Positions 1-64,000 of a stretch of 64,000 nt of DNA are shown piece by piece. The stretch comes from Marchantia polymorpha subsp. ruderalis. Lineage: Eukaryota; Streptophyta; Marchantiopsida; Marchantiales; Marchantiaceae. The notes beneath the pieces are model-generated. The model was not told the DNA's origin. It did no database searches and worked only from the letters and a program-made list of their open reading frames with translations. A program made the position numbers and the translations under genes. Within the stretch, counting starts at the first letter, position 1, and each line of letters opens with the position of its first letter. Location: assembly GCA_037833965.1 (NCBI GenBank), contig AP031358.1, positions 11,354,001 through 11,418,000 on the forward strand, given 5' to 3'.

Positions 1-465
1 AGTGTCCCGTCCTCCGGCTCTGTTCGAGACCGTGTGGTGTGATGTGGTTTGGTGTTTTCTGGCGTGGTGTGGTGTGGTGTGCTGCGAATGAGATGCGTAT
101 GAGCGACATCGAGCAATTGGGATAGAATAGCTTGCGGGACGAGGTGGTGACGAGACCCAGCCGGGCTACGTTTCTAGCAGAGTGTGGGTATGATGTATAG
201 AGGTTTATGACGGTGGTGGTAATTGTGACGAGGGCGGAAGACGATGTCCGACCCGAGGGTTGGAGGGTGCGGTGCGGCGAACGAGGAGTCTGAGTGGTTG
301 TATCTTTGACGCACCAATTGGAATTGTTTAAGCGTGTATGGTTGGTTGGTTGGTGTGTGTGGTAAGAAGTGTACCTGTCGCCGAGTGCTTCCCAATCGAT
401 TCACGGCGAGAGAGTTTAAGGGGAGGGGATGATGTTGAGTGGAGTGCACGAGTCTTTTTCCGTAG

Positions 466-639
466 GGAATTCGGATGGCGTTCTTTGGTGACCGTGGGTA
501 CGGTGGAAGTGCCGGAGGACGTGGTGGCGGATACGGAAGCGGTGGTGGTGGTGGATACGGAAGTGGTGGTGGCGGCGGCAGCGGCCGATCCGATGCTAGC
601 AACTGGAGAGGTGGAAACGACCGACAAAGCGAGTACTGA
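466..639 (+). CDS. Last exon of an unassigned glycine-rich protein (partial)
   Basis: A 58-codon frame starts right after a pyrimidine-rich splice acceptor (ctttttccgtag) and ends at TGA 637-639. It encodes a tail rich in GGY, GSGGGGG and RGG-like units, ending in SNWRGGNDRQSEY. Such tails occur on DEAD-box RNA helicases and other RNA-binding proteins, where RGG/GGY repeats contact RNA and drive condensation. The catalytic or RNA-binding part would lie left of the window, and I found no convincing upstream exon in bases 1-465, so the family stays open. The period of the repeat and its sharp end at a stop argue for real coding sequence, but low-complexity GGN runs can be open by chance. Confidence 0.4.
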   Translation, partial: GIRMAFFGDRGYGGSAGGRGGGYGSGGGGGYGSGGGGGSGRSDASNWRGGNDRQSEY

Positions 640-2342
640 TTAAGTCGGTGTCAGATCTAAGCCGTCACAAGTTCGGGAGCCAGGGCTCTTTCGGCTCTCT
701 TGTTCCTCATGTTCTTCGTTCACCTTCGGTCCCGACACCTTCTTGACACGGGCCTCTTGACTGGAGGTTTTCGATACCGCTTCGGAAGTGGTTCTTAGTT
801 CTCAGTTCTGTTCGTAAGTTTTGGTATATTTGGTTGCTTTAGAACTTGAGAAGGACAGTGGAATTCGATTCTGAAATTGATGACACTGGATCAATTCTAG
901 GTTTATAACGTCCGGCTTCGGGCAGACAGCAACTGTGGTGATTTTTTTTGTGGGGTTCCGATCCTTGATTTCGTACAGGATTACATATAGTTTAGGGTTC
1001 TACGTAGTTAATTTTCGGAGCCCAGGCTGAAAGTTTCGAGCATAGGTTGAAAGCAGCTCGGCGCGCTGGAGTCGTCCGGGAGATCATTCTCGACCGTGCT
1101 CCTGCTGGTCTTGTTAGTTTGATTGGAAGTAAGCAGTACAAGCGCTGTGCTACTGACATATACTTCTTCCTACAATCTGGAGTTTGTATCAAGCAGCTTG
1201 CCTTCAGTCTGCTTGAAATGCTGTTGGTTTCAGCATTTCCGGAGCTTCATGACCTCGTGTTGGAAGTCCATGCCATGTAGAAGAAATTTTGTACCTTAGA
1301 AGACACTCACTAGGTATCTGTAATGGGTTCGGAAGCTGTAGGTTGATTGGATCACGCAGATATTATCCAGCCAGTTCAGCTTCTATCCCCTGAAGTTGCT
1401 CGAGAGCAAGTGATTGCGGTACTGCATGATTCGTAGAGTGGATTCCTTCCTTGATGATCTCCTCCCGTTTGTCACCCAACATTCAGACTTACAGCACTTC
1501 GCTGTTACTTCAGGAAATAGTTCTTACGTGTTTTGAAACTCCTTGGCCTCGTCAGAAGGTCTACCGTGCAAGTCCATCTGCCGATGGGCCTGGTTGCAGT
1601 GAGTGATTTATTGTCAAAGATTGCCGTCCCACTTTACTACAGTAAGATTACAGAGCAAAATAGCCACCAAGATATTGTTAACCCTCTTGGACCGTTAAGA
1701 GTGTAGTAGAAGGCCCTTCATATTCTAGAGGGTTGCCCGTAAGTCAACAGTCAAGCAGTGCTTAGGCTTTGGAGTTGTGGAGATCGGAGCTACCAAGCTG
1801 GATCTGGGTGTCCAGAGCTATGGCTACCTTATAGTATACCATGAAGAATTAGTCTACGCACGATGGAATGCAGCTGTGGAGCTGATGAGGGGCAATTCTC
1901 AGTCTGAACCCTCAAGCAAAAAGAGCTTTCTGCCACTTGAGAACGTATCACTTTGCGAAAGATCCCGAGTTTGTGTGCGTAGCAGGGGTTGGACACAAGT
2001 TGATCAGGTGACTTCTGGTCATACTTCATCAAACTGTAACTGTAGTTGGCGTTGCATTGAGTAGGGGCTTGTAACTTTAGGATAGGCTGAACTTGAGCGT
2101 CTGAAAGCAATCAAGTGTTTCTTAGGTTTGCTTTCTGGAGGAGAATGGAAATTTAGTACTGGCATGTTTCAGCTCCTCAATGTCTACCTCCGACGGGTGA
2201 TAGTGGTACACAAGCCACCAGTATTATCTAAGTTTTCAGTAGTACCCTGCGTTGGGTCCCTTCTGAATCCTATATCCGTCGTCATCCATTATGTACAACA
2301 CGGAACGTTGGACCTTAAATTAGAATGAAGAGTTATTGAAGA
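640..2342. other. No recognised gene; possible 3' UTR or retrocopied transcript
   Basis: No reading frame here resembles a known protein; the open frames are under 100 codons with no domain signature. The stretch is of ordinary composition and runs directly from the glycine-rich stop codon to a genomic poly(A) tract. It could be a long 3' UTR or unrelated intergenic DNA. Confidence 0.3.
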
Positions 2343-2343
2343 C

Positions 2344-2405
2344 AAAAAAAAAAAAAAAAAAAAAGAAGAGAGAGGAAAAAAAATAAAAAAATAAAAAATA
2401 ATTTA
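2344..2405 (+). repeat. Poly(A) tract and A-rich tail
   Basis: About 20 uninterrupted A residues are followed by a purine- and A-rich stretch (gaagagagagg, then A-runs broken by single T). This is the usual look of a retroposed tail or of a simple A-rich repeat. No flanking target duplication was identified. Confidence 0.7.
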
Positions 2406-2836
2406 AAAATATTCTGAAAAGATTGAAAATTTGCACTCAATCTTACCTATATGAGTTTTTTTGGTTGTGAAGACATGTACTTCTATAGTTCTTAGTGTAT
2501 ATGTTTGTTGAGCTAGTGGAAGTATATGTTTTAGCTGTATCTCTTTTCTTATGTTGAACGATTAGAGTAAGTAACAGTTTTAGATTCCTTGCACTAGTGG
2601 AAGGGGAGGTGTGATTTGCTGTTAAGACAGCTTGGTGGAGATATCTTCTGTTCGATGAAGGAGATAGCGTTGGGGACGTGAAAGAAGCAGACACGGAGCA
2701 TGACGAGTGGATGACCTTCTGCGCTAAATGGGCACTTGCAGACGGAAGATGGTAGGGGGCGATGGAGATCGAATCGGGATCACGAAGCGATGCGATGTCC
2801 CGTGTGTGTTGTCTTGTTTGGTGTTGTGTTTCCTTT

Positions 2837-3044
2837 AGACTGGAGAGTCGTTGCTAGCTGTTTGCTTGTGTTTGGATCCTCTCCAGTCTTGCTTCCTGGT
2901 GCGCGCCCGTTTAGGGGTGACGTTGATTTCCGGAGTAGTTTTACTCCTGTGTGCTGGCGATAGGGGGCTGGACTTGATCACCGGCCGGCCTATCTATGTT
3001 TCTCTCACGGTGAGACTGGAGTGATGACCAGTAGACCGTGAGAG
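2837..3044 (+). other. Leader hairpins of the methyltransferase retrotransposon
   Basis: Three inverted repeats lie within about 210 bases upstream of gag. An 11-bp perfect stem has arms 2837-2847 (agactggagag) and 2879-2889. A short ggagta/tactcc hairpin with a GTTT loop follows near 2932-2947. A 10-bp perfect stem has arms 3002-3011 (ctctcacggt) and 3035-3044. Structured leaders in retroelements commonly serve packaging, dimerisation or translation; which applies here is not shown by the sequence. Confidence 0.6.
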
Positions 3045-3239
3045 TCTTCTTGCTGTGATGACAGGTTAGGTTGCCCATACCCCTTGGCTAGTAGGGCTAG
3101 AGTAACTTAGTGCGGCACGACGTCAGGGGCGGATTGGGTTATTGGGTGGAGATCTGGCAGTGGTGCCAGTTGAGGTCTCGTCATCACGGAGCAGTCTAGT
3201 GGTCCTGTTGAGGACCGCGGTGGATTTACGCGGAGCGGG

Positions 3240-4352
3240 TTGAGGTATCGGCTACCTTCACCTATTTTGCCAGTTGTTGCGGAGTACGACCAGAGTGTTG
3301 CAGACACAGAGTCTTTGGTGGTGATATCGTCTAGTGTCCCCACCCTATTGATTTGGGACATGGACGGGATGTACGGGGCCGCGAAGGGCCCTCGACGTTA
3401 CTCTGGTGCAGTGGGCACCATCGAGCTTGATGATTTTATTCAGGAGTTCGACACGTGGTGTGATATGCAGTTTCTTCGTAACCCCACGTTGTTTACACCC
3501 TTCTTTGCATGGAAGGGATTATTCCAGCATTTGGAGGGGCCTCCCATGGACGATTATCATGAGTTTGGGAGAGAGTATGCTGTAGAGATTGATGCATGGA
3601 GACGGCATTGGTCTCCGAACTACTCATCCATTACCCAGGGTGGTGTGGGTACCAGTGGAGGTGCGAGTATCGGCATCAGTGGAGGTGCGAGTAGTAGCAT
3701 CAGCGAGGGTACCAGTGGAGCAGTTGGCGCAACTGGTACTAGTACCAGCAGCGGTACTGTTAGCATTGCCGGTGGCAGCACGAGGGGAGATGCTAGTGTC
3801 GTACCTTCGTTTAGCCCCATTCCTGAGTTCTTCCAGAGATTGAGGAAGAATTATCAGGGGGTGAAAACAGAAAAGTTGAGGAGCCTCCAGGAGTTTGAGC
3901 GGAAGACTGGTGAGAGTCTTCGTGAGGCATACACTCGTATGCGACGGCTCATCTCAGTTACTCACGGTGTGACTGAGGCACAGGCTGTCCAGTACTGGTA
4001 TCGGATCCTGGACAGAGAGTTGCGGAGGAGAGTGCGTGATGCTACTCTCATGAGCGACTCATCACCCACATTAGCCCATGTGTTTGCTCTTTCTGAGAAT
4101 ATTGAGCTTAACATGGTGGAGGAGAGGGTGGTGACGTCTACATTTGCGAGGGACACGACCACGACCTCGCGTATCCCACATAGCCCAGCACAGTCTCGCC
4201 CCATAAGTGGGAGTCGTGGAGGTCATACACGACATCCTTCAGGTCACAGAGAGCCTAGTGCGCGGCCACCACTGCCTTCATTTTCGGGTCAGCCACAGGG
4301 ACCGTCGTGTTGGACATGCGGAGGTAGCCATATGAGGAAGGATTGTCCCTAG
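3240..4352 (+). CDS. gag region of the methyltransferase retrotransposon
   Basis: This part encodes the capsid and nucleocapsid. A serine/threonine/glycine-rich linker occupies roughly residues 125-195, followed by a retrotransposon gag domain (about residues 195-290) with the signature region LQEFERKTGESLREAYTRM. It ends in a CCHC-like knuckle, CWTCGGSHMRKDC. A second knuckle, CDHCHRPGHPRERC, follows at about 4404-4445, so the nucleocapsid appears to carry two RNA-binding fingers. The initiation site is uncertain. The part belongs to the element at 2760-11577. Confidence 0.75.
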   Translation: MRYRLPSPILPVVAEYDQSVADTESLVVISSSVPTLLIWDMDGMYGAAKGPRRYSGAVGTIELDDFIQEFDTWCDMQFLRNPTLFTPFFAWKGLFQHLEGPPMDDYHEFGREYAVEIDAWRRHWSPNYSSITQGGVGTSGGASIGISGGASSSISEGTSGAVGATGTSTSSGTVSIAGGSTRGDASVVPSFSPIPEFFQRLRKNYQGVKTEKLRSLQEFERKTGESLREAYTRMRRLISVTHGVTEAQAVQYWYRILDRELRRRVRDATLMSDSSPTLAHVFALSENIELNMVEERVVTSTFARDTTTTSRIPHSPAQSRPISGSRGGHTRHPSGHREPSARPPLPSFSGQPQGPSCWTCGGSHMRKDCP

Positions 4353-4397
4353 GAGCGAGAGGGACAAACTCCACAGGCTAGGCCACAGCCGGCACAG

Positions 4398-7238
4398 GTG
4401 ACCTGTGATCATTGTCATCGACCGGGTCACCCTCGAGAGCGTTGCTTTGACCTTCATCCTGAGTTGAGATCTGGAGGTAGAGGTCGTGGAGGTGATGCTC
4501 CGCGAGGCCGAGGTGGTCGAGATGGCAGAGGTGGTAGAGGTGGTAGAGGTACCGGGGCCATTGAGCGTACCGCAGCGAGTGCTACTTCTGCCACAGAGAG
4601 CGCTATGGCTGCTCGGATTGAGCAGTTGGAGCAGAGGCTTGCTGCTATGGCAAGTCTGGGGGCGAGCACTTCCACATCTTACGAGGGTGAGGTTTTCTCC
4701 TATTTGGCCAGTGCAGCACAGGTTGAGGCATCAGTTGCAGTGACAAGAGGTGGTGCTCGCACTTCAGAGCCACGTGGTGCGACTGTGGAGTTGGACCCTC
4801 AGAGGGGTGAGGGTGCACGTCAGTCTAGACTTCCCCAGTCCTTTTTGTTGTCAGAGGTGGGTAGCAGTTCATCTATGAAACCTGCACCGCCTACTGACAC
4901 TCGAGTGAGAACTGAGGTTCTTACATCATCTGTTGTGGGCGCAGACGTGCCATCTAGTGCAGTGATGCGGATGGCCACTTCAGTCTTGCGATCTCCATTG
5001 TTCTCAGCCACGGAGTTGACAGACTCTGGTATTGATTTGGCTCGAGTATTTCGGGTAGCAGCCACGTCGTGTGAGCGTGCGAGAGTCGCTACTACTAGTG
5101 CCGAGATAAGTGAGGATACAGTTGAGGACCCATCCTCAACGTCTACATTGTTCAAGGAGACGACTTGGCAGGCCGCAGCGGCGAGGATGGAGTCCTTACC
5201 AGCTCGCCCGGCCATTGATCGCGAGAGTATTGTCCCTGGTGTATGTATGGTGGACAACCGAAGTGATCTATTTCGGTTAGTGAGTTCTACTGGACAGGTG
5301 TATGTCCCAGCCAGAGTTTTGTTGGATTCTGGTGCACAGCCCTTGATGTTGGGTAAGGCTGCATGCATTAGTTTGGGCATTCGGAGGTCCGAGTTGGAAC
5401 CTTGCCCATTCCAGATCCAGACATCCCTTGGTGGTGCCAGCAATAGGTCTTACTTTATGACCAGGGAGAGCATAGCGGTGCAGTTGAGGCATGATCACCC
5501 TCATGATAGCTCGCAGTTTGGAGTTCGTGCTGTGGTTACATCAGCAGAGTCATATGATGTGCTTGTTGGTGGAGTGGTGTTATACCCGATGGGCTTCCGG
5601 ATGGACTATTGGACGGAGACTGCCGCATATCGTCCTGGTTGGCAGTCCGGAGATGGACGTTTGAGCGAGCTGCCAGTGAGATTTATTTCTCGGGATCGAC
5701 CTCTTGGATCTTCGTCAGCGGTCTTGGCATCTGTAGCAGGTTTTAGCGGAGTGCTTACCTGGCCCGATGACTTGTTGGAGGGGAACATGTCTGCCGACGA
5801 TACCTCAGTCTACGAGGATGTGGAGGAGGTTGTGAGTTTCACAGCGGCGGTGACTTCACCCTCAGATGTTCCACTGTGGAGTTCGTGCCAGGCACTACAG
5901 TTGGAAGCTGATAGGTTGGTAAAAAAGGCTTGGAGTGAAGCCTCTTTACCAGCAGAGCCAGAGAGGGCTTCAGCTGATCGGCTAGTTGGTGGTTCTAGCG
6001 CATTGTCTCCATTGGTTACTACACCTATTGCATGGGCGTATTCCTCAGAGGGCGTTTGTTTGCTGGATCTTTTTGGTGGGATCAGCACCGGTTTGGCTGC
6101 GGTGTTGCAGTCAGGTATTCCCATACGGAGATACTTGTATGTGGAGAAGGACGAGACTGCACGTCGAGTCTCTTCACGACATGTTGCACAGTTGATGCGG
6201 CGTTTTCCTTCGTTGTTGCCGCGATCAGCTGTCCAAGGATTCCAGAAGGCGTTGCCTTCAGACATTTCGTTGCTGGGGGCGCCAGACCTTGACCGCGTTG
6301 GCCATATTGATATGGTGATTGCAGGCTGGCCATGTCAGGGACACACACGCGCTGGACATGGGACAGGGTTGCATGATCCCAGATCTCGGATGTTTTGGGA
6401 GATGATCCGAGTGTTACGTCATCTCCATATGCAGCAGACACGTTCTCCAGCATACATTCTGGAGAACGTACCATTGTTGGGTGACACTCGGGCCCAGTTG
6501 ATGGCGAGTGTCCATCAAGTCCGAGCATGGATTGGATCAGCAGTACTGTTGGATGCTGCGAGGGTTGGATCACGGGCGCATCGTGCACGTTTGTGGTGGA
6601 CCAACCTTTTGCCACGTGAGATATTGCGTCATGCCTATGATTCGGTGAAGCGTGATACTAAACTCACCGTTGACAGTATCTTGGATGTTTCCCGGCACTC
6701 TCAAGTAGTGAGAGTTGCTGACAGGTCACCTATGGCGTTGGTGAACCGCGTAGGTCAGCCTCGGATGGCTTTACCTACATTTGTCAGTTATCCGGCATCA
6801 CACGCGTATCGTGATGGGGGACCTGGACTACTATGGGACAGTACCCTACATCAGTTGGTGGAGCCCAACGCTGATGAGAGAGAGCGTGCGATGGGGTTTC
6901 TTCCTGGTGTGACCGCGGCTTCTTCAGTTTCAGAGGCGTCGCGTCGTCAGGTTTTGGGTCAGGCTATGGACCTGAACTGCTTGACGTGGATTGTGAGCTT
7001 GGGTTTGGCCGAGCAACGCCGTTTGCGCGCAGATTTGGTGGTTGTAACACCACTTATTAGCTCATTGCCTACCGGGACGGTAGTAGCAATGGCTGGGGGC
7101 GACAGGCGAGATATTTGTCATCCTTGGAGTTTATGGGACGTGACGAAAGGACTTGCCAGAGTTGCAGCCCATGCAGTTGGAGAGGATTCTCACGTGGAGG
7201 TGGCTACGAAGGAGGGTACGGAGAACCCTTCTTTGTAG
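4398..7238 (+). CDS. Protease and C5-cytosine DNA methyltransferase region of the retrotransposon
   Basis: The part begins with the second zinc knuckle, passes an RGG-rich stretch, and has an aspartic protease core with LLDSGAQPL near 5318 (about residues 305-400). From about residue 550 it carries a C5-cytosine methyltransferase with the family motifs in order: SAM-binding motif I LLDLFGG near 6060; catalytic motif IV GWPCQGHTRAG near 6328, with the nucleophilic Cys; motif VI YILENVP near 6458, with its Glu; motif VIII RAHRARLWW near 6575; a target-recognition stretch; then MGFLPG near 6893 and GQAMDLN near 6957, matching motifs IX-X. The HRARLWW stretch and the DLFGGI..G signature recall DNMT3/DRM enzymes more than DNMT1 (inference). 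It would transfer methyl groups from SAM to cytosine in DNA, plausibly on the element's own cDNA or at its target. All catalytic residues I can check are present. Confidence 0.88.
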   Translation: MTCDHCHRPGHPRERCFDLHPELRSGGRGRGGDAPRGRGGRDGRGGRGGRGTGAIERTAASATSATESAMAARIEQLEQRLAAMASLGASTSTSYEGEVFSYLASAAQVEASVAVTRGGARTSEPRGATVELDPQRGEGARQSRLPQSFLLSEVGSSSSMKPAPPTDTRVRTEVLTSSVVGADVPSSAVMRMATSVLRSPLFSATELTDSGIDLARVFRVAATSCERARVATTSAEISEDTVEDPSSTSTLFKETTWQAAAARMESLPARPAIDRESIVPGVCMVDNRSDLFRLVSSTGQVYVPARVLLDSGAQPLMLGKAACISLGIRRSELEPCPFQIQTSLGGASNRSYFMTRESIAVQLRHDHPHDSSQFGVRAVVTSAESYDVLVGGVVLYPMGFRMDYWTETAAYRPGWQSGDGRLSELPVRFISRDRPLGSSSAVLASVAGFSGVLTWPDDLLEGNMSADDTSVYEDVEEVVSFTAAVTSPSDVPLWSSCQALQLEADRLVKKAWSEASLPAEPERASADRLVGGSSALSPLVTTPIAWAYSSEGVCLLDLFGGISTGLAAVLQSGIPIRRYLYVEKDETARRVSSRHVAQLMRRFPSLLPRSAVQGFQKALPSDISLLGAPDLDRVGHIDMVIAGWPCQGHTRAGHGTGLHDPRSRMFWEMIRVLRHLHMQQTRSPAYILENVPLLGDTRAQLMASVHQVRAWIGSAVLLDAARVGSRAHRARLWWTNLLPREILRHAYDSVKRDTKLTVDSILDVSRHSQVVRVADRSPMALVNRVGQPRMALPTFVSYPASHAYRDGGPGLLWDSTLHQLVEPNADERERAMGFLPGVTAASSVSEASRRQVLGQAMDLNCLTWIVSLGLAEQRRLRADLVVVTPLISSLPTGTVVAMAGGDRRDICHPWSLWDVTKGLARVAAHAVGEDSHVEVATKEGTENPSL

Positions 7239-7734
7239 CCACCTCCACGTAGGTCAGCCTCGGATGGCTTTACCTACATTTGTCAGTTATCCGGCATCAC
7301 ACGCGTATCGTGATGGGGGACCTGGACTACTATGGGACAGTACCCTACATCAGTTGGTGGAGCCCAACGCTGATGAGAGAGAGCGTGCGATGGGGTTTCT
7401 TCCTGGTGTGACCGCGGCTTCTTCAGTTTCAGAGGCGTCGCGTCGTCAGGTTTTGGGTCAGGCTATGGACCTGAACTGCTTGACATGGATTGTGAGCTTG
7501 GGTTTGGCCGAGCAACGCCGTTTGCGCGCAGATTTGGTGGTTGTAACACCACTTATTAGCTCATTGCCTACCGGGACGGTAGTAGCAATGGCTGGGGGCG
7601 ACAGGCGAGATATTTGTCATCCTTGGAGTTTATGGGACGTGACGAAAGGACTTGCCAGAGTTGCAGCCCATGCAGTTGGAGAGGATTCTCACGTGGAGGT
7701 GGCTACGAAGGAGGGTACGGAGAACCCTTCTTTG
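6749..7734 (+). repeat. Internal direct duplication in the methyltransferase tail
   Basis: Two near-identical copies of about 487 bp stand almost head to tail in this span, offset by 499 bp. I see a single mismatch. The joint between them contains a short palindromic filler related to sequence just upstream, which is typical of template switching during DNA synthesis. The near-identity implies a recent event. Confidence 0.85.
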
Positions 7735-7755
7735 CAGTGTGTAGCGTAGCAACCA

Positions 7756-10700
7756 TTGACAGTGTCGCCTCCCTCTAGTGTGCCTATGGAGGAGGAATGG
7801 GAGCCATTGATTGGTTCCCAGATCACAGGAGGAGAGAGGCGACGATTGACACAATTCCTACGAGACTATAGGAGTTGTTTTGCTTTCAGTATGAAGGAGT
7901 TGGGTGCGTTGATTGGACCCGGTATACGGATAGAATTGGCTAGTGATACGCCAATCTTCCGTCGTCCTTATCGATACAGTGAGATGGAGAGAGATTTGAT
8001 TCGGGGTAGGACGTTGGACCTACTGGAGGCTGGACTAGTGGAGTTATCGCATGGTGAGTATGCATCAGCCACTGTCATGCCGGTGAAGAAGGATGTACAT
8101 GGCAACTACACGGATAGGCGCATGTGTGGAGACTACCGTCCTATCAATCGGCAGACGAAGTCCGATAAGTATGCCATGCCTACACCTAAGGAGATCTTCG
8201 ATGTGGTGGGACATGCGAGGATTTTTAGTACTTTGGATCTTCGGGCAGGATACCATCAGTTGCCAATTCGGGAGGAGGACAAAACCAAGACAGCGTTTTG
8301 GGGCGTCAACTCCCACGGCAAGGATTGTTTGTATCAGTGGCGATTCTTACCCTTTGGGTTGAAGAATGCACCTGCCGAGTTTCAGAGGGTTATGGACAGA
8401 ATCCTGGCGGGGCTGGATTTTGTCAGATGTTACATTGATGATATCTTGGTGTTTAGTGACACTGTGGAGCAACACCAGATACACTTGCAGATTGTGTTTG
8501 AGCGATTGAGGGCTCATGGTTTGAAGTTACATCATGGGAAGTGTAAGTTCTTCCAGGAGAAGGTTGAGTACTTGGGTCATGTGATATACCCAGGTGGTTT
8601 AGGAGTTCAGCAAGCAAAGGTGGAGGCTATTGCACGCATCCCTCGTCCCACGGATGTGAGTAGAGTTCGTGCATTTATGGGTTTAGCGAACTACTACCGG
8701 AGGTATGTGAAGGGGTTCAGTGCTATAGCCAAGCCTTTGAACCAGTTGCTGAAGTCAGATCAGGAGTGGCAATGGGGAGATGAGCAGGAGAGAGCTTTTG
8801 TTGAGCTCAAGGCCAGGTTGGTGGCCGCTCCCATCTTGAGGAGACCTATTAGAGGTCGTCCATACCACTTGCACACTGATTGGAGTATGTTGGGACTTGG
8901 AGCGGTGTTGACGCAGCGTGATGATGAGGGCAAGGAGTTTGTGGTTGCGTACGCTAGCCGTTCGAACAATGCAGCGGAGTCGCGGTATAGTTCGTACGAG
9001 GGAGAGTGCTTGGCAGCGGTGTGGGCTGTGGCGCACTTCAGGTGTTACTTGTTTGGTACACAGTTCACCCTTGTTACTGATCATCAACCGCTCAAGTGGT
9101 TGATGGAGTCCGACAAGCTTACAGGGAAGCTTGCACGGTGGGCTCTCATCTTACAGGAGTACGACTTTCAGGTAGTGCATAGACCTGGAGTTGCGAATCT
9201 AGATGCCGATGGTTTGAGTCGAAACCCATGCACTAGCCAGGATGATGACACTGGAGCTAGATGGCATGGTGAGATTGACGAGGAGATGGTGCCTGGTTGG
9301 CATGCATCTGCCTTCATGTGTTGGTTACGTGGGAACTCCAGCAGAGAGGATCATCTGACATCTTACTCTAGTCAGAGAGTAGATGGTCGATCTCCAGATC
9401 CTGAGGTTGAGGATGGTGGTGTGGATCAGCGTGATGTACACGATGATGCATTGGTGTTGGAGTTCCTACGGACCAGCATGGTTCCAGGCACAGTGGGTGC
9501 CAAGGAGCGAGATCGTGTTCTCCAACGGGCCAAGAGGTACCGATTGGAGGGATCACATGTTCTCCGAGTATGGGAGGACGGTAGGGTACGAGTAGTACCA
9601 CATCCAGCCCAGAGAGCACGCATTGTGAGGCATGCTCATGAGGAGTTGGGACATTTTGGAGTGAAGCGTACATACAGCTTACTGCTTGGTCAGTATTGGT
9701 GGCGTGGTATGCATACTCAGGTACAGCAGTTGGTATCACGTTGCATGGTTTGTGATCGAGTGAGGGCATCATTCAATGCCCCGACACCAGTGTTACATCC
9801 ATTACCCATCATGGGGTTGGGTTACCGTTGGAGTTTGGACTTTGCTGGACCACTACCTTTGACTGTACGACATCATCGGTATGTGTTGGTGATGGTGGAG
9901 CATTTCTCCAAGTGGATTGAGTTGGTGGCATTACCTGACAAGGCAAGTGAGGGAGTAGCGTATGCTTTTCTTGACAGAGTGCTTAGTCACTATGGTGCAC
10001 CAGCTGAGGTGTTGACCGATCAGGGAACGGAGTTTGAGGGTGAGTTTCAGGTCTTGTGCGACAAGGCACTGATTGATCATCGGACCACGTCGCGAGATCA
10101 TCCAGAGGCGGATGGTTTAGCTGAACGTGTTGTACAGACGGTGAAGAGGGCGTTGCGCAAGTATGGCCTGCAGAAAGGTCATCTTGGGGACTGGGATATC
10201 CAGTTACCGTGGTTGGCCATGGGATATCGGTTCAGTCGGCAGGCATCCTTGGCTTCCTTCTCACCATATTTTCTATTGTACGGCCGAGATCCAGACTTGC
10301 CAACATCGATTCGTCGTGAGTCTAGCGAGGTGGTGAACCTTGATGACCCGAATATGTGGGTGAGAGTATGTTCTCAACGTGCAGAGCTCTTTCGAAGAGT
10401 TATGCCTGCAGCGTTTGAGAATCTTGCGATTGCTCAACATAGAGATACGTTGCGGTATGCAACCATTCGGGGAGGAGGTTATCGACCATCAATTCGTAGA
10501 TTCCATGTGGGAGACTACGTCTATCTACAACAGACTGCACCGACGACATTGGATGTGACGGCGGGACGCACAATCTTGCGGGTGCGGGAGGTGTTACCTT
10601 CTGGAGTTCTCCTGTTGGAGGGTCGCGACGGCGTTGTTTGGAAGGATCATGTGCGCAATTGTGCGCCATGCCACCTCCCAAACGTAGATGGCACTATGGA

Positions 10701-10878
10701 CCCAAGCTTAGCGATAGTACGTGCTAGCTTGAGGTGCATGCTGTGTGGGTCGGCTGGTAAGGCGGCCCGTATGTTGGTGTGTGATAGGTGCTCTAGGGGA
10801 TGGCACATGTCGTGCCTAACTCCGCCTATCGATGTTATTCCGGCTGGACGATGGGTTTGTCCTCGATGTACTTCATAG
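7756..10878 (+). CDS. Reverse transcriptase, RNase H, integrase and PHD-finger region of the retrotransposon
   Basis: The reverse transcriptase shows FLPFGLKNAPAEFQ near 8345 and the catalytic YIDDILVF near 8433 (about residue 226). RNase H follows, with the TD of YHLHTDWSMLG near 8875, EGECLAAVWA, and TDHQPLKW near 9077. Integrase has an HHCC zinc finger (HEELGHFGVKRTY to CMVCDRV, about 9640-9760) and a D,D-35-E core: SLDFAGP near 9835, TDQGTEF near 10017, and the Glu of GLAERVVQ near 10120. A GDYVYLQQ-type linker follows near 10510. In place of the chromodomain seen in chromoviruses, the C terminus (about 10735-10875) is a complete PHD finger: CMLC, CDRC, HMSC and CPRC pairs form the C4-H-C3 zinc ligands. 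PHD fingers read histone H3 tails, so it may guide integration (inference). Confidence 0.9.
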   Translation: MTVSPPSSVPMEEEWEPLIGSQITGGERRRLTQFLRDYRSCFAFSMKELGALIGPGIRIELASDTPIFRRPYRYSEMERDLIRGRTLDLLEAGLVELSHGEYASATVMPVKKDVHGNYTDRRMCGDYRPINRQTKSDKYAMPTPKEIFDVVGHARIFSTLDLRAGYHQLPIREEDKTKTAFWGVNSHGKDCLYQWRFLPFGLKNAPAEFQRVMDRILAGLDFVRCYIDDILVFSDTVEQHQIHLQIVFERLRAHGLKLHHGKCKFFQEKVEYLGHVIYPGGLGVQQAKVEAIARIPRPTDVSRVRAFMGLANYYRRYVKGFSAIAKPLNQLLKSDQEWQWGDEQERAFVELKARLVAAPILRRPIRGRPYHLHTDWSMLGLGAVLTQRDDEGKEFVVAYASRSNNAAESRYSSYEGECLAAVWAVAHFRCYLFGTQFTLVTDHQPLKWLMESDKLTGKLARWALILQEYDFQVVHRPGVANLDADGLSRNPCTSQDDDTGARWHGEIDEEMVPGWHASAFMCWLRGNSSREDHLTSYSSQRVDGRSPDPEVEDGGVDQRDVHDDALVLEFLRTSMVPGTVGAKERDRVLQRAKRYRLEGSHVLRVWEDGRVRVVPHPAQRARIVRHAHEELGHFGVKRTYSLLLGQYWWRGMHTQVQQLVSRCMVCDRVRASFNAPTPVLHPLPIMGLGYRWSLDFAGPLPLTVRHHRYVLVMVEHFSKWIELVALPDKASEGVAYAFLDRVLSHYGAPAEVLTDQGTEFEGEFQVLCDKALIDHRTTSRDHPEADGLAERVVQTVKRALRKYGLQKGHLGDWDIQLPWLAMGYRFSRQASLASFSPYFLLYGRDPDLPTSIRRESSEVVNLDDPNMWVRVCSQRAELFRRVMPAAFENLAIAQHRDTLRYATIRGGGYRPSIRRFHVGDYVYLQQTAPTTLDVTAGRTILRVREVLPSGVLLLEGRDGVVWKDHVRNCAPCHLPNVDGTMDPSLAIVRASLRCMLCGSAGKAARMLVCDRCSRGWHMSCLTPPIDVIPAGRWVCPRCTS

Positions 10879-11049
10879 GGGTAGATGACTTGATCTTCAC
10901 ATGTTATGAATTGCAGATAGGCGACTAACGATGGGGCGACATAGCACCCGGCCTACTGGTTCGCGCACCCACGAAGGTGTATAGCATGTAGTTGTAGATG
11001 GGGCTACCTGGGAGTCAGAGGGACCTGACCGCCAGCTAGGGGGGCGAGT

Positions 11050-11165
11050 TGTGACATTTGAGTGTGTACTCTCTCGCGCCTTATATGTGTGTATGTGTGT
11101 GCGTATGTGTATGGGAGTAGCATGTCAGCGATGTAGAGTGTATGGCGATATGTATTCGCACGACA
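11050..11165 (+). repeat. 116-bp terminal direct repeat, copy 1 (3' LTR or its start)
   Basis: It begins TGTGACATTTGAG and ends CGCACGACA, with TG...CA borders, right after a purine tract. An identical copy lies at 11462-11577. It contains a GT-rich segment (tatgtgtgtatgtgtgtgcg). Confidence 0.75.
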
Positions 11166-11266
11166 GCTGTCATGTAGTTACGAGTCGGCTCACGAAGTCC
11201 AGACACTTACTATATTTAGCCGTAAAGTTAGGGTTCCGGTCACGAGGGGTATACAGTCGGGGACGG

Positions 11267-11290
11267 CTCGAAGAACGTCAGTTCTTCGAG
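11267..11290 (+). other. Perfect 10-bp hairpin between the two 116-bp repeats
   Basis: Arms ctcgaagaac (11267-11276) and gttcttcgag (11281-11290) enclose a gtca loop. It may be part of LTR structure or a termination signal; the function is unknown. Confidence 0.6.
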
Positions 11291-11461
11291 TCGAGCCTGG
11301 AAGCGTTGGGAGCGTAGAGTGACTTCCCCTTTTGCGTCGACCTGGATTCTCCGAGTGTGGAGTGGGTTGGGCTTGACTCATGTTTGTGACGGTGACGGTT
11401 TGTTACCAGTAGGGTAATTGACCGACGAGAATTCCAGTGGGGAATTCCCGTACATTTCAGT

Positions 11462-11577
11462 TGTGACATTTGAGTGTGTACTCTCTCGCGCCTTATATGT
11501 GTGTATGTGTGTGCGTATGTGTATGGGAGTAGCATGTCAGCGATGTAGAGTGTATGGCGATATGTATTCGCACGACA
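11462..11577 (+). repeat. 116-bp terminal direct repeat, copy 2
   Basis: It is identical over 116 bases to 11050-11165, with 296 bases between the copies. The base after it (11578) is already LINE sequence read on the minus strand, so this marks the right border of the retrotransposon. Either the LTR is about 528 bp and repeats its own ends, or a 412-bp LTR is followed by the start of another copy. Confidence 0.75.
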
Positions 11578-14250
11578 AGTACCACAAGATGAAAAGCATA
11601 ACGAAGTTGACGATTATTGATTTGCCCACAAGCAACAATTGACTTGTAGTTCAGTATTTGAGTTTCTTGGTGATTTTGGTCGCAAGGAACGCATCGACAT
11701 CCACTGTCTCTAGCAAAATTCCAAATGGTGTGACCAGCAGTTTTGACAGCTTTCAAGGTGCTGCAATATGTCATCCAAAAGTGTTCACCCATTGGGGAGG
11801 ATCTGCATTGCCGAACCAATAGAGGTCATATTTGACTCTGTTCAAGCGAAGCCCCGTCGCTTGTCCGAAGTCTTCCAACAGCGTTGATGCCGATTCCAAG
11901 TTTCGCTGAGATCCTTGGAGTGCAAAAGTAGTGTCATCTGCGAATTGGAAAAGAGTGTTGGTTTGCTTCATCGAGTAACCTGATGCATTTGAGGCGGCTA
12001 GACGCCATCACAGCTTGAGTTGCATATGCCAATGCTTCGGCGACGATCATAAAGAGGAACGGCGCTAACAACACTCCAGTCCAACACCCCGTCTAATTAG
12101 GAACTGAGTTGTACACATACCGTTAATTGACACGGTCGCTGATGCATCTTCAAGAAGGAGTTTCATAATAGTTACAAGTGTCTCCGTAATACCCATCCGC
12201 GTCAAAGCCTGGAATAAAAAGTCCCAATTCACAGAATCATACGTTTTGCAAAATTGAGTTTCAGCATGATTAGTGATTGATTCGATTCTTTCGCCCACGC
12301 TATTGTTTCATGCTCCACCAGCACCGTGTCTAAGATATAGCGAGCAAGGAGGAAAGCCAATTGACCCTCATGAATCATTTCGGGGAGTTCAGCCTGAAGA
12401 CGAATTTGAATTGTCTTTGCCAAAATTTTGTAGACACTATTCAACATTGTGATGGATCACCAATTTTGGATATATTCCAGATCTCCATCTTTCGGCAATA
12501 GCAAGAGTGAATCTTTATTCATCCCTGGCGGCAGCTTCCCTTTAGTGATCGATTCAGTGATCATAGTCGTAAATTCCTATCCCATAATATGCCAGAACTG
12601 AAGCTAGATTTATGTCAAGACCCCGTCCGGCCTGAAACTCTTCTCGTTTGACATCTAGTCGAGAACGTTACGCAATTTTGCATTATCTATAGTCCTTCTA
12701 AGTGCTGCAATGACTGGGCCGGAAATCAATCCACCAAGTTATTCGGTAATAACCCCAGGATTGTCGCTTCGGCAAGATCTGATTGAGACGACTTGGGTGC
12801 TGCAACGTACAATTCGGTATAGTAAGCTAGTGCACATGCTTCTACTGCAGCTTTCTTTGTAGCCCTTATTCCATGTTCATCGTGAAACGCTGATATTTAA
12901 GCTGATGGTCCACGCTCCTAGACTACTCTAAAAAATTCTTTACTAATTTGGTCACCCTTGAACTTCCATTGGATGCGAAATCTTATTTTTCTCCTTGCTA
13001 GTTTTTGGTCCTGAAGTTCCAATAGCTTCATTCGACACTCCTCACGAGCTTGCATGAACAACACATCATTAGTATGAATTTGGACCTACCACGTAGCTTC
13101 CTCAAGATCTTTAGAAATAGCCTCCTCGTCTGCCCGAAAGCTTGCTGCTTTGGTGCGGTACATGCCTTGGTAGAATCGAATAACCTTGCGTAATTTGGCG
13201 AAGAAGGTAAGAATGTGATGGACGTCCTTCCAGATGCTTCGAATGGATGGCGCTGCTTCTTCCAGCCACTTTGAGTTCATTTTCCAATGTGTGATTTTTG
13301 CCGGTTTGTCTTCCAGTTGAACCGAAGCAAATACTAGGTGGTGATCCAACCTAGTCAAATCGCCTTTGATTGTGTAAAGGGTTAACTTGGGTTCCAGTGC
13401 ATTCGCAATATTTTTGAAAAGATAAAGTATGTCAAGTCTAGCCATAGCGCGATCATCTTCTTCTCGATTGTTGGTCCATGAGAATCTCAAACTTCCGGAC
13501 GATGGTTGATGATCCTCGGGGTTAAGGCTGGTCTTCATTGCGTCAAATAAAACGCATTCTCAGAAGAGGATAAAGGTGCCGCTCAGTCTGGTAGTGTCCG
13601 CTGTGTAACCCACCATATTGAAGTCTGTTGAAGTTGTTTACATAAGATGCATATGTACGGTGACTCATTTATTGATTACGCCCACATTGCCCCCCGGGAG
13701 AGGCCTTGAAATATTAGCCATAGGGCTTTATTTTGAAGTATTGTGCCATGGGCGCTCACACTCCTAGCTCATCTAGGATGCATTAGGGACATGACCCCGC
13801 CACATCCGGCACCCGAGACATCTGCTACATGACCATATTCTACTGTGACTTCAATGCCATAACAAGTAGCTTGCCGCCAAAGTCGATGACCTGTTTGTTG
13901 TAAAGCCAAACCTCTAAGCTTGTGTTCCGGTATGTTGACAACGTTTGATAACGGATTGCATGAGTGGTAGTATCTTGAACAGTATCCACTGCGGCACTTT
14001 CATTGAGGCCGCAGACATTTATAGTCACGATGTTGAACTTCATACTTCATCTGAAGGAGCTGTAGCGGCTCCGGCGCTCTTGGTGATAACTCTTCTAAAT
14101 CCCCAGATGTTGTACGATGGGGGTCAAACCGTGGCCGAAGTGTTGATTTGCCTTGCTGCAACTCTAAAGTTACGCAATGATACCGGGACGCCTCATGTTG
14201 GAAGGGTGACTCATTTCTCTTATCCGTCACTAGCGCCTCGTTCATCATTA
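11578..14250 (-). mobile_element. Decayed LINE (L1-type): endonuclease and reverse transcriptase
   Basis: Read right to left on the minus strand. An endonuclease start lies near 14043 (MKFNIVTINVCGLNES), its C-terminal part with RLDHHLVFASV near 13330, RT fingers/palm NSVYKILAKTIQIRLQ near 12440, KTYDSVNWDFLFQALTRMG near 12240, and the catalytic FADDT near 11940. The coding trace continues as VGKxTIVNFVM down to about 11590 and then stops abruptly at the retrotransposon border. Frame changes and stops are scattered through it, and RT thumb and C-terminal parts are missing. It once made an endonuclease/RT for target-primed retrotransposition and is dead now. The gypsy element to its left probably inserted into it; the rest of the LINE was not found on the far side. 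Confidence 0.85.
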
Positions 14251-15065
14251 GTAGTCCATCATCACCTCTACGTTTGTCCGCGTCTTGCTAACCACCGTCA
14301 GATCTGGGGTACTCGGGTTGCTCGTCCGATTTTGCATGGCGTCGTACCAAAGACGAGGATCGAGAACGCAAGTCATACACTCTTGCCGTTGACACTCATA
14401 CTACTCGATCACGTAAAGCCTTCCTTTCTCATATAAACAAATTGAACTTTGCTGATGTCACCTTTTTTTCTCCTCCACAGATAATGTCATGAATGTTTCT
14501 GCATTGAGAGAATGTGATGACTATGTTGTCATTAAAAAAAACTCATTTAATGGTTTTTTGGCAATGGGAAGGTTGTGTGATAAAGATGTTATCAAAATTT
14601 CTGACTGAAGAACAACTGAGAGCTGAGATTGTTTGTGAAACCTCTCTGATGTACTATGAGCACAATTTGACGGTTGGTAGTAAGTCTTTGCCAAACAATA
14701 CAAGATCACGGTAGGAGTTTCCATGAAGTCATGGCCCCAATGAATGATTGAGCTGATTAAATTTCTTTTAATCGTCAACTATGTGTAAAGCTTCAGTCTG
14801 TATTTGAGTCGGAGAAAGCATGCACATTGAAACTTCACCAAACACGGCGCACAGGCAACTTCAAAGTTTGTTAAAGCCCCGCGGATAAGTCCCCATGGAA
14901 AATACAGGTATTGACCGGCAGCCTGAGAAGCTCTTGCCAAGGTTGCTTGAGTGGACTCGCCGGAAGCAGATCCGTTTCTGGTTGTGGGGGGCATCGAGAG
15001 AAACTCGAGTGAGCAATCTAAAGCGATTATCCTACAGAACAAACACTCCCTGCACAACTGAAATC
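14251..15065. other. No recognised gene
   Basis: Only short frames without domain signatures. The left part may be the 5' end of the LINE; the right part is the target region of the young gypsy element. Confidence 0.4.
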
Positions 15066-15069
15066 GGTC

Positions 15070-15930
15070 TGTAAGACCGGGTGTTGCACATATGTACTAA
15101 GTCTTAGAAGTGGTCAAGGGAATAAGGATGATTAGCCAAGGCATAGCTAAGACTAGCTAGTTATGACTAAACTAGTTAGTTATAACTAAGTTTATCTAGT
15201 CATGACTAAGTTTAGCTACAATGTCTATAGTTGGCGGAATAATTAGCGGAGTTCTAGAAGAATGGAGTGAGCACTTCTATTTTGTCCTTTACAAGGAGTG
15301 AGCACTTCTATTTTGTCTTATACAAAAGTTCTAGATTCCAAGGGATTAGATATTTGACTAGAAGCTTGGATTTGATTGGTTTGACTAAATGTATGAAAGA
15401 TGATTGGCTAGACTAAGTCTAATGTTGACTTAGTGGCTAGGAAGCTTGTAGAAGTTTAAAAGCTTCAAATGGCATGTCGCCACCTCAACCTTGGATTCCA
15501 GAAGCTTCTAGAAGGTTTAGGTAGGCCAATGGCATGTTGCCACGTAGAGAAGGTTAGTCAAACTTACCTAGGTAAAAGTAAGTTAGGAGAAATTACCACA
15601 TGTTACTATGGTAACTTCTCAAGTAGTATAAATAGAGAGGTAGAGTAGCACCTCTCAAGCAAGTTTGGAGAGTCATGTGTGAGGACTTGTTTCAATAATG
15701 AAGGAGTGAAGTTTTCGAGTATCTTGGAGTATCGACGTGTGTTTGCGTTTATGTGAAGAGGGTGATGTGAGGAGAGTTTGTGTGTGTGAGTTGGAGTGAT
15801 ACATGAGAGTTTGTGAGAGAAGGTGTTTGTGACATGAGTGAGAGTATGAATCCTAGTCTTCTAGAACCATGATGCGCTACCACAAAGCCATCAGAGGTAG
15901 ACCTGAGTGAGAGTCAGCCCGGAGGTTGCA
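15070..15930 (+). repeat. 5' LTR of the young gypsy element
   Basis: 861 bp with TG...CA ends, identical on reading to the 3' LTR. A TATA box (tataaata) lies at 15627-15634. A duplicated sub-repeat (gagtgagcacttctattttg) lies near 15257 and 15297. Repeated variants of ctagttatgactaa occupy 15160-15215. Confidence 0.95.
15627..15634 (+). promoter_or_regulatory. TATA box in the 5' LTR
   Basis: tataaata sits about 300 bases before the LTR end, the usual place for the pol II promoter of a plant LTR. The same box recurs at 22619-22626 in the 3' LTR. Confidence 0.6.
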
Positions 15931-15953
15931 TTTTTGGTTCCGTTGCCGGGACC
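15931..15953 (+). promoter_or_regulatory. Primer binding site of the young gypsy element
   Basis: The sequence ttggttccgttgccggga begins a few bases past the LTR. It resembles the Asp-tRNA primer site (TGGCGCCGTTGCCGGGG type) known from plant Athila/Tat elements; the match is not perfect. Confidence 0.6.
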
Positions 15954-16607
15954 TCAATCTAGAAGGCGGAATGTTTAGGATTCGATTTCTAGCTCGAGAG
16001 AAAGTATCCATGAGGGATCACTTGGTGTTAACATTGGGGAATGAAAGAGCGGAGAGTGTGCTTGAGAGCGAAATTCCCTTTGTTTATCCCATAGTCTCAT
16101 ATGATAGCCTAGAAGTGATTTTGTATGTTTTGTTCACGTAAACATGTCTTTTTGAGAGAAAAGTGATTTTAGACACCGAAGAAGTATTTTTGAAGTTTTT
16201 CTTCAAAGTTTTTATTGATTTTAGATTGGAAGATAGAGAACGTTTACGTTTTTGTTTTAGGTCTAGAGCATGTGTAAACAAAAAGATATGAGAGTTAGAA
16301 GTTGAGGGGTTTTCACGGGTATCAAAAGTCTGCTCTCTGGAAAGTTTGTACAGAGTTGATTACTTTTTCTGTATTTCAATTTAGGCTTTGAAACTTCGTA
16401 CGAGTGTGTATTAGAAGATAAGCTACGTTTGAGTCAAAATTTCACTGAGAGATCACGTCTAGAGACAAAGTTATTATGATTTGAAGTTGAGGGGGTACAA
16501 AAGCAAGATAACAAAGCAAAAGTTTTTGATTTCTTCATTCACAGTTTTCGTCAAGTAGATAGCGTTTCTGGGAGAGGTCTTTTGAGTGGTTTCTGTCTTA
16601 TGGGAAA

Positions 16608-17051
16608 ATGAGTGAACAAGAAGGTTGGAAGATTAGGTTATCCAAAGTACCTCAAGGCTTGGATGTTATAGTGTCTTTAGACTCCAATACAAGAGAATTC
16701 AAGGTAGAGTTTGAAGAAAGAGTAGTGAGTCAATCTCCAAGAGTCAAACGTGAAACTTGTTTTTATTGTGGAGAGGAGGGCCATAAGGTTGTCAATTGTT
16801 CCCTACGGAACAAAGATAGAAGATTGAGGAGCAAGAGGAACTTGGGAGATTTGAAACTTCACTTGGGACCATCATCGCCACATGAATCCCAAAGCGCGAC
16901 CTTCTGTGACAATTGCGGAGTGATTGGGCTACCAGCGGGACACGAATGCAGCGGAGTGAAGGCACTTCTGGAATCACTTGTGGAAGGGTTTGACGGCAAG
17001 CTAAGTGCTGAAACAGAGAAAGTGACCTCAGCGGGTTCAAGCTCCAACTGA
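16608..17051 (+). CDS. Small zinc-knuckle protein encoded in the leader of the young gypsy element
   Basis: A 147-codon frame starts at ATG 16608 (atgggaaaATGagtg) and ends about 220 bases before the gag-pol start. It carries a classic CCHC knuckle, CFYCGEEGHKVVNC, at about residues 52-65, then a basic KDRRLRSKRN stretch. A second Cys/His cluster, CDNCGVIGLPAGHEC, lies at about residues 102-116. CCHC knuckles bind single-stranded nucleic acid. A separate nucleocapsid-like frame before gag-pol is unusual for gypsy elements, which carry their knuckle inside gag; this element has that one too. It may be an accessory chaperone or a captured host fragment. Codon use looks like that of the gag-pol frame. 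Confidence 0.6.
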   Translation: MSEQEGWKIRLSKVPQGLDVIVSLDSNTREFKVEFEERVVSQSPRVKRETCFYCGEEGHKVVNCSLRNKDRRLRSKRNLGDLKLHLGPSSPHESQSATFCDNCGVIGLPAGHECSGVKALLESLVEGFDGKLSAETEKVTSAGSSSN

Positions 17052-17271
17052 AGATGGAGATCATCATTCGAATGATGGAGAAGATGATGATGAGGGTAAG
17101 ACTCATCGTATGCCTAGGAGAGGAGAGAGCTTTGGCTATCTTGGAACAACCAATTCCTTTTGTGTTTCCTTTGATGAATTACTCAAGGATGGAGTTAGTG
17201 TTGTTTATATTGTATTAGGAAGCCCCATATAAATTTCCAATAAAAATAAAAATAAAAAAAATTAGTTGGAA

Positions 17272-20200
17272 ATGGGGAAGCTTCCGGTATTTTATGGGAG
17301 GGAGAATGAGGATGTAGAAGCTTTTGTTAGGGACTTCAAGAGGGCTTGCATAGGAAACAATGAGAGGAAGAAGGACGAGTGGGCTATGCTTTTGCCGGAT
17401 TTCTTGGAGGATTCTGCTCTCAAGTGGTACAAGGAGTACAAGAGGGAGCATTCGGAGGACGACACGTGGGAGACATTAACGGAGAACCTGATCGAAAACT
17501 TTCTTCCCAGTGAAAGTTATGAAAAGTTGATGTGTGAGGTCACCTTCTTGAAACAAGGAGAGAACGAGAAGGTGAGGACCTATGTGGAGAGAACCGAGAA
17601 GTTGGAATCTAGATTCCACGTGGTGTTGAGGAAGGGCGGAGACGAAGTGGATGCTACAATGGTGGGGATAAGGGCGATGCTCATGAAGAACTTCGTTGGA
17701 GGTTTGAGACCTGAGATTCGAAGTAAGGTGAGATACGAGAAGCCCTCTTCTAAGGCTGAAGCCATTCGAATTGCTATTAGAATGGAGGAGAGCTTAGAAG
17801 ATGATGATTCTAGCTTGGTGGCTAGAGAAGTAGCTCCACCGGTTGTAGGAAGGTCTATTGTTTCAAACACTTCTACTTCATCCACGATAGCGAATCCTAG
17901 TGTGGATTTTCAAAATGAGTTGAAATCTATCACGGAGACTCTAGCAGATCTCAAGATCAATGTAGTACAGTTGTGGGAGAAGAGGAATCAGAACGTAGTA
18001 GGAGGCTCTAGGGGGTATGGAAATTATCCTCCAAGAGGAAATCCACCTTCAGGAAACTTTGCGGTTTCTTGCTTTTCTTGTGGAGGTCCTCATTTTCAGA
18101 GGAATTGTCCTAACCCTCGACAACATGATGGAGTTCGGCACAACAACAATGCACCGGCCACGCAACAAGCCAAGGATAAGGGAGTAGCATCCATTGATGT
18201 ATTCCCTCATCAATGCACTTTTGAGAAAGGGGAGAGCTCAAAATCGAAAGTGGATATCCTTGCTCATGAGAAGAAGCGGGCCCGATTTGCGGACGAGTCG
18301 ATTTTCATGGAGGACACGCCAAGTCGAAGTACACGGTCAAGTGGAGTGAGTCAACCAAGAGTACCAAGGAAGAAGTTGGGCATGGATGACTTTTCCATTT
18401 CATCTTCTCAAGCTAAGTATGACGTGGTGGAGGATGTAGGAAATCAGAAGGCCAATATAACAGTTGGTCAGCTGATTGCCTTGAATCCAGCCATTCGGAA
18501 GGAGTTAAGAGGAGGTCTTATCTCCACAAGGACCAAGAAGCGGAAATCTAAGGGGAAGGCTCACATGAGCAATGTGGGAGTTGGGGTGGTGGATGCGGCT
18601 GCTTCGGAGGTATGTACACATGCTTCAAAGATCGAAGTGAGGATCAATGGACATGATGTATCAGATGTGTTGGTTGATGGTGGATCGGCTGTGAATGCCA
18701 TGTCTGAGAGGTTGATGCAGAAGTTGGGTATGCAACCTTCTAGACCTTCTAGCATAATTGTTGGTATGGCCAACAAACAGAAGGTAAGACCACTGGGGGT
18801 GGTAGACAAAGTTGTGGTTAGTGTGAGGGGAGTGCAAACTTTGCTTTCCTTCCAAATTCTCAAGGAAGCTAGCTACGACTTGCTGTTGGGACGTCCTTGG
18901 TTGAGGGCGGTAAGGACTACGGACCGATGGCACAAGGGCTATTTGAGGATAGGCCCAAAGAACCATCGAGTTAAGGTTCCTTTGACGAGAGGAGGGGAAT
19001 CCACCACTGACTCAGATAGACCAACTGACGAGTATTGGGAATCTGAGAGTGAAGAGAGTGGTAGCTTTTCAGAAGTTGACACAGACATCTCAACTTCTGA
19101 TCAAGAAACATCATCGGAGTACTCTTCTGATGATAATGTTCAAGTACAAGTCATTGCTGCCATGGAGTTGTTGCCTAGGCCTGGAGTGAAGAAAGATCCT
19201 GACAAAGTGGAGATGAGCGAAGAGGAGGTGTGTCGACGACTGTCCACTCTCAGGTTTGGTCCCAAGGTTACCAAGGAGGAAAAGGCAAAGTTTCTGGATA
19301 TATTTCGCAAATATATTCATGTTTTTGCCTTTAGTTACAAGGATCTTAAGCATGTGACGTTGGAGACTCATCGCATCGAGTTGGAGGAGAAAGCTCGTCC
19401 TATTCGGCAAAAGCAACGCCGAATAAATCCACCTACGGCTCTTGTGGTGAAGGAGGAGATCGACAAGCTCAAGGAGGCTGGCTTCATCTACGAGGTAGAA
19501 AATTCTGAATGGGTGTCTCCAATTGTGATAGTGAAGAAGAAGAATGGTAAGCTACGAGTGTGCGTAGATTACAAAAAGTTGAATGCTGTCACAAAGAAAG
19601 ACTACTATCCCTTGCCTTTCATAGATGAGATTCTAGAGGAGGTTGCTGGCCATGAGTGGTATAGTTTTGGAGATGGTTATAGTGGCTATAACCAAATCCA
19701 AATTGCCTTAGAAGACCAACTCAAAACAACTTTTACTACTCCATGGGGAACCTTCGCTTTTAGAGTGATGCCGTTTGGTCTATGTAATGCTCCTGCCACT
19801 TTTCAAAGGTTCATGAATAGAGTGTTTGAACCTTTCATTGGAAAGTTTGTAAGGGATTTCATAGATGATTTTTGTGTTTACGGGAGGAAAGCGGATCATT
19901 TTGATCATTTGATCAAAATACTTCAACGGCTGGAGGAAGCTAAGGCTTCACTCAATCCAGAAAAATGCATTTTTGGATGTGAGGAAGGCCTATTGTTGGG
20001 GCATATCATCTCCAAGAATGGTATAGCGGTGGACCCAGAGAAGGTGACACGGATCATGGAGTTACCTTTTCCGGCGACTTTAACCAAGTTGAGGCAATTC
20101 CTTGGTATGGTGGGGTACTATCGACGGTTCATCTTGTCCTTCTCCAACAAAGCTCATGCCTTGACAAATTACATGAAGAAGGGAGTGGAGTACGAACTCA

Positions 20201-22038
20201 TTTTCAAGGATGAAGCTGCAAAGACGGCGTTCGAAGTTCTCAAGAAGGCGTTGGTGACGGCTCCAATTTTGGCGAAACCGGATTGGGGTAAACCTTTCAT
20301 TCTCTACACAGATGCATCAAATATTGCTGTAGGATGCACCTTGAGTCAATTAGATGATGAAAAGCATGATCATCCAATTGCCTATGCTAGTAGACAAATG
20401 GTTCAAGCGGAGAAGAACTACTCAGTGACAGAGAGAGAGGCGTTAGCTGTAATCTTCTCACTTAAGAAGTTTCGACATTATTTGTTGGGTGGGAGATTCA
20501 CTATAGTGACTGATCATAAGGCTTTGAAATACATTTTCAACAAGCCTAATGCTGAAGGGAGGATAGCTAGATGGAAGCTACTACTAGCAGAGTTTGATTA
20601 TACCATTGAGGATAGACCTGGAAAGAAGCATGCTAATGCGGATTTGATGTCGAGAGCATATGATGATGGAGGAGATCAGTCAGTAGATGACACCTTTCCG
20701 GATGAGGACTTGCTAGTCATGGACACGGTGACAACAGTACCGGAGGAGTACAAGGAAATTTGGGATTTCATCTCTAAAGGAGAGTTTTCTCAAGGAATGC
20801 ATCAAAGGGAGAAAAATGCATTAGTGAAGAGATGTCAACCATATATGATCATGGAGAAGGTACTTTTTCATCAAGGAGCTGACGGACTTCTACGAAGGGC
20901 GGTTGGGAGAGGAGAGGCATTACAACTCATGAAGGAGTTTCATGATGGTGCAGTATGTGGAGGACATTTTGCGGGGAAGGTAACTGCCTTCAAAATTCTT
21001 GATGCTGGTTATCATTGGAAGGGTATTTTTAAGGATTGTGTGGAATATTGCAAAAGTTGTGATGTGTGTCAAGCTTTTGCTAAAAAGTCCATGAAAACCC
21101 CTCCTATGATTTCTGTACCAGTGTTAGGTCCTTTTGAAAAGTGGGGAATAGATTTTGTAGGTCCTTTGAATCTTACTCCTCGAGGGAATAAGTTCATTGT
21201 GATAGCTACAGATTATCTTACGAAGTGGGTAGAGGCAAGACCACTTAAATCTACTAATGAGAAGGAGGTTGGTAGATTTTTATATGAGAGAATCATTACT
21301 CGATTTGGTTGTCCATTGGAGTTAGTATCAGATAGAGGAGGAGAATTTGTGGGAAGTATGATTCAAGCCATGTTGGAGCACTTTTCCATCAAGGCTCGAG
21401 TGACCACTTCCTACAAACCTAACGCTAATGGGTTGGCGGAGCGGACCAACTACACTTTGTGTATGATGTTGGCCAAGGATGCAGACATGGACGGGAGTAA
21501 ACACAATTGGGACAAGAGGCTCCATGCTATCTTATGGGAGTATCGCACAACATGGAAGACATCTACTGGATACTCACCTTTTCGGATGGTGTATGGAGTT
21601 GAGTCAAAACTTCCCATACAGTTTGACTTGACAACATTCACAACAATCCAGCAAAGGTTGAAGAAATCAAATGGAGCAGAAGCCATCAAGTCTCGCCAAC
21701 AACAATTGATGGAGTTGGAGGAAGCTCGAGCACTAGCCATGGTACGAGTGGAGCGGGCTCAACACTTGCAGAAGAAGTATCACGACAAACGAAGTGGAAA
21801 CCAGAACTTGAAGCCGTTCAAGGAAGGTGATTGGGTGATGCTCTTTGATGCAATTAGATACAAGAGAGCTAGGAAAAAGTTTCTTCCTAAGTATTTTGGA
21901 CCTTTCATAGTTGAGAAGGTGTGGGGAAATTTCACTTATGACATCAAGGAGTTAGGAGGACGTCACTTCGATCGAGTCAACCACGACAAGTTGAAGTTAT
22001 TCCATCGAAGATCAGATTCTTTCACTCCGAGGGCGTAG
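17272..22038 (+). CDS. gag-pol polyprotein of the young gypsy element
   Basis: One open frame of about 1588 residues from ATG 17272. Gag domain (about residues 1-200): NFLPSESYEKL, VRTYVERTEKLESRF. CCHC knuckle CFSCGGPHFQRNC near residue 268. Protease with VLVDGGSAVNAMSE near residue 468 (DGG where DSG/DTG is usual). Reverse transcriptase with VMPFGLCNAPATFQRF and catalytic FIDDFCVYG near residue 865 (DDF rather than the usual DDI). RNase H with LYTDASNIAVG near 1013 and TDHKALKY. Integrase with an HHCC finger (HDGAVCGGHFAGK to CKSCDVC, about 1225-1270) and a D,D-35-E core: GIDFVGP, VSDRGGEF, and the Glu of GLAERTN. A GDWVMLF/KYFGPF tail ends it with no chromodomain. It appears to be a single gag-pol product cleaved by its own protease. 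Confidence 0.95.
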   Translation: MGKLPVFYGRENEDVEAFVRDFKRACIGNNERKKDEWAMLLPDFLEDSALKWYKEYKREHSEDDTWETLTENLIENFLPSESYEKLMCEVTFLKQGENEKVRTYVERTEKLESRFHVVLRKGGDEVDATMVGIRAMLMKNFVGGLRPEIRSKVRYEKPSSKAEAIRIAIRMEESLEDDDSSLVAREVAPPVVGRSIVSNTSTSSTIANPSVDFQNELKSITETLADLKINVVQLWEKRNQNVVGGSRGYGNYPPRGNPPSGNFAVSCFSCGGPHFQRNCPNPRQHDGVRHNNNAPATQQAKDKGVASIDVFPHQCTFEKGESSKSKVDILAHEKKRARFADESIFMEDTPSRSTRSSGVSQPRVPRKKLGMDDFSISSSQAKYDVVEDVGNQKANITVGQLIALNPAIRKELRGGLISTRTKKRKSKGKAHMSNVGVGVVDAAASEVCTHASKIEVRINGHDVSDVLVDGGSAVNAMSERLMQKLGMQPSRPSSIIVGMANKQKVRPLGVVDKVVVSVRGVQTLLSFQILKEASYDLLLGRPWLRAVRTTDRWHKGYLRIGPKNHRVKVPLTRGGESTTDSDRPTDEYWESESEESGSFSEVDTDISTSDQETSSEYSSDDNVQVQVIAAMELLPRPGVKKDPDKVEMSEEEVCRRLSTLRFGPKVTKEEKAKFLDIFRKYIHVFAFSYKDLKHVTLETHRIELEEKARPIRQKQRRINPPTALVVKEEIDKLKEAGFIYEVENSEWVSPIVIVKKKNGKLRVCVDYKKLNAVTKKDYYPLPFIDEILEEVAGHEWYSFGDGYSGYNQIQIALEDQLKTTFTTPWGTFAFRVMPFGLCNAPATFQRFMNRVFEPFIGKFVRDFIDDFCVYGRKADHFDHLIKILQRLEEAKASLNPEKCIFGCEEGLLLGHIISKNGIAVDPEKVTRIMELPFPATLTKLRQFLGMVGYYRRFILSFSNKAHALTNYMKKGVEYELIFKDEAAKTAFEVLKKALVTAPILAKPDWGKPFILYTDASNIAVGCTLSQLDDEKHDHPIAYASRQMVQAEKNYSVTEREALAVIFSLKKFRHYLLGGRFTIVTDHKALKYIFNKPNAEGRIARWKLLLAEFDYTIEDRPGKKHANADLMSRAYDDGGDQSVDDTFPDEDLLVMDTVTTVPEEYKEIWDFISKGEFSQGMHQREKNALVKRCQPYMIMEKVLFHQGADGLLRRAVGRGEALQLMKEFHDGAVCGGHFAGKVTAFKILDAGYHWKGIFKDCVEYCKSCDVCQAFAKKSMKTPPMISVPVLGPFEKWGIDFVGPLNLTPRGNKFIVIATDYLTKWVEARPLKSTNEKEVGRFLYERIITRFGCPLELVSDRGGEFVGSMIQAMLEHFSIKARVTTSYKPNANGLAERTNYTLCMMLAKDADMDGSKHNWDKRLHAILWEYRTTWKTSTGYSPFRMVYGVESKLPIQFDLTTFTTIQQRLKKSNGAEAIKSRQQQLMELEEARALAMVRVERAQHLQKKYHDKRSGNQNLKPFKEGDWVMLFDAIRYKRARKKFLPKYFGPFIVEKVWGNFTYDIKELGGRHFDRVNHDKLKLFHRRSDSFTPRA

Positions 22039-22046
22039 TGAAATCT

Positions 22047-22061
22047 TAGTCCGGGGGTAAA
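22047..22061 (+). other. Polypurine tract of the young gypsy element
   Basis: tagtccgggggtaaa lies directly before the 3' LTR. It primes plus-strand DNA synthesis in this family. Confidence 0.75.
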
Positions 22062-22922
22062 TGTAAGACCGGGTGTTGCACATATGTACTAAGTCTTAGA
22101 AGTGGTCAAGGGAATAAGGATGATTAGCCAAGGCATAGCTAAGACTAGCTAGTTATGACTAAACTAGTTAGTTATAACTAAGTTTATCTAGTCATGACTA
22201 AGTTTAGCTACAATGTCTATAGTTGGCGGAATAATTAGCGGAGTTCTAGAAGAATGGAGTGAGCACTTCTATTTTGTCCTTTACAAGGAGTGAGCACTTC
22301 TATTTTGTCTTATACAAAAGTTCTAGATTCCAAGGGATTAGATATTTGACTAGAAGCTTGGATTTGATTGGTTTGACTAAATGTATGAAAGATGATTGGC
22401 TAGACTAAGTCTAATGTTGACTTAGTGGCTAGGAAGCTTGTAGAAGTTTAAAAGCTTCAAATGGCATGTCGCCACCTCAACCTTGGATTCCAGAAGCTTC
22501 TAGAAGGTTTAGGTAGGCCAATGGCATGTTGCCACGTAGAGAAGGTTAGTCAAACTTACCTAGGTAAAAGTAAGTTAGGAGAAATTACCACATGTTACTA
22601 TGGTAACTTCTCAAGTAGTATAAATAGAGAGGTAGAGTAGCACCTCTCAAGCAAGTTTGGAGAGTCATGTGTGAGGACTTGTTTCAATAATGAAGGAGTG
22701 AAGTTTTCGAGTATCTTGGAGTATCGACGTGTGTTTGCGTTTATGTGAAGAGGGTGATGTGAGGAGAGTTTGTGTGTGTGAGTTGGAGTGATACATGAGA
22801 GTTTGTGAGAGAAGGTGTTTGTGACATGAGTGAGAGTATGAATCCTAGTCTTCTAGAACCATGATGCGCTACCACAAAGCCATCAGAGGTAGACCTGAGT
22901 GAGAGTCAGCCCGGAGGTTGCA
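22062..22922 (+). repeat. 3' LTR of the young gypsy element
   Basis: 861 bp, same length as and no difference seen from 15070-15930. It ends GGTTGCA and is followed by the ggtc target duplication. Confidence 0.95.
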
Positions 22923-22926
22923 GGTC

Positions 22927-24569
22927 AGAGAGACTCTCAACATCCACATACGTAAACTGCTAATCAGTGGTACATGGCAAACGTTGTGTAAAAGACAATA
23001 CAAACTACGTGGGTAGAGGCTTTTTTAAAGCATATAAAACTGTGCAGGCAGTAATCACAGAGAGTTGTTCAAAGGCAAAATGGGTATTTCCACATTGAGT
23101 TCAAATTTTTTTGAACAAGGCAGAGTCTTGTTCAATGAACTCCTAGGCGTACAGACAAGATGACTCGGACCCCCTTCTATTCAAGGGCAAAGAAGTCGGC
23201 CCTAACATCAGCTGTCGCAAGTACATAACTAATCGGCACTCACTTGACAACAAATTGTGCTCATACGAGTACTATGATACTACCTGGGGAAGAGTCCCAA
23301 GCCACAAGTACAAACAAACTAATGCACAGAAACAAGATAAATAACATGCAAAACGGAAATACCGAGACCAGGAAAAGATCTAAGCATGTGAGGTTTGAGA
23401 GTGATAACGAGACGATTGAGGGTGGAAGCAAAACAGAGGGCTTCTTGAAAAAGAAGCGGATTTCGCAAATTGTGCGATATGTTCGTCTAAAGCTTCTGAG
23501 TATCTCTGAACAAGAAAATTAACGTGGTATACTCTCTTGTGAGACGTTGTGTGATAAGTAATGAATATATCTTAATAACATTCGTACGCACTGCAAGCAC
23601 AACGAGGTTCAAAAGAAGACATAACTTTGGTATAGATAGGCTAAGCGAAATCACCTGTAAAATCAGAAGTGTACGATGTTCTTGGAGAATAAAGACATAT
23701 ATGCTGTTGGACCTGTAACTGTTTTGTTCTTTGGGAACTAGATACATGGGAAACGATAAAACCATAAATGAGCTTGTTCAACATACACAAAACATGATGC
23801 ACATAGAATTCACACATCGCTTAACCTTTCATCAATCTCAATTCTTATTAAGACTTCAAAATCTGAACACCGGTATGTAAGAACTGGGCTAATTTTGATT
23901 GATCATGGCGGCAAACAGTGAGCTCCTTCAGTAACATCAGACAGGTCCAAACAGGTACAACATTCTTGCTGGATGCGTTCACAAAAGCGAGAACTGTGCA
24001 ACTTTGCCAGCATCTTCATACGCGAACAAAAAATGAGAGCACCTTCCACCCCATAATTTCAGTATTACTTTCAAACTTGAGAGACAGGCCTTACATAGCC
24101 TTCACACTCAATTCATTCAGTTTGTTAGCATCTACGCAACTTAGACTCGGTCTGTAATTGAGCGGAGGTTGAGCGGATGTAGTCATGCTAGCAGGCTAAG
24201 CTTCCATCACCGAGAGCAGAATTTTACAACCGGATGCAACAATATGTAATCCATGCCTTTAGATGAATCCAAAATCGTGTTCAGCGTCAAAAACAAGATC
24301 AGAGAATTGAGAATGGAGCATGGCAATGAGGTCGTTTTTGAGTATCTCCTCATTCCAGCCACCTTGCTCCTCCTCAAGGTTTTGGACGATTGATTCCAAA
24401 TTTTTTCCTCTCCTTCAGCTAGGATAGCTGTGGCCGCCGCCGCTCGATGCACCGGCACTTTGAGAATACCTGCATTCATCCACAACCGTAAACACATGAC
24501 CATGATAAATACTGACGATGACAAGAACTGCTGCATACATGTGAATTCAAGACTAGCAGCGCTATTCAC
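22927..24569. other. No recognised gene
   Basis: Only short frames. One at 23244-23522 (+) has a basic stretch (RKRSKHVRFESD) but no recognisable fold. The right end may hold the 3' flank of the hAT element. Confidence 0.4.
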
Positions 24570-26396
24570 GTGCTCTTATGGCGTCGACGTTGCTGGTGTT
24601 CCCAGATAGTCCATTGCCATCTGGTAATGACCCGGCAGCGCATCCTTCCAGGCCGACCACCATGACAAGACATCAATGAAGCCCAAGGCATGGACAACAC
24701 CGGTCAACAAGTACTGATCAACCTCATCACCCATTCCCTCTCAACTCCCTACGGCTGAAACATTGCAGAAAATAGCGAGTTACATGATGCTTTCTATGGT
24801 AGTTCTCGGCTCTGGATCCTAGTGATCTCATCAGAGTAGCGTCGCTGCAGGGGGTTGCGTACAATTTCAGTGACGACCATCAGCTCTGAAGTGTCAGTCG
24901 GCTTTGGGATCTGCGGGTTCAAATACGCTGCGATGATGGCTAGTTCTTGCACCAGCTTCTGCTCATAAGATTGCAATTTCATCTTCATGGGAATCGTCGT
25001 CAGAGCGTCGTGTATCTCTTGCAAGTTTTGCTCGTTGTCATTGCAATGCTTGATCAACATGACAATGGACTATGACACAAGGTCGAGTGTTGGCTTGCTG
25101 TCCGCTGCAAGACTTTCCATGACTTGGCGTTGTGCACAAAGAAAATTTGACACGCTAGCAATTACCTGCCACTCCGAATCTTTAAGAGCACCATGGCCAA
25201 TGTCATCCTTGTATTGATCCATGATTGTGTCTATGACAACGTGCTTGCGAAAAGCATTGTCACACATTTGATGTGTCGAGTTCCATCTTGTCGGCAAGTC
25301 TACATGCGTTGGCTCTGTGCTACTCAGACCAGAGCGGAAGGCCTCAATTCGATACTGTTGCCGAATGACTTTGCTATGACACATCTTCACCAAGCCGTCT
25401 CGTAGCTGCTCAGTGGGTTGGCGAATGAGCTTCAAGGCCTGCAGCACTGCAAGCTAGACAAAGTGGTCGGCGCATCTGACGTGCTGGCACTTGCGCAGTT
25501 GCTCGTATCCCACAAAGATGTTCACGAGCTTGAAGAGTCGCACAAGTGCATTTGTTGCGTCTGATACATTATCGCTGGTGACGTTCAAAATGCGCGTGAC
25601 TACATCTCGGCCCATGCGCTTCAAGTATTCAAATAGGTCTGTCCCCACGCGCACACCGACACCTCCCCCACACTTGACATCCAAGATTGTCAACAAAATG
25701 GTCTTGGTCTTCATCGTGACGACATCCACCCAATGAGCAGTGACAATGTTAAAGCCTTTCAAATTTTGATTAGACTTGCTGTCCGTCAAGAGTTAACGAG
25801 ATGGCAACAGTCACATTGCAAAGAAATGCTGCAAGAGCTGGCTCGAGAACACGATGTAGTTCAACAATGCGTCGGAGGATAATGCGAGTTGACGGTGGCT
25901 CATAACCGTGCGTCAGTGCGACAACAAATTGTTTGAAGCGCTCGCTGCCAACTGCATGTAGTGTGACTCCACCTTGCACGACGTAATCAACGACGGCGTT
26001 CTCAAACCCTTCAAGGACGAGTGTCGAGAACCTCGGCTTGCGAACACAGCTCAGCGTTGCTTGAACCAACAACTTGCATGATGATGTGAACGAGTCGTTG
26101 TCATTATCCGTGATGCCGTGCAAACGCAGGTGCGCCTTCCATCCCGATACATTGGTCTTGTGGCAAAACCACTTGCAGCACACTGGATATTGTCGTTGCT
26201 GGCGTTGTAGTATGAGGTCGCCTGCCTTCCAGTCTCTAGTATAAGCCCAAGGAAAGGATTGTCGTGCTCGTTTCCGCTTTGAGTTGACAACATGCTGAGC
26301 ATCGTTGCTGCAAGGCACATTCGTAGGAAGATATTTGTCATTGCAGAGGCTGTCTTGCACTGCGGAGTAGTTGATTGTCAGCTGATTGGAGTCCAT
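24570..26396 (-). mobile_element. Decayed hAT-superfamily transposase with BED-like zinc finger
   Basis: Read right to left. A Cys/His finger (CCKWFCHKTNVSGWKAHLRLH) lies near 26150. ISLTLDG then TDSKSNQNLKGFNIVTAHWVD (about 25800-25730) is the first catalytic block, with a frameshift between them. VTSDNVSDATNA near 25560 is the second Asp block, RCADHFV is the C..H signature near 25465, and DLPTRWNSTHQM lies near 25290. The C-terminal hAT dimerisation domain (VLSWWSAWKDALPGHY, then MAMDYLGTPATS) lies at about 24690-24580. The order and spacing are those of hAT transposases, which cut and paste elements with 8-bp target duplications. The frameshifts make it a dead copy. I did not find terminal inverted repeats, so the borders are those of the coding trace only. 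Confidence 0.88.
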
Positions 26397-29229
26397 AATC
26401 CGCTGAGTTTCTTTAAACTGTGTTCCACTTGGAACACAATTTACCTTTCTTTGATGTTTTATGGCCTGGAAAAGTTTCTTTCTGCATTAATTCAAGCACT
26501 TTATCAACGCGAGGTAAAGCGTGGTATGTCTACGGGTTAATGATATAATAAGTCATGAGAAAGATACTATATGTCCTGCATGTAGACTGCACTGTACGGT
26601 ACAGTACTTACCTGACTCTTTGTTCGTTTCGTCCTAACAAATTATCTGTCCAAGCTCTGCAAGAAGACACGAACAAACATCATTAGCACAAACACAAGTG
26701 GAAAAAGTTGCGGCATGAAGATACTTGAACACGTGGTGGGATGACGATGAGACGCAGGGACGTTTAACACTAATATTTACCTCAAAGGAGAGAGAAGAAT
26801 TTAACGATGCTATCTGATTCTAAAAAAAGCTTTGTGTTTACAACAAGCTTATTTCCAGCTTTAACGCAATTAGAAAGCTCACGCCGTGAAGATATAGTAC
26901 CTCACGTAAATCGTCTGTGATTGGATAGGTAATCAACAGCAACTGCATGAGCAACAGGAAATTTAAATGAACCAAGAATTTTATATCAAGTGATAGGAAC
27001 TACTGGGATTTAAAAAACTCGGTTCGTATAATCGCATGAGTCTTCAGGCACGACACTTGAAATGAATATTGAAGAGGTTGAGGAAGATCTTAACCTTTCT
27101 GTCTTTAGTAAACATGATTAGCAGATAATTAAGATTCCGAGATGGACTTAGAGATCAGTCAAAATTTCTAAGATAAAAACCTTCCTATTTACTTTTTCTA
27201 ACATATTCAACAGAACAAAGATATCATCATCGTCAGTATAACAATTCATCTCGATGAGTCTAGAATTCCATTGAATACATTATTTCAACATAGAAGAAGA
27301 AATGACCTTATTACACACACATACTGTGTGCCGTGCATACTCATCAGAACACAACTGAATTGATGTATATTCACAGCATAACAGTAAACACTCAAGAAGT
27401 TAAGAGTCCAGGCTAGACCACTAAACGCCACAAATTTGGTCAAGACAGATTTCAAACAATGAACACTCAAAGCCAATTCGCTATAGCACAGAGTGATTCG
27501 GCTATATAAGAAGAAATATCCACGAACATATTATGGTATCAAACCCAGACTTCATTCACATCTGTAGCGAAGGAAAGTTGTACATTATTCTTATGTCCAG
27601 AGTTGTCGAACGAAAGATCTGTGTAGTATGCCTTTTCTGAAACACAAAATAGTCCACCAATAATTAGTCACCTAGCTGTCATTGGTGGAATTTATCATGT
27701 TTCTCACTTACATCTGATTTTGCCAAGATTCTGATGAACAAAAGAGCCCAGCAACACTCAGTCATATTTTGTCTAAAGAATGAAGAGGCATCATCACACT
27801 GTTGGAGTTAACTCACTCTTCTGCAGAGATACAGTTAGTAGCTTAATTTTCAACCTGAGTCTGTAGCGAACAATGAATAAATAACAGTTTGGTATGTTCT
27901 GGAAGCCAGGTTCTATCTAAACCTCGATCATTCCCTTTCCGCCAATTGGAATGAAATGGATGTACTCCAAGACGGCACCGTAAATTGTGCGCTGTTACGT
28001 AAGAGATAGATTCGTCATGAACGTCCGGATTGCATGACCCTCGTGCACAGCGGGTCATGACGAAGCTTTAGCACGTAAACGACCAACAAAGTCTGTTGAA
28101 ATTTCATAACAAGTGCTAGTCTTTTTTTGCTTTCTTCGATACATGAGTAGTACTGTGAATTTTTTAATAGGAAAGTTAAGATGCATACATGCAAACAATA
28201 TATGCTTTGTAAGAAAATTGAGCCATCGTAGTCTGAAGAAAAATTTGGCAAATATTCCTCAATATTCACAGCTCCCACGTCTTCTCGCCTTGTCCTCAAA
28301 TGCTAGCAAGATATGAATAGGTGTTTGCTAAATCTTCAAGTATAGCGGACGATTGGGGTTCTTTTTATTGGGGTTCTTATGGTTAGAGATCACAAATAGT
28401 ACCATTTCTTGGCATTGATTTTCCAAGAAGCATTTGCTTACTGTTATTTGCAAAGTTATCATCTTTACAGTGTCGAACTAAGATAATTCCATCAAATGGG
28501 AGATAAGAGAGATTGATTCAGTTTTCTATCTGTACCGCTATCCAACATTTTTTGGTCCTTTATTCATGGCCATCCACATAGAAGTAAAATGATGCCCACA
28601 AAACCAATACAAATTCAAGCTTTCGTCTACCCACGAGGAGCCAGCTCTTAGAAATCAGAGCTCCGGTAGTGAGCACTATGCATGCAAGAATTTCAAGTTT
28701 CCCTATAAAATATGTTCTCTGAACGCCATCCAGCAAGGCTTGAAAATAATGTTTGGAGCACTTGTGCAAAGGTCTTGTCAACATTAGATCCAAAAAAGAA
28801 CGCATTATCAGGGCATCTCTGAACACGACATACTTGTGGAGAGAGTGCATATAGGGTTCAGTCAGTAATTGCGCAGGAGAATTTCCCAGCTTCTGCTTGG
28901 CAAAAAGACAAACGTGAGCTTAGGAGGTGAAAGTTGTCGAGACTGCTTTCAGACTTTAGCTTTTGTTGGAGTTTTGGGTTACCTTACCTTGCCGAGGCTT
29001 AATGTCAACATCCGGTGTGGCTTCCTTGCCAGCACTTGCCTTCGAACTAAGTACTGGGATGAAGGATTCCGCGACGCTCCCGCTGAAGCTTAGATTAGTC
29101 TTCTGAGGTTTCACGTCCCAACCTACTGGCTGTGTTTAGATGCAAGTCGGTTTAGGCGCTTGAGAAGGTAGCGGCTGTGGTTTTGGTACTACACATTCAA
29201 GATGCGAGATTGAGTCGACTATTGTTGTC
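26397..29229. other. No recognised gene
   Basis: AT-leaning intergenic DNA with short frames only (all under 100 codons, no motifs). Nothing supports a gene, tRNA or structured RNA. Confidence 0.45.
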
Positions 29230-30150
29230 TCCGTCATGGTGACATCTGGATTAGTTGGTGGTACGGCATGGGCTGGTGTCTCCACATTCGTGGATGGAAC
29301 CGCCATGTTCTTGATTTGCGGCGCCCATCTATTCTTGCATTGGACCGTGATAAACCTTTATGCGTCCGGGATGGTTGCGGTTGTTGGTATGAGGACCGTC
29401 TCGGATGGTATCTTCTTCTCTGCCAATCCTGCCTGTATGGTTAAGCATTTTCGGCCTTTTGAGTTTGTGGTTGTATCTGACCGTTTGGTTGCGGCCGTAC
29501 GATCTCACTTCTCTCATTCGCCACCTCTGCACTTGGATCCGAATTGCGCACTACACCTTTTGTGGGTATCCCCCGATTGATTTTAGGGCAGTGTTCTATT
29601 CGATGTTGGTGGTTCACGCAAAATGTGCATTTGAGGACAACTGCTTCGTAGTGAACAGGTATCGTTGCGCTGCCGTCTGATCCGATGAATTCAACCACAT
29701 TGAACATCCATCCTTTGCTTAAATCTATGCCCACGCAAAATTTGGCTATGACATCCGTCTTGGTGCTCTGCGTATACTGGTACCATCTGTTCGGCCACTT
29801 TGTACGAGAGTTGTTGATATTCGAGACTAATGTCTGGGAATGAGATCCACATGGGCCATATTAATCCAAATGAAATGCATGGATTGAAATCATGAATCCA
29901 TCGTTGGTAAATCATCCACCCACTAGAAGCTGTGATATCCCATAACTAGCACGCATTTCATAGTTTCAAGTCCATCCGTGTGAACATAGGCGAAGTGATG
30001 CCCCACTCGGAGGAAAGAGGAATCGATTTCCGGGGCTGCGACCTCAAAGAATGAAGTCCACCATGGTTCCGCTGCCGCTCCCTGTAGGTGCCCATCAATG
30101 ATACAAGCGATAATGATATGTTCGGTGAGTATGGAGATTGTCGCAACGAC
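29230..30150 (-). mobile_element. LINE ORF1 (gag-like) fragment
   Basis: Minus strand. A DUF4283-like region runs from about 30020 (HHFAYVHTDGLETMKCVLV) through WIHDFNPCISF and WPMWISFPDISLEYQQLS near 29850. A zinc knuckle, CTFCVNHQHRIEHC, follows near 29625, and a Pro/Gln-rich tail lies near 29450. This is the architecture of plant L1-type ORF1 RNA-binding proteins. The frame shifts at least twice. It lies on the 3' side of the neighbouring LINE reverse transcriptase, so the two are separate insertions rather than one element. Confidence 0.65.
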
Positions 30151-30179
30151 TACATCCTGAACTTCTCCGTTGAGTGTGA

Positions 30180-31430
30180 TAGTCAAGAAGAAAGCTTCAG
30201 CCTCAAGAGTTAGACAACCTATTTTTGCAAGAAGAATAGCGTACAAAGTTTGAGTTATCACATCCAATTCTTCTTGTAAGAAGATCTTTTGCATCCTCTC
30301 CAAACGCTGCCAACATGTCTTCTTACAACTAGGACTCCACATTTGTATTCCATATAAGAGAATCGGAAACACTAAGCTCATGAATTAGAATTTTCTAAGA
30401 CTTCAAGACACTAGATGAGCTCCTCTGCATCTATTTAGCAAGGAGTATAGAGCTTTGAAACCAGCTTCTACTCTCTTTTGCACACAAAGCGCCTAACTAT
30501 AATCGTGGGAGAAACCCATGCCTAAATATTTGTAACTGCTCACTTGTTTCAACTCTAATTCTTTGTAAAAGAAAAAAAGCTTGGATCTAATGATCACAAT
30601 AATGATTTTTGACTTCTCCAAATTAACCTCCATATGATTTTGAGTAGAAAAGCTAGCCAAAGTGTTAAGATATTTTTGTAAACTAATCACATCAAGTGCT
30701 AGTAATATGACATCATCTGCATACAAAAAAGCTTTGATGACAAAGACTCCAAGTTTGACATCTTCACTTTCACAATACTCTAACCACTTTTTTTTAATCA
30801 TTTATGAAAACTCTAAATAGAATAGGAGAGAGAGTACAACCTTGAATGACTCCAATGATATTCAACATTTCTTCGGTTTGAGAAATGTTGATCTTGGGCC
30901 AAACAAAGTGATATAATGTGGCCACAACTGCTAAGAGATCTGATGGTACTCCAATGGTATGCAATCTTTCTCATAAAAGTTCACGAGGTACTGTGTCAAA
31001 AACTTTCTTGAAATCGATGAAAGCACAAAACAAAGCTTTTTCGTTACCCTTGAACTTCTTCTATAAAACACGCAAAACCAAGATATGGTCTATAGTGTTG
31101 AATGTAGGATAAAAACTAGCTTAAAACCGTGCTCTATTCTAATAAGATTCAACCTATGTGTTCAATTTTGACTCCACCAATTTGCTAAAAAGCTTGGCAA
31201 AAATACTAGCCACCATGATAGTCCGATAGTTTGTCACTAAGTTCTTGCTAATAGTTTTGTGAATAGTAACAATCTTCCGTAGAGACCAAGTTGAAAGAAA
31301 ACCATAAATATCAGCATTCTCTAACACTTTAGTGAGGATAGGTCCAATAACATCTACTCCCCACGTGAAAAGTTCAATCGAAAGACCATCAAAATTCTCA
31401 TATGAATTGTATGTTTGAATTGGATGTTTC
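30180..31430 (-). mobile_element. Decayed LINE reverse transcriptase
   Basis: Minus strand. IGPILTKVLENADIYG near 31350, YRTIMVASIFAKLFSKLVE near 31200, CAFIDFKKVFDTVPREL near 31010 (the A-x-x-D block), GVIQGCTLSPILFRVF near 30830, and catalytic AFLYADDVILLA near 30725. A C-terminal PILLYGIQMWSPSCKK near 30360 matches the region after the RT core. Several stops interrupt the frame. The FIDFKKAFDTVPR style differs from the LINE at 11578-14250 (KTYDSVNW), so this is a different lineage. No ORF1 of its own or endonuclease was recognised. Confidence 0.8.
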
Positions 31431-32451
31431 TCATGTATTGGTTTGGTTTTGAATCCTTTGGATGTTTTTCAGAAACTTCCAAACCAAAGGATTCATATAT
31501 AAAGGCACTACGAGATCAATACAGATCAGTGCTCTGCTAAGAGTATTCCAAGTTGCACACTGGTCAACCATCATCAAACATCAAGTTGAGTAACTCTCTC
31601 CATATCGCCATTGAACATCCGAAATAGTGCTGGAGAGAATTGTTAACCTTGGATCACACCATGGTGCTAAGTCTCATGTGATTCACAAACATGTGTTCAA
31701 AACACTTGGAAACTGCTACAGTCATGTCGTTGGAATTTTTTTTGGAACTAAATTCAAAGCCTAGGTGAAATGCATTATGCAACAAATTTATCGTTTGCCT
31801 TTAACTTTAGATTGCTCTCAGGAAACTTTGAAGCAAAGGATGTGATCCACGGTATCAAAATTGGGGTGCAATTATACTTGAGAAGAGGCTGACATCTCAT
31901 GGTATTGAACTCAAGTGCTGAGTTTACTTTACTCTTTAGAAGACCTCGATACAATAGCTGAACACCATGATGGTTCTAAATTCACATTCAGCGAGGTTGT
32001 TTTGAAATTGTTTCTTTTTACATCACGTCTTATCTTGTCGAATGAAGTTCTTGGAAACGAACACATTGTACACTCAAAGGTCGTCCACCCACCACTAAGG
32101 GTCCACTGGTTGCGAGCATCGTACCAAAAGAACCTGATCTAATTTGATCTCTCGCCATCACCTGGCATGTCCTCTGTCTAGGTTTCTATATTCCTCATCC
32201 ATAAGCACCATGCTGCTCATTTGAGCTATAGCTTAATCTGAGCGAGATGTTTTTCACTGACCTGAGGGAATCCTTTTGTCAGGTCTGCTTCCTTCGACTT
32301 CGGAATATTCTAACACTTGAAAATATTGACATGCATCGATTTGTGGAATTCCATGAAGATCTTCGATGAACCCAAAGATGAAGCATACGGCGTCATGTCC
32401 TTCACGAGCAAAGTCGCAGATCGTGAAGAGTGTTCGGGAGCCGTTTGAGAA
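31431..32451. other. Downstream flank of the lipoxygenase gene; no recognised gene
   Basis: Short frames only. An inverted pair of tttggttttgaatcctttgg and aaaccaaaggattca near 31440-31495 is the only local structure seen. The part next to 32452 would hold the lipoxygenase 3' UTR. Confidence 0.4.
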
Positions 32452-33562
32452 TCAGATGGAGGTGCTGTAAGGAACACCTTTGCCGGTCAAGCCGGAGGAG
32501 GAAGTCGGGAAGAGCAGAGTGTAGGGCACGAGCGACGGGCCCAGCCGGTTTCGCAAGTCGCGGCTGCTGTTCCTCTCGTTGATCTTGCTCTCCAAGTTGT
32601 CCATGGCCGCAGTGAACTCTGCGAAGGCCGCCTTCAGCCGGTCATCGGAGGTCCAGTCGGCGGAGTTCCGGTGGCCAACGTACTCTTCGTCGATGGCGTG
32701 AGTGGCTAGGAGCTCGATGGTCGCCATGACGATGGTGGCAGCCAGTTCGGAGGTGGAGGACGAGAGAATGTACTTCTCGGGGTCGGCGATGAGCTGCAGA
32801 TACTCCGGAGACCCGACCTCGGGAATGAACTTGCGAGTCATGGGTGGCTTGTTCGGCATGAAGCCCGCATAAGCATATTGGCCGAAGTTCACTGCAGCGT
32901 GGTGAGGTCCCGCCATCCAGCAAATGGTGGTGACGATTTGCACCAAGCTCTTGCAAGAGTCGAGCTTCGGCCACCACGACGCAGATTTCACATCTCCGTA
33001 TCCGACATTCACTAGCTCGTTCCACCAACTTTGCAACTCCGTATCTGCAACGACTGCCGCGTCCGAATCGTCGTATACGATGCTCACGTACTTGGCAACC
33101 CAAGCCTTGATTCCATCCCACAGCTCCAGCCCATCCTTGGCAAATGGGTAGTCGTCCACCACAAGTTTCACTCCCCCTGGGTAAGTGTCATCTGCTGGCT
33201 CTGCCATTCCTCTGCAAGGGAACGAACAAATGTATCGATGAGAAGTCTCTTCGTTTCTCGATCCTATTGTATCCTAGACAACATGCCGCTTCCCTCTCCA
33301 GGGTTGTCGCTTTGATCCGTGCCACTCTGGGACTACAACGAGGCATCCGATATAATTGCCTCTGAAACTTATGTAGATAATTCCAACCTTCACATTAGTC
33401 ATTTCATGGAGGATTCTCGTCGAACACTTGAGCACTTGAGATTGAGTTTGTTAGAAGCACTACCGTAGCTATCTACCAGATGTTGAGCATATACAGAACC
33501 ATGGAAATCAAGACGATGGAAGCTCAGAAAAACTAACTCTCTCAACTATAAACTTAACCATA

Positions 33563-33599
<37 letters not shown>

Positions 33600-36500
33600 C
33601 GGGTTACACGAAAAAGAGTACATGAAAGCATACCGTGCTATCAAGTCCTGAGGAAGGGCTTGTTCGTCAAACCGCCAATAGGCGCCAAAAACTACTGCGC
33701 TCATCTCCATGGAGTACCGCTGAGGAGTGAATGTCGCTTCAATAATTCCGTTGGCATTGATGAGAGCCTGTCGAGCAATTGCATTGATATTCATCGTATT
33801 TTTGAAGGTCGGTAGAAGGAGATTGAAGATTGGATGCATATGACTTAGCTGTCTGTTGCTCGCTATTATAACAGGCTCCATGGCAGCGTGACTCCTCAAC
33901 CTGGGCAAAAAAACAATTGAAGAGATCTCAGTCCTACTACGTCAACATCTCAAAGATCTTGTTTCAAGCGACAAGAATAAACCTCTGAAATGAGAAACTG
34001 CTCAAGTATACCCTCAGCGGACATGGACTATTGCAGTATCGTTCTCAAGTGCAGGATGATTTCAAGACAGGTCCAACACCAACTCGTTGTCAAACAACTC
34101 TTGTACACAAGAAACTGGGTTCTCTTGAGTTTTCTGGAATTTGTGCAAGCGTGATTACAAGTTAAAAATGATAGATTCTGAACAGCTGCACTTCTACAGC
34201 AAAGAGCATCACGTTGTAGTTTGAGCTTGGATATTGTCTTTATATTTGCATGCTTGCTCTGTGACGAGACTCGTTGGGACCACGACCACAAAGGTACAGA
34301 AGAAAATCTAGATACATCAAAAATACTAAAAACGTTGCACTGCAAGTCTTACCAGTGTGTGACTAGCTCATGGTATCCAAAGTCGATGGCATTGAAATGG
34401 AGCTTGGCCATCTCCCATAGGTAGTCTCTCTGTGTGGCTGAAGCTGGAGGAGGAGTGAAAACTCTTCTGATAGAAGTGTTTCCACCTTTAGGCGGAGGTA
34501 AGCTCAGCTCAATTGCAACTGGCTTCATGGTGCCTTCGTTGGTGTGGAAGAATATAACGCGTGGAGCATATCCCCTGCCTCCATCTTTCACTGAATTTAT
34601 CTTGGTCATGTAAGGCATGAATATATCATGATAATCGATGGTAAATAGCCTCTTGTCTTCCAAAGCCTGCACACAAATATCACATGAAGACCGTGGACAA
34701 ATGTCAGCACTAGACGTCATTGAGAGAGATATCACATGACTGTTTCGTTTTGGAACTTAGAAACTGGAAAGCTAGAAGATCTATTTCAGAAGTCTTTCAC
34801 CGTATATACATACATATATTGGAACTGAACTGCATCATTAAAGGGATATGTGACCTGTTGGTACAATGAACGACACTCGACTTGTACTACACTTGAAGTC
34901 GACATGTGGGAGGGTTTAATACAAGATTGTGAATATAAATTACACCTATCGCTGGACTTGACTGACTGGGAGGCCACTGAAACTCAAGGTTTGACAGAAG
35001 CATATCGACCACTTATTTACCTTGGCAACCGTTAGGCCTTGCAGGTTTGCGAGAATGTGTTTCTCTTGCAATGAACTCCCCGATCCATATACGCTCGGGT
35101 CCAAACTGCTTTTCGGTGGATAGTCCTGGGCGAAATTGCACGATTTCTAATTCGTTAGGCCCTACATACTCAGGTATAGACTCTCGTTCCTCCAGTCTCT
35201 AAGTTGTTTGATTTAATTGCAGCAGAAGTTCAAACCACTTGCAGACTGGAGGAAGGAAGAACTGAATCGTATAAACAAACCCAGGGCGTCAAAGTTCATA
35301 GCTAAGTATTTCAATCGATGTATATTGATATAGACGGTTGTGAATAAAAGATTCAGAAAAGTCTACTTCAAAAGACAGAAAAGACTATTTCAAGGAGTGA
35401 AGATTAATGCTGCTCAATGTGGCAAATTCATTTAGCTGAGTCCTTTTCTGCACTGACCTTGAGCAATTTTATGACACATGGATTCAGTCCAGACAAACTT
35501 TGACGTCCGAACTCCTCGTCCAATAACCATGCGTTTTCATCAGCTGTGGAAAACAGAGTGTTGAAATAGTTTTTACGACTCCGACCATATCTTGTAAACC
35601 ATTACGCGCAATTGTAACCCTGACTGACAAATGTTTTTTGCAAAACTTGTATTTGGAATCCGTTTCGACACCTGCAGATTCTGTTTCGACAAAAATGATT
35701 CAAAATTAAAGCACTGCAGTCAGAAGCCTGAAGTAGTAGGATTGAGGTCTAGGCTTACTGGATATGAGTTGAGGAAGTGGGAAATTGATGACACTCTTCG
35801 AGCTGCCATCAGCATCAAAAATAGTGTCGAGAAGAACGTAGGGATTTTCTTGCGGCTTCTTGCTGTTTTTCTTCACGTCACCTTTTTGGTCCCCCATATG
35901 GCCTTCGAGGTCTATACCCTTGTCGTAGATAGATATGATATCTTTCATGGAGTCAAATTCGTTGGGTGTGCCATCGAAGTAGCTAGTCAGAGCAGGAACA
36001 ATGAAATGTGCAACACTCTTTACACCTCCAGCCAAAAAGCCCGAATTTTTTACGCGGTTGAACCTCTCGTCTCTCGGCACATAAACCAGGGATGTACCCT
36101 GTTCAATCGACTCCTCTGACTTTGGGTCTGCATATGGAAAGAAGGTCAGCTTTATAACCATTAACAAAATATTTAGACTCACATTGAATTCAAGTCCACA
36201 GGCAGAATCTCTTTTACGATCAGTGAAACAACTCTGCCAAAATATGGTCAACGATCGCGACGCTCTGATGTGTCTGTCTCCTCATAATTTGGTGAGTGAT
36301 CTAATCTGGTCATCAACTTGACAGCTCCGTTGATCGATTGTTAGATTAGATAGCAGTACTGACCGGCTTGTGTCTTGGGACGACCAGTTCTGCATCGCCG
36401 AGGATAAGCAAGATTCTTTCCACCCAAAACTGGGCGAACGTTGTTTGTGCTAGACAGGTCATTATAGACGTCATAGTCGTAAATTCTTTCTGCTTCCTTC

Positions 36501-38142
36501 CTCTCTCCCTTTCCATCTCCCCGCAGATTTTTCAGCTCCAGATCTCTTAGTGCCCTGAGACCAGGTGGCGTTTGGTCTGGACGGTACACCTATCACCATC
36601 ATTACAAACGATACATATTACAGCATTCGTCCAACAGTATTGACGAGTGCAACATTTAATTCAATAGCATATAATCTCCCTCTATACCCACTGCGGTAGA
36701 ATTGAACATTAAATAGAAGTTTGTCGAGTTCAGATTCATAGATACTGATTATGAGACATTGCCCGTCTGTCTAGTTAGAAGTATATGAGAAACCTTCTGA
36801 GAGAAGATCGATGATTCAGCGGGAATACATATTCAGCTCAAATGACTGTGATTATTACGTAGGTGGGATCGAACAATCTACTCACCTTGTTGCTAAAGAA
36901 GACACGATCGTTGGTATAGTTGGATGTACTGTAAATCCAAGAGTTGCAAGGAAATGCAATAGTTCTCTTGTCAGGGAGCTCTAGTGTGAGAGAAACGAGG
37001 AAGAACTCGTTCCTATGGTTGTTTCGCACAAAGAATGCACCAGGCTCTCCAAAATCTTTTGGCAGTGTGAACTTTATCCTGTATAGAAAGTCCTCTGCGG
37101 CCAATATCGTGTCTCCAACGTCCTCTTGTGTAGCCCAGTTTGTGATGCTGCTCTTGTTGCTAACTTTTGGGCCATTTGACTCTGTCACATTTTCATTGAA
37201 CACATGATCATCTTCATTCAATGTCAAAATCACCTAAATAAAAAATTAGTACTTCTATTCGATTGCAAGGAAAGAATCGTTAAGCTCGGTTTCTGAGCCT
37301 TGTGCATGTAAATCCTTAATCTCGAGTCTGCCCAAATCAGGGGTGGCTTAAGAGCGAGTGCCATGTTCGGCTTTGGATGAGAACCTGATATGTCATGGAT
37401 CAAGATTCTCCCGTAAATATTTAAAACTTTCAACAGGGAAATCAATTTCGGCGTGTTGCTCAGACCGATCTTGAAGTCGAGAAGACCAGTTGCTCATATG
37501 TATGACACTGAACAGTCGTCCTTTCAGACTTGGATGTTCATTGCGGAGGATCAGCTGAGTGAAAACAATCGCATTTATGTGCATGCAGCCATGGGCAGGG
37601 AGTTCCACGCTCTCAGAGAGGATTTGAGCAAAATAGAGATGTAGAGCGAAAAACTTACTGGGATCCAGATCTACGCTGACGAGCTGGAAGTCGACCTTGT
37701 AACCCAAGAGGTCAAGGGTGTTGTCCACAAGGCTGGAAGCTGTATCTGATAAGTCGATTACGTACTTTTTGGTCAGCACAATCGTGCCTTTGACCTCTAT
37801 GTCAGAGCTAGTACTCAAATTTCCACTTCCTGCACAACGAATGAACCCGCAACCCAAAGGTCGTTGTCCATCAGATGCCCCTGTCTGCTTAATCATTCTC
37901 AATATTTTTGGTCCGTTTCCTGCAAAGCTGAAAGAAGACGAGAAGTTGCCACCCAGTCGCAACTTTTGGTTGAAAACTTGATTAACTAGATGTACTCGTC
38001 GACTCCGGAGCTTTGCAACCTTCCCACAGTCGCCAGCGCCAGCAGCCCTGCACCTCTGTGAACATGCTATCGAGCTCAAAGCTCCACCTGCAGGAATGGC
38101 AAGTCCTGTGGCTTGCAATCCCAAATTTGTACATCCTTGCAT
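32452..38142 (-). CDS. LOX: Lipoxygenase, plastid-type, nine exons
   Basis: Linoleate/linolenate lipoxygenase: adds O2 to polyunsaturated fatty acids to make hydroperoxides, the first step to oxylipins. Exons (minus strand): 38142-37659, 37181-36886, 36589-36364, 36127-35759, 35543-35458, 35125-35021, 34666-34353, 33900-33634, 33211-32452. All junctions are GT-AG and phases agree, giving about 968 aa. Residues 1-80 are rich in Ser, Ala and Arg and look like a transit peptide. A PLAT domain follows ([30 protein letters not shown]), then the catalytic domain: [24 protein letters not shown]. Iron ligands are kept: both His of [12 protein letters not shown], His and Asn of HAAVNFGQY, and the C-terminal Ile of YSTSI. 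This suggests a working chloroplast enzyme. Position specificity cannot be read from the sequence. The length, slightly over 900 aa, fits plant type-2 lipoxygenases. Confidence 0.95.
33565..33594. repeat. (TA)n microsatellite in the last lipoxygenase intron
   Basis: About 15 uninterrupted TA units between the exons ending at 33634 and starting at 33211. It is probably variable in length between individuals. Confidence 0.9.
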
Positions 38143-41100
38143 CCTCTCAGTAGCCAATACTCAGCACTTGTTCTTGAACTTACTGCCAACGATATCGTGC
38201 ACGCTTCCTAAAGCTACGAAGATTTTACAGAGCCAATTGCTCCCAACTACACGAAATATAACATCTCTTTACAAAACGCATATCAATTCATGTTCCTTCT
38301 CAGTGAGCAGTATGGTCAGAAGTCTCGAGATCCTGTACAGCCTGCCCGGTCGGTCAAAAACTTGCCTGTTTAGGCCTCCTTAAGTAACATGGGCATTCGA
38401 ATTTGTTCAACTTAATTGATCGAGATGCACGGCATGAGCTCCGCGAGTGTCTGCTTGGCTTCTATAGATCTTGACGACATTTACGCATAGATATCCAATT
38501 TACAAACTCGTAGCTACCGATCCACTGGAAGACTGGGCTACACAGGAGCTAATCTGTTGCTGCACTGTGTCAATAGTTCCAGACGAGACTCACAAGAAGA
38601 AGCATTCCAAGTCACTGTAACTTCTCAGCAGCAGGAGTCTTCCAGCTAGAGCTTGTTTCTTTTCATCTAGATCTGGTCCCCAGGACAAGTAAGTCGTTGG
38701 GCCCACAAGATCTCTACTTCCGCATACGTACGCATGACATCTAGATGTACCTAGATCTCGGATGAGCGCACTCAGTCCGGTCATTCGAATAAGACGGGTG
38801 TAATTCGAATCATGCACTCAAATGCTTCACGACCTTCGAGTTGCATGTTCTAGAACATTATGTTAAGAGTGCATTCAACTTGCTGCATTGCTATCGACTC
38901 AGCGAAGTATTGACGATACAGTCCATGAGCATAACGGACTACAACTGCTTGAGCTAGCAGAGAATCAGGCTGACCCTTCCGGACAGAGAACTTGCCACAG
39001 GTCTGAACACGTTGAAAAGTTCACACTCGGTTGGATTGGGCTGTTGCAGTTGTGGTCAGCAAGGTCTCGCTTGCCGTCGTCAGATCCTTTTAGCTCCAAA
39101 GCGCCTAAAGTTTCCAGGTTCACCTGACTTGCAGAAAAATCCAACGCTTTGCACCAAGTCAATGTCCAATTATATGTACGCACATTACTTTCACTTCCGA
39201 GAGCGGCAAAAACTCCAGTTGTCAAGGCTTCTGTTGACACCCACTGTTACGCATGCGTTCTGCTCCTTAGGACAAAGCTAGCGAGCTTGCGTGACCATGA
39301 TTTACATATATATACATCTGTCTGTTTAATAAATTGACACGAAGGAATCTGATCGACTGCTCGGTCTAGTGCTCAAAGTCGTCGGAAGACTAAAATACAA
39401 GAAATCTTGACAATGTTCTGGTCTCCAAATGCAGACAACTTGATGACGAGCTGAGACTGGGAACAAATGGATCCACGAGAGAAAAGATTCACTCTTGTGA
39501 CGATGAATAAAAATGCCTCTTCAATGTAAGAGACGGTGACGAGGGCAATAATGTACCCCTGCATCCTCATGTTGGATGCATATTTTGTCTCGCGATAGTT
39601 TCAGATTCTACTGACATTGTCTAACTGAGTTGCAATTTTCTGTACAAAACAAAGTTAGATTCTGCTTACATTGTGATTGGGAAGCTTGGGATCGGAAGCT
39701 ATTTTACGTTGTGTTGCCCTTTTCATACTCGAGCTAGAGTAGAATTTGTGGATTGCTTCCTGATTTTTTTCTGGTTTTGATCTGCACTGCAATGAGAATC
39801 AGTAGTGCAGATGTGAAAAATTTACAGCACGAGGGTGTTTGTTTCTTTAGAGTTCTGTAATTTTAACATATAACCCGGAAGGGTTTCTGGTGGACCTTAA
39901 AACATTTCATTCACCTTCTTGCAAAGTAATTCGCACGAAGATGAATCGCAGCATCCTAGAGACGCTTTACGAACCGTGCTTCCTTTGCAGCACCTGTAGT
40001 TTCGGCTCAACACGCGAACTTGCTGATGTTCACACATTACTGTCTCATTCCCTGCATTGTCAACGTTGGTACCAAAATCCATGTTACAACATAATTGCCA
40101 GGCTCTCAGACACGTAAAGCAAGCAAACCATCACCGACCAATGGTACTACATTAATTTCCTGCTCCATTCCATCAGTCTGCAGCAGCCAAATCGCATGAA
40201 TCGAGAGACCCAATTCTTCATGTCTCTCGATTCATGAGATGCGGTAGAGAGAGAGAATCTTTTATCTTGTAACACAACGATTCTGTGGTCACGAATGAAG
40301 GGAAGCCAACCACGACATCAATAAATGGCGAAAGCTGCGAAACCCAGAACAAGGCTCTGTCTTCTTGATATCCGTTCATGGTTATTGTGTGGCCTGATCT
40401 TAAATGCGACGACCACTACCACCACCCAGGCCACCGGTGGACTTGAAAGCTGCAATCTTGCTGAGGGTGAATGTTCCAAGGTTTGACACAACACATAAAC
40501 CTCGGACAATATAAGACGCTACTGAGGAATAAGCCATCTTAAATTTGAACATTTCTCGTCTTATATAGCTGGAACGAAAATTTCAACTCTCTTTGGGCTT
40601 CCATCAGTCTTCCATTGACATTTGTAGTCATTTCTTGGAACCACGAGGAACTTTCGAACCTCGTCGAATGTCCGATTCTATTGATGGAGGACATCTGACG
40701 TGCACAAGTCAATTTCGGCAACTTTGACAATCTTATAGATGTATGTACAGCGTCAGGTGAGGTCCACGAACGCTAACGAGCGTGGATCAGCTAAACAGAT
40801 GGATCAATACCATGCATGCGCCATGCAGATTCGAATCAGAGCTTCAGTACATAGCACACTAACGAGCTCATAGTATGTTGCTACGAAACCTATTTCCTCG
40901 CTACTCTGCCGAATATTCTTGCTCTGATCAATCGGCGATTTTCGGGTAAGCCCACGAGGAACACTGATGCCCAGTTCTGCCTTTTACGCTCGCCTTTTTA
41001 AGAGTGACGCGTTTCAAGTTTGAAAGGTGGAAAAGGTGAGGAGACCACACAAGATCCGATCAAGATTTTGACCGATGAGGGTCGCTCTTATGGCATGTTA

Positions 41101-42380
41101 TCCATTTGTTTCATTCGTTCTTCAAGGTTATTCACCGACCTCATACCTGGAGCAACGAAATCTCAGCTAAAGCCCACCATTCCATGGCTAGACCCGGGTG
41201 CGATTTGTTGATTCCTAGATATGTGGTGGTGTCTGAACTTCTGTTTCTCACAGCATATCAGTGGCCATGTCTAGCCACTGACATGGCAGACCGCAATACA
41301 ATATCTAGACTTACTGATCCCTGAATTGTTATATTAGTGTATTTCAGGAACTGGTGCAACTTCGAGTCCTTCGTATTACGGATCGGTAGGAATTTAGTAT
41401 CCTTATTTCTTCACGGCCAAAGAAACGTGAATTTTAGGGAATCCAGGTCTATGCCAGACTTGCACTTCATATCGCTATGAATATTCATCTTCGACATAAC
41501 TATGTATAGGAAAGTTTCTGTAGATTCTTCACGTGCAGCGATATATGATGTTGTAGTAGAAGACGAGGTCTCTTGGAAGCCGAAGTCCTGGAGGGGTGGA
41601 GTACTTGTGAATCAAGCGCTAAAATCCCTCGTGCTTGGTGCACGTTGCAGCATTCACTACAATCATCACGTAAGCTACAAAATGCAAGGAGTAACGCAAG
41701 CTCGTAAATAAAGCGTTAATTTTTCAAGAATGGGACAGACTTGTGTGAAAACAACTTCTTGACACACTTGGTGTAGCAAAAGATTGATAGGGAACCACAA
41801 TCCTTGTGGAGTGCATTGTGGACAAACGTCACCAGATTCTGTCAATTTTGTTATTCGATATGCCAAGCCTCTGGGATCGTCCTCCCATGTTCGAAAGTCT
41901 GTCAAGAAACTATACTTTGTACCTGATTTGCTTGTAGAGTAAGTGCATGGAGAGCGTATATAAACTGAAGTGTGGACAATCTGCATGGGCGCCTACAACG
42001 CCGATAAAAGATAAAAAATTAATTGCGAATATAATACAGAAACACGTTCTTCACAGTGATTCTTCACAGTGGCACACGTGAAGCTAAGAAGGTTGACTGC
42101 TGAATGTGGTCAAAGACAGATTGTCATGAATATAATTTGATCAATTGTATGTAATGCTCATTAACTTGCTTTATTCCTTTGTATTAATGGTTGTTTTGTT
42201 GAAAAAGTGAAAATGTATTCTTTGTCCGATGTCCTTACGTTACTAGGAGAGCTTCAAAGGATTTATCACTTCACGGCGGAACTCCAATATGCCACGTCAA
42301 ATACAAACGTTTCTTGCAAAGAACCACCGAACATAGTTCCAACAGTCAACTATGTTAGGGTGTCACCTCATCAAAGTTAA
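38143..42380. other. Upstream region of the lipoxygenase gene; no further gene recognised
   Basis: About 4 kb of mixed composition with no frame over about 100 codons and no domain signature. It should contain the lipoxygenase promoter and 5' UTR, but no convincing TATA box could be tied to a start. It holds one strong hairpin at 40195-40236. Confidence 0.4.
40195..40236. repeat. Perfect 15-bp inverted repeat with 12-base loop
   Basis: Arms catgaatcgagagac (40195-40209) and gtctctcgattcatg (40222-40236) are fully complementary. It could be a remnant of a small inverted-repeat transposon or a hairpin RNA; nothing around it decides. Confidence 0.75.
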
Positions 42381-44247
42381 TCCACGGAACATATGACATA
42401 TTTTACTCAAAAATCTAATATATTTCATAAATTTGGTTTCATTTCTATAGTTACAGTCAATCTCCAATCTATTTTTAATTTTTCTTTTAAAGTAAAAGTT
42501 CTATCACATCATCTAGAATATCTTGAACATCAAACATCACATAATCCAATTTATCAATCTTGTAGAATATGTTAAATTTTGCAAGTACCTTTTTGGAATA
42601 TTTACTTTGATTTCACAATAGTTATTCATACATTGATTTTTTTTGGAATTATGCTAAAAATACTACTTAATTTACCTGAAGCTTACACTTCAGATTCAAA
42701 ATTTGAGAAAGTTTTAAGTTTCTCAACATCAGACACTTCTTTACTTGTACTAAACATATTTTTCATATAAAATATTTAATTCATATATCATTAAAATCAA
42801 AAGCTTTGAAAATCGAAATTTTCATGTATACACAACAATCAAATAAAAATGAATCAATCTTTGTGATTACATGAAATTATTGAATGATCTACCTAGAATT
42901 TTGTATTAATGTATACAAAAAAAAATTATGTTGCAATTATTATCTATTTTATATGTTTTTTTACATACAATTTGTTTTCTATCCAGGTTTTGCCATAAAA
43001 AATTCCATTTTTTTATTTCAATATAAATTAGATAAAAAATATCTCAAATATATTTTAAAAAAGACTTTGTAGTATATTTAGCAACTTAAAAACAGATATA
43101 ATTATAAATTAAAACTTTTCATGTGTGAATTGTTTGACCATAATATCGATGTTATAAATCATGTTTCTTTCATAGATGAGACTAATCTTAAATTTGAAGA
43201 AGTCAATCATTGGCTTGCAGGTGTTGAATCTTTGAAAACTTGACTACATCTCAAATCTTATTGTTTGTGTCAAATGATTATTTTTTATTTTTTTTTTTTT
43301 ATGTTATCTCACTGAATTAAACAAAGTTTTATTCTCAGAATATGAGGATTTTTCAATAAAAAAAGTTTCAAAGCCATAATATCATCATACTTATGGAGTA
43401 GTAATTGATGTTCAAGTAGAACTGAATCATATTATTTATCCACATCTGTTGAAGCACAATTAGATTTTATAACATGTATATTCTAGTGATCTTGCTCTAT
43501 CATTATAAGGTAATGTGTTTAGAGATTTGACTACCTCCTTTTGTACTTATATTTTCTCAACTTGAGAAAATTGCTACATTTTAGAAGTTTTTTTGTGATT
43601 CATTTTGAAAATATTAATTATTATTTTTCATTTATTATTTAAAAAATATTTATTTGTAAGTATAAAGAGTCTAAACTTTTCAATCCTTTTTTCATTCCCG
43701 TATTCATTGAAATTTATTTTTTTGACAATATCCATAGTTGTTTGATTGCAAATGTTGTAGATTTCTTCAGTTACTTAACTATGCTTATTCCAATCGAAAC
43801 TAGATTTGGTTAGTTATGATCATGCATATTTATTTGATTTATACTTGGAAAAATATAAGTAAAAAAATCTGAAATTTATGGATAACATCACTAGTTTTTC
43901 TTTCATTAAGAATCAGAAGTTAGATCTTTAATATAAAAACTTTAACGACAAATCATTAATTAGCTTAACCAACTAAAACATTTGGTTGATTGAATTAAGT
44001 CTTACATTTTAATAAATATATGAATGAAAGAATTGGATTTTCATAAGTTTAAAGGATTTGACATATCGTCAATCCAATATAGGAACAAAGCAGCTTGATT
44101 TGTTATCTGTCAACAATTGAAAAAACAGTTACTTCATGGAGCTATTATTATTTACCAAGAATTGATATTTCCAAGGATATTCCACAAAAAAATGCAAACC
44201 ATCGATTGACAAAAAAATATGGTATTTTTTTCAAAAATATATTCATG

Positions 44248-44286
<39 letters not shown>

Positions 44287-45536
44287 CTTAAAATTCTGCT
44301 ACTTTGAAATTATAATGATCATTCTATTATGGTAGTATAGTGATAAATAATTCAACTAAAATTAAATTTTTTGAATTATATCCAAAAATCTTATCCTTGA
44401 CTCATATCATTGCATGTGTGATTTTTATTATTTATATAATTATTTTGTAGAATATTCTAGAAATAAGTGTTTGTAAAAAAATGATAGTAGAATTTGTCCA
44501 TGGCCAAAACATGATAAAATTAAACATGTACACAGATAAAATGATTCTATTTAATTTAGCTGTTCATCTTGCATAGGATATTTATATCAATATTTTATTT
44601 AATAGCACAATGTATGATAAAACTTTTCAAATAAACAATTTGAATCAATGCATCAAATTTAAAAGATTCTTTTGTCAATCTTAATCAACTTAACATTGCT
44701 ATCATAAATTATATATGTGACTAAGTCTTATTTGATATGAACGTGTTGTATGCGTACTATCTATTATTTCATTTGATTACTTGATTGCAGAGATAATGCA
44801 TATGATTTTGATTATCAATGATTTTAATAATAGATATAATCAAACAAATAGTCTCCGTTATCATTCATGTTCGTTACATTTTCATAATCTAAAGCTGATT
44901 AAGCATTTCTGAAAAGTGAAACTTCAACTAATAAATACAACTTTAAGTTTAAAAACATAGCCAATTTTGGATATTTTATTTTGAAAAATGTTACAGTTAG
45001 CTCCAACATAGATTGATACGGATTTGAAATTATATCCAAACATTCACTTTTCATTATCTTAATGCATCTTATTTTTATAACACAAATTAAAAAACTTGTC
45101 TCCCAAAAGTCACAAGATGTGAATTTGTTATCAAAAAAATTGAAATTCTTGATATAAAAATCATTAAAATACTGCAAAGTATACTTCTTTCATATACTTT
45201 AGAGAGTTTAAATGTAAAGTAAATTCAAATCATATAAACTATCAAATTTAATTGAAAGATGATCAATTAAAATTTTAAATATTTGGCACAATACTTAACA
45301 TAATGCGTACTTTCAAATAAAAATAATTTTTTTTTCTAGATTGATTATATAAAAATTTTATAATTTGTTAATATACATATGGCATCCCAGAATTTTTCTA
45401 GCCAACAAGTCACATTCAACTCTTACACAATTATTGAATATTTTTACAACTTGCACATCAAATATTTTTGCAGGTTTTTATTATAGTCAATTTGTAATGA
45501 ATCACAATTTATTATAACACTTGTACTAACATATCT
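42381..45536. other. AT-rich island, left part: decayed sequence without recognisable genes
   Basis: Composition drops sharply to very high A+T. No frame carries a domain signature that I can name. It has a (AT)n run at 44251-44280. Given what lies further right, this is probably decayed mobile DNA past recognition. Confidence 0.5.
44251..44280. repeat. (AT)n microsatellite
   Basis: Fifteen AT units inside the AT-rich island. Confidence 0.9.
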
Positions 45537-48260
45537 CAAGTTGCGGAGCTAAAGAGGGGAGCACGTTTTACTTAGCTAAGGAATTGTTGCTTTCATGGAA
45601 ACCATAACTCTGACGCATTTTCAGAAAATAAAAAAATATCATGATTGAAAATGCGTTACTCACTTTACAATATGATGTTTCATTAACATTTTTCTTCCTT
45701 ATTCTCTCATGTTTCAATCTATAGCTATGATTGTTTGTAGTTGGAGCAATCGAGTTTAACTTTATCAATGTCAAACTCTTGTGCATAGAATTGTATGTGT
45801 ATAGGGAAATGGTTCATGGCCGCGCTGGAGCGCGATCTTGGTTTCAAACCAACCATTTTGTCCTCCCGGCCTCTTAGAAAGATAAAATTTGAAAGGCCTA
45901 CATATCTAAGTGCAGTTGCGACCACAACTGTCAGAATATCTTATTACGAAATAAGATAACAAACTTTGCCGATTCTGCTTTCACTGTTTTGATTTGCATA
46001 CTTTGCTTGAATACATGGCTGCAAAGATCGTAGTGTATTGCTTTTCTTGCTATTTATTTGTGTGGCATACGCAATTTTTTAAGCAGTTTGATAGTCAAGG
46101 TGTTGCAAGATGGAACAAAATAGCTCAAAAAGATTGCGAACTTGCAAAACATGTCGATAAACACACTTCAGCTCACTCTTTGCACGTGATTACTTGGAAG
46201 TCATTATCCAACCAGCAATTTTTATTGATGCGATATTGGATGGTCAATCTGAACAACAAAAAGTTTATCCCAGACTTTGATTGATTGCTTCTGTCAAGAC
46301 AATGCAATTTCTAGCACATCAAAGTCTTGCTTTTAGAGATCATTACGAGTCTAGAGATTTGTTCAATTGCAGAAATTTCTTGAATTTCTTACTCTTCTCA
46401 ATTAGCATTCTGCCAATTATTGATGTGTTTGACTCAATTATGCGCCATAGAATGTGACAATGTCATCTCTAAACATCTAATTTACATATTGAAAAACATA
46501 GATTCATGTGTTCAAGAACATATTGTAAAACAAATCGGTGAAAGCTTTTTATGTTTGCTGATTGATTGATGTGTCTTGAGACAAATCAACAAAGTAGGAG
46601 ATGTCTTTGGTTATACAATTTGTTAACAAAAATTTAAGAGAGTTTTTTGGATATGATCCATGTTACTCATACACGTTTAGAATTGTTGATGACCGCCATT
46701 ATTTTCACTTTGAGCTAAAATGATCTTTTGTTATTAAGTGTAAGAGAACAATGCTATGATGAAGCATCTAATATGCATGGAAACATCAACGGGCAGAAGA
46801 AATCATTCAAAGAGAAGATTTTTTAGCATAATATGTGCTTTGCCTCACACACAAACTCCAACTTGCTTTGATATCAGCAGCCAACAACCACCTCAAAGTT
46901 TGCTGGTTCTTTGCTAAGTTGTCGTCATTATGTGTCAAGGTGGATGGTGAAACAATGATGTATGGATGTTTTTGACTTATGCATACATCCAGCATCAATA
47001 AGGCAATTTTTGGTAGAAAAGTTATATCGGGTTGCAGATTAAATTAGTACTAGTTATTCCGGCGGCCAAGATAGACACAATGGGATATTCATTTCAATTC
47101 TATTTGTCATGTGTTTGATCTCTATGATTCAGTTTTCAAAGTACTTGAAATTATTGTGAAAGATACAACAATAAAAAATTCAAGAGTGAAAGCGTCAAAA
47201 CTGTGGAAAGCAATATGCAGCTTTGATTTTGTTCTAATGTTATACATCATGAAGGCGATTTAAGCAAGTCAACTCTTCTTTCTTAAGCTTTATAGAATAA
47301 AGATCAGTTCAATGCAATGAGTTTTGTTGTTATTACAAAGTATGAATTGATTGAAATGCTATCGGAAGAAGTTGCATAAACAGTGCATGTAACAGTTGAA
47401 TCTTTTTGTTTCACAAAAAATATGAGGCGCAATCATTGCGCCTGATATGAAATCAAGTTACATGCATGTGAAACAACATCGTCGCAATTGTGACACCATG
47501 ACCTTTGATCACTATTATCATGTGGATATCTTTTTCAACATAGTTGATTCATAGTTTAATGAGCTTGATGAGCGTTTTTCAAATTGTTTGTCACTATTGT
47601 TAAAACAGATTGATTATCTATGTCCACATCAACTTCTTATTCATGAAAACATTTCAGAGCTTGTTGAATAGGGGTGACAGTATCCACAAGACTATGAACA
47701 ATATGAAGTAGTGATGTTAGAATAGCACAATCTTTAATTTCGCATAGGGTCAAATGAAGCTTTGTCTTGAGTTTGATCTATCTTTACTTCAACGATCAAG
47801 CTCTTTGAACTCAAGAGATATGTTACATATCATCTTGTCAAATGACTAATCAATCTAGCCTTCATTTTACTTGTCAGCACCTCGTCAATAGAACACAAGT
47901 TCTCAATATTGAAGATTATAAAAACGCGGTTGAAAAAAAAAATGGACGACAAATATCTTGTTGACGCTTTTAGTTTGTTTGTTGAAAAGAATTAGCACAA
48001 AAAATAACCATCAACCTTATTATCAAGAAATTTCAAACGTTTAGCACTCAATGACTTGAGTTGAATTAATACATAGAATTCTGTTTTTTTTAATTTTGAA
48101 ATTACTTCTTTGAGTTATTTTTCATGAGCATCATGATTTTTGATTTTCACACAGTCTGATAATACAAAAACCATTTAAAAGTAAAAAAAATATTCTGCGG
48201 CGTTACAAAAAAACATGGTATAGAGAACTGTCCAACTGAAAATTTTTGGCTCTGCCATTG
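45537..48260 (+). mobile_element. Decayed hAT transposon with TTF-type zinc finger (DUF4371 type)
   Basis: Left end caag-ttgcggagctaaagagggg (45537) and right end, read inverted, caatggcagagccaaaa (ending 48260) both resemble the CAGTGGCGGAGC(C/T)A ends of plant hAT elements of this type. Inside on the plus strand: TTF zinc-finger traces VYCFSCYLFVWHTQF near 46035 and KHVDKHTSAHSLHVITW near 46150; catalytic block CYDEASNMHGNINGQK near 46753; NMCFASHTNSN near 46830; ISAANNHLKVCWFFAKL near 46875; HYYHVDIFFNIVD near 47510; and the dimerisation domain VSTSSIEHKFSILKIIKTRLK near 47870. Many stops and frameshifts, mostly of the kind C-to-T change produces, show an old dead copy. Flanking 8-mers (acatatct, cttgtctt) match only in part. 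Confidence 0.85.
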
Positions 48261-49139
48261 CTTGTCTTCACTTGCGGTTTGACAATTGAACAATTTAAAA
48301 TTAGAATAATATTTTTACAATTTCATACTCCTTATTGTACATTTAAATTTTACTACAATTTCCTACGCAAATTGATCTTAATGATGCAAATGAGTTTTAT
48401 TAAGATGTCAAACATTGTCTTGTGTCTCCATGATGTTAAATGTGTCCATCATGGATTTAAATTTCTTGCAAATTTTTTAATAAATCTTCTCTAAATGCAA
48501 TATGGTTCTAGATTTTCATGACTCATGTGTTTGTAAAATTTTTATGACACATGATTTAGAATTTATGAATTGATTGATCCATTCAATAATACTATTGATA
48601 ATTTTAATTGTTAGTTACCAAAAAAATGTACTTTTTACATTCTATATCAAATTTTCAAAAAATTTGAATTGTGAATTATTTTTTTTATTTGATTCAACAC
48701 GTTTGATAGATATTTAAATAATATGTGACAAAAAGATAAAAACTTCGATTGAAAAGTAAGTTGAATCAAAATCAATTCTTTTTAATAATATAGAGTAAAA
48801 CAAAAAAAACTTCAAGAGATGAAAGATAAAAAAAAAACTTTTATTTTGAATAAAAAAATTGATGTAAGATAAAAATATAAAATGGAATAAAGCGATAGAA
48901 TTTTTAGAATATTTGATCATATGAAAAATATGTTTATTTATTTCATTTAAGTTTTTTCATTCTAATGCATGAATGCATTCACAATTTTCTTTTATTGTGG
49001 ATGCATGAAATGCAAAAATCACATTTGCAGAACTTTTAAATTTTGATTTTATTGATATTTCAAGATTTGAAATTTGGAATTTTCAAGTAGAAAAATATAT
49101 TCATAAATATTTCATGAATTTTTTTCAAGACAAAATTAG
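48261..49139. other. AT-rich island, middle part: nothing recognised
   Basis: Very AT-rich with short frames only. It may hold upstream parts of the old gypsy element that follows, but no motif could be identified. Confidence 0.4.
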
Positions 49140-49700
49140 CAATGTCAACATTTCATCATTCTCAAATTGTTGATCAAACAAAGAAGTCCAATAGAATTGC
49201 AAAGTATATGCTAGGAACATTCATATTATAAGATCAACAATAGTGCAATACTCTTTTGTCCCATGTGAAATTTGCATATAACAATGTTGTCAATGCATTC
49301 ACAAAGTTGTTTTTATTGCATACGTTGTGCGTTGTTTATTGCATCACTTCATCAAGTTTGATGAAGCTTTAAAAAAAAGTATAGTAGTCAACGATTTTGT
49401 GAAGTATATTCACATAGCACTATATCAAGTCAAGGAAAAGTTGATGATTAAATATATTTGACAAAAATAGGAAGAAGATGTTCATCGTAGATAGTTGATT
49501 TATCATATAAAGTATATGTTTGATTATCTACAAAAAATTTATCTCTTATAATGACACCAAAGTTTAAGCCTAAATTCATTGGTTACTTTACGATATTAAC
49601 AAGTGTTGAAGTGTCATATAAGTTGGAAACTTTGTCACATCTGAAAATATATAATGTATTTTATATGTCACGATTACAAAAACATGTAACATGATAAAAA
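49140..49700 (+). mobile_element. Old Ty3/gypsy fossil: integrase end
   Basis: Plus-strand traces match the late integrase and tail of plant gypsy elements: a STFHHSQIVDQTKKSNRI stretch near 49145 (STAFHPQTDGQTER in living relatives), HVKFAYNNVVNAFTK near 49260, KFIGYFTIL near 49574, and KIYNVFYMSRL near 49650. Heavily decayed, with many breaks, and AT-shifted throughout, so ancient. Gag, RT and LTRs were not recognised. It may have been a chromovirus-like element, but no chromodomain is visible. Confidence 0.75.
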
Positions 49701-50148
49701 ATATTCAGAAATCAATCAACATCAACTTTTCTACAAATCTTGATAGCCGATGAAAATGAATTTGAAATAGAAAATATATTCAAGAAACGAATTCAAATCC
49801 TTATATATATATATATATCAAAATGGATTGTTTGATGCAATAAAAATATAAATATAATATGAATCAATTTGAGAATAATATAGAATCTAGATAATACATC
49901 TTTGATAGTTTAAGAATTTGAACATACGTGAAATGATGAAGTTGTTTTTTTTAAGGAAGAATTTTTAAAACCATATTTAGTTAATTAGAACTGAAGTAAA
50001 TATTATTCAAGATGAAGATATAGTTACATTATAATAGATTATCTATAGTTGTCACATAAACAATCTGTGTGTTTGGTAGATAAAGAGTAAGTGTGTTAAT
50101 TAACAACACACATTAGTAATTTGTGTGTTAGTTGAGAAGAACATGTTG
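49701..50148. other. AT-rich filler between the gypsy fossil and the Tigger element
   Basis: Short (TA)n run near 49802-49819 and otherwise featureless AT-rich DNA. Confidence 0.4.
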
Positions 50149-52255
50149 CAGTAGAACCTGTCTAAAGTAATACTCTTGGGATCCCCCTGCCCGATTAATT
50201 TACGGAGGTTATTAGTTTAAGGAGGGTGATATCCGATGTCTTGTATTCTTGTTAAAAACTTGCAAGGCACACACCCCTGCACCACACAGACCACAACTAC
50301 CAACCAGACACACCAAGGTGTGTCGGCACCAAACACGATCAGCAACCCGCCAAATCGCACGCAACTGCTCTCAACATGCCGCTACAAGATGTGAAGCACA
50401 CCACAATGTAGGATAAGATCCGCATTGAACTTTTCAAGCATCACGTTGCAAACCCTAAGCTTACATAGAAAGAGCTTGTCAGCTGGCTCCAGCAAAAGCA
50501 CGACGTCAAAGTCAGCCAAGACACAATCTCCAACACGCTCAAGCGGTCGGCAAAGCTGTTCAAGCTTGATTTGGAGGTTGCAAACCAGAACAGCAAACGT
50601 CAACGGTCATTCAAGTATCCCATGATGGAAGACGCAGTCGTCGCTTGGTTCCACGGCCATGAAGACCGCATCAACCTGAGTGGTGAACTCGTGTGTGAAG
50701 CTGCCCAACAGATGCTCGACAAGCTCTATCTCGACCATGACCGCAGTTTCAAGTTTTTCAATGCTTGTCTGGAGCCGTTCAAGAAGCGCCACAATATCCG
50801 CTCGCACCGGCGCTTCGGAGAGAGTGGCAGCGTGAACAAGCAGATCATCGATGAAAGCCTTCCTCGTCTTTGTGAAACATTGGATAAGTTCGAGTGGAAG
50901 GATATCTACAACATGAACGAGACCGGCATCTTTTTCCAGATGCAAGTATTTTTTACATTCATCAAATTTTTTGGTTTGTAAACGACGTGGTTCAAATCTA
51001 ACACACTGCCCAACATTAGACGGAGAATTCTCTTGCCACACGGCAAGTAGAGGACCTGAAGCAGAACAAGAAGCGCATCATTGTGGCGGTCTGCTGCAAT
51101 GATGATGGCAGCGACAAGCTTTCACTCTAAATCATCGGGAAGTTTGCCAATCCGAGGTGCTTCAAAAATGTCAACCATGGAATTCTCGGTTCCATCAACC
51201 GGAACAATTCAAAGGCTTGGATGACGCAACTGATCTTCCTTGAATGGCTTAAAGACTTTAACAAACGAATGGCTCACCAAAAAATTCTGTTGATTCTCAA
51301 AAACTGTAGCACCCACATTCCGGTTGACGAGCTTCCCGAACGGATCACGCTTTGCAACACAACCATTCTCTATCTCCCACCGAACACAACGTCAAAGATC
51401 CAACCTTGCGACCAAGGAATCATCCGCAACTTCAAGACCTATTACCGTCGCGTTTCAACCGCCTACTTCTGCAGCGTCTGGATGACAAGGTTGAGCAGCC
51501 TGAGAAGATCGATGTTGTTCAAGCAATTCAAATGGCAGTGCCTGCCTGATCTACGGACATCAAGCCTACAACAATCCACAACTGCTTCCGCCATTGTAAG
51601 ATTTGGTCGGAGGCAACTGATGCCATCTCAATTGACGAGAACGAGCTCCTGGATCAAGCTGTCGTGGAAGAACTGGAGTCGCAAATTTGCCAGTTCCGTT
51701 ATCCCAACCCTATGGACATCCGCAATCCGCTGAACTACCCCGCAGAAGATGAGGTTGCGTACTTCCCGGATGTCGATGATGTTGTCAACGATCAGCTCAG
51801 CAACGCAGCAGACGATGGCGGCAATGCGGACGATGACAGCCATGAGCACCCAAGTCTCAGTTCCACTGAAGCTCAGAAGATGCTTTAGACGTTTCAACTG
51901 TTTTGGATGCAAAAAGAAGCAGATTTTCAAGACTTCATTCCCTATCTTCAACGCATGAAGGATATCATTGACAAGATCCATGTCAACCAGATGGTCCAGA
52001 AGTACATTCGTCAGTTCTTCAACAATTTATAGGCTTAATGAATACTGATCAGTCACAATTACGTAGGAATTTTTTGTTCGTATGTAGGAAAATTAAATTA
52101 AAAAAATTTGGGAGCGCAGATTTCAATTAATAATTAAATTACGGAGGAATATTAATTTATGTATGAGCTCGAGCGCGGGACTGTCAAATCTGATTTACGG
52201 ATTAATTAACGGAGGTTATTAATTTGGGGAGGATTATTTTAGACAGGTTCTACTC
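50149..52255 (+). mobile_element. pogo/Tigger-type DNA transposon with terminal inverted repeats
   Basis: Terminal inverted repeats agtagaacctgtctaaa(g/a)taat stand at 50150 and, inverted, at about 52233-52254. The opening cagtagaacctg is typical of Tigger/pogo ends. Subterminal units of the form gattaatt.acggaggttatta.ttt..ggagg occur in the same orientation near 50193 and 52199. The transposase is at 50376-51888. Its composition is much less AT-rich than the surrounding island, so it inserted later. An expected TA target duplication is not clear at either end. Confidence 0.88.
50376..51888 (+). pseudogene. Broken Tigger-like (CENP-B/DDE) transposase
   Basis: ATG 50376 opens an N-terminal helix-turn-helix DNA-binding region (KELVSWLQQKHDVKVSQDTI, about 50470) broken by stops at 50409 and 50466. 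A CENP-B type HTH follows (MEDAVVAWFHGHEDR, LVCEAAQQMLDKLY, about 50622-50740). The DDE domain follows: WKDIYNMNETGIFF near 50905, probable intron 50946-51019, NSLATRQVEDLKQNKKRI near 51030, WMTQLIFLEWLKDF near 51218, LLILKNCSTHIP near 51287, and LPPNTTSKIQPCDQGIIRNF near 51385. The family has Asp at the first and second of these positions (NADETG, LLDNC); here they are Asn and Lys, so the catalytic triad is lost as well as the frame. An acidic C terminus (DVDDVVNDQL) lies near 51770. Confidence 0.85.
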
Positions 52256-53644
52256 TATCAATCTGTTTGTTTGTTAGGATTATTCGCTAGAATTGTAATG
52301 AATAGTGGGTGTGAGATCTTATATTCTTATATTTGTTGATAAAATCTAAACAAGGTAAAGTAGAATCATTTTGAATATCATTTATGTATAAAGTTGTATT
52401 TCATCTTTGAATGAAATACTTTTGTAATCTTTAGCGTGCAATCTTTCTTACTATGTTTCAAATATAGATTTTATATATAATTTCATTTTTTAATATATCT
52501 ACTTTTAGATAGTTTTATATAAAAAAAAACTTTAGTTTTGTCCTAAGCTTGCATATATTATTATTGCATTCAAATGGCCTTGGAGTTACTTCCAAAAGTA
52601 AACAAGGAGTTGACCCTTATTACCATATATATTGCATATATATGGTCAAATCCAAATGACTTCGAGGTAAAGTGCAAGATGCTTCAAATTGATTTAGTAG
52701 TAAGTCATCAATATTTACTAAGTGTTGTTTTGATTTTGTCATGCATGGACTGATATGATAACCATGTTTTCACCTTTTGGGGGCCAAATAGCTCCGATCT
52801 CAACCGTAGGTGCCAAAGAAGAATGAAAAAAAGCCCAAAAGACAAAAGATTAACCTTTAATTGCAGTGGATGAGTTGGAATATACGGACATTTAAAATCA
52901 CTTCTCATATCTTTTGGACGTCTATAATATGTCGATAGCGGAAAGCTTAATTTGAAGCTGAAGTCATAACATGCCGTTGAGACTCTGGATAGTTATAACG
53001 CCCCTTTGCTCCTTCGTGTCGTCAATAGTTCATTCAATATTCTTCACAGGTTTAGAGGCTCGTCCACACGTGGTAAGTCTCCGTGATTCTATATGCTATC
53101 TTACAAGTCATATTGATGGAGTGTTGAAATGACATACTTGGACCAGACCTTACGAGGAATGGATTGCATCGAGGACTCATCCTCCTAACATCTAGAACTG
53201 TGAACTGTACACTTTGGGTCTATCTTTTGAAGGCCAAAATTTTCACCAGTCCGAAAGTTTGATTTAAATCTCACATGAGATGAATATTTCTGAAAGCATG
53301 GATCTGGCAGCAATGGTTTTTCAGGGTCGGGCAGGGACGAACTTCTTCACCTTCACTGCATGCAATCTGAGCAGATCAGGAGAGAGTTATTGAGTTCACC
53401 AGTGAAGCTGTTCTAATGTGTACATTCTCTGCATACATAGGTGGTGTCGGGAGCCTGTACAATGTTCTTTGCAGCCACCTTTGACAGCGGTACTCCTAAG
53501 AGTAGGTCTCGTTAAATCACGAGTCTAGTTGACTTTCCGTTCTCTGGGATACTCGTATATGTACTTCCTGCTTTCCATCCACCACATACTATTCTTTGTT
53601 CTGCTGGAACGCAACCCGATCACAAGCATTAAGACCAGGCGATT
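52256..53644. other. Right edge of the AT-rich island and intergenic DNA; no recognised gene
   Basis: Composition returns to normal around 52.7-53.0 kb. Short frames only. The right end is the 3' flank of the CCR-like gene. Confidence 0.4.
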
Positions 53645-55666
53645 TCACATTGTGGCTAGCCTTTGGAGTTTCTTATTGGAGAGAGACGTCGATCCCCAGG
53701 GCTTCAAGAATCTGGGTACAGTATAGCAATCGACCAGTGAGTCAGTCCTCTCTCTTCATCCATTCTGACACAAGGTAAGCTGAGAAGCTCGGAGAGGTTT
53801 GAGGAAAACAATCAGCGTTCTAGTCAGTAATTTCAGAAGATCGAACGTACCGGGAATCAAGACTTTGGGCGCTGTATGGAGTGTCTCGGAGCTCGCGGGT
53901 CTCGTTGTTGGAGAAGAGCCGATGAAAGCACAGAAAACGTCCGGAGGCACTAGGCTTCTCGAACGCTTGAATATGAGCTTCGGCTACATCATCCACGTGA
54001 GCGTATGCCATAACTGCATTCTGCTTCCTCTCTGCCAAAGTTCAAATCGCTACATAACTCTTATCAGCCATCTTCTATCTGCAGAGTGCTGGTCTTGGAG
54101 TCTGACAAATGAGTTCGGTGATTGTGTGCATGCATCTCTGTGAAACAATAGTCGGGGAGACGTACCTTTCAAAGAAGACATAAGAGAGTGACTGGTTGTG
54201 GTAGCATATGGGCCAACCACAGTCGCAGGATTGATCACTACGAGGTCCACTCCTCTGTCCCTTGCAAGAGCCCAGGCGGCTTTCTCTGCCAAGGTTTTGC
54301 TGACGGCTCCCCATAACTGGGAACATTACATCGACACAAAGCCAGTTAGTCAACATCCGGGGTGAGCATTTTCCGGACATGGCACCGGCAGCTACAGTCA
54401 ATCCCTGCTGACATTCTCCCCACGTGAATTGGTTTACTGTCATCCGATTTCTTCGAAACAGTTGAGTGTCAGTGCACACACCTTGTTTTCTCGGCAGAAG
54501 TCCAGATTACTCCAACATCGCTCGTCCACCGTCTGCACACCGTTGGGTGATTGTCTGACATCGAAGACCATGGTCGACGCGCAGGAGGTCAGGAGCAATC
54601 GTTTGACGGAAGACACGTTCGCACAAGCCTCCACCACATTGAGTGTGCTTCTCACTTCACCCTCAATCGCTTCTGCCTGCAAATTTCATATCATTAACGA
54701 TCATCAGCCAGCTGACAGTCGAAATATACAGATGATACAAAATACTCCCTAGAGATTCTTTGAGTGAGAGTATTAGAGTTCACAATCCATCAAGCATAGT
54801 CTTGATCTAAATTGCATGAGAGACAGCCGGAACAACAACTTCTATGTGAGATTGCCAACCGGAAAATTAATCTGCACTAATTCTGCTCGAGGCAAATGAC
54901 TATTTTGTGAAGAAACATCTCCTTAAGATCCCTTGCATTCTCAAGTCGAATGCTCAAGCTGAGGATGGCATACTGGATACTCCGGAAGCCCGTTAAGTGA
55001 GTCCGCCGGGGGAGATGTGAGAAAAATGGCAGAGCAACCGCTGAATGCATGTGTAAGGCTCGCATAGTCAAGCAGATCTGCTTCCCTCAGCTCCAAGCTC
55101 TCCTCGGCTCCTGCCATGCCCATCAACTCGGCTGCTTGTTCTGGAAGAACACGAATGCCACAGTGAGGACGCGATCTTCCACAAACCGTATGCCGAGCAG
55201 AGCAGCCTTGGAACTGTGCATCCAGGATGGTTCCTGTCGATTGTACCATCTACTTTACGCAATTGAAGGGACCACTCTTTATCGTTGTCAAATTGGAAGT
55301 ATGTTGTATTGCGAATGGTAAAGAGCGTCTAACATTTGACTCGGAGGCTACAGATGAGCGTTCTGTTTATCAGCGGTTGCCCAGAGTGCATTGCTCAATG
55401 GTGGAGCAAAAACAGCTTTACAGACATGCTTGCAGTAACAACAGTGCTCGCGAGGGCTCGTATGCTGAGATGACTTGTGAGCTTAGATATGTGCAGAGAG
55501 AAGTGATCAATTAATTACCAGGGGATGTAGGCAGGGCAGACACGACTTTGTAGCCTTTCTGCAGCAATCTGCGAATCAACCACTCTCCAACAGGGCTCCA
55601 GAGTCCCACGACTCCCACAAGTTTGCCGGCATTAGCAGCCTCCGAGTCGAAGTCCCACGATGCCAT
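53645..55666 (-). CDS. SNL6-like / cinnamoyl-CoA-reductase-like NAD(P)-binding protein, six exons
   Basis: Exons (minus strand): 55666-55519, 55140-54974, 54676-54482, 54316-54166, 54013-53851, 53711-53645. All phases agree, giving 296 aa. Extended SDR fold: VGVVGLWSPVGEWLIRRLL near the N terminus is the Rossmann loop with a weakened GxxGxxG, then [86 protein letters not shown] and GRFLCFHRLF. This order matches plant CCR-like proteins of the SNL6 group more closely than true cinnamoyl-CoA reductase. The NWYCYGK signature of true CCR is absent, and the YxxxK tyrosine is replaced by Gly in LWGAVSKT. True CCR reduces hydroxycinnamoyl-CoA in monolignol synthesis; whether this protein reduces anything is uncertain. 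Start chosen as the first in-frame ATG. No signal peptide, so probably cytosolic. Confidence 0.9.
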
Positions 55667-58600
55667 CCTGCGGAAGGAGAAGATATGGATGGGAGGGATT
55701 TTTTTATGAATGCAACGGTCAATTGACAATCGCTCAATACGTGCTGAAAATCTTCACAGATGAATGAATGAATATGAGGAATGAATGATAGGAGGTCTGA
55801 TGAGGTCAATTCCAGAATTTCCCCGACCTCCTGTGCTCTTCTGCTCTTATTTTTGTGTGGATCGTAACTCTTTTTAGTCTATCGAGTCGATCCACGATGA
55901 TTTTCAGCTACAGCAGGTTGAGCATCGAGAGGCAAGTTGTAGAAAGAAACCCCGCTCATGACTCACTGAATGAACAATTTGCCGTCTTTATAGTCCCAGC
56001 ATCAAGAGGGCTGCCATGCCAGCAGAAAGCTCAGGCACATTGACCGGGTCAGAAGGTGGGGCTCTGAACAGGATTCATGGCGATGATGAGTTATTGTTTG
56101 CGTTCACAGCGAGTCTACTAGACAAAGATAGCCACCACTCCACGCTTTAGAGTCCGGGGCAGTGGCAGGACCCATACGATACCGAATTTGAGCCGAACCT
56201 CAAGCAGAGCAGAAGGCCCAAATTGACCCACCTCGTTTGCCCCAACCTCTGCGTGCATTCGGTCTTCCAGTCAACAACATCCGCGTGATCTCTATAGTCC
56301 TCCGTCTCTTGCTTCACACAAGTAAAGTTACACCGTGGTCCATCTCCGTGTCCTTTTATTCCTAAATATCAGTGCTATCAACTTTTCTAGATAGCTGGTA
56401 AGCAAAAATAATATGAATCCTCCGTCTGGTATCACCTTTGTCTCCAGAATCATATGCTGTTATCGAGACCACGAGTGCGGGATCCCCTACAAGGCCCTGA
56501 TTCGGATCTGCATTTTTCTGTATTCAGCCCTTCCATGTCCATAAGTAGTTTTTGTCTCTTTGTCACCTACCGAACATTTTAGTTGCGTACTTGTAAGCCG
56601 CCGATGTAGTTGAGAGTATCGAAACGTGGTGATCAAAAGCAGAGCCGACACAAAGCCAGACGGAGGATCTGCTGACAGTACAGTTGAAAGGTCTGGTAGA
56701 AAGCTAAGGAGGGGAGCCGTTCAGGTATCCTTGATGACTATTGTAATCATGGAACCATGTTCCGACTGATGGTTTGTTCGCTGCTTTTCTGTTTTATATT
56801 TGTGCATGGTGACTGTCTATGCCTGAGCAATCCCCAGATCACCCAGGAACGGATGAGGTGCAAGCCCATTCTGTCATCGGAGGCGTGATGTTAGGCGGAC
56901 ATCATCCATTTCTTTACTTCACCAGTTCTTCCTCTTCCTGCCTGTTCAAAAGGGGATCTGCATTCGGAATAAATCGGACGCATATTCATATTCTCATGTT
57001 TGTGACTGCCAGCCCCTTCGATCGACTGATGCTGCGTAGAACATGCTCGCATCCAATCTCTGTCAACATTCTAGCCCACCCCACGATAACACGTCAGCAT
57101 GTAATGTAATGTGCAATGGCGGAATCAGGATGGCGCAGAAGTCGCCTTGCATGTCTATGAGTTTGCCATTATGTTCTAGAAACCATTCCGGTGGCTTCCG
57201 GTGGAGTCCTTTTGTTTCTTCGTGCCCGTAACTACTGCAGAGATTTCTACATCTGCACAGCGAATGAATCTGCGTACTCTTTCTCCATTTGCTCCCAAAA
57301 TTACATGCAGGAAACCAAATAATATGGCAAAAAGGATAGAAAGACCATTGATGAACCAAGCGGGTAAGATGGGGCTAGGCATAATAATATTACAGTGGGA
57401 AATATGCCTTAGGTGCACCCTTCATATCTTCCTCAGAAGTTGGTCAACTGGCTACATCAGGTTGCTGTTGTAGCGAAAAAATTGGGTAGACGGTCAACAT
57501 AACAAAAGTCTTCTTACAGTATATTGCAAACGAGAAGTTTCACTTCTAAGATAATGCAGTAAATGTCGTGTTTGTTTAAAGTGTTTAATTCTTGTTAGCA
57601 AGATGCACTATAGGTTCGTGTGGGTCCTCCTTTGGAACTTATAGCTTCTACTTAAGCAAAAGCCGAGGCAAACAAGAACAGTTGTGGGTGAGCCAAATCT
57701 AAACCTCACTCGACTCGACATCTGTAGTACCAACCTGTGGTTTCAAGCGCAATATGGGCTAAGGCTCGCCGCCCTGTAATAGTCATAACCAGGTCCCAAG
57801 GTCAGAAGGACCAATATCTGACTACTTCTTCGTTGAGGAATATGGCCGGCAAAGTATCTTGTAACCCTGCCACAAGATAATTTCCTTGCACAAGAATCTA
57901 ATACAATGCAACCCCTGTTTCATTCTCAAGAAGTCAGACGACATCGTCACGTCTTGACTTCTTATGTTAGGACCACATTCTTTGCCTTCATCTTCATCAC
58001 ATTGTCTCGTTGGTTGAGAGTGCCCAAACTTGCATACACGTTGAATAATCTTCGAGTTGAAAAAACCATATATGAGGAAGTATCCCGCTGACCAATTCGT
58101 CATTCGTTTGACCGCATTACAATGACCTTTGGGAGTGATTCCCTTCAAAGAACAGGGCCTACCAGGTGATGATTGAATGATCCTGATGCTATTACTGTAC
58201 GTAAGACAATGCGCATGACCCCGTGTAGTAGCTATGACTTGCTACAGTCTATGTTAACTTTACATGGCTAAAAAAAGTATGGTAGCATTCTTTGATCTTA
58301 ATACAATTACAATGCAGCTACTTTGATCAATCCATGCCTGCTTCGTGCTGCCACTATGGAACCTCTATTGCACGTGCAAACTACATAAGAAGCGGTAATT
58401 TTGACAAACGGTCCACAAACCCAAGCTACGAGAAACTTAAAGCCTTTCAAATAGTTCGATATAACATGACCTGTAAAAGAAGGTCATCCTTTAGTATTTT
58501 ATATCGACTTGGTCTGCCGATGACGTATTACCAGAGGTGGACTGGATAATATCCAGTCCTCCTCTGGGCATTTGTCCGGCTACGGCGACGCGAACTGGAC

Positions 58601-61600
58601 ACGATGAGGTCTTTTCAAATGTAGATGATCAGCCATTTCTCTACCAGTGCTGCGATGAATGTTGGGACAGATTATTAACGTGTGCGGGTTGACAATCATC
58701 AGCTTCGAAGCATTAAATTTAGAGTGTTGTAAAGTCCAAGAGGTGTCATATCTAAACTCAGTATAAAGCACACTAGAGAGGGCTTTGAGGACCCTACTCT
58801 ACTTTCTTTTCTCTGAACAGGATCTGTAGCATGTAAGTTTTGAGACCATATCTTTCTCCATTGACTTACGTACATTCACTTAGTGACCTCAAAGGACTCT
58901 CGTCTAGTTTCTTCTGTGTAATCCCACAAATACAGAGATCATAGATATTTCAACGGTATGCTCTCAACAGGCAAAGATTTGTTATGTTTTCCTATCCACA
59001 TATATGGCTTTTTATGTTCTCAAAGGTTTAGATGATTACGAAATAAGAAACCAGCTGGGAGCTAGCAGCATAGTATATAGGTATCAAAATAAAAGTTGGA
59101 AATTATTCTTCTAAATTGAATTTGATCATTCAAGAAAAATGAATGGAAAATGCCATTCACATTGCTTGCAGTAACCTTGCAGTACCAAACTTTCGTAGTG
59201 TACAAATACTGCGAAAATTCGACTTTGCATACTTGCACTTACTTACCGTAAATCCCATGTTTCCCTTCGGTACACTTGAAGCAAGTCTAAAGTACTAAAC
59301 CTCAAACTGCTCCTTCACATCTACGTTGACATTTTCTCCTATGCAAAAAATTCCAATGTTCTATATAAAGGTATGAACTAGTCAACTGATGGGGTGCCAT
59401 TCCTTGTGTTGCCAATATGACAAGGCTTGTGCTTATCTCTCTACAACCTCCTTTGTTGTGGATGTCCACACAAACAGGTACGAAATACAAAGTCATTGAG
59501 TGTCTTGGTGTCTATAGATCCGTCTGTGGTATATAGAATATCAGTTCAATGTAAGTTAAATCAAAACAGTGAATGATTCGAAGGCCTATTTTTCTCAATG
59601 TTCTTCGTATTTTCTCCAGCTCTGCGAAGTTTTCCAACAAACGTGAAATTCACATCTTAAATATCAGATATGCATTGCCTCCATTGCTTCACGAAGTTGG
59701 TATCATATTTGTAAAATGAGCCGAGATATGGAAATCACTTTTGTGTATTCTTTAGCTATTGACTTGCATATATGTTCCCGTTGGCTTCGCTTGTGGCGTC
59801 AAAACACTCTTTAAACCCGATGTTCTTTTTGCTGCTCTGTCATCGTCCTGCTCTACTAGATTGTATTTTGATGGATCAAATTAAACACACCTTGGATTGA
59901 TTGGTTACATCGCCTTCAAGCCCCAATTGATGGCTGCAACACGTTTAATGAATCCTTCATCAATCGACTTTGTCGAGGAATCTCATTATGTAATTTCTGT
60001 CCAAATTTCTCGACCAACCATATTAATGGGTCAAAAAACTTTAATAATTATCAATTTTCCAAGTTCTCTGACGTTCTATATAAACCTACAAAGGCTCCAT
60101 GGCTTACCTTATTGACACGTCTCAGTCCACTATCCAGAAGAATAAATAAGGCCAGATAATTGACGTCAAGAAGATGTCGTTGATGTTTTAAAAACATCAC
60201 ATTCAGCCCAATCAGCACAGGAATGCCCATTCAGCTCAAATTGCAGAGGTTCTAGTAATCTGACCTTACAATTTGTCTTGTTCCTCTCCTTCACGTCCAG
60301 TGGAACAACATAACCGCAAACGATTCTGCCGCTAGTAGGAATTTGCAAATCATGCATTGCTTCTTATTCAGTTTACCTCGAGATAACACTGTTTCTCTCC
60401 GTCTGGTTTGCCTACGAGTAACAGTAGACCGTTCCGTTTGTGATGTCATGAGGCCACAACTGAGCTCCCATTGGATAGGAACACCCCTCACATACTCTTA
60501 GCCACACTCAAATCATCAATTCATTTAGATCCCCGTGTCGCAAATGGGACCAATTACTGTAAAGATTAAGCTGAAACCTGAAGATATGTTAAGCCAGAGT
60601 TGACAACTTAAACTTCTGATGAGTCAATATCCAGAATAACTCCAACGTCTTTGAACTTTGATTCATAGATTTGAAATTTCATTTCATTCTTCTTGCACTC
60701 ATGAATGTGTAAATGATAAAGCTAAAATAAAATAACAACAAATCGGTCTTCACCGCAAAGATACAAACGTTTTACATGTCAATATACTATGAAAGTATAC
60801 TAATGAAACTGCGTATGTAAACTGATTCTGCAACTTTGGGTATGTTGAAGAGACTGAAACTATCACGTAGCAAATATTATTGATTTTGTGGCATGTAAAC
60901 ACTCTTATTTTGATGGATTTTTTTGCAACTTTAATGTATATTATTATTTTGAAAAGATACATTTTTTATTATGACTGAAGACGTATGATCAGCCAATTTT
61001 ATCCTCTGCCCACCTAAATCTACGTGAAATATATGTCAATAATTTCAAATCATTCCGTTAACATTCCAATAGAACGAAATAGTAAATCCATATTACGGTA
61101 TCGCTTTCAAATGCTAAAACCCTTCCCTAGTACACAAAAGCACACATCACAAAAGCACATATCGTGTATGTTTCATTACCTTTCGCATAATTCTGTCATA
61201 GTCATTAAGGTCAGAGTCCAAAATCTTCTCAGAGGAATATCTAGCGACTCATGCACTAAGATTTGGGACTTACACCTTTTAGAAAGAGACACACTCCAGG
61301 TTTGAGATTCTGATGCCTGTTCACCAAGAGCTCGAGTTAAGTGCAAACGAATGAGTATGTGTCAGGCGAAACGGAGTGACGATGGAAGGAACAGCAAGCA
61401 GACACGCGCCCTGCCCACCAGACGGCGTGGCCCTGGGCTCGCCGATTGTTGGAGGAAGTTCGAGGGGCATATGCTGGCGAGTACCGCTGGAGTCGAAAGC
61501 CATAAAGGGCCTATCAGCGGTCGGTCGAAGTGTGGGGCTCGAGTCAAGCTGGATTGCGTCGTACGTGTGTGTCCGCACGTTGAAAGCCTGGCCAGCTGCA

Positions 61601-62762
61601 GAGTTATAAGGGCTCTGTATAGCTAGCGTGCCTGCTTCAAGTCCAAACTCTCGAGTCCGAGCTCAGTCGGGGCCTCGCCAGAGTCTCTCCTTCGCCCACA
61701 ATGCTCCACATGGGCGTGAGACAGGAGAGAAGCGGGCGTTACTTTATCGTTCCCCGGACATTTAATTCACGCCTAGTGAAGCTGCCGTAATCTCTCTATG
61801 ACAGTGCAGTTTCACGATATTCTTCCACTGCAATATTCATGACCGTGAATCTCGCCGAGCCTGTAGAACTTTTTAAGATTCAGCGTTTCGACTTTGCGCT
61901 CCTCCTGCAATCTTCACAAAGTCGTGGTCTTGTTCGTCCGCATCCACCTTTCGCAGGGATGAAGCGTAAGATTGTGATCATTCTTCCTACAAGTGTGTTG
62001 TAAAACATATAAATATATTTTTCTAGGATTCCAACAGAACTGCACCAACTTTCGAGAAGCATTTTGAGACATCTGTTCCGACCTTTACTTGACTTAACTT
62101 GCGTCACTCAGAAATTCAGAAAACAAGTACACGGAAAAAAATTGTTAATGATAGCAATCATCGCTTTATTTGGAAAAATTTGCTCTGACGCAAGTGCAGA
62201 GTACGATCCCATCCGGATCTTCAAACTTTCAGTCGAACCTCCTTGACGAGGAGAATAATCCATACAGTGAGCTTCTACCAGTGAAGTCTCCATCACTAGT
62301 TCATGGAATCTCTTTTGTGAAGTCCTAAAGAGTCTAACTAACTACCTACACTCAAGGTCCGCAACGAACATAAATACAAGAGTATGAAAGATGTACAACG
62401 ACTCTGGCTCTGGAGCAGATAGATGAAGACTCTGTATCGCAAGATGTTTCACTGCTGTCTAATTGTTTCCTCCGATTGTCGCTCGCCTTGACCCAATGGC
62501 CACACAGATCTTTCTTTTGTCCTCAGGTTTTCTAGGTGGCAGTCGACAACTCAAATAATCCTAGGTAGGGCGCATATGATCAGCTCGAAATCTGCACACT
62601 CGAGTCCTGCTCTGATTGAAGTTTGGTCTCATCCTCGAATTACTAAAATGTACATGTTGCTTTTGCGGCAAATACCCTTTTTCTACTCCTTATTTCCCTG
62701 TTCCTAATGAATCCTCAACTGGACTGCATAAAAAATTTCATACAATTTTAAGCCTGTCAAAT
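55667..62762. other. 7-kb spacer between the two CCR-like genes; no further gene recognised
   Basis: It should contain the promoter of the left gene (next to 55667) and the 3' flank of the right gene. Frames are short and carry no domain signatures. A locally GC-rich, CpG-rich pocket at about 61340-61700 stands out and could be a promoter or first exon of something I do not recognise. A near-perfect palindrome lies at 58531-58567. Confidence 0.4.
58531..58567. repeat. 37-bp near-perfect palindrome
   Basis: Arms ccagaggtggactggata (58531-58548) and tatccagtcctcctctgg (58550-58567) differ from full complementarity at one position, with a one-base centre. It could extrude as a cruciform or be the relic of a foldback element. 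Confidence 0.75.
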
Positions 62763-64000
62763 TTATGAGGTCAACCCCAATCTCATGAGCTTTTCGTTGG
62801 AAAGTCTCAATGGACTGTACGATTCCTGCAGCCTGGACACAACAATTCAGACTTTCAGTCACCTGGGCATAACAAACTGGTTGAGGATCAGAAGTTGACT
62901 AAAGGCTTAATTGCGTGGTTTTGGTAATGAACATGGGCATGGGTTGAAACATCTGCGTACCTCTTGTGAGAGAGCGTAGGGAAAAGCTTTTTCATCAGTT
63001 CCAGTGCTTCGTCATCGCTGAGCAACCGTTCGAAGCACAAGTAACGCCCAGATGCCTGTGAGCTTTCCGCTGCATCTATGTGCGCAGCAGCCACGACATC
63101 CACCCGAGCGACAGCAAGCACTCCACTGTGCTGTCCTTCTGGAATGTCAACCACACACAAGGTTCGCATCAACGAACGTGATCCAGCAGTTCACGAAAGA
63201 AAAATTTGCAACTTCAGCGCTACGATCAGCTCTGTCGATCAGAGATCTAAGCATTTGAAGCGCTGACTGTAAGCTGCAGAACAATGGATACTCCAGGGCT
63301 GAAAGTAAGGAGAGATACCTGAAATCTTTGGGTTAGGGCCCGTGACGATCGCCGGATTCATTACGACAAGGTCCAACCCTCTATCCCTCGCTAGGGACCA
63401 AGCTGCTTTCTCGGCCACAGTTTTCGCCAGAGCTGACCATAACTGGTAAATAGCAAGAGACACATGTTTTAATTTCAAAGGTGAAGAGTACTTGCGTGAG
63501 CTACTAGTTGCCTCCATCGAATGCAGCTCCTATAATCAATTCGGCACACCTCAGTGAGCCAAAGGAAGATGGTTACCTTGTTTTTCCGAAGGAAATCCAC
63601 GTTGCTCCAGTTCCGTTCGTCCACAGACTTTAGAGAGTCCGTTTTCGTGTTGATGTCAAACACCACAGCCGATGCCGAAGATGTGAGGACCATGCGTTTG
63701 ATAGATGAGTTGGCACATGCCTCGACTACATTCAATGTTCCTCTCACCTCAGCATCCACAGCCTCAGCCTGGCAGAATAACAGCAGATGTCTAGGTTAGC
63801 AAAAGAAGTTTCCAAGAACTCACTTCGTTGTAAGAATTGCAGCCCTCACTGCTGGCAGCAATGATCTTTTGCATACTGAATTTCAAGGTTAAATTAGACG
63901 AAGCGAATCACGAGAGAGCTGTGTATGGACACTCACCGGGTAGTCGAGTTGCCCATTCAGCCCATCACAAGAGGGGATGGTCAGAAATACGCTTGAACAG
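62763..64000 (-). CDS. Second SNL6-like / CCR-like protein (5' part beyond the window)
   Basis: Exons (minus strand): (64000)-63937 cut by the edge, 63768-63577, 63442-63319, 63138-62961, 62832-62763, with stop TAA at 62763-62765. Intron positions and phases match the gene at 53645-55666, so the two are paralogues. Sequence: [116 protein letters not shown]. The YxxxK tyrosine is Ser here (LWSALAKT). A short extra exon between 63138 and 63319 ([13 protein letters not shown] near 63250) is possible and would keep the phase. Role as for its partner: an SDR-fold protein of uncertain reductase activity. Confidence 0.85.

Follow-up and report, generated by a model that had tools for sequence, protein, structure and literature searches.

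The first 11,577 nucleotides of the window (the whole stretch of 64,000 nucleotides of Marchantia polymorpha DNA that was analysed) hold most of a Ty3/Gypsy-type retrotransposon. It encodes Gag, a protease and a methyltransferase, followed by reverse transcriptase (RT), RNase H, integrase and a PHD finger. Its features are as follows.

1..2756, plus strand: 5' part of the element, after the 5' repeat (which precedes the window) and before the region common to the fetched copies; homology to copy L041 starts at 2757
3240..4352, plus strand: N-terminal part of Gag, cut by an in-frame TAG at 4350-4352; Retrotrans_gag match (E 0.0087) below the cut-off
4398..7238, plus strand: rest of ORF1, with the zinc-knuckle part of Gag, the protease and the methyltransferase; ends at a TAG within the fold-back of the duplication
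5298..5597, plus strand: aspartic protease region, assigned by its LLDSGAQ motif at 5319; pN/pS 0.197
6015..7052, plus strand: DNMT3-type C5-cytosine methyltransferase domain, with catalytic motifs and no stop (PF00145, PDB matches, pN/pS)
6746..7737, plus strand: tandem duplication with 493-bp copies (6746-7238 and 7245-7737), 99.4% identical, spacing 499
7747..7755, plus strand: leaky-stop candidate UAG-CAACCA (UAG-CARYYA), between ORF1 and ORF2
7756..10878, plus strand: ORF2, with RT, RNase H, integrase (H2C2, rve) and C-terminal PHD finger (Pfam)
10729..10875, plus strand: PHD finger at the integrase C-terminus (PF00628, E 7.4e-11)
11047..11165, plus strand: repeat B1, 119 bp
11162-11171: junction palindrome GACAGCTGTC, at the join of B1 and GC-A2
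11166..11458, plus strand: GC and repeat A2, which is matched by the terminal A at the 5' end, before the window start
11459..11577, plus strand: repeat B2, the 3' end of the element (..CACGACA)
11578-11581: target duplication AGTA, 4 bp, directly after B2

In the Pfam matches, RT, RNase H and integrase follow the order of Ty3/Gypsy elements (Metaviridae). The RT, which has its YIDDI motif at 8431, finds the RT of Ty3 as its top PDB match (E 4e-73). The element is almost certainly a Gypsy-type retrotransposon whose family has its own DNMT3-type cytosine methyltransferase. In the relative L017, the protease family Asp_protease_2 is matched below the cut-off (E 7.8e-4). Positions 1-2300 of the window copy are a chimera, with parts (1-497, 486-839 and 829-2300) that match different chromosomes elsewhere in the genome.

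The termini are less typical. A standard LTR layout was looked for within the window and not found; the 5' partner, repeat A, lies 565 to 275 bp before the window start (C9:11353436-11353726), and differs from its 3' partner by one mismatch in 292 aligned bases. The resulting layout is A-int-B-A-B, with A alone at the 5' end and B-GC-A-B at the 3' end. The coding region is thus not flanked by the two full LTRs that mark Ty3/Gypsy elements, and the element is named Gypsy by its proteins, with a non-standard repeat layout. Insertion gives TG..CA ends, and a 4-bp target duplication, as expected of the element's DDE integrase, occurs in 10 of the 11 elements in which both ends were read. The rve integrase and these duplications rule out a DIRS-like tyrosine-recombinase retrotransposon. 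The joining of DIRS-like split-repeat ends with TG..CA ends and 4-bp target duplications is new here, and poses a separate question of how such an element replicates.

The window copy itself is damaged. A TAG (4350-4352) interrupts Gag where a Marchantia relative (P0001) has Q, and the join of the tandem duplication contains a 15-bp fold-back (7192-7206/7236-7250) with a premature TAG at 7236-7238. Because of the duplication, the spacing between methyltransferase and RT is 2041, which is found in only one of 95 such pairs in the genome. A preliminary description of this DNA called the coding region well preserved; this is true of the uninterrupted methyltransferase domain, but not of the whole. 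The window copy is one damaged member of a large, recently inserting family.

The same description reported a full set of methyltransferase motifs between protease and RT, and every motif that it quoted could be located: LLDLFGG (6060-6080), GWPCQ (6324-6338, catalytic Cys codon 6333-6335), ENVP (6462-6473), AHRARLWW (6576-6599), MGFLPG (6891-6908) and GQAMDLN (6957-6977). The Pfam family PF00145 is matched on the reading frame with 38.7 bits, against a cut-off of 22, and the best extent of the domain, 6015-7052, does lie between the two enzymes. The best PDB matches of the profile are DNMT3A and DNMT3B (E 5e-24), while DRM2 and HhaI score much worse; neither a DNMT2 chain nor one named CMT or DNMT1 is among the 46 sequences with E <= 1e-6. 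The motif order is canonical, with I before IV, VI, VIII and X, and is permuted in the DRM-like frames of the host (L036 and L040). Of the DNMT3/DRM fit that had been suggested, the DNMT3 part therefore holds, and a DRM identity is ruled out since the motifs are not rearranged. The catalytic Cys, the ENV and both R of motif VIII are kept in all 24 distinct copies.

Evidence that the domain belongs to the element is provided by its copies. Further copies between protease and RT were looked for, and the genome holds at least 117 full-length or near full-length methyltransferase matches, on all 9 contigs. In 95 of them the next 4 kb downstream contain a same-strand RT match, in 81 at exactly 1542 bp, which rules out a one-off fusion. 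Among the matches listed, 150 RT matches were scored, and 55 of these lack a methyltransferase match in the 4 kb upstream, so that enzyme-free relatives may exist. A stop falls within the methyltransferase match in 48 of the at least 117 copies, and 27 copies have an open frame of 1324-1365 aa with no stop in the match. The pN/pS estimates come from 20 of the 27 copies whose open frame reaches at least 1324 aa, namely those most similar to the window copy. The pooled values are 0.222 for the enzyme, 0.257 for Gag, 0.197 for protease and 0.174 for integrase, compared with 0.574 for the tail behind the enzyme; these copies were chosen for long open frames, so the values are biased low, toward intact copies. 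Within this biased sample, the methyltransferase sequence is under purifying selection. Given this selection and more than 100 copies, the element itself most likely uses the enzyme.

Relatives of the enzyme can be found in mosses, liverworts and a charophyte alga, the named ones being in Marchantia, Calypogeia, Sphagnum and Closterium. The best eight Marchantia proteins are 84-93% identical over the domain, in agreement with the land-plant host that had been supposed from the letters. A methyltransferase tree was built from 80 representatives (<65% identity) of 149 extracted rows, to which 4 host or human rows and 8 of the 16 from IMG/VR or Streptomyces were added. The 80 element enzymes form one clade (support 100/99), outside the same genome's own DNMT3, which was matched in two pieces at C6:12459414, and its two DRMs. 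The enzyme is thus not an ordinary host gene, and the view that it is the element's own is borne out. A grouping of the element enzymes with host DNMT3 and human DNMT3A that leaves DRM outside has a support of only 95/52, and human DNMT3A is on a long branch. P0164 is likewise a long branch, and host DNMT3, one DRM and others are unlike in composition. The 16 IMG/VR loci, some of them used as outgroup, are distant matches only, 26-51% identical over parts of the domain.

In a second group of elements (type 2), which includes chlorophytes, the enzyme follows RNase H and precedes integrase. The RT tree, made from 39 of 89 RT rows, broadly matches the methyltransferase tree in this sister group; type 1 has only two rows in it and the outgroup is only two enzyme-free elements, so that enzyme-free relatives may lie inside the clade. 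A DNMT3-type cytosine methyltransferase has thus been part of the family for a long time.

The position of the enzyme suggests how much of it may be made. A single reading frame encodes Gag, protease and methyltransferase; it ends at a conserved UAG-CARYYA stop, beyond which RT, RNase H, integrase and PHD finger continue in frame. This motif occurs once in each of 21 loci; ORF1 ends at TAG-CAACCA in 18 of the 20 fetched copies and at TAG-CAATCA (UAG-CAAUCA) in the distant L017. As background, the plus strand of the window has 3239 stop triplets, of which 6 are in this context. The stop with its next six bases fits the Tobamovirus-type leaky-stop consensus UAG-CARYYA. Folds downstream of it score z -3.5 and -2.7. 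An Rfam search at gathering score returned nothing. Read-through of this stop is likely. The placement of the enzyme ahead of a conserved “leaky” stop, where it may be made at Gag levels, is new here; among the papers listed in a literature search, none is a direct precedent for such a stop at this place in a Gypsy element. Read-through is not universal, since a relative (P0169) has protease, methyltransferase, RT, RNase H and integrase in one frame without a stop. Likewise, Gag-level dosage is not essential, since the type 2 enzyme sits in Pol.

Hosts silence transposons by cytosine methylation. With an element's own methyltransferase under selection, the question is reversed: when does methylation help a transposon? 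The best explanation overall, which we consider somewhat probable, is a self-encoded enzyme in the particle, methylation of the cDNA and insertion steered by the PHD finger. The methyltransferase would be produced at the level of Gag and packaged into the particle, with occasional read-through of the stop supplying the RT and integrase part. The packed enzyme would methylate new cDNA before integration, probably at CG. The PHD finger of the integrase may then direct insertion into chromatin that lacks active marks; an insert methylated beforehand would be inconspicuous there. The PDB relatives of this finger are CHD4, PHF12, KMT2D, DPF3, PHF21A and KDM5B; by sequence kinship, its nearest relatives seem to be fingers whose ligand is often unmethylated H3K4. 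Methylation of the element's own cDNA in the particle is the most likely role of the enzyme, although, taken by itself, its chances seem evenly balanced. In its favour, SymbioDIRS-Dnmt3 enzymes are described as methylating CG de novo in yeast; against it, KnitGypsy-Dnmt3 gave no methylation there, a result its authors call inconclusive (both in the available text of PMC5890265). CpG depletion was not seen: O/E is 0.76 for the element, 0.77 for positions 22100-64000 of the window and 0.55 for another gypsy. The element thus shows no trace of being methylated more heavily than other sequence.

The enzyme might instead act in trans, leaking or being released into the nucleus, where it methylates host DNA or silences competitors or host defence genes, with selection for changing the host. 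High copy number and the predicted Gag-level expression would give much enzyme, and the available text of de Mendoza et al. (PMC5890265) discusses uncontrolled DNMT activity from retrotransposons as a force that drives the methylomes of dinoflagellate hosts. However, a domain inside the Gag-protease polyprotein should be packed into particles, a benefit common to other elements would be hard to select for, and, according to the same text, K. nitens carries such elements and has a methylome similar to that of land plants (PMC5890265). We regard this as unlikely.

Slightly less credit is given to a domain that has RNA as its substrate, like DNMT2, or simply binds nucleic acid, and aids packaging or reverse transcription without DNA methylation. 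The Gag-side position fits RNA binding, and the inconclusive yeast result concerns the closest described relative (PMC5890265, available text); the PDB ranking, with DNMT3A/3B first and DNMT2 missing from the 46, and the catalytic set kept in 24 of 24 copies speak against it. Finally, the stops in 48 copies are what a functionless hitchhiker or a recent chance fusion might show. This is very improbable in view of the pN/pS of 0.22 (even from a sample biased to intact copies), the fixed spacing to RT in 81 copies, and the relatives in mosses, liverworts and a charophyte alga with a sister group, chlorophytes included, whose RT tree broadly matches.

Returning to the self-encoded enzyme in the particle, a wider reading can be offered tentatively, and we think it more doubtful. 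An ancient green-plant retrotransposon lineage, from chlorophyte algae to liverworts and mosses, may have swapped stealth for self-marking. It would combine a methylation writer with a chromatin reader on the integrase; in the liverwort branch the writer, encoded ahead of a leaky stop, would be produced at capsid levels. A DIRS-like circle-junction intermediate (B-GC-A), cut by the DDE integrase at two extra bases, would yield A-B, A-B-A-B and longer forms, and pre-methylated DNA would be delivered into chromatin already without active marks.

Several known systems share parts of this anatomy. Split direct repeats (A1-B1-A2-B2) are described for the tyrosine-recombinase retrotransposons PAT and Ngaro; unlike the present element, with its DDE integrase and 4-bp duplications, these have a tyrosine recombinase, no integrase and no target duplication (available text of PMC4157794). 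Among the Ginger1 transposases, one listed family has an integrase related to that of Gypsy whose C-terminal part contains a PHD finger, but these are DNA transposons, and the available text does not mention a methyltransferase (PMC2836005).

Retrotransposon-encoded cytosine methyltransferases are described in dinoflagellates, as SymbioDIRS-Dnmt3 and SymbioLINE-Dnmt. SymbioDIRS also shares the DNMT3-type enzyme and the A-coding-B-A-B layout; the two differ from the present family in their tyrosine recombinase or LINE machinery, and their acquisitions are considered by the authors to be independent of the Gypsy one (available text of PMC5890265).

The closest known system is KnitGypsy-Dnmt3 of Klebsormidium nitens (de Mendoza et al. 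2018, PMC5890265). As far as the available text describes it, it has the Gypsy domain set, a DNMT3-type enzyme without the DRM rearrangement, purifying selection, and repeats called DIRS-like, a wording that A-int-B-A-B fits. A DNMT3-type domain, Gypsy proteins and DIRS-like repeats are all present here. Among the protein-search rows that carry organism names, none is named Klebsormidium, so the likeness rests on the described anatomy. Its DNMT is placed in the Pol ORF, whereas the enzyme of the present family precedes the stop and shares an ORF with Gag and protease; the available text on KnitGypsy does not mention a PHD finger, read-through or target duplications (PMC5890265). The hosts differ as well, a charophyte there and a land plant here. 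The sole Gypsy case found described is that of a charophyte alga, and the present family brings it into land plants, including the model Marchantia.

The Gypsy-type element at the start of the window carries a methyltransferase domain between its protease and reverse transcriptase (RT). Translation, Pfam search and a motif check confirmed the methyltransferase motifs where the preliminary description had placed them. The features of this copy are listed below (C-numbers are contigs of the same genome).

1-497: first 5' piece, matching C5:7373791 (98%)
486-839: second 5' piece, matching C3:28603974 (99%)
829-2300: third 5' piece, matching C2:24880481 and C5:21061155 (98%)
3240-4352, resuming from 4398: Gag (Pfam search and frames)
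5319: protease motif
6015-7052: methyltransferase domain
6746-7238 and 7245-7737: tandem duplication, 99.4% alike, spacing 499
7192-7206 and 7236-7250: 15-base fold-back inside the tandem duplication
7756-10878: second frame, with RT, RNase H, integrase and a C-terminal PHD finger (Pfam search)
11577: 3' end of the element

The 5' end lies outside the window. The terminal repeat A begins at C9:11353436, 565 bases upstream of the window start, and the whole element is thus about 12.1 kb long. This 5' repeat shows one mismatch in 292 aligned bases to window 11168-11459. The window copy is recent yet damaged, and the earlier statement that its coding region is in good state fails for it. A TAG at 4350-4352 interrupts Gag where the Marchantia relative P0001 has Q. 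The duplication spacing is not divisible by three, and the RT frame is therefore shifted. Another TAG (7236-7238), within the fold-back, closes the first frame downstream of the methyltransferase domain.

The 5' region (1-2300) is a chimera of three pieces matching different contigs. Its joins are 11-12 bp overlaps, as if the pieces had been captured by template switching. The second piece looks glycine-rich when read as coding, and the third adjoins an extra frame before Gag at both of its other sites. Such a frame, of 116-119 amino acids (one cut to 83), precedes Gag in 13 of the 20 fetched copies (for instance L041:299 and L043:293) and is missing from the window copy. Its pooled pN/pS is 0.26, it has 138 genome matches, some of them fragments, and no Pfam family matched it. 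A second, different Gypsy element at 17266-22038 has an intact 1590-aa frame, whose translation showed no methyltransferase.

The enzyme-bearing element is present in many copies. All nine contigs of the 241-Mb genome hold domain matches, at least 117 in total (identity 88-100%, with 327 or more of the 346 residues covered in every case), a lower bound since 117 of 653 candidates were scored. No stop occurs within the match in 69 of the 117 listed, and open frames of 1324-1365 aa enclose 27. A same-strand RT match follows within 4 kb in 95, with none scored for 22; conversely, 55 of 150 scored RT matches are without an upstream methyltransferase among the matches listed. The spacing is 1542 bp in 81 of the 95 pairs and 2041 in the window copy alone. 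The further copies between protease and RT that the preliminary description proposed to look for therefore exist, and the copy number and RT pairing rule out a one-off fusion. Sixty related proteins include, among named rows, 20 from Marchantia polymorpha, two from Calypogeia fissa, two from Sphagnum and one from Closterium. Within the aligned stretch of the domain, identity to the Marchantia proteins is 64-93%, with 84-93% for the top eight. Read naturally, these hits point to a Marchantia-like liverwort as host.

The enzyme is of the DNMT3 type. It had been likened to both DNMT3 and DRM enzymes, and only the former part stands. For the METHYLTRANSFERASE type, a profile of 10 element domains found DNMT3A and DNMT3B chains first in the PDB (E 5e-24). 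Next came 4onj, a DRM enzyme labelled simply "DNA methyltransferase" (E 6e-12), then DRM2 (E 8e-9), HaeIII and HhaI. The motif order is canonical, whereas host DRM-like frames are permuted, which contradicts a DRM identity. The proposed tree comparison also rules out an ordinary host gene. All 80 element enzymes among its 92 rows fall into a single clade (support 100/99). The host's own DNMT3 (matched as two pieces on C6, and a row flagged for unlike composition) falls outside it and pairs with human DNMT3A, a long branch (97/90). The branch joining element enzymes and this pair apart from DRM has support 95/52, weak by the second measure.

Two architectures can be found among 178 proteins, of which 174 came from searches and four are frames taken from the window and the distant relative L017. 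The enzyme stands behind the protease and/or before RT (type 1) in 57, and after RNase H and/or directly before integrase (type 2) in 110. Of the others, two have the enzyme behind RT, seven have the enzyme alone and two have none. In the enzyme tree, the 67 type 2 rows, among them Haematococcus lacustris and Chlamydomonas eustigma, group as a single clade (96/94). Five of six type 1 rows group (99/95, plus one unlabelled row), with P0169 outside. In an RT tree of 39 rows, two of them type 1, both types unite to the exclusion of Ty3 and the second Gypsy element of the window (100/97), P0164 excepted. These sequence comparisons suggest one old enzyme-bearing lineage with the domain at two positions; alternatively, related enzymes may have been captured twice, separately. 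In type 2, ECQ, ECA, ECN or ECS replaces PCQ of motif IV in at least 24 of 67 representatives, including P0050 and P0051, by a pattern that missed 18 of the 67. This odd change adjoins the catalytic Cys.

The enzyme is conserved among copies. Its pooled pN/pS is 0.222 (24 distinct copies), in a sample tilted to intact copies and with pairs that are not independent. Values for other parts (16-24 copies each) are 0.257 for Gag, 0.197 for protease, 0.187 for RT, 0.062 for RNase H, 0.174 for integrase, 0.298 for the PHD finger, 0.342 for the spacer between protease and methyltransferase, and 0.574 for the tail that follows the enzyme. The catalytic Cys, ENV and both motif VIII arginines are conserved in 24 of 24 copies, two other motif positions are each altered in one, and a stop is present in two.

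Eighteen of the 20 fetched copies terminate the Gag-protease-methyltransferase frame at TAG-CAACCA; of the other two, L054 is rearranged and L058 has an earlier TAG. The second frame (1042-1045 aa) follows in frame and is uninterrupted in 15 of 20. Each of 21 loci holds these nine bases a single time, a conservation of little weight within a family 97-98% identical; L060, about 87% alike, retains them. L017 (enzyme 48% identical) has TAG-CAATCA at the same border, also in frame. Both fit UAG-CARYYA, the leaky stop of the tobamovirus type. Of 3239 stop triplets on the window's plus strand, just 6 have CARYYA behind them. A 100-base stretch starting from the stop folds better than shuffled sequence, with a z of -3.5 in the window (equalled by 0 of 200 shuffles) and -2.7 in L017 (3 of 200). 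L017 (CADCWO010000201.1), 9.3 kb long with ends that overlap by 127 bp, is a contig of a cyanobacterial MAG; it holds both main frames and is probably eukaryotic contamination.

The stop may be read through. If this yields RT and integrase, the methyltransferase belongs to the Gag part and would be expected in large amounts in particles. P0169, with protease, methyltransferase, RT, RNase H and integrase in one frame, has no stop there, so the arrangement is not universal. Once packaged, the enzyme could methylate element cDNA. CpG depletion was looked for in the element and none was found, hence base composition gave no sign of self-methylation. The PHD finger, found in both types, might guide insertion. 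Its closest PDB chains include CHD4, PHF12, KMT2D, DPF3, PHF21A, KDM5B and ATXR5, several of which bind unmodified H3K4. In the window's finger, no Trp stands two residues ahead of the zinc His, where the H3K4me3 cage lies.

The terminal repeats are split direct repeats, in the order A, coding region, B, GC, A, B. Among 21 loci, 15 have one GC-A-B unit, L043 has two (8734-9508), L050 and L056 stop at the first B, and L045, L054 and L060 are unscorable. Insertion is of the integrase type: of the 11 elements read at both ends, 10 are flanked by a 4-bp target duplication and L058 is not. The zero-unit short form L056 has a perfect duplication (TGAT); the short form L050 was read at its 3' end only. 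The junction GACAGCTGTC is present also in L017 at 7051. The B-GC-A junction would represent a circle-type intermediate, from which integrase would remove two bases.

A DNMT3-bearing Gypsy element as such is already known. KnitGypsy-Dnmt3 of Klebsormidium, with a DIRS-like repeat structure and Gypsy domains, was described by De Mendoza et al.; in the same paper, SymbioDIRS enzymes of Symbiodinium have CG activity, and none was seen for KnitGypsy, inconclusively (PMC5890265). Judged by title or opening of the abstract, a search of mainly open-access literature turned up no report of these elements from liverworts, mosses or chlorophytes, and none of a Gypsy element with an integrase PHD finger or split repeats of this kind. 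In passages of PMC12344493, PMC6453930, PMC9516144 and PMC10952607, neither Marchantia nor mosses are mentioned in this connection. Split direct repeats are common to the element and to PAT and Ngaro. According to PMC4157794, PAT and Ngaro use tyrosine recombinases without target duplication; the element, in contrast, has TG..CA ends and 4-bp target duplications.
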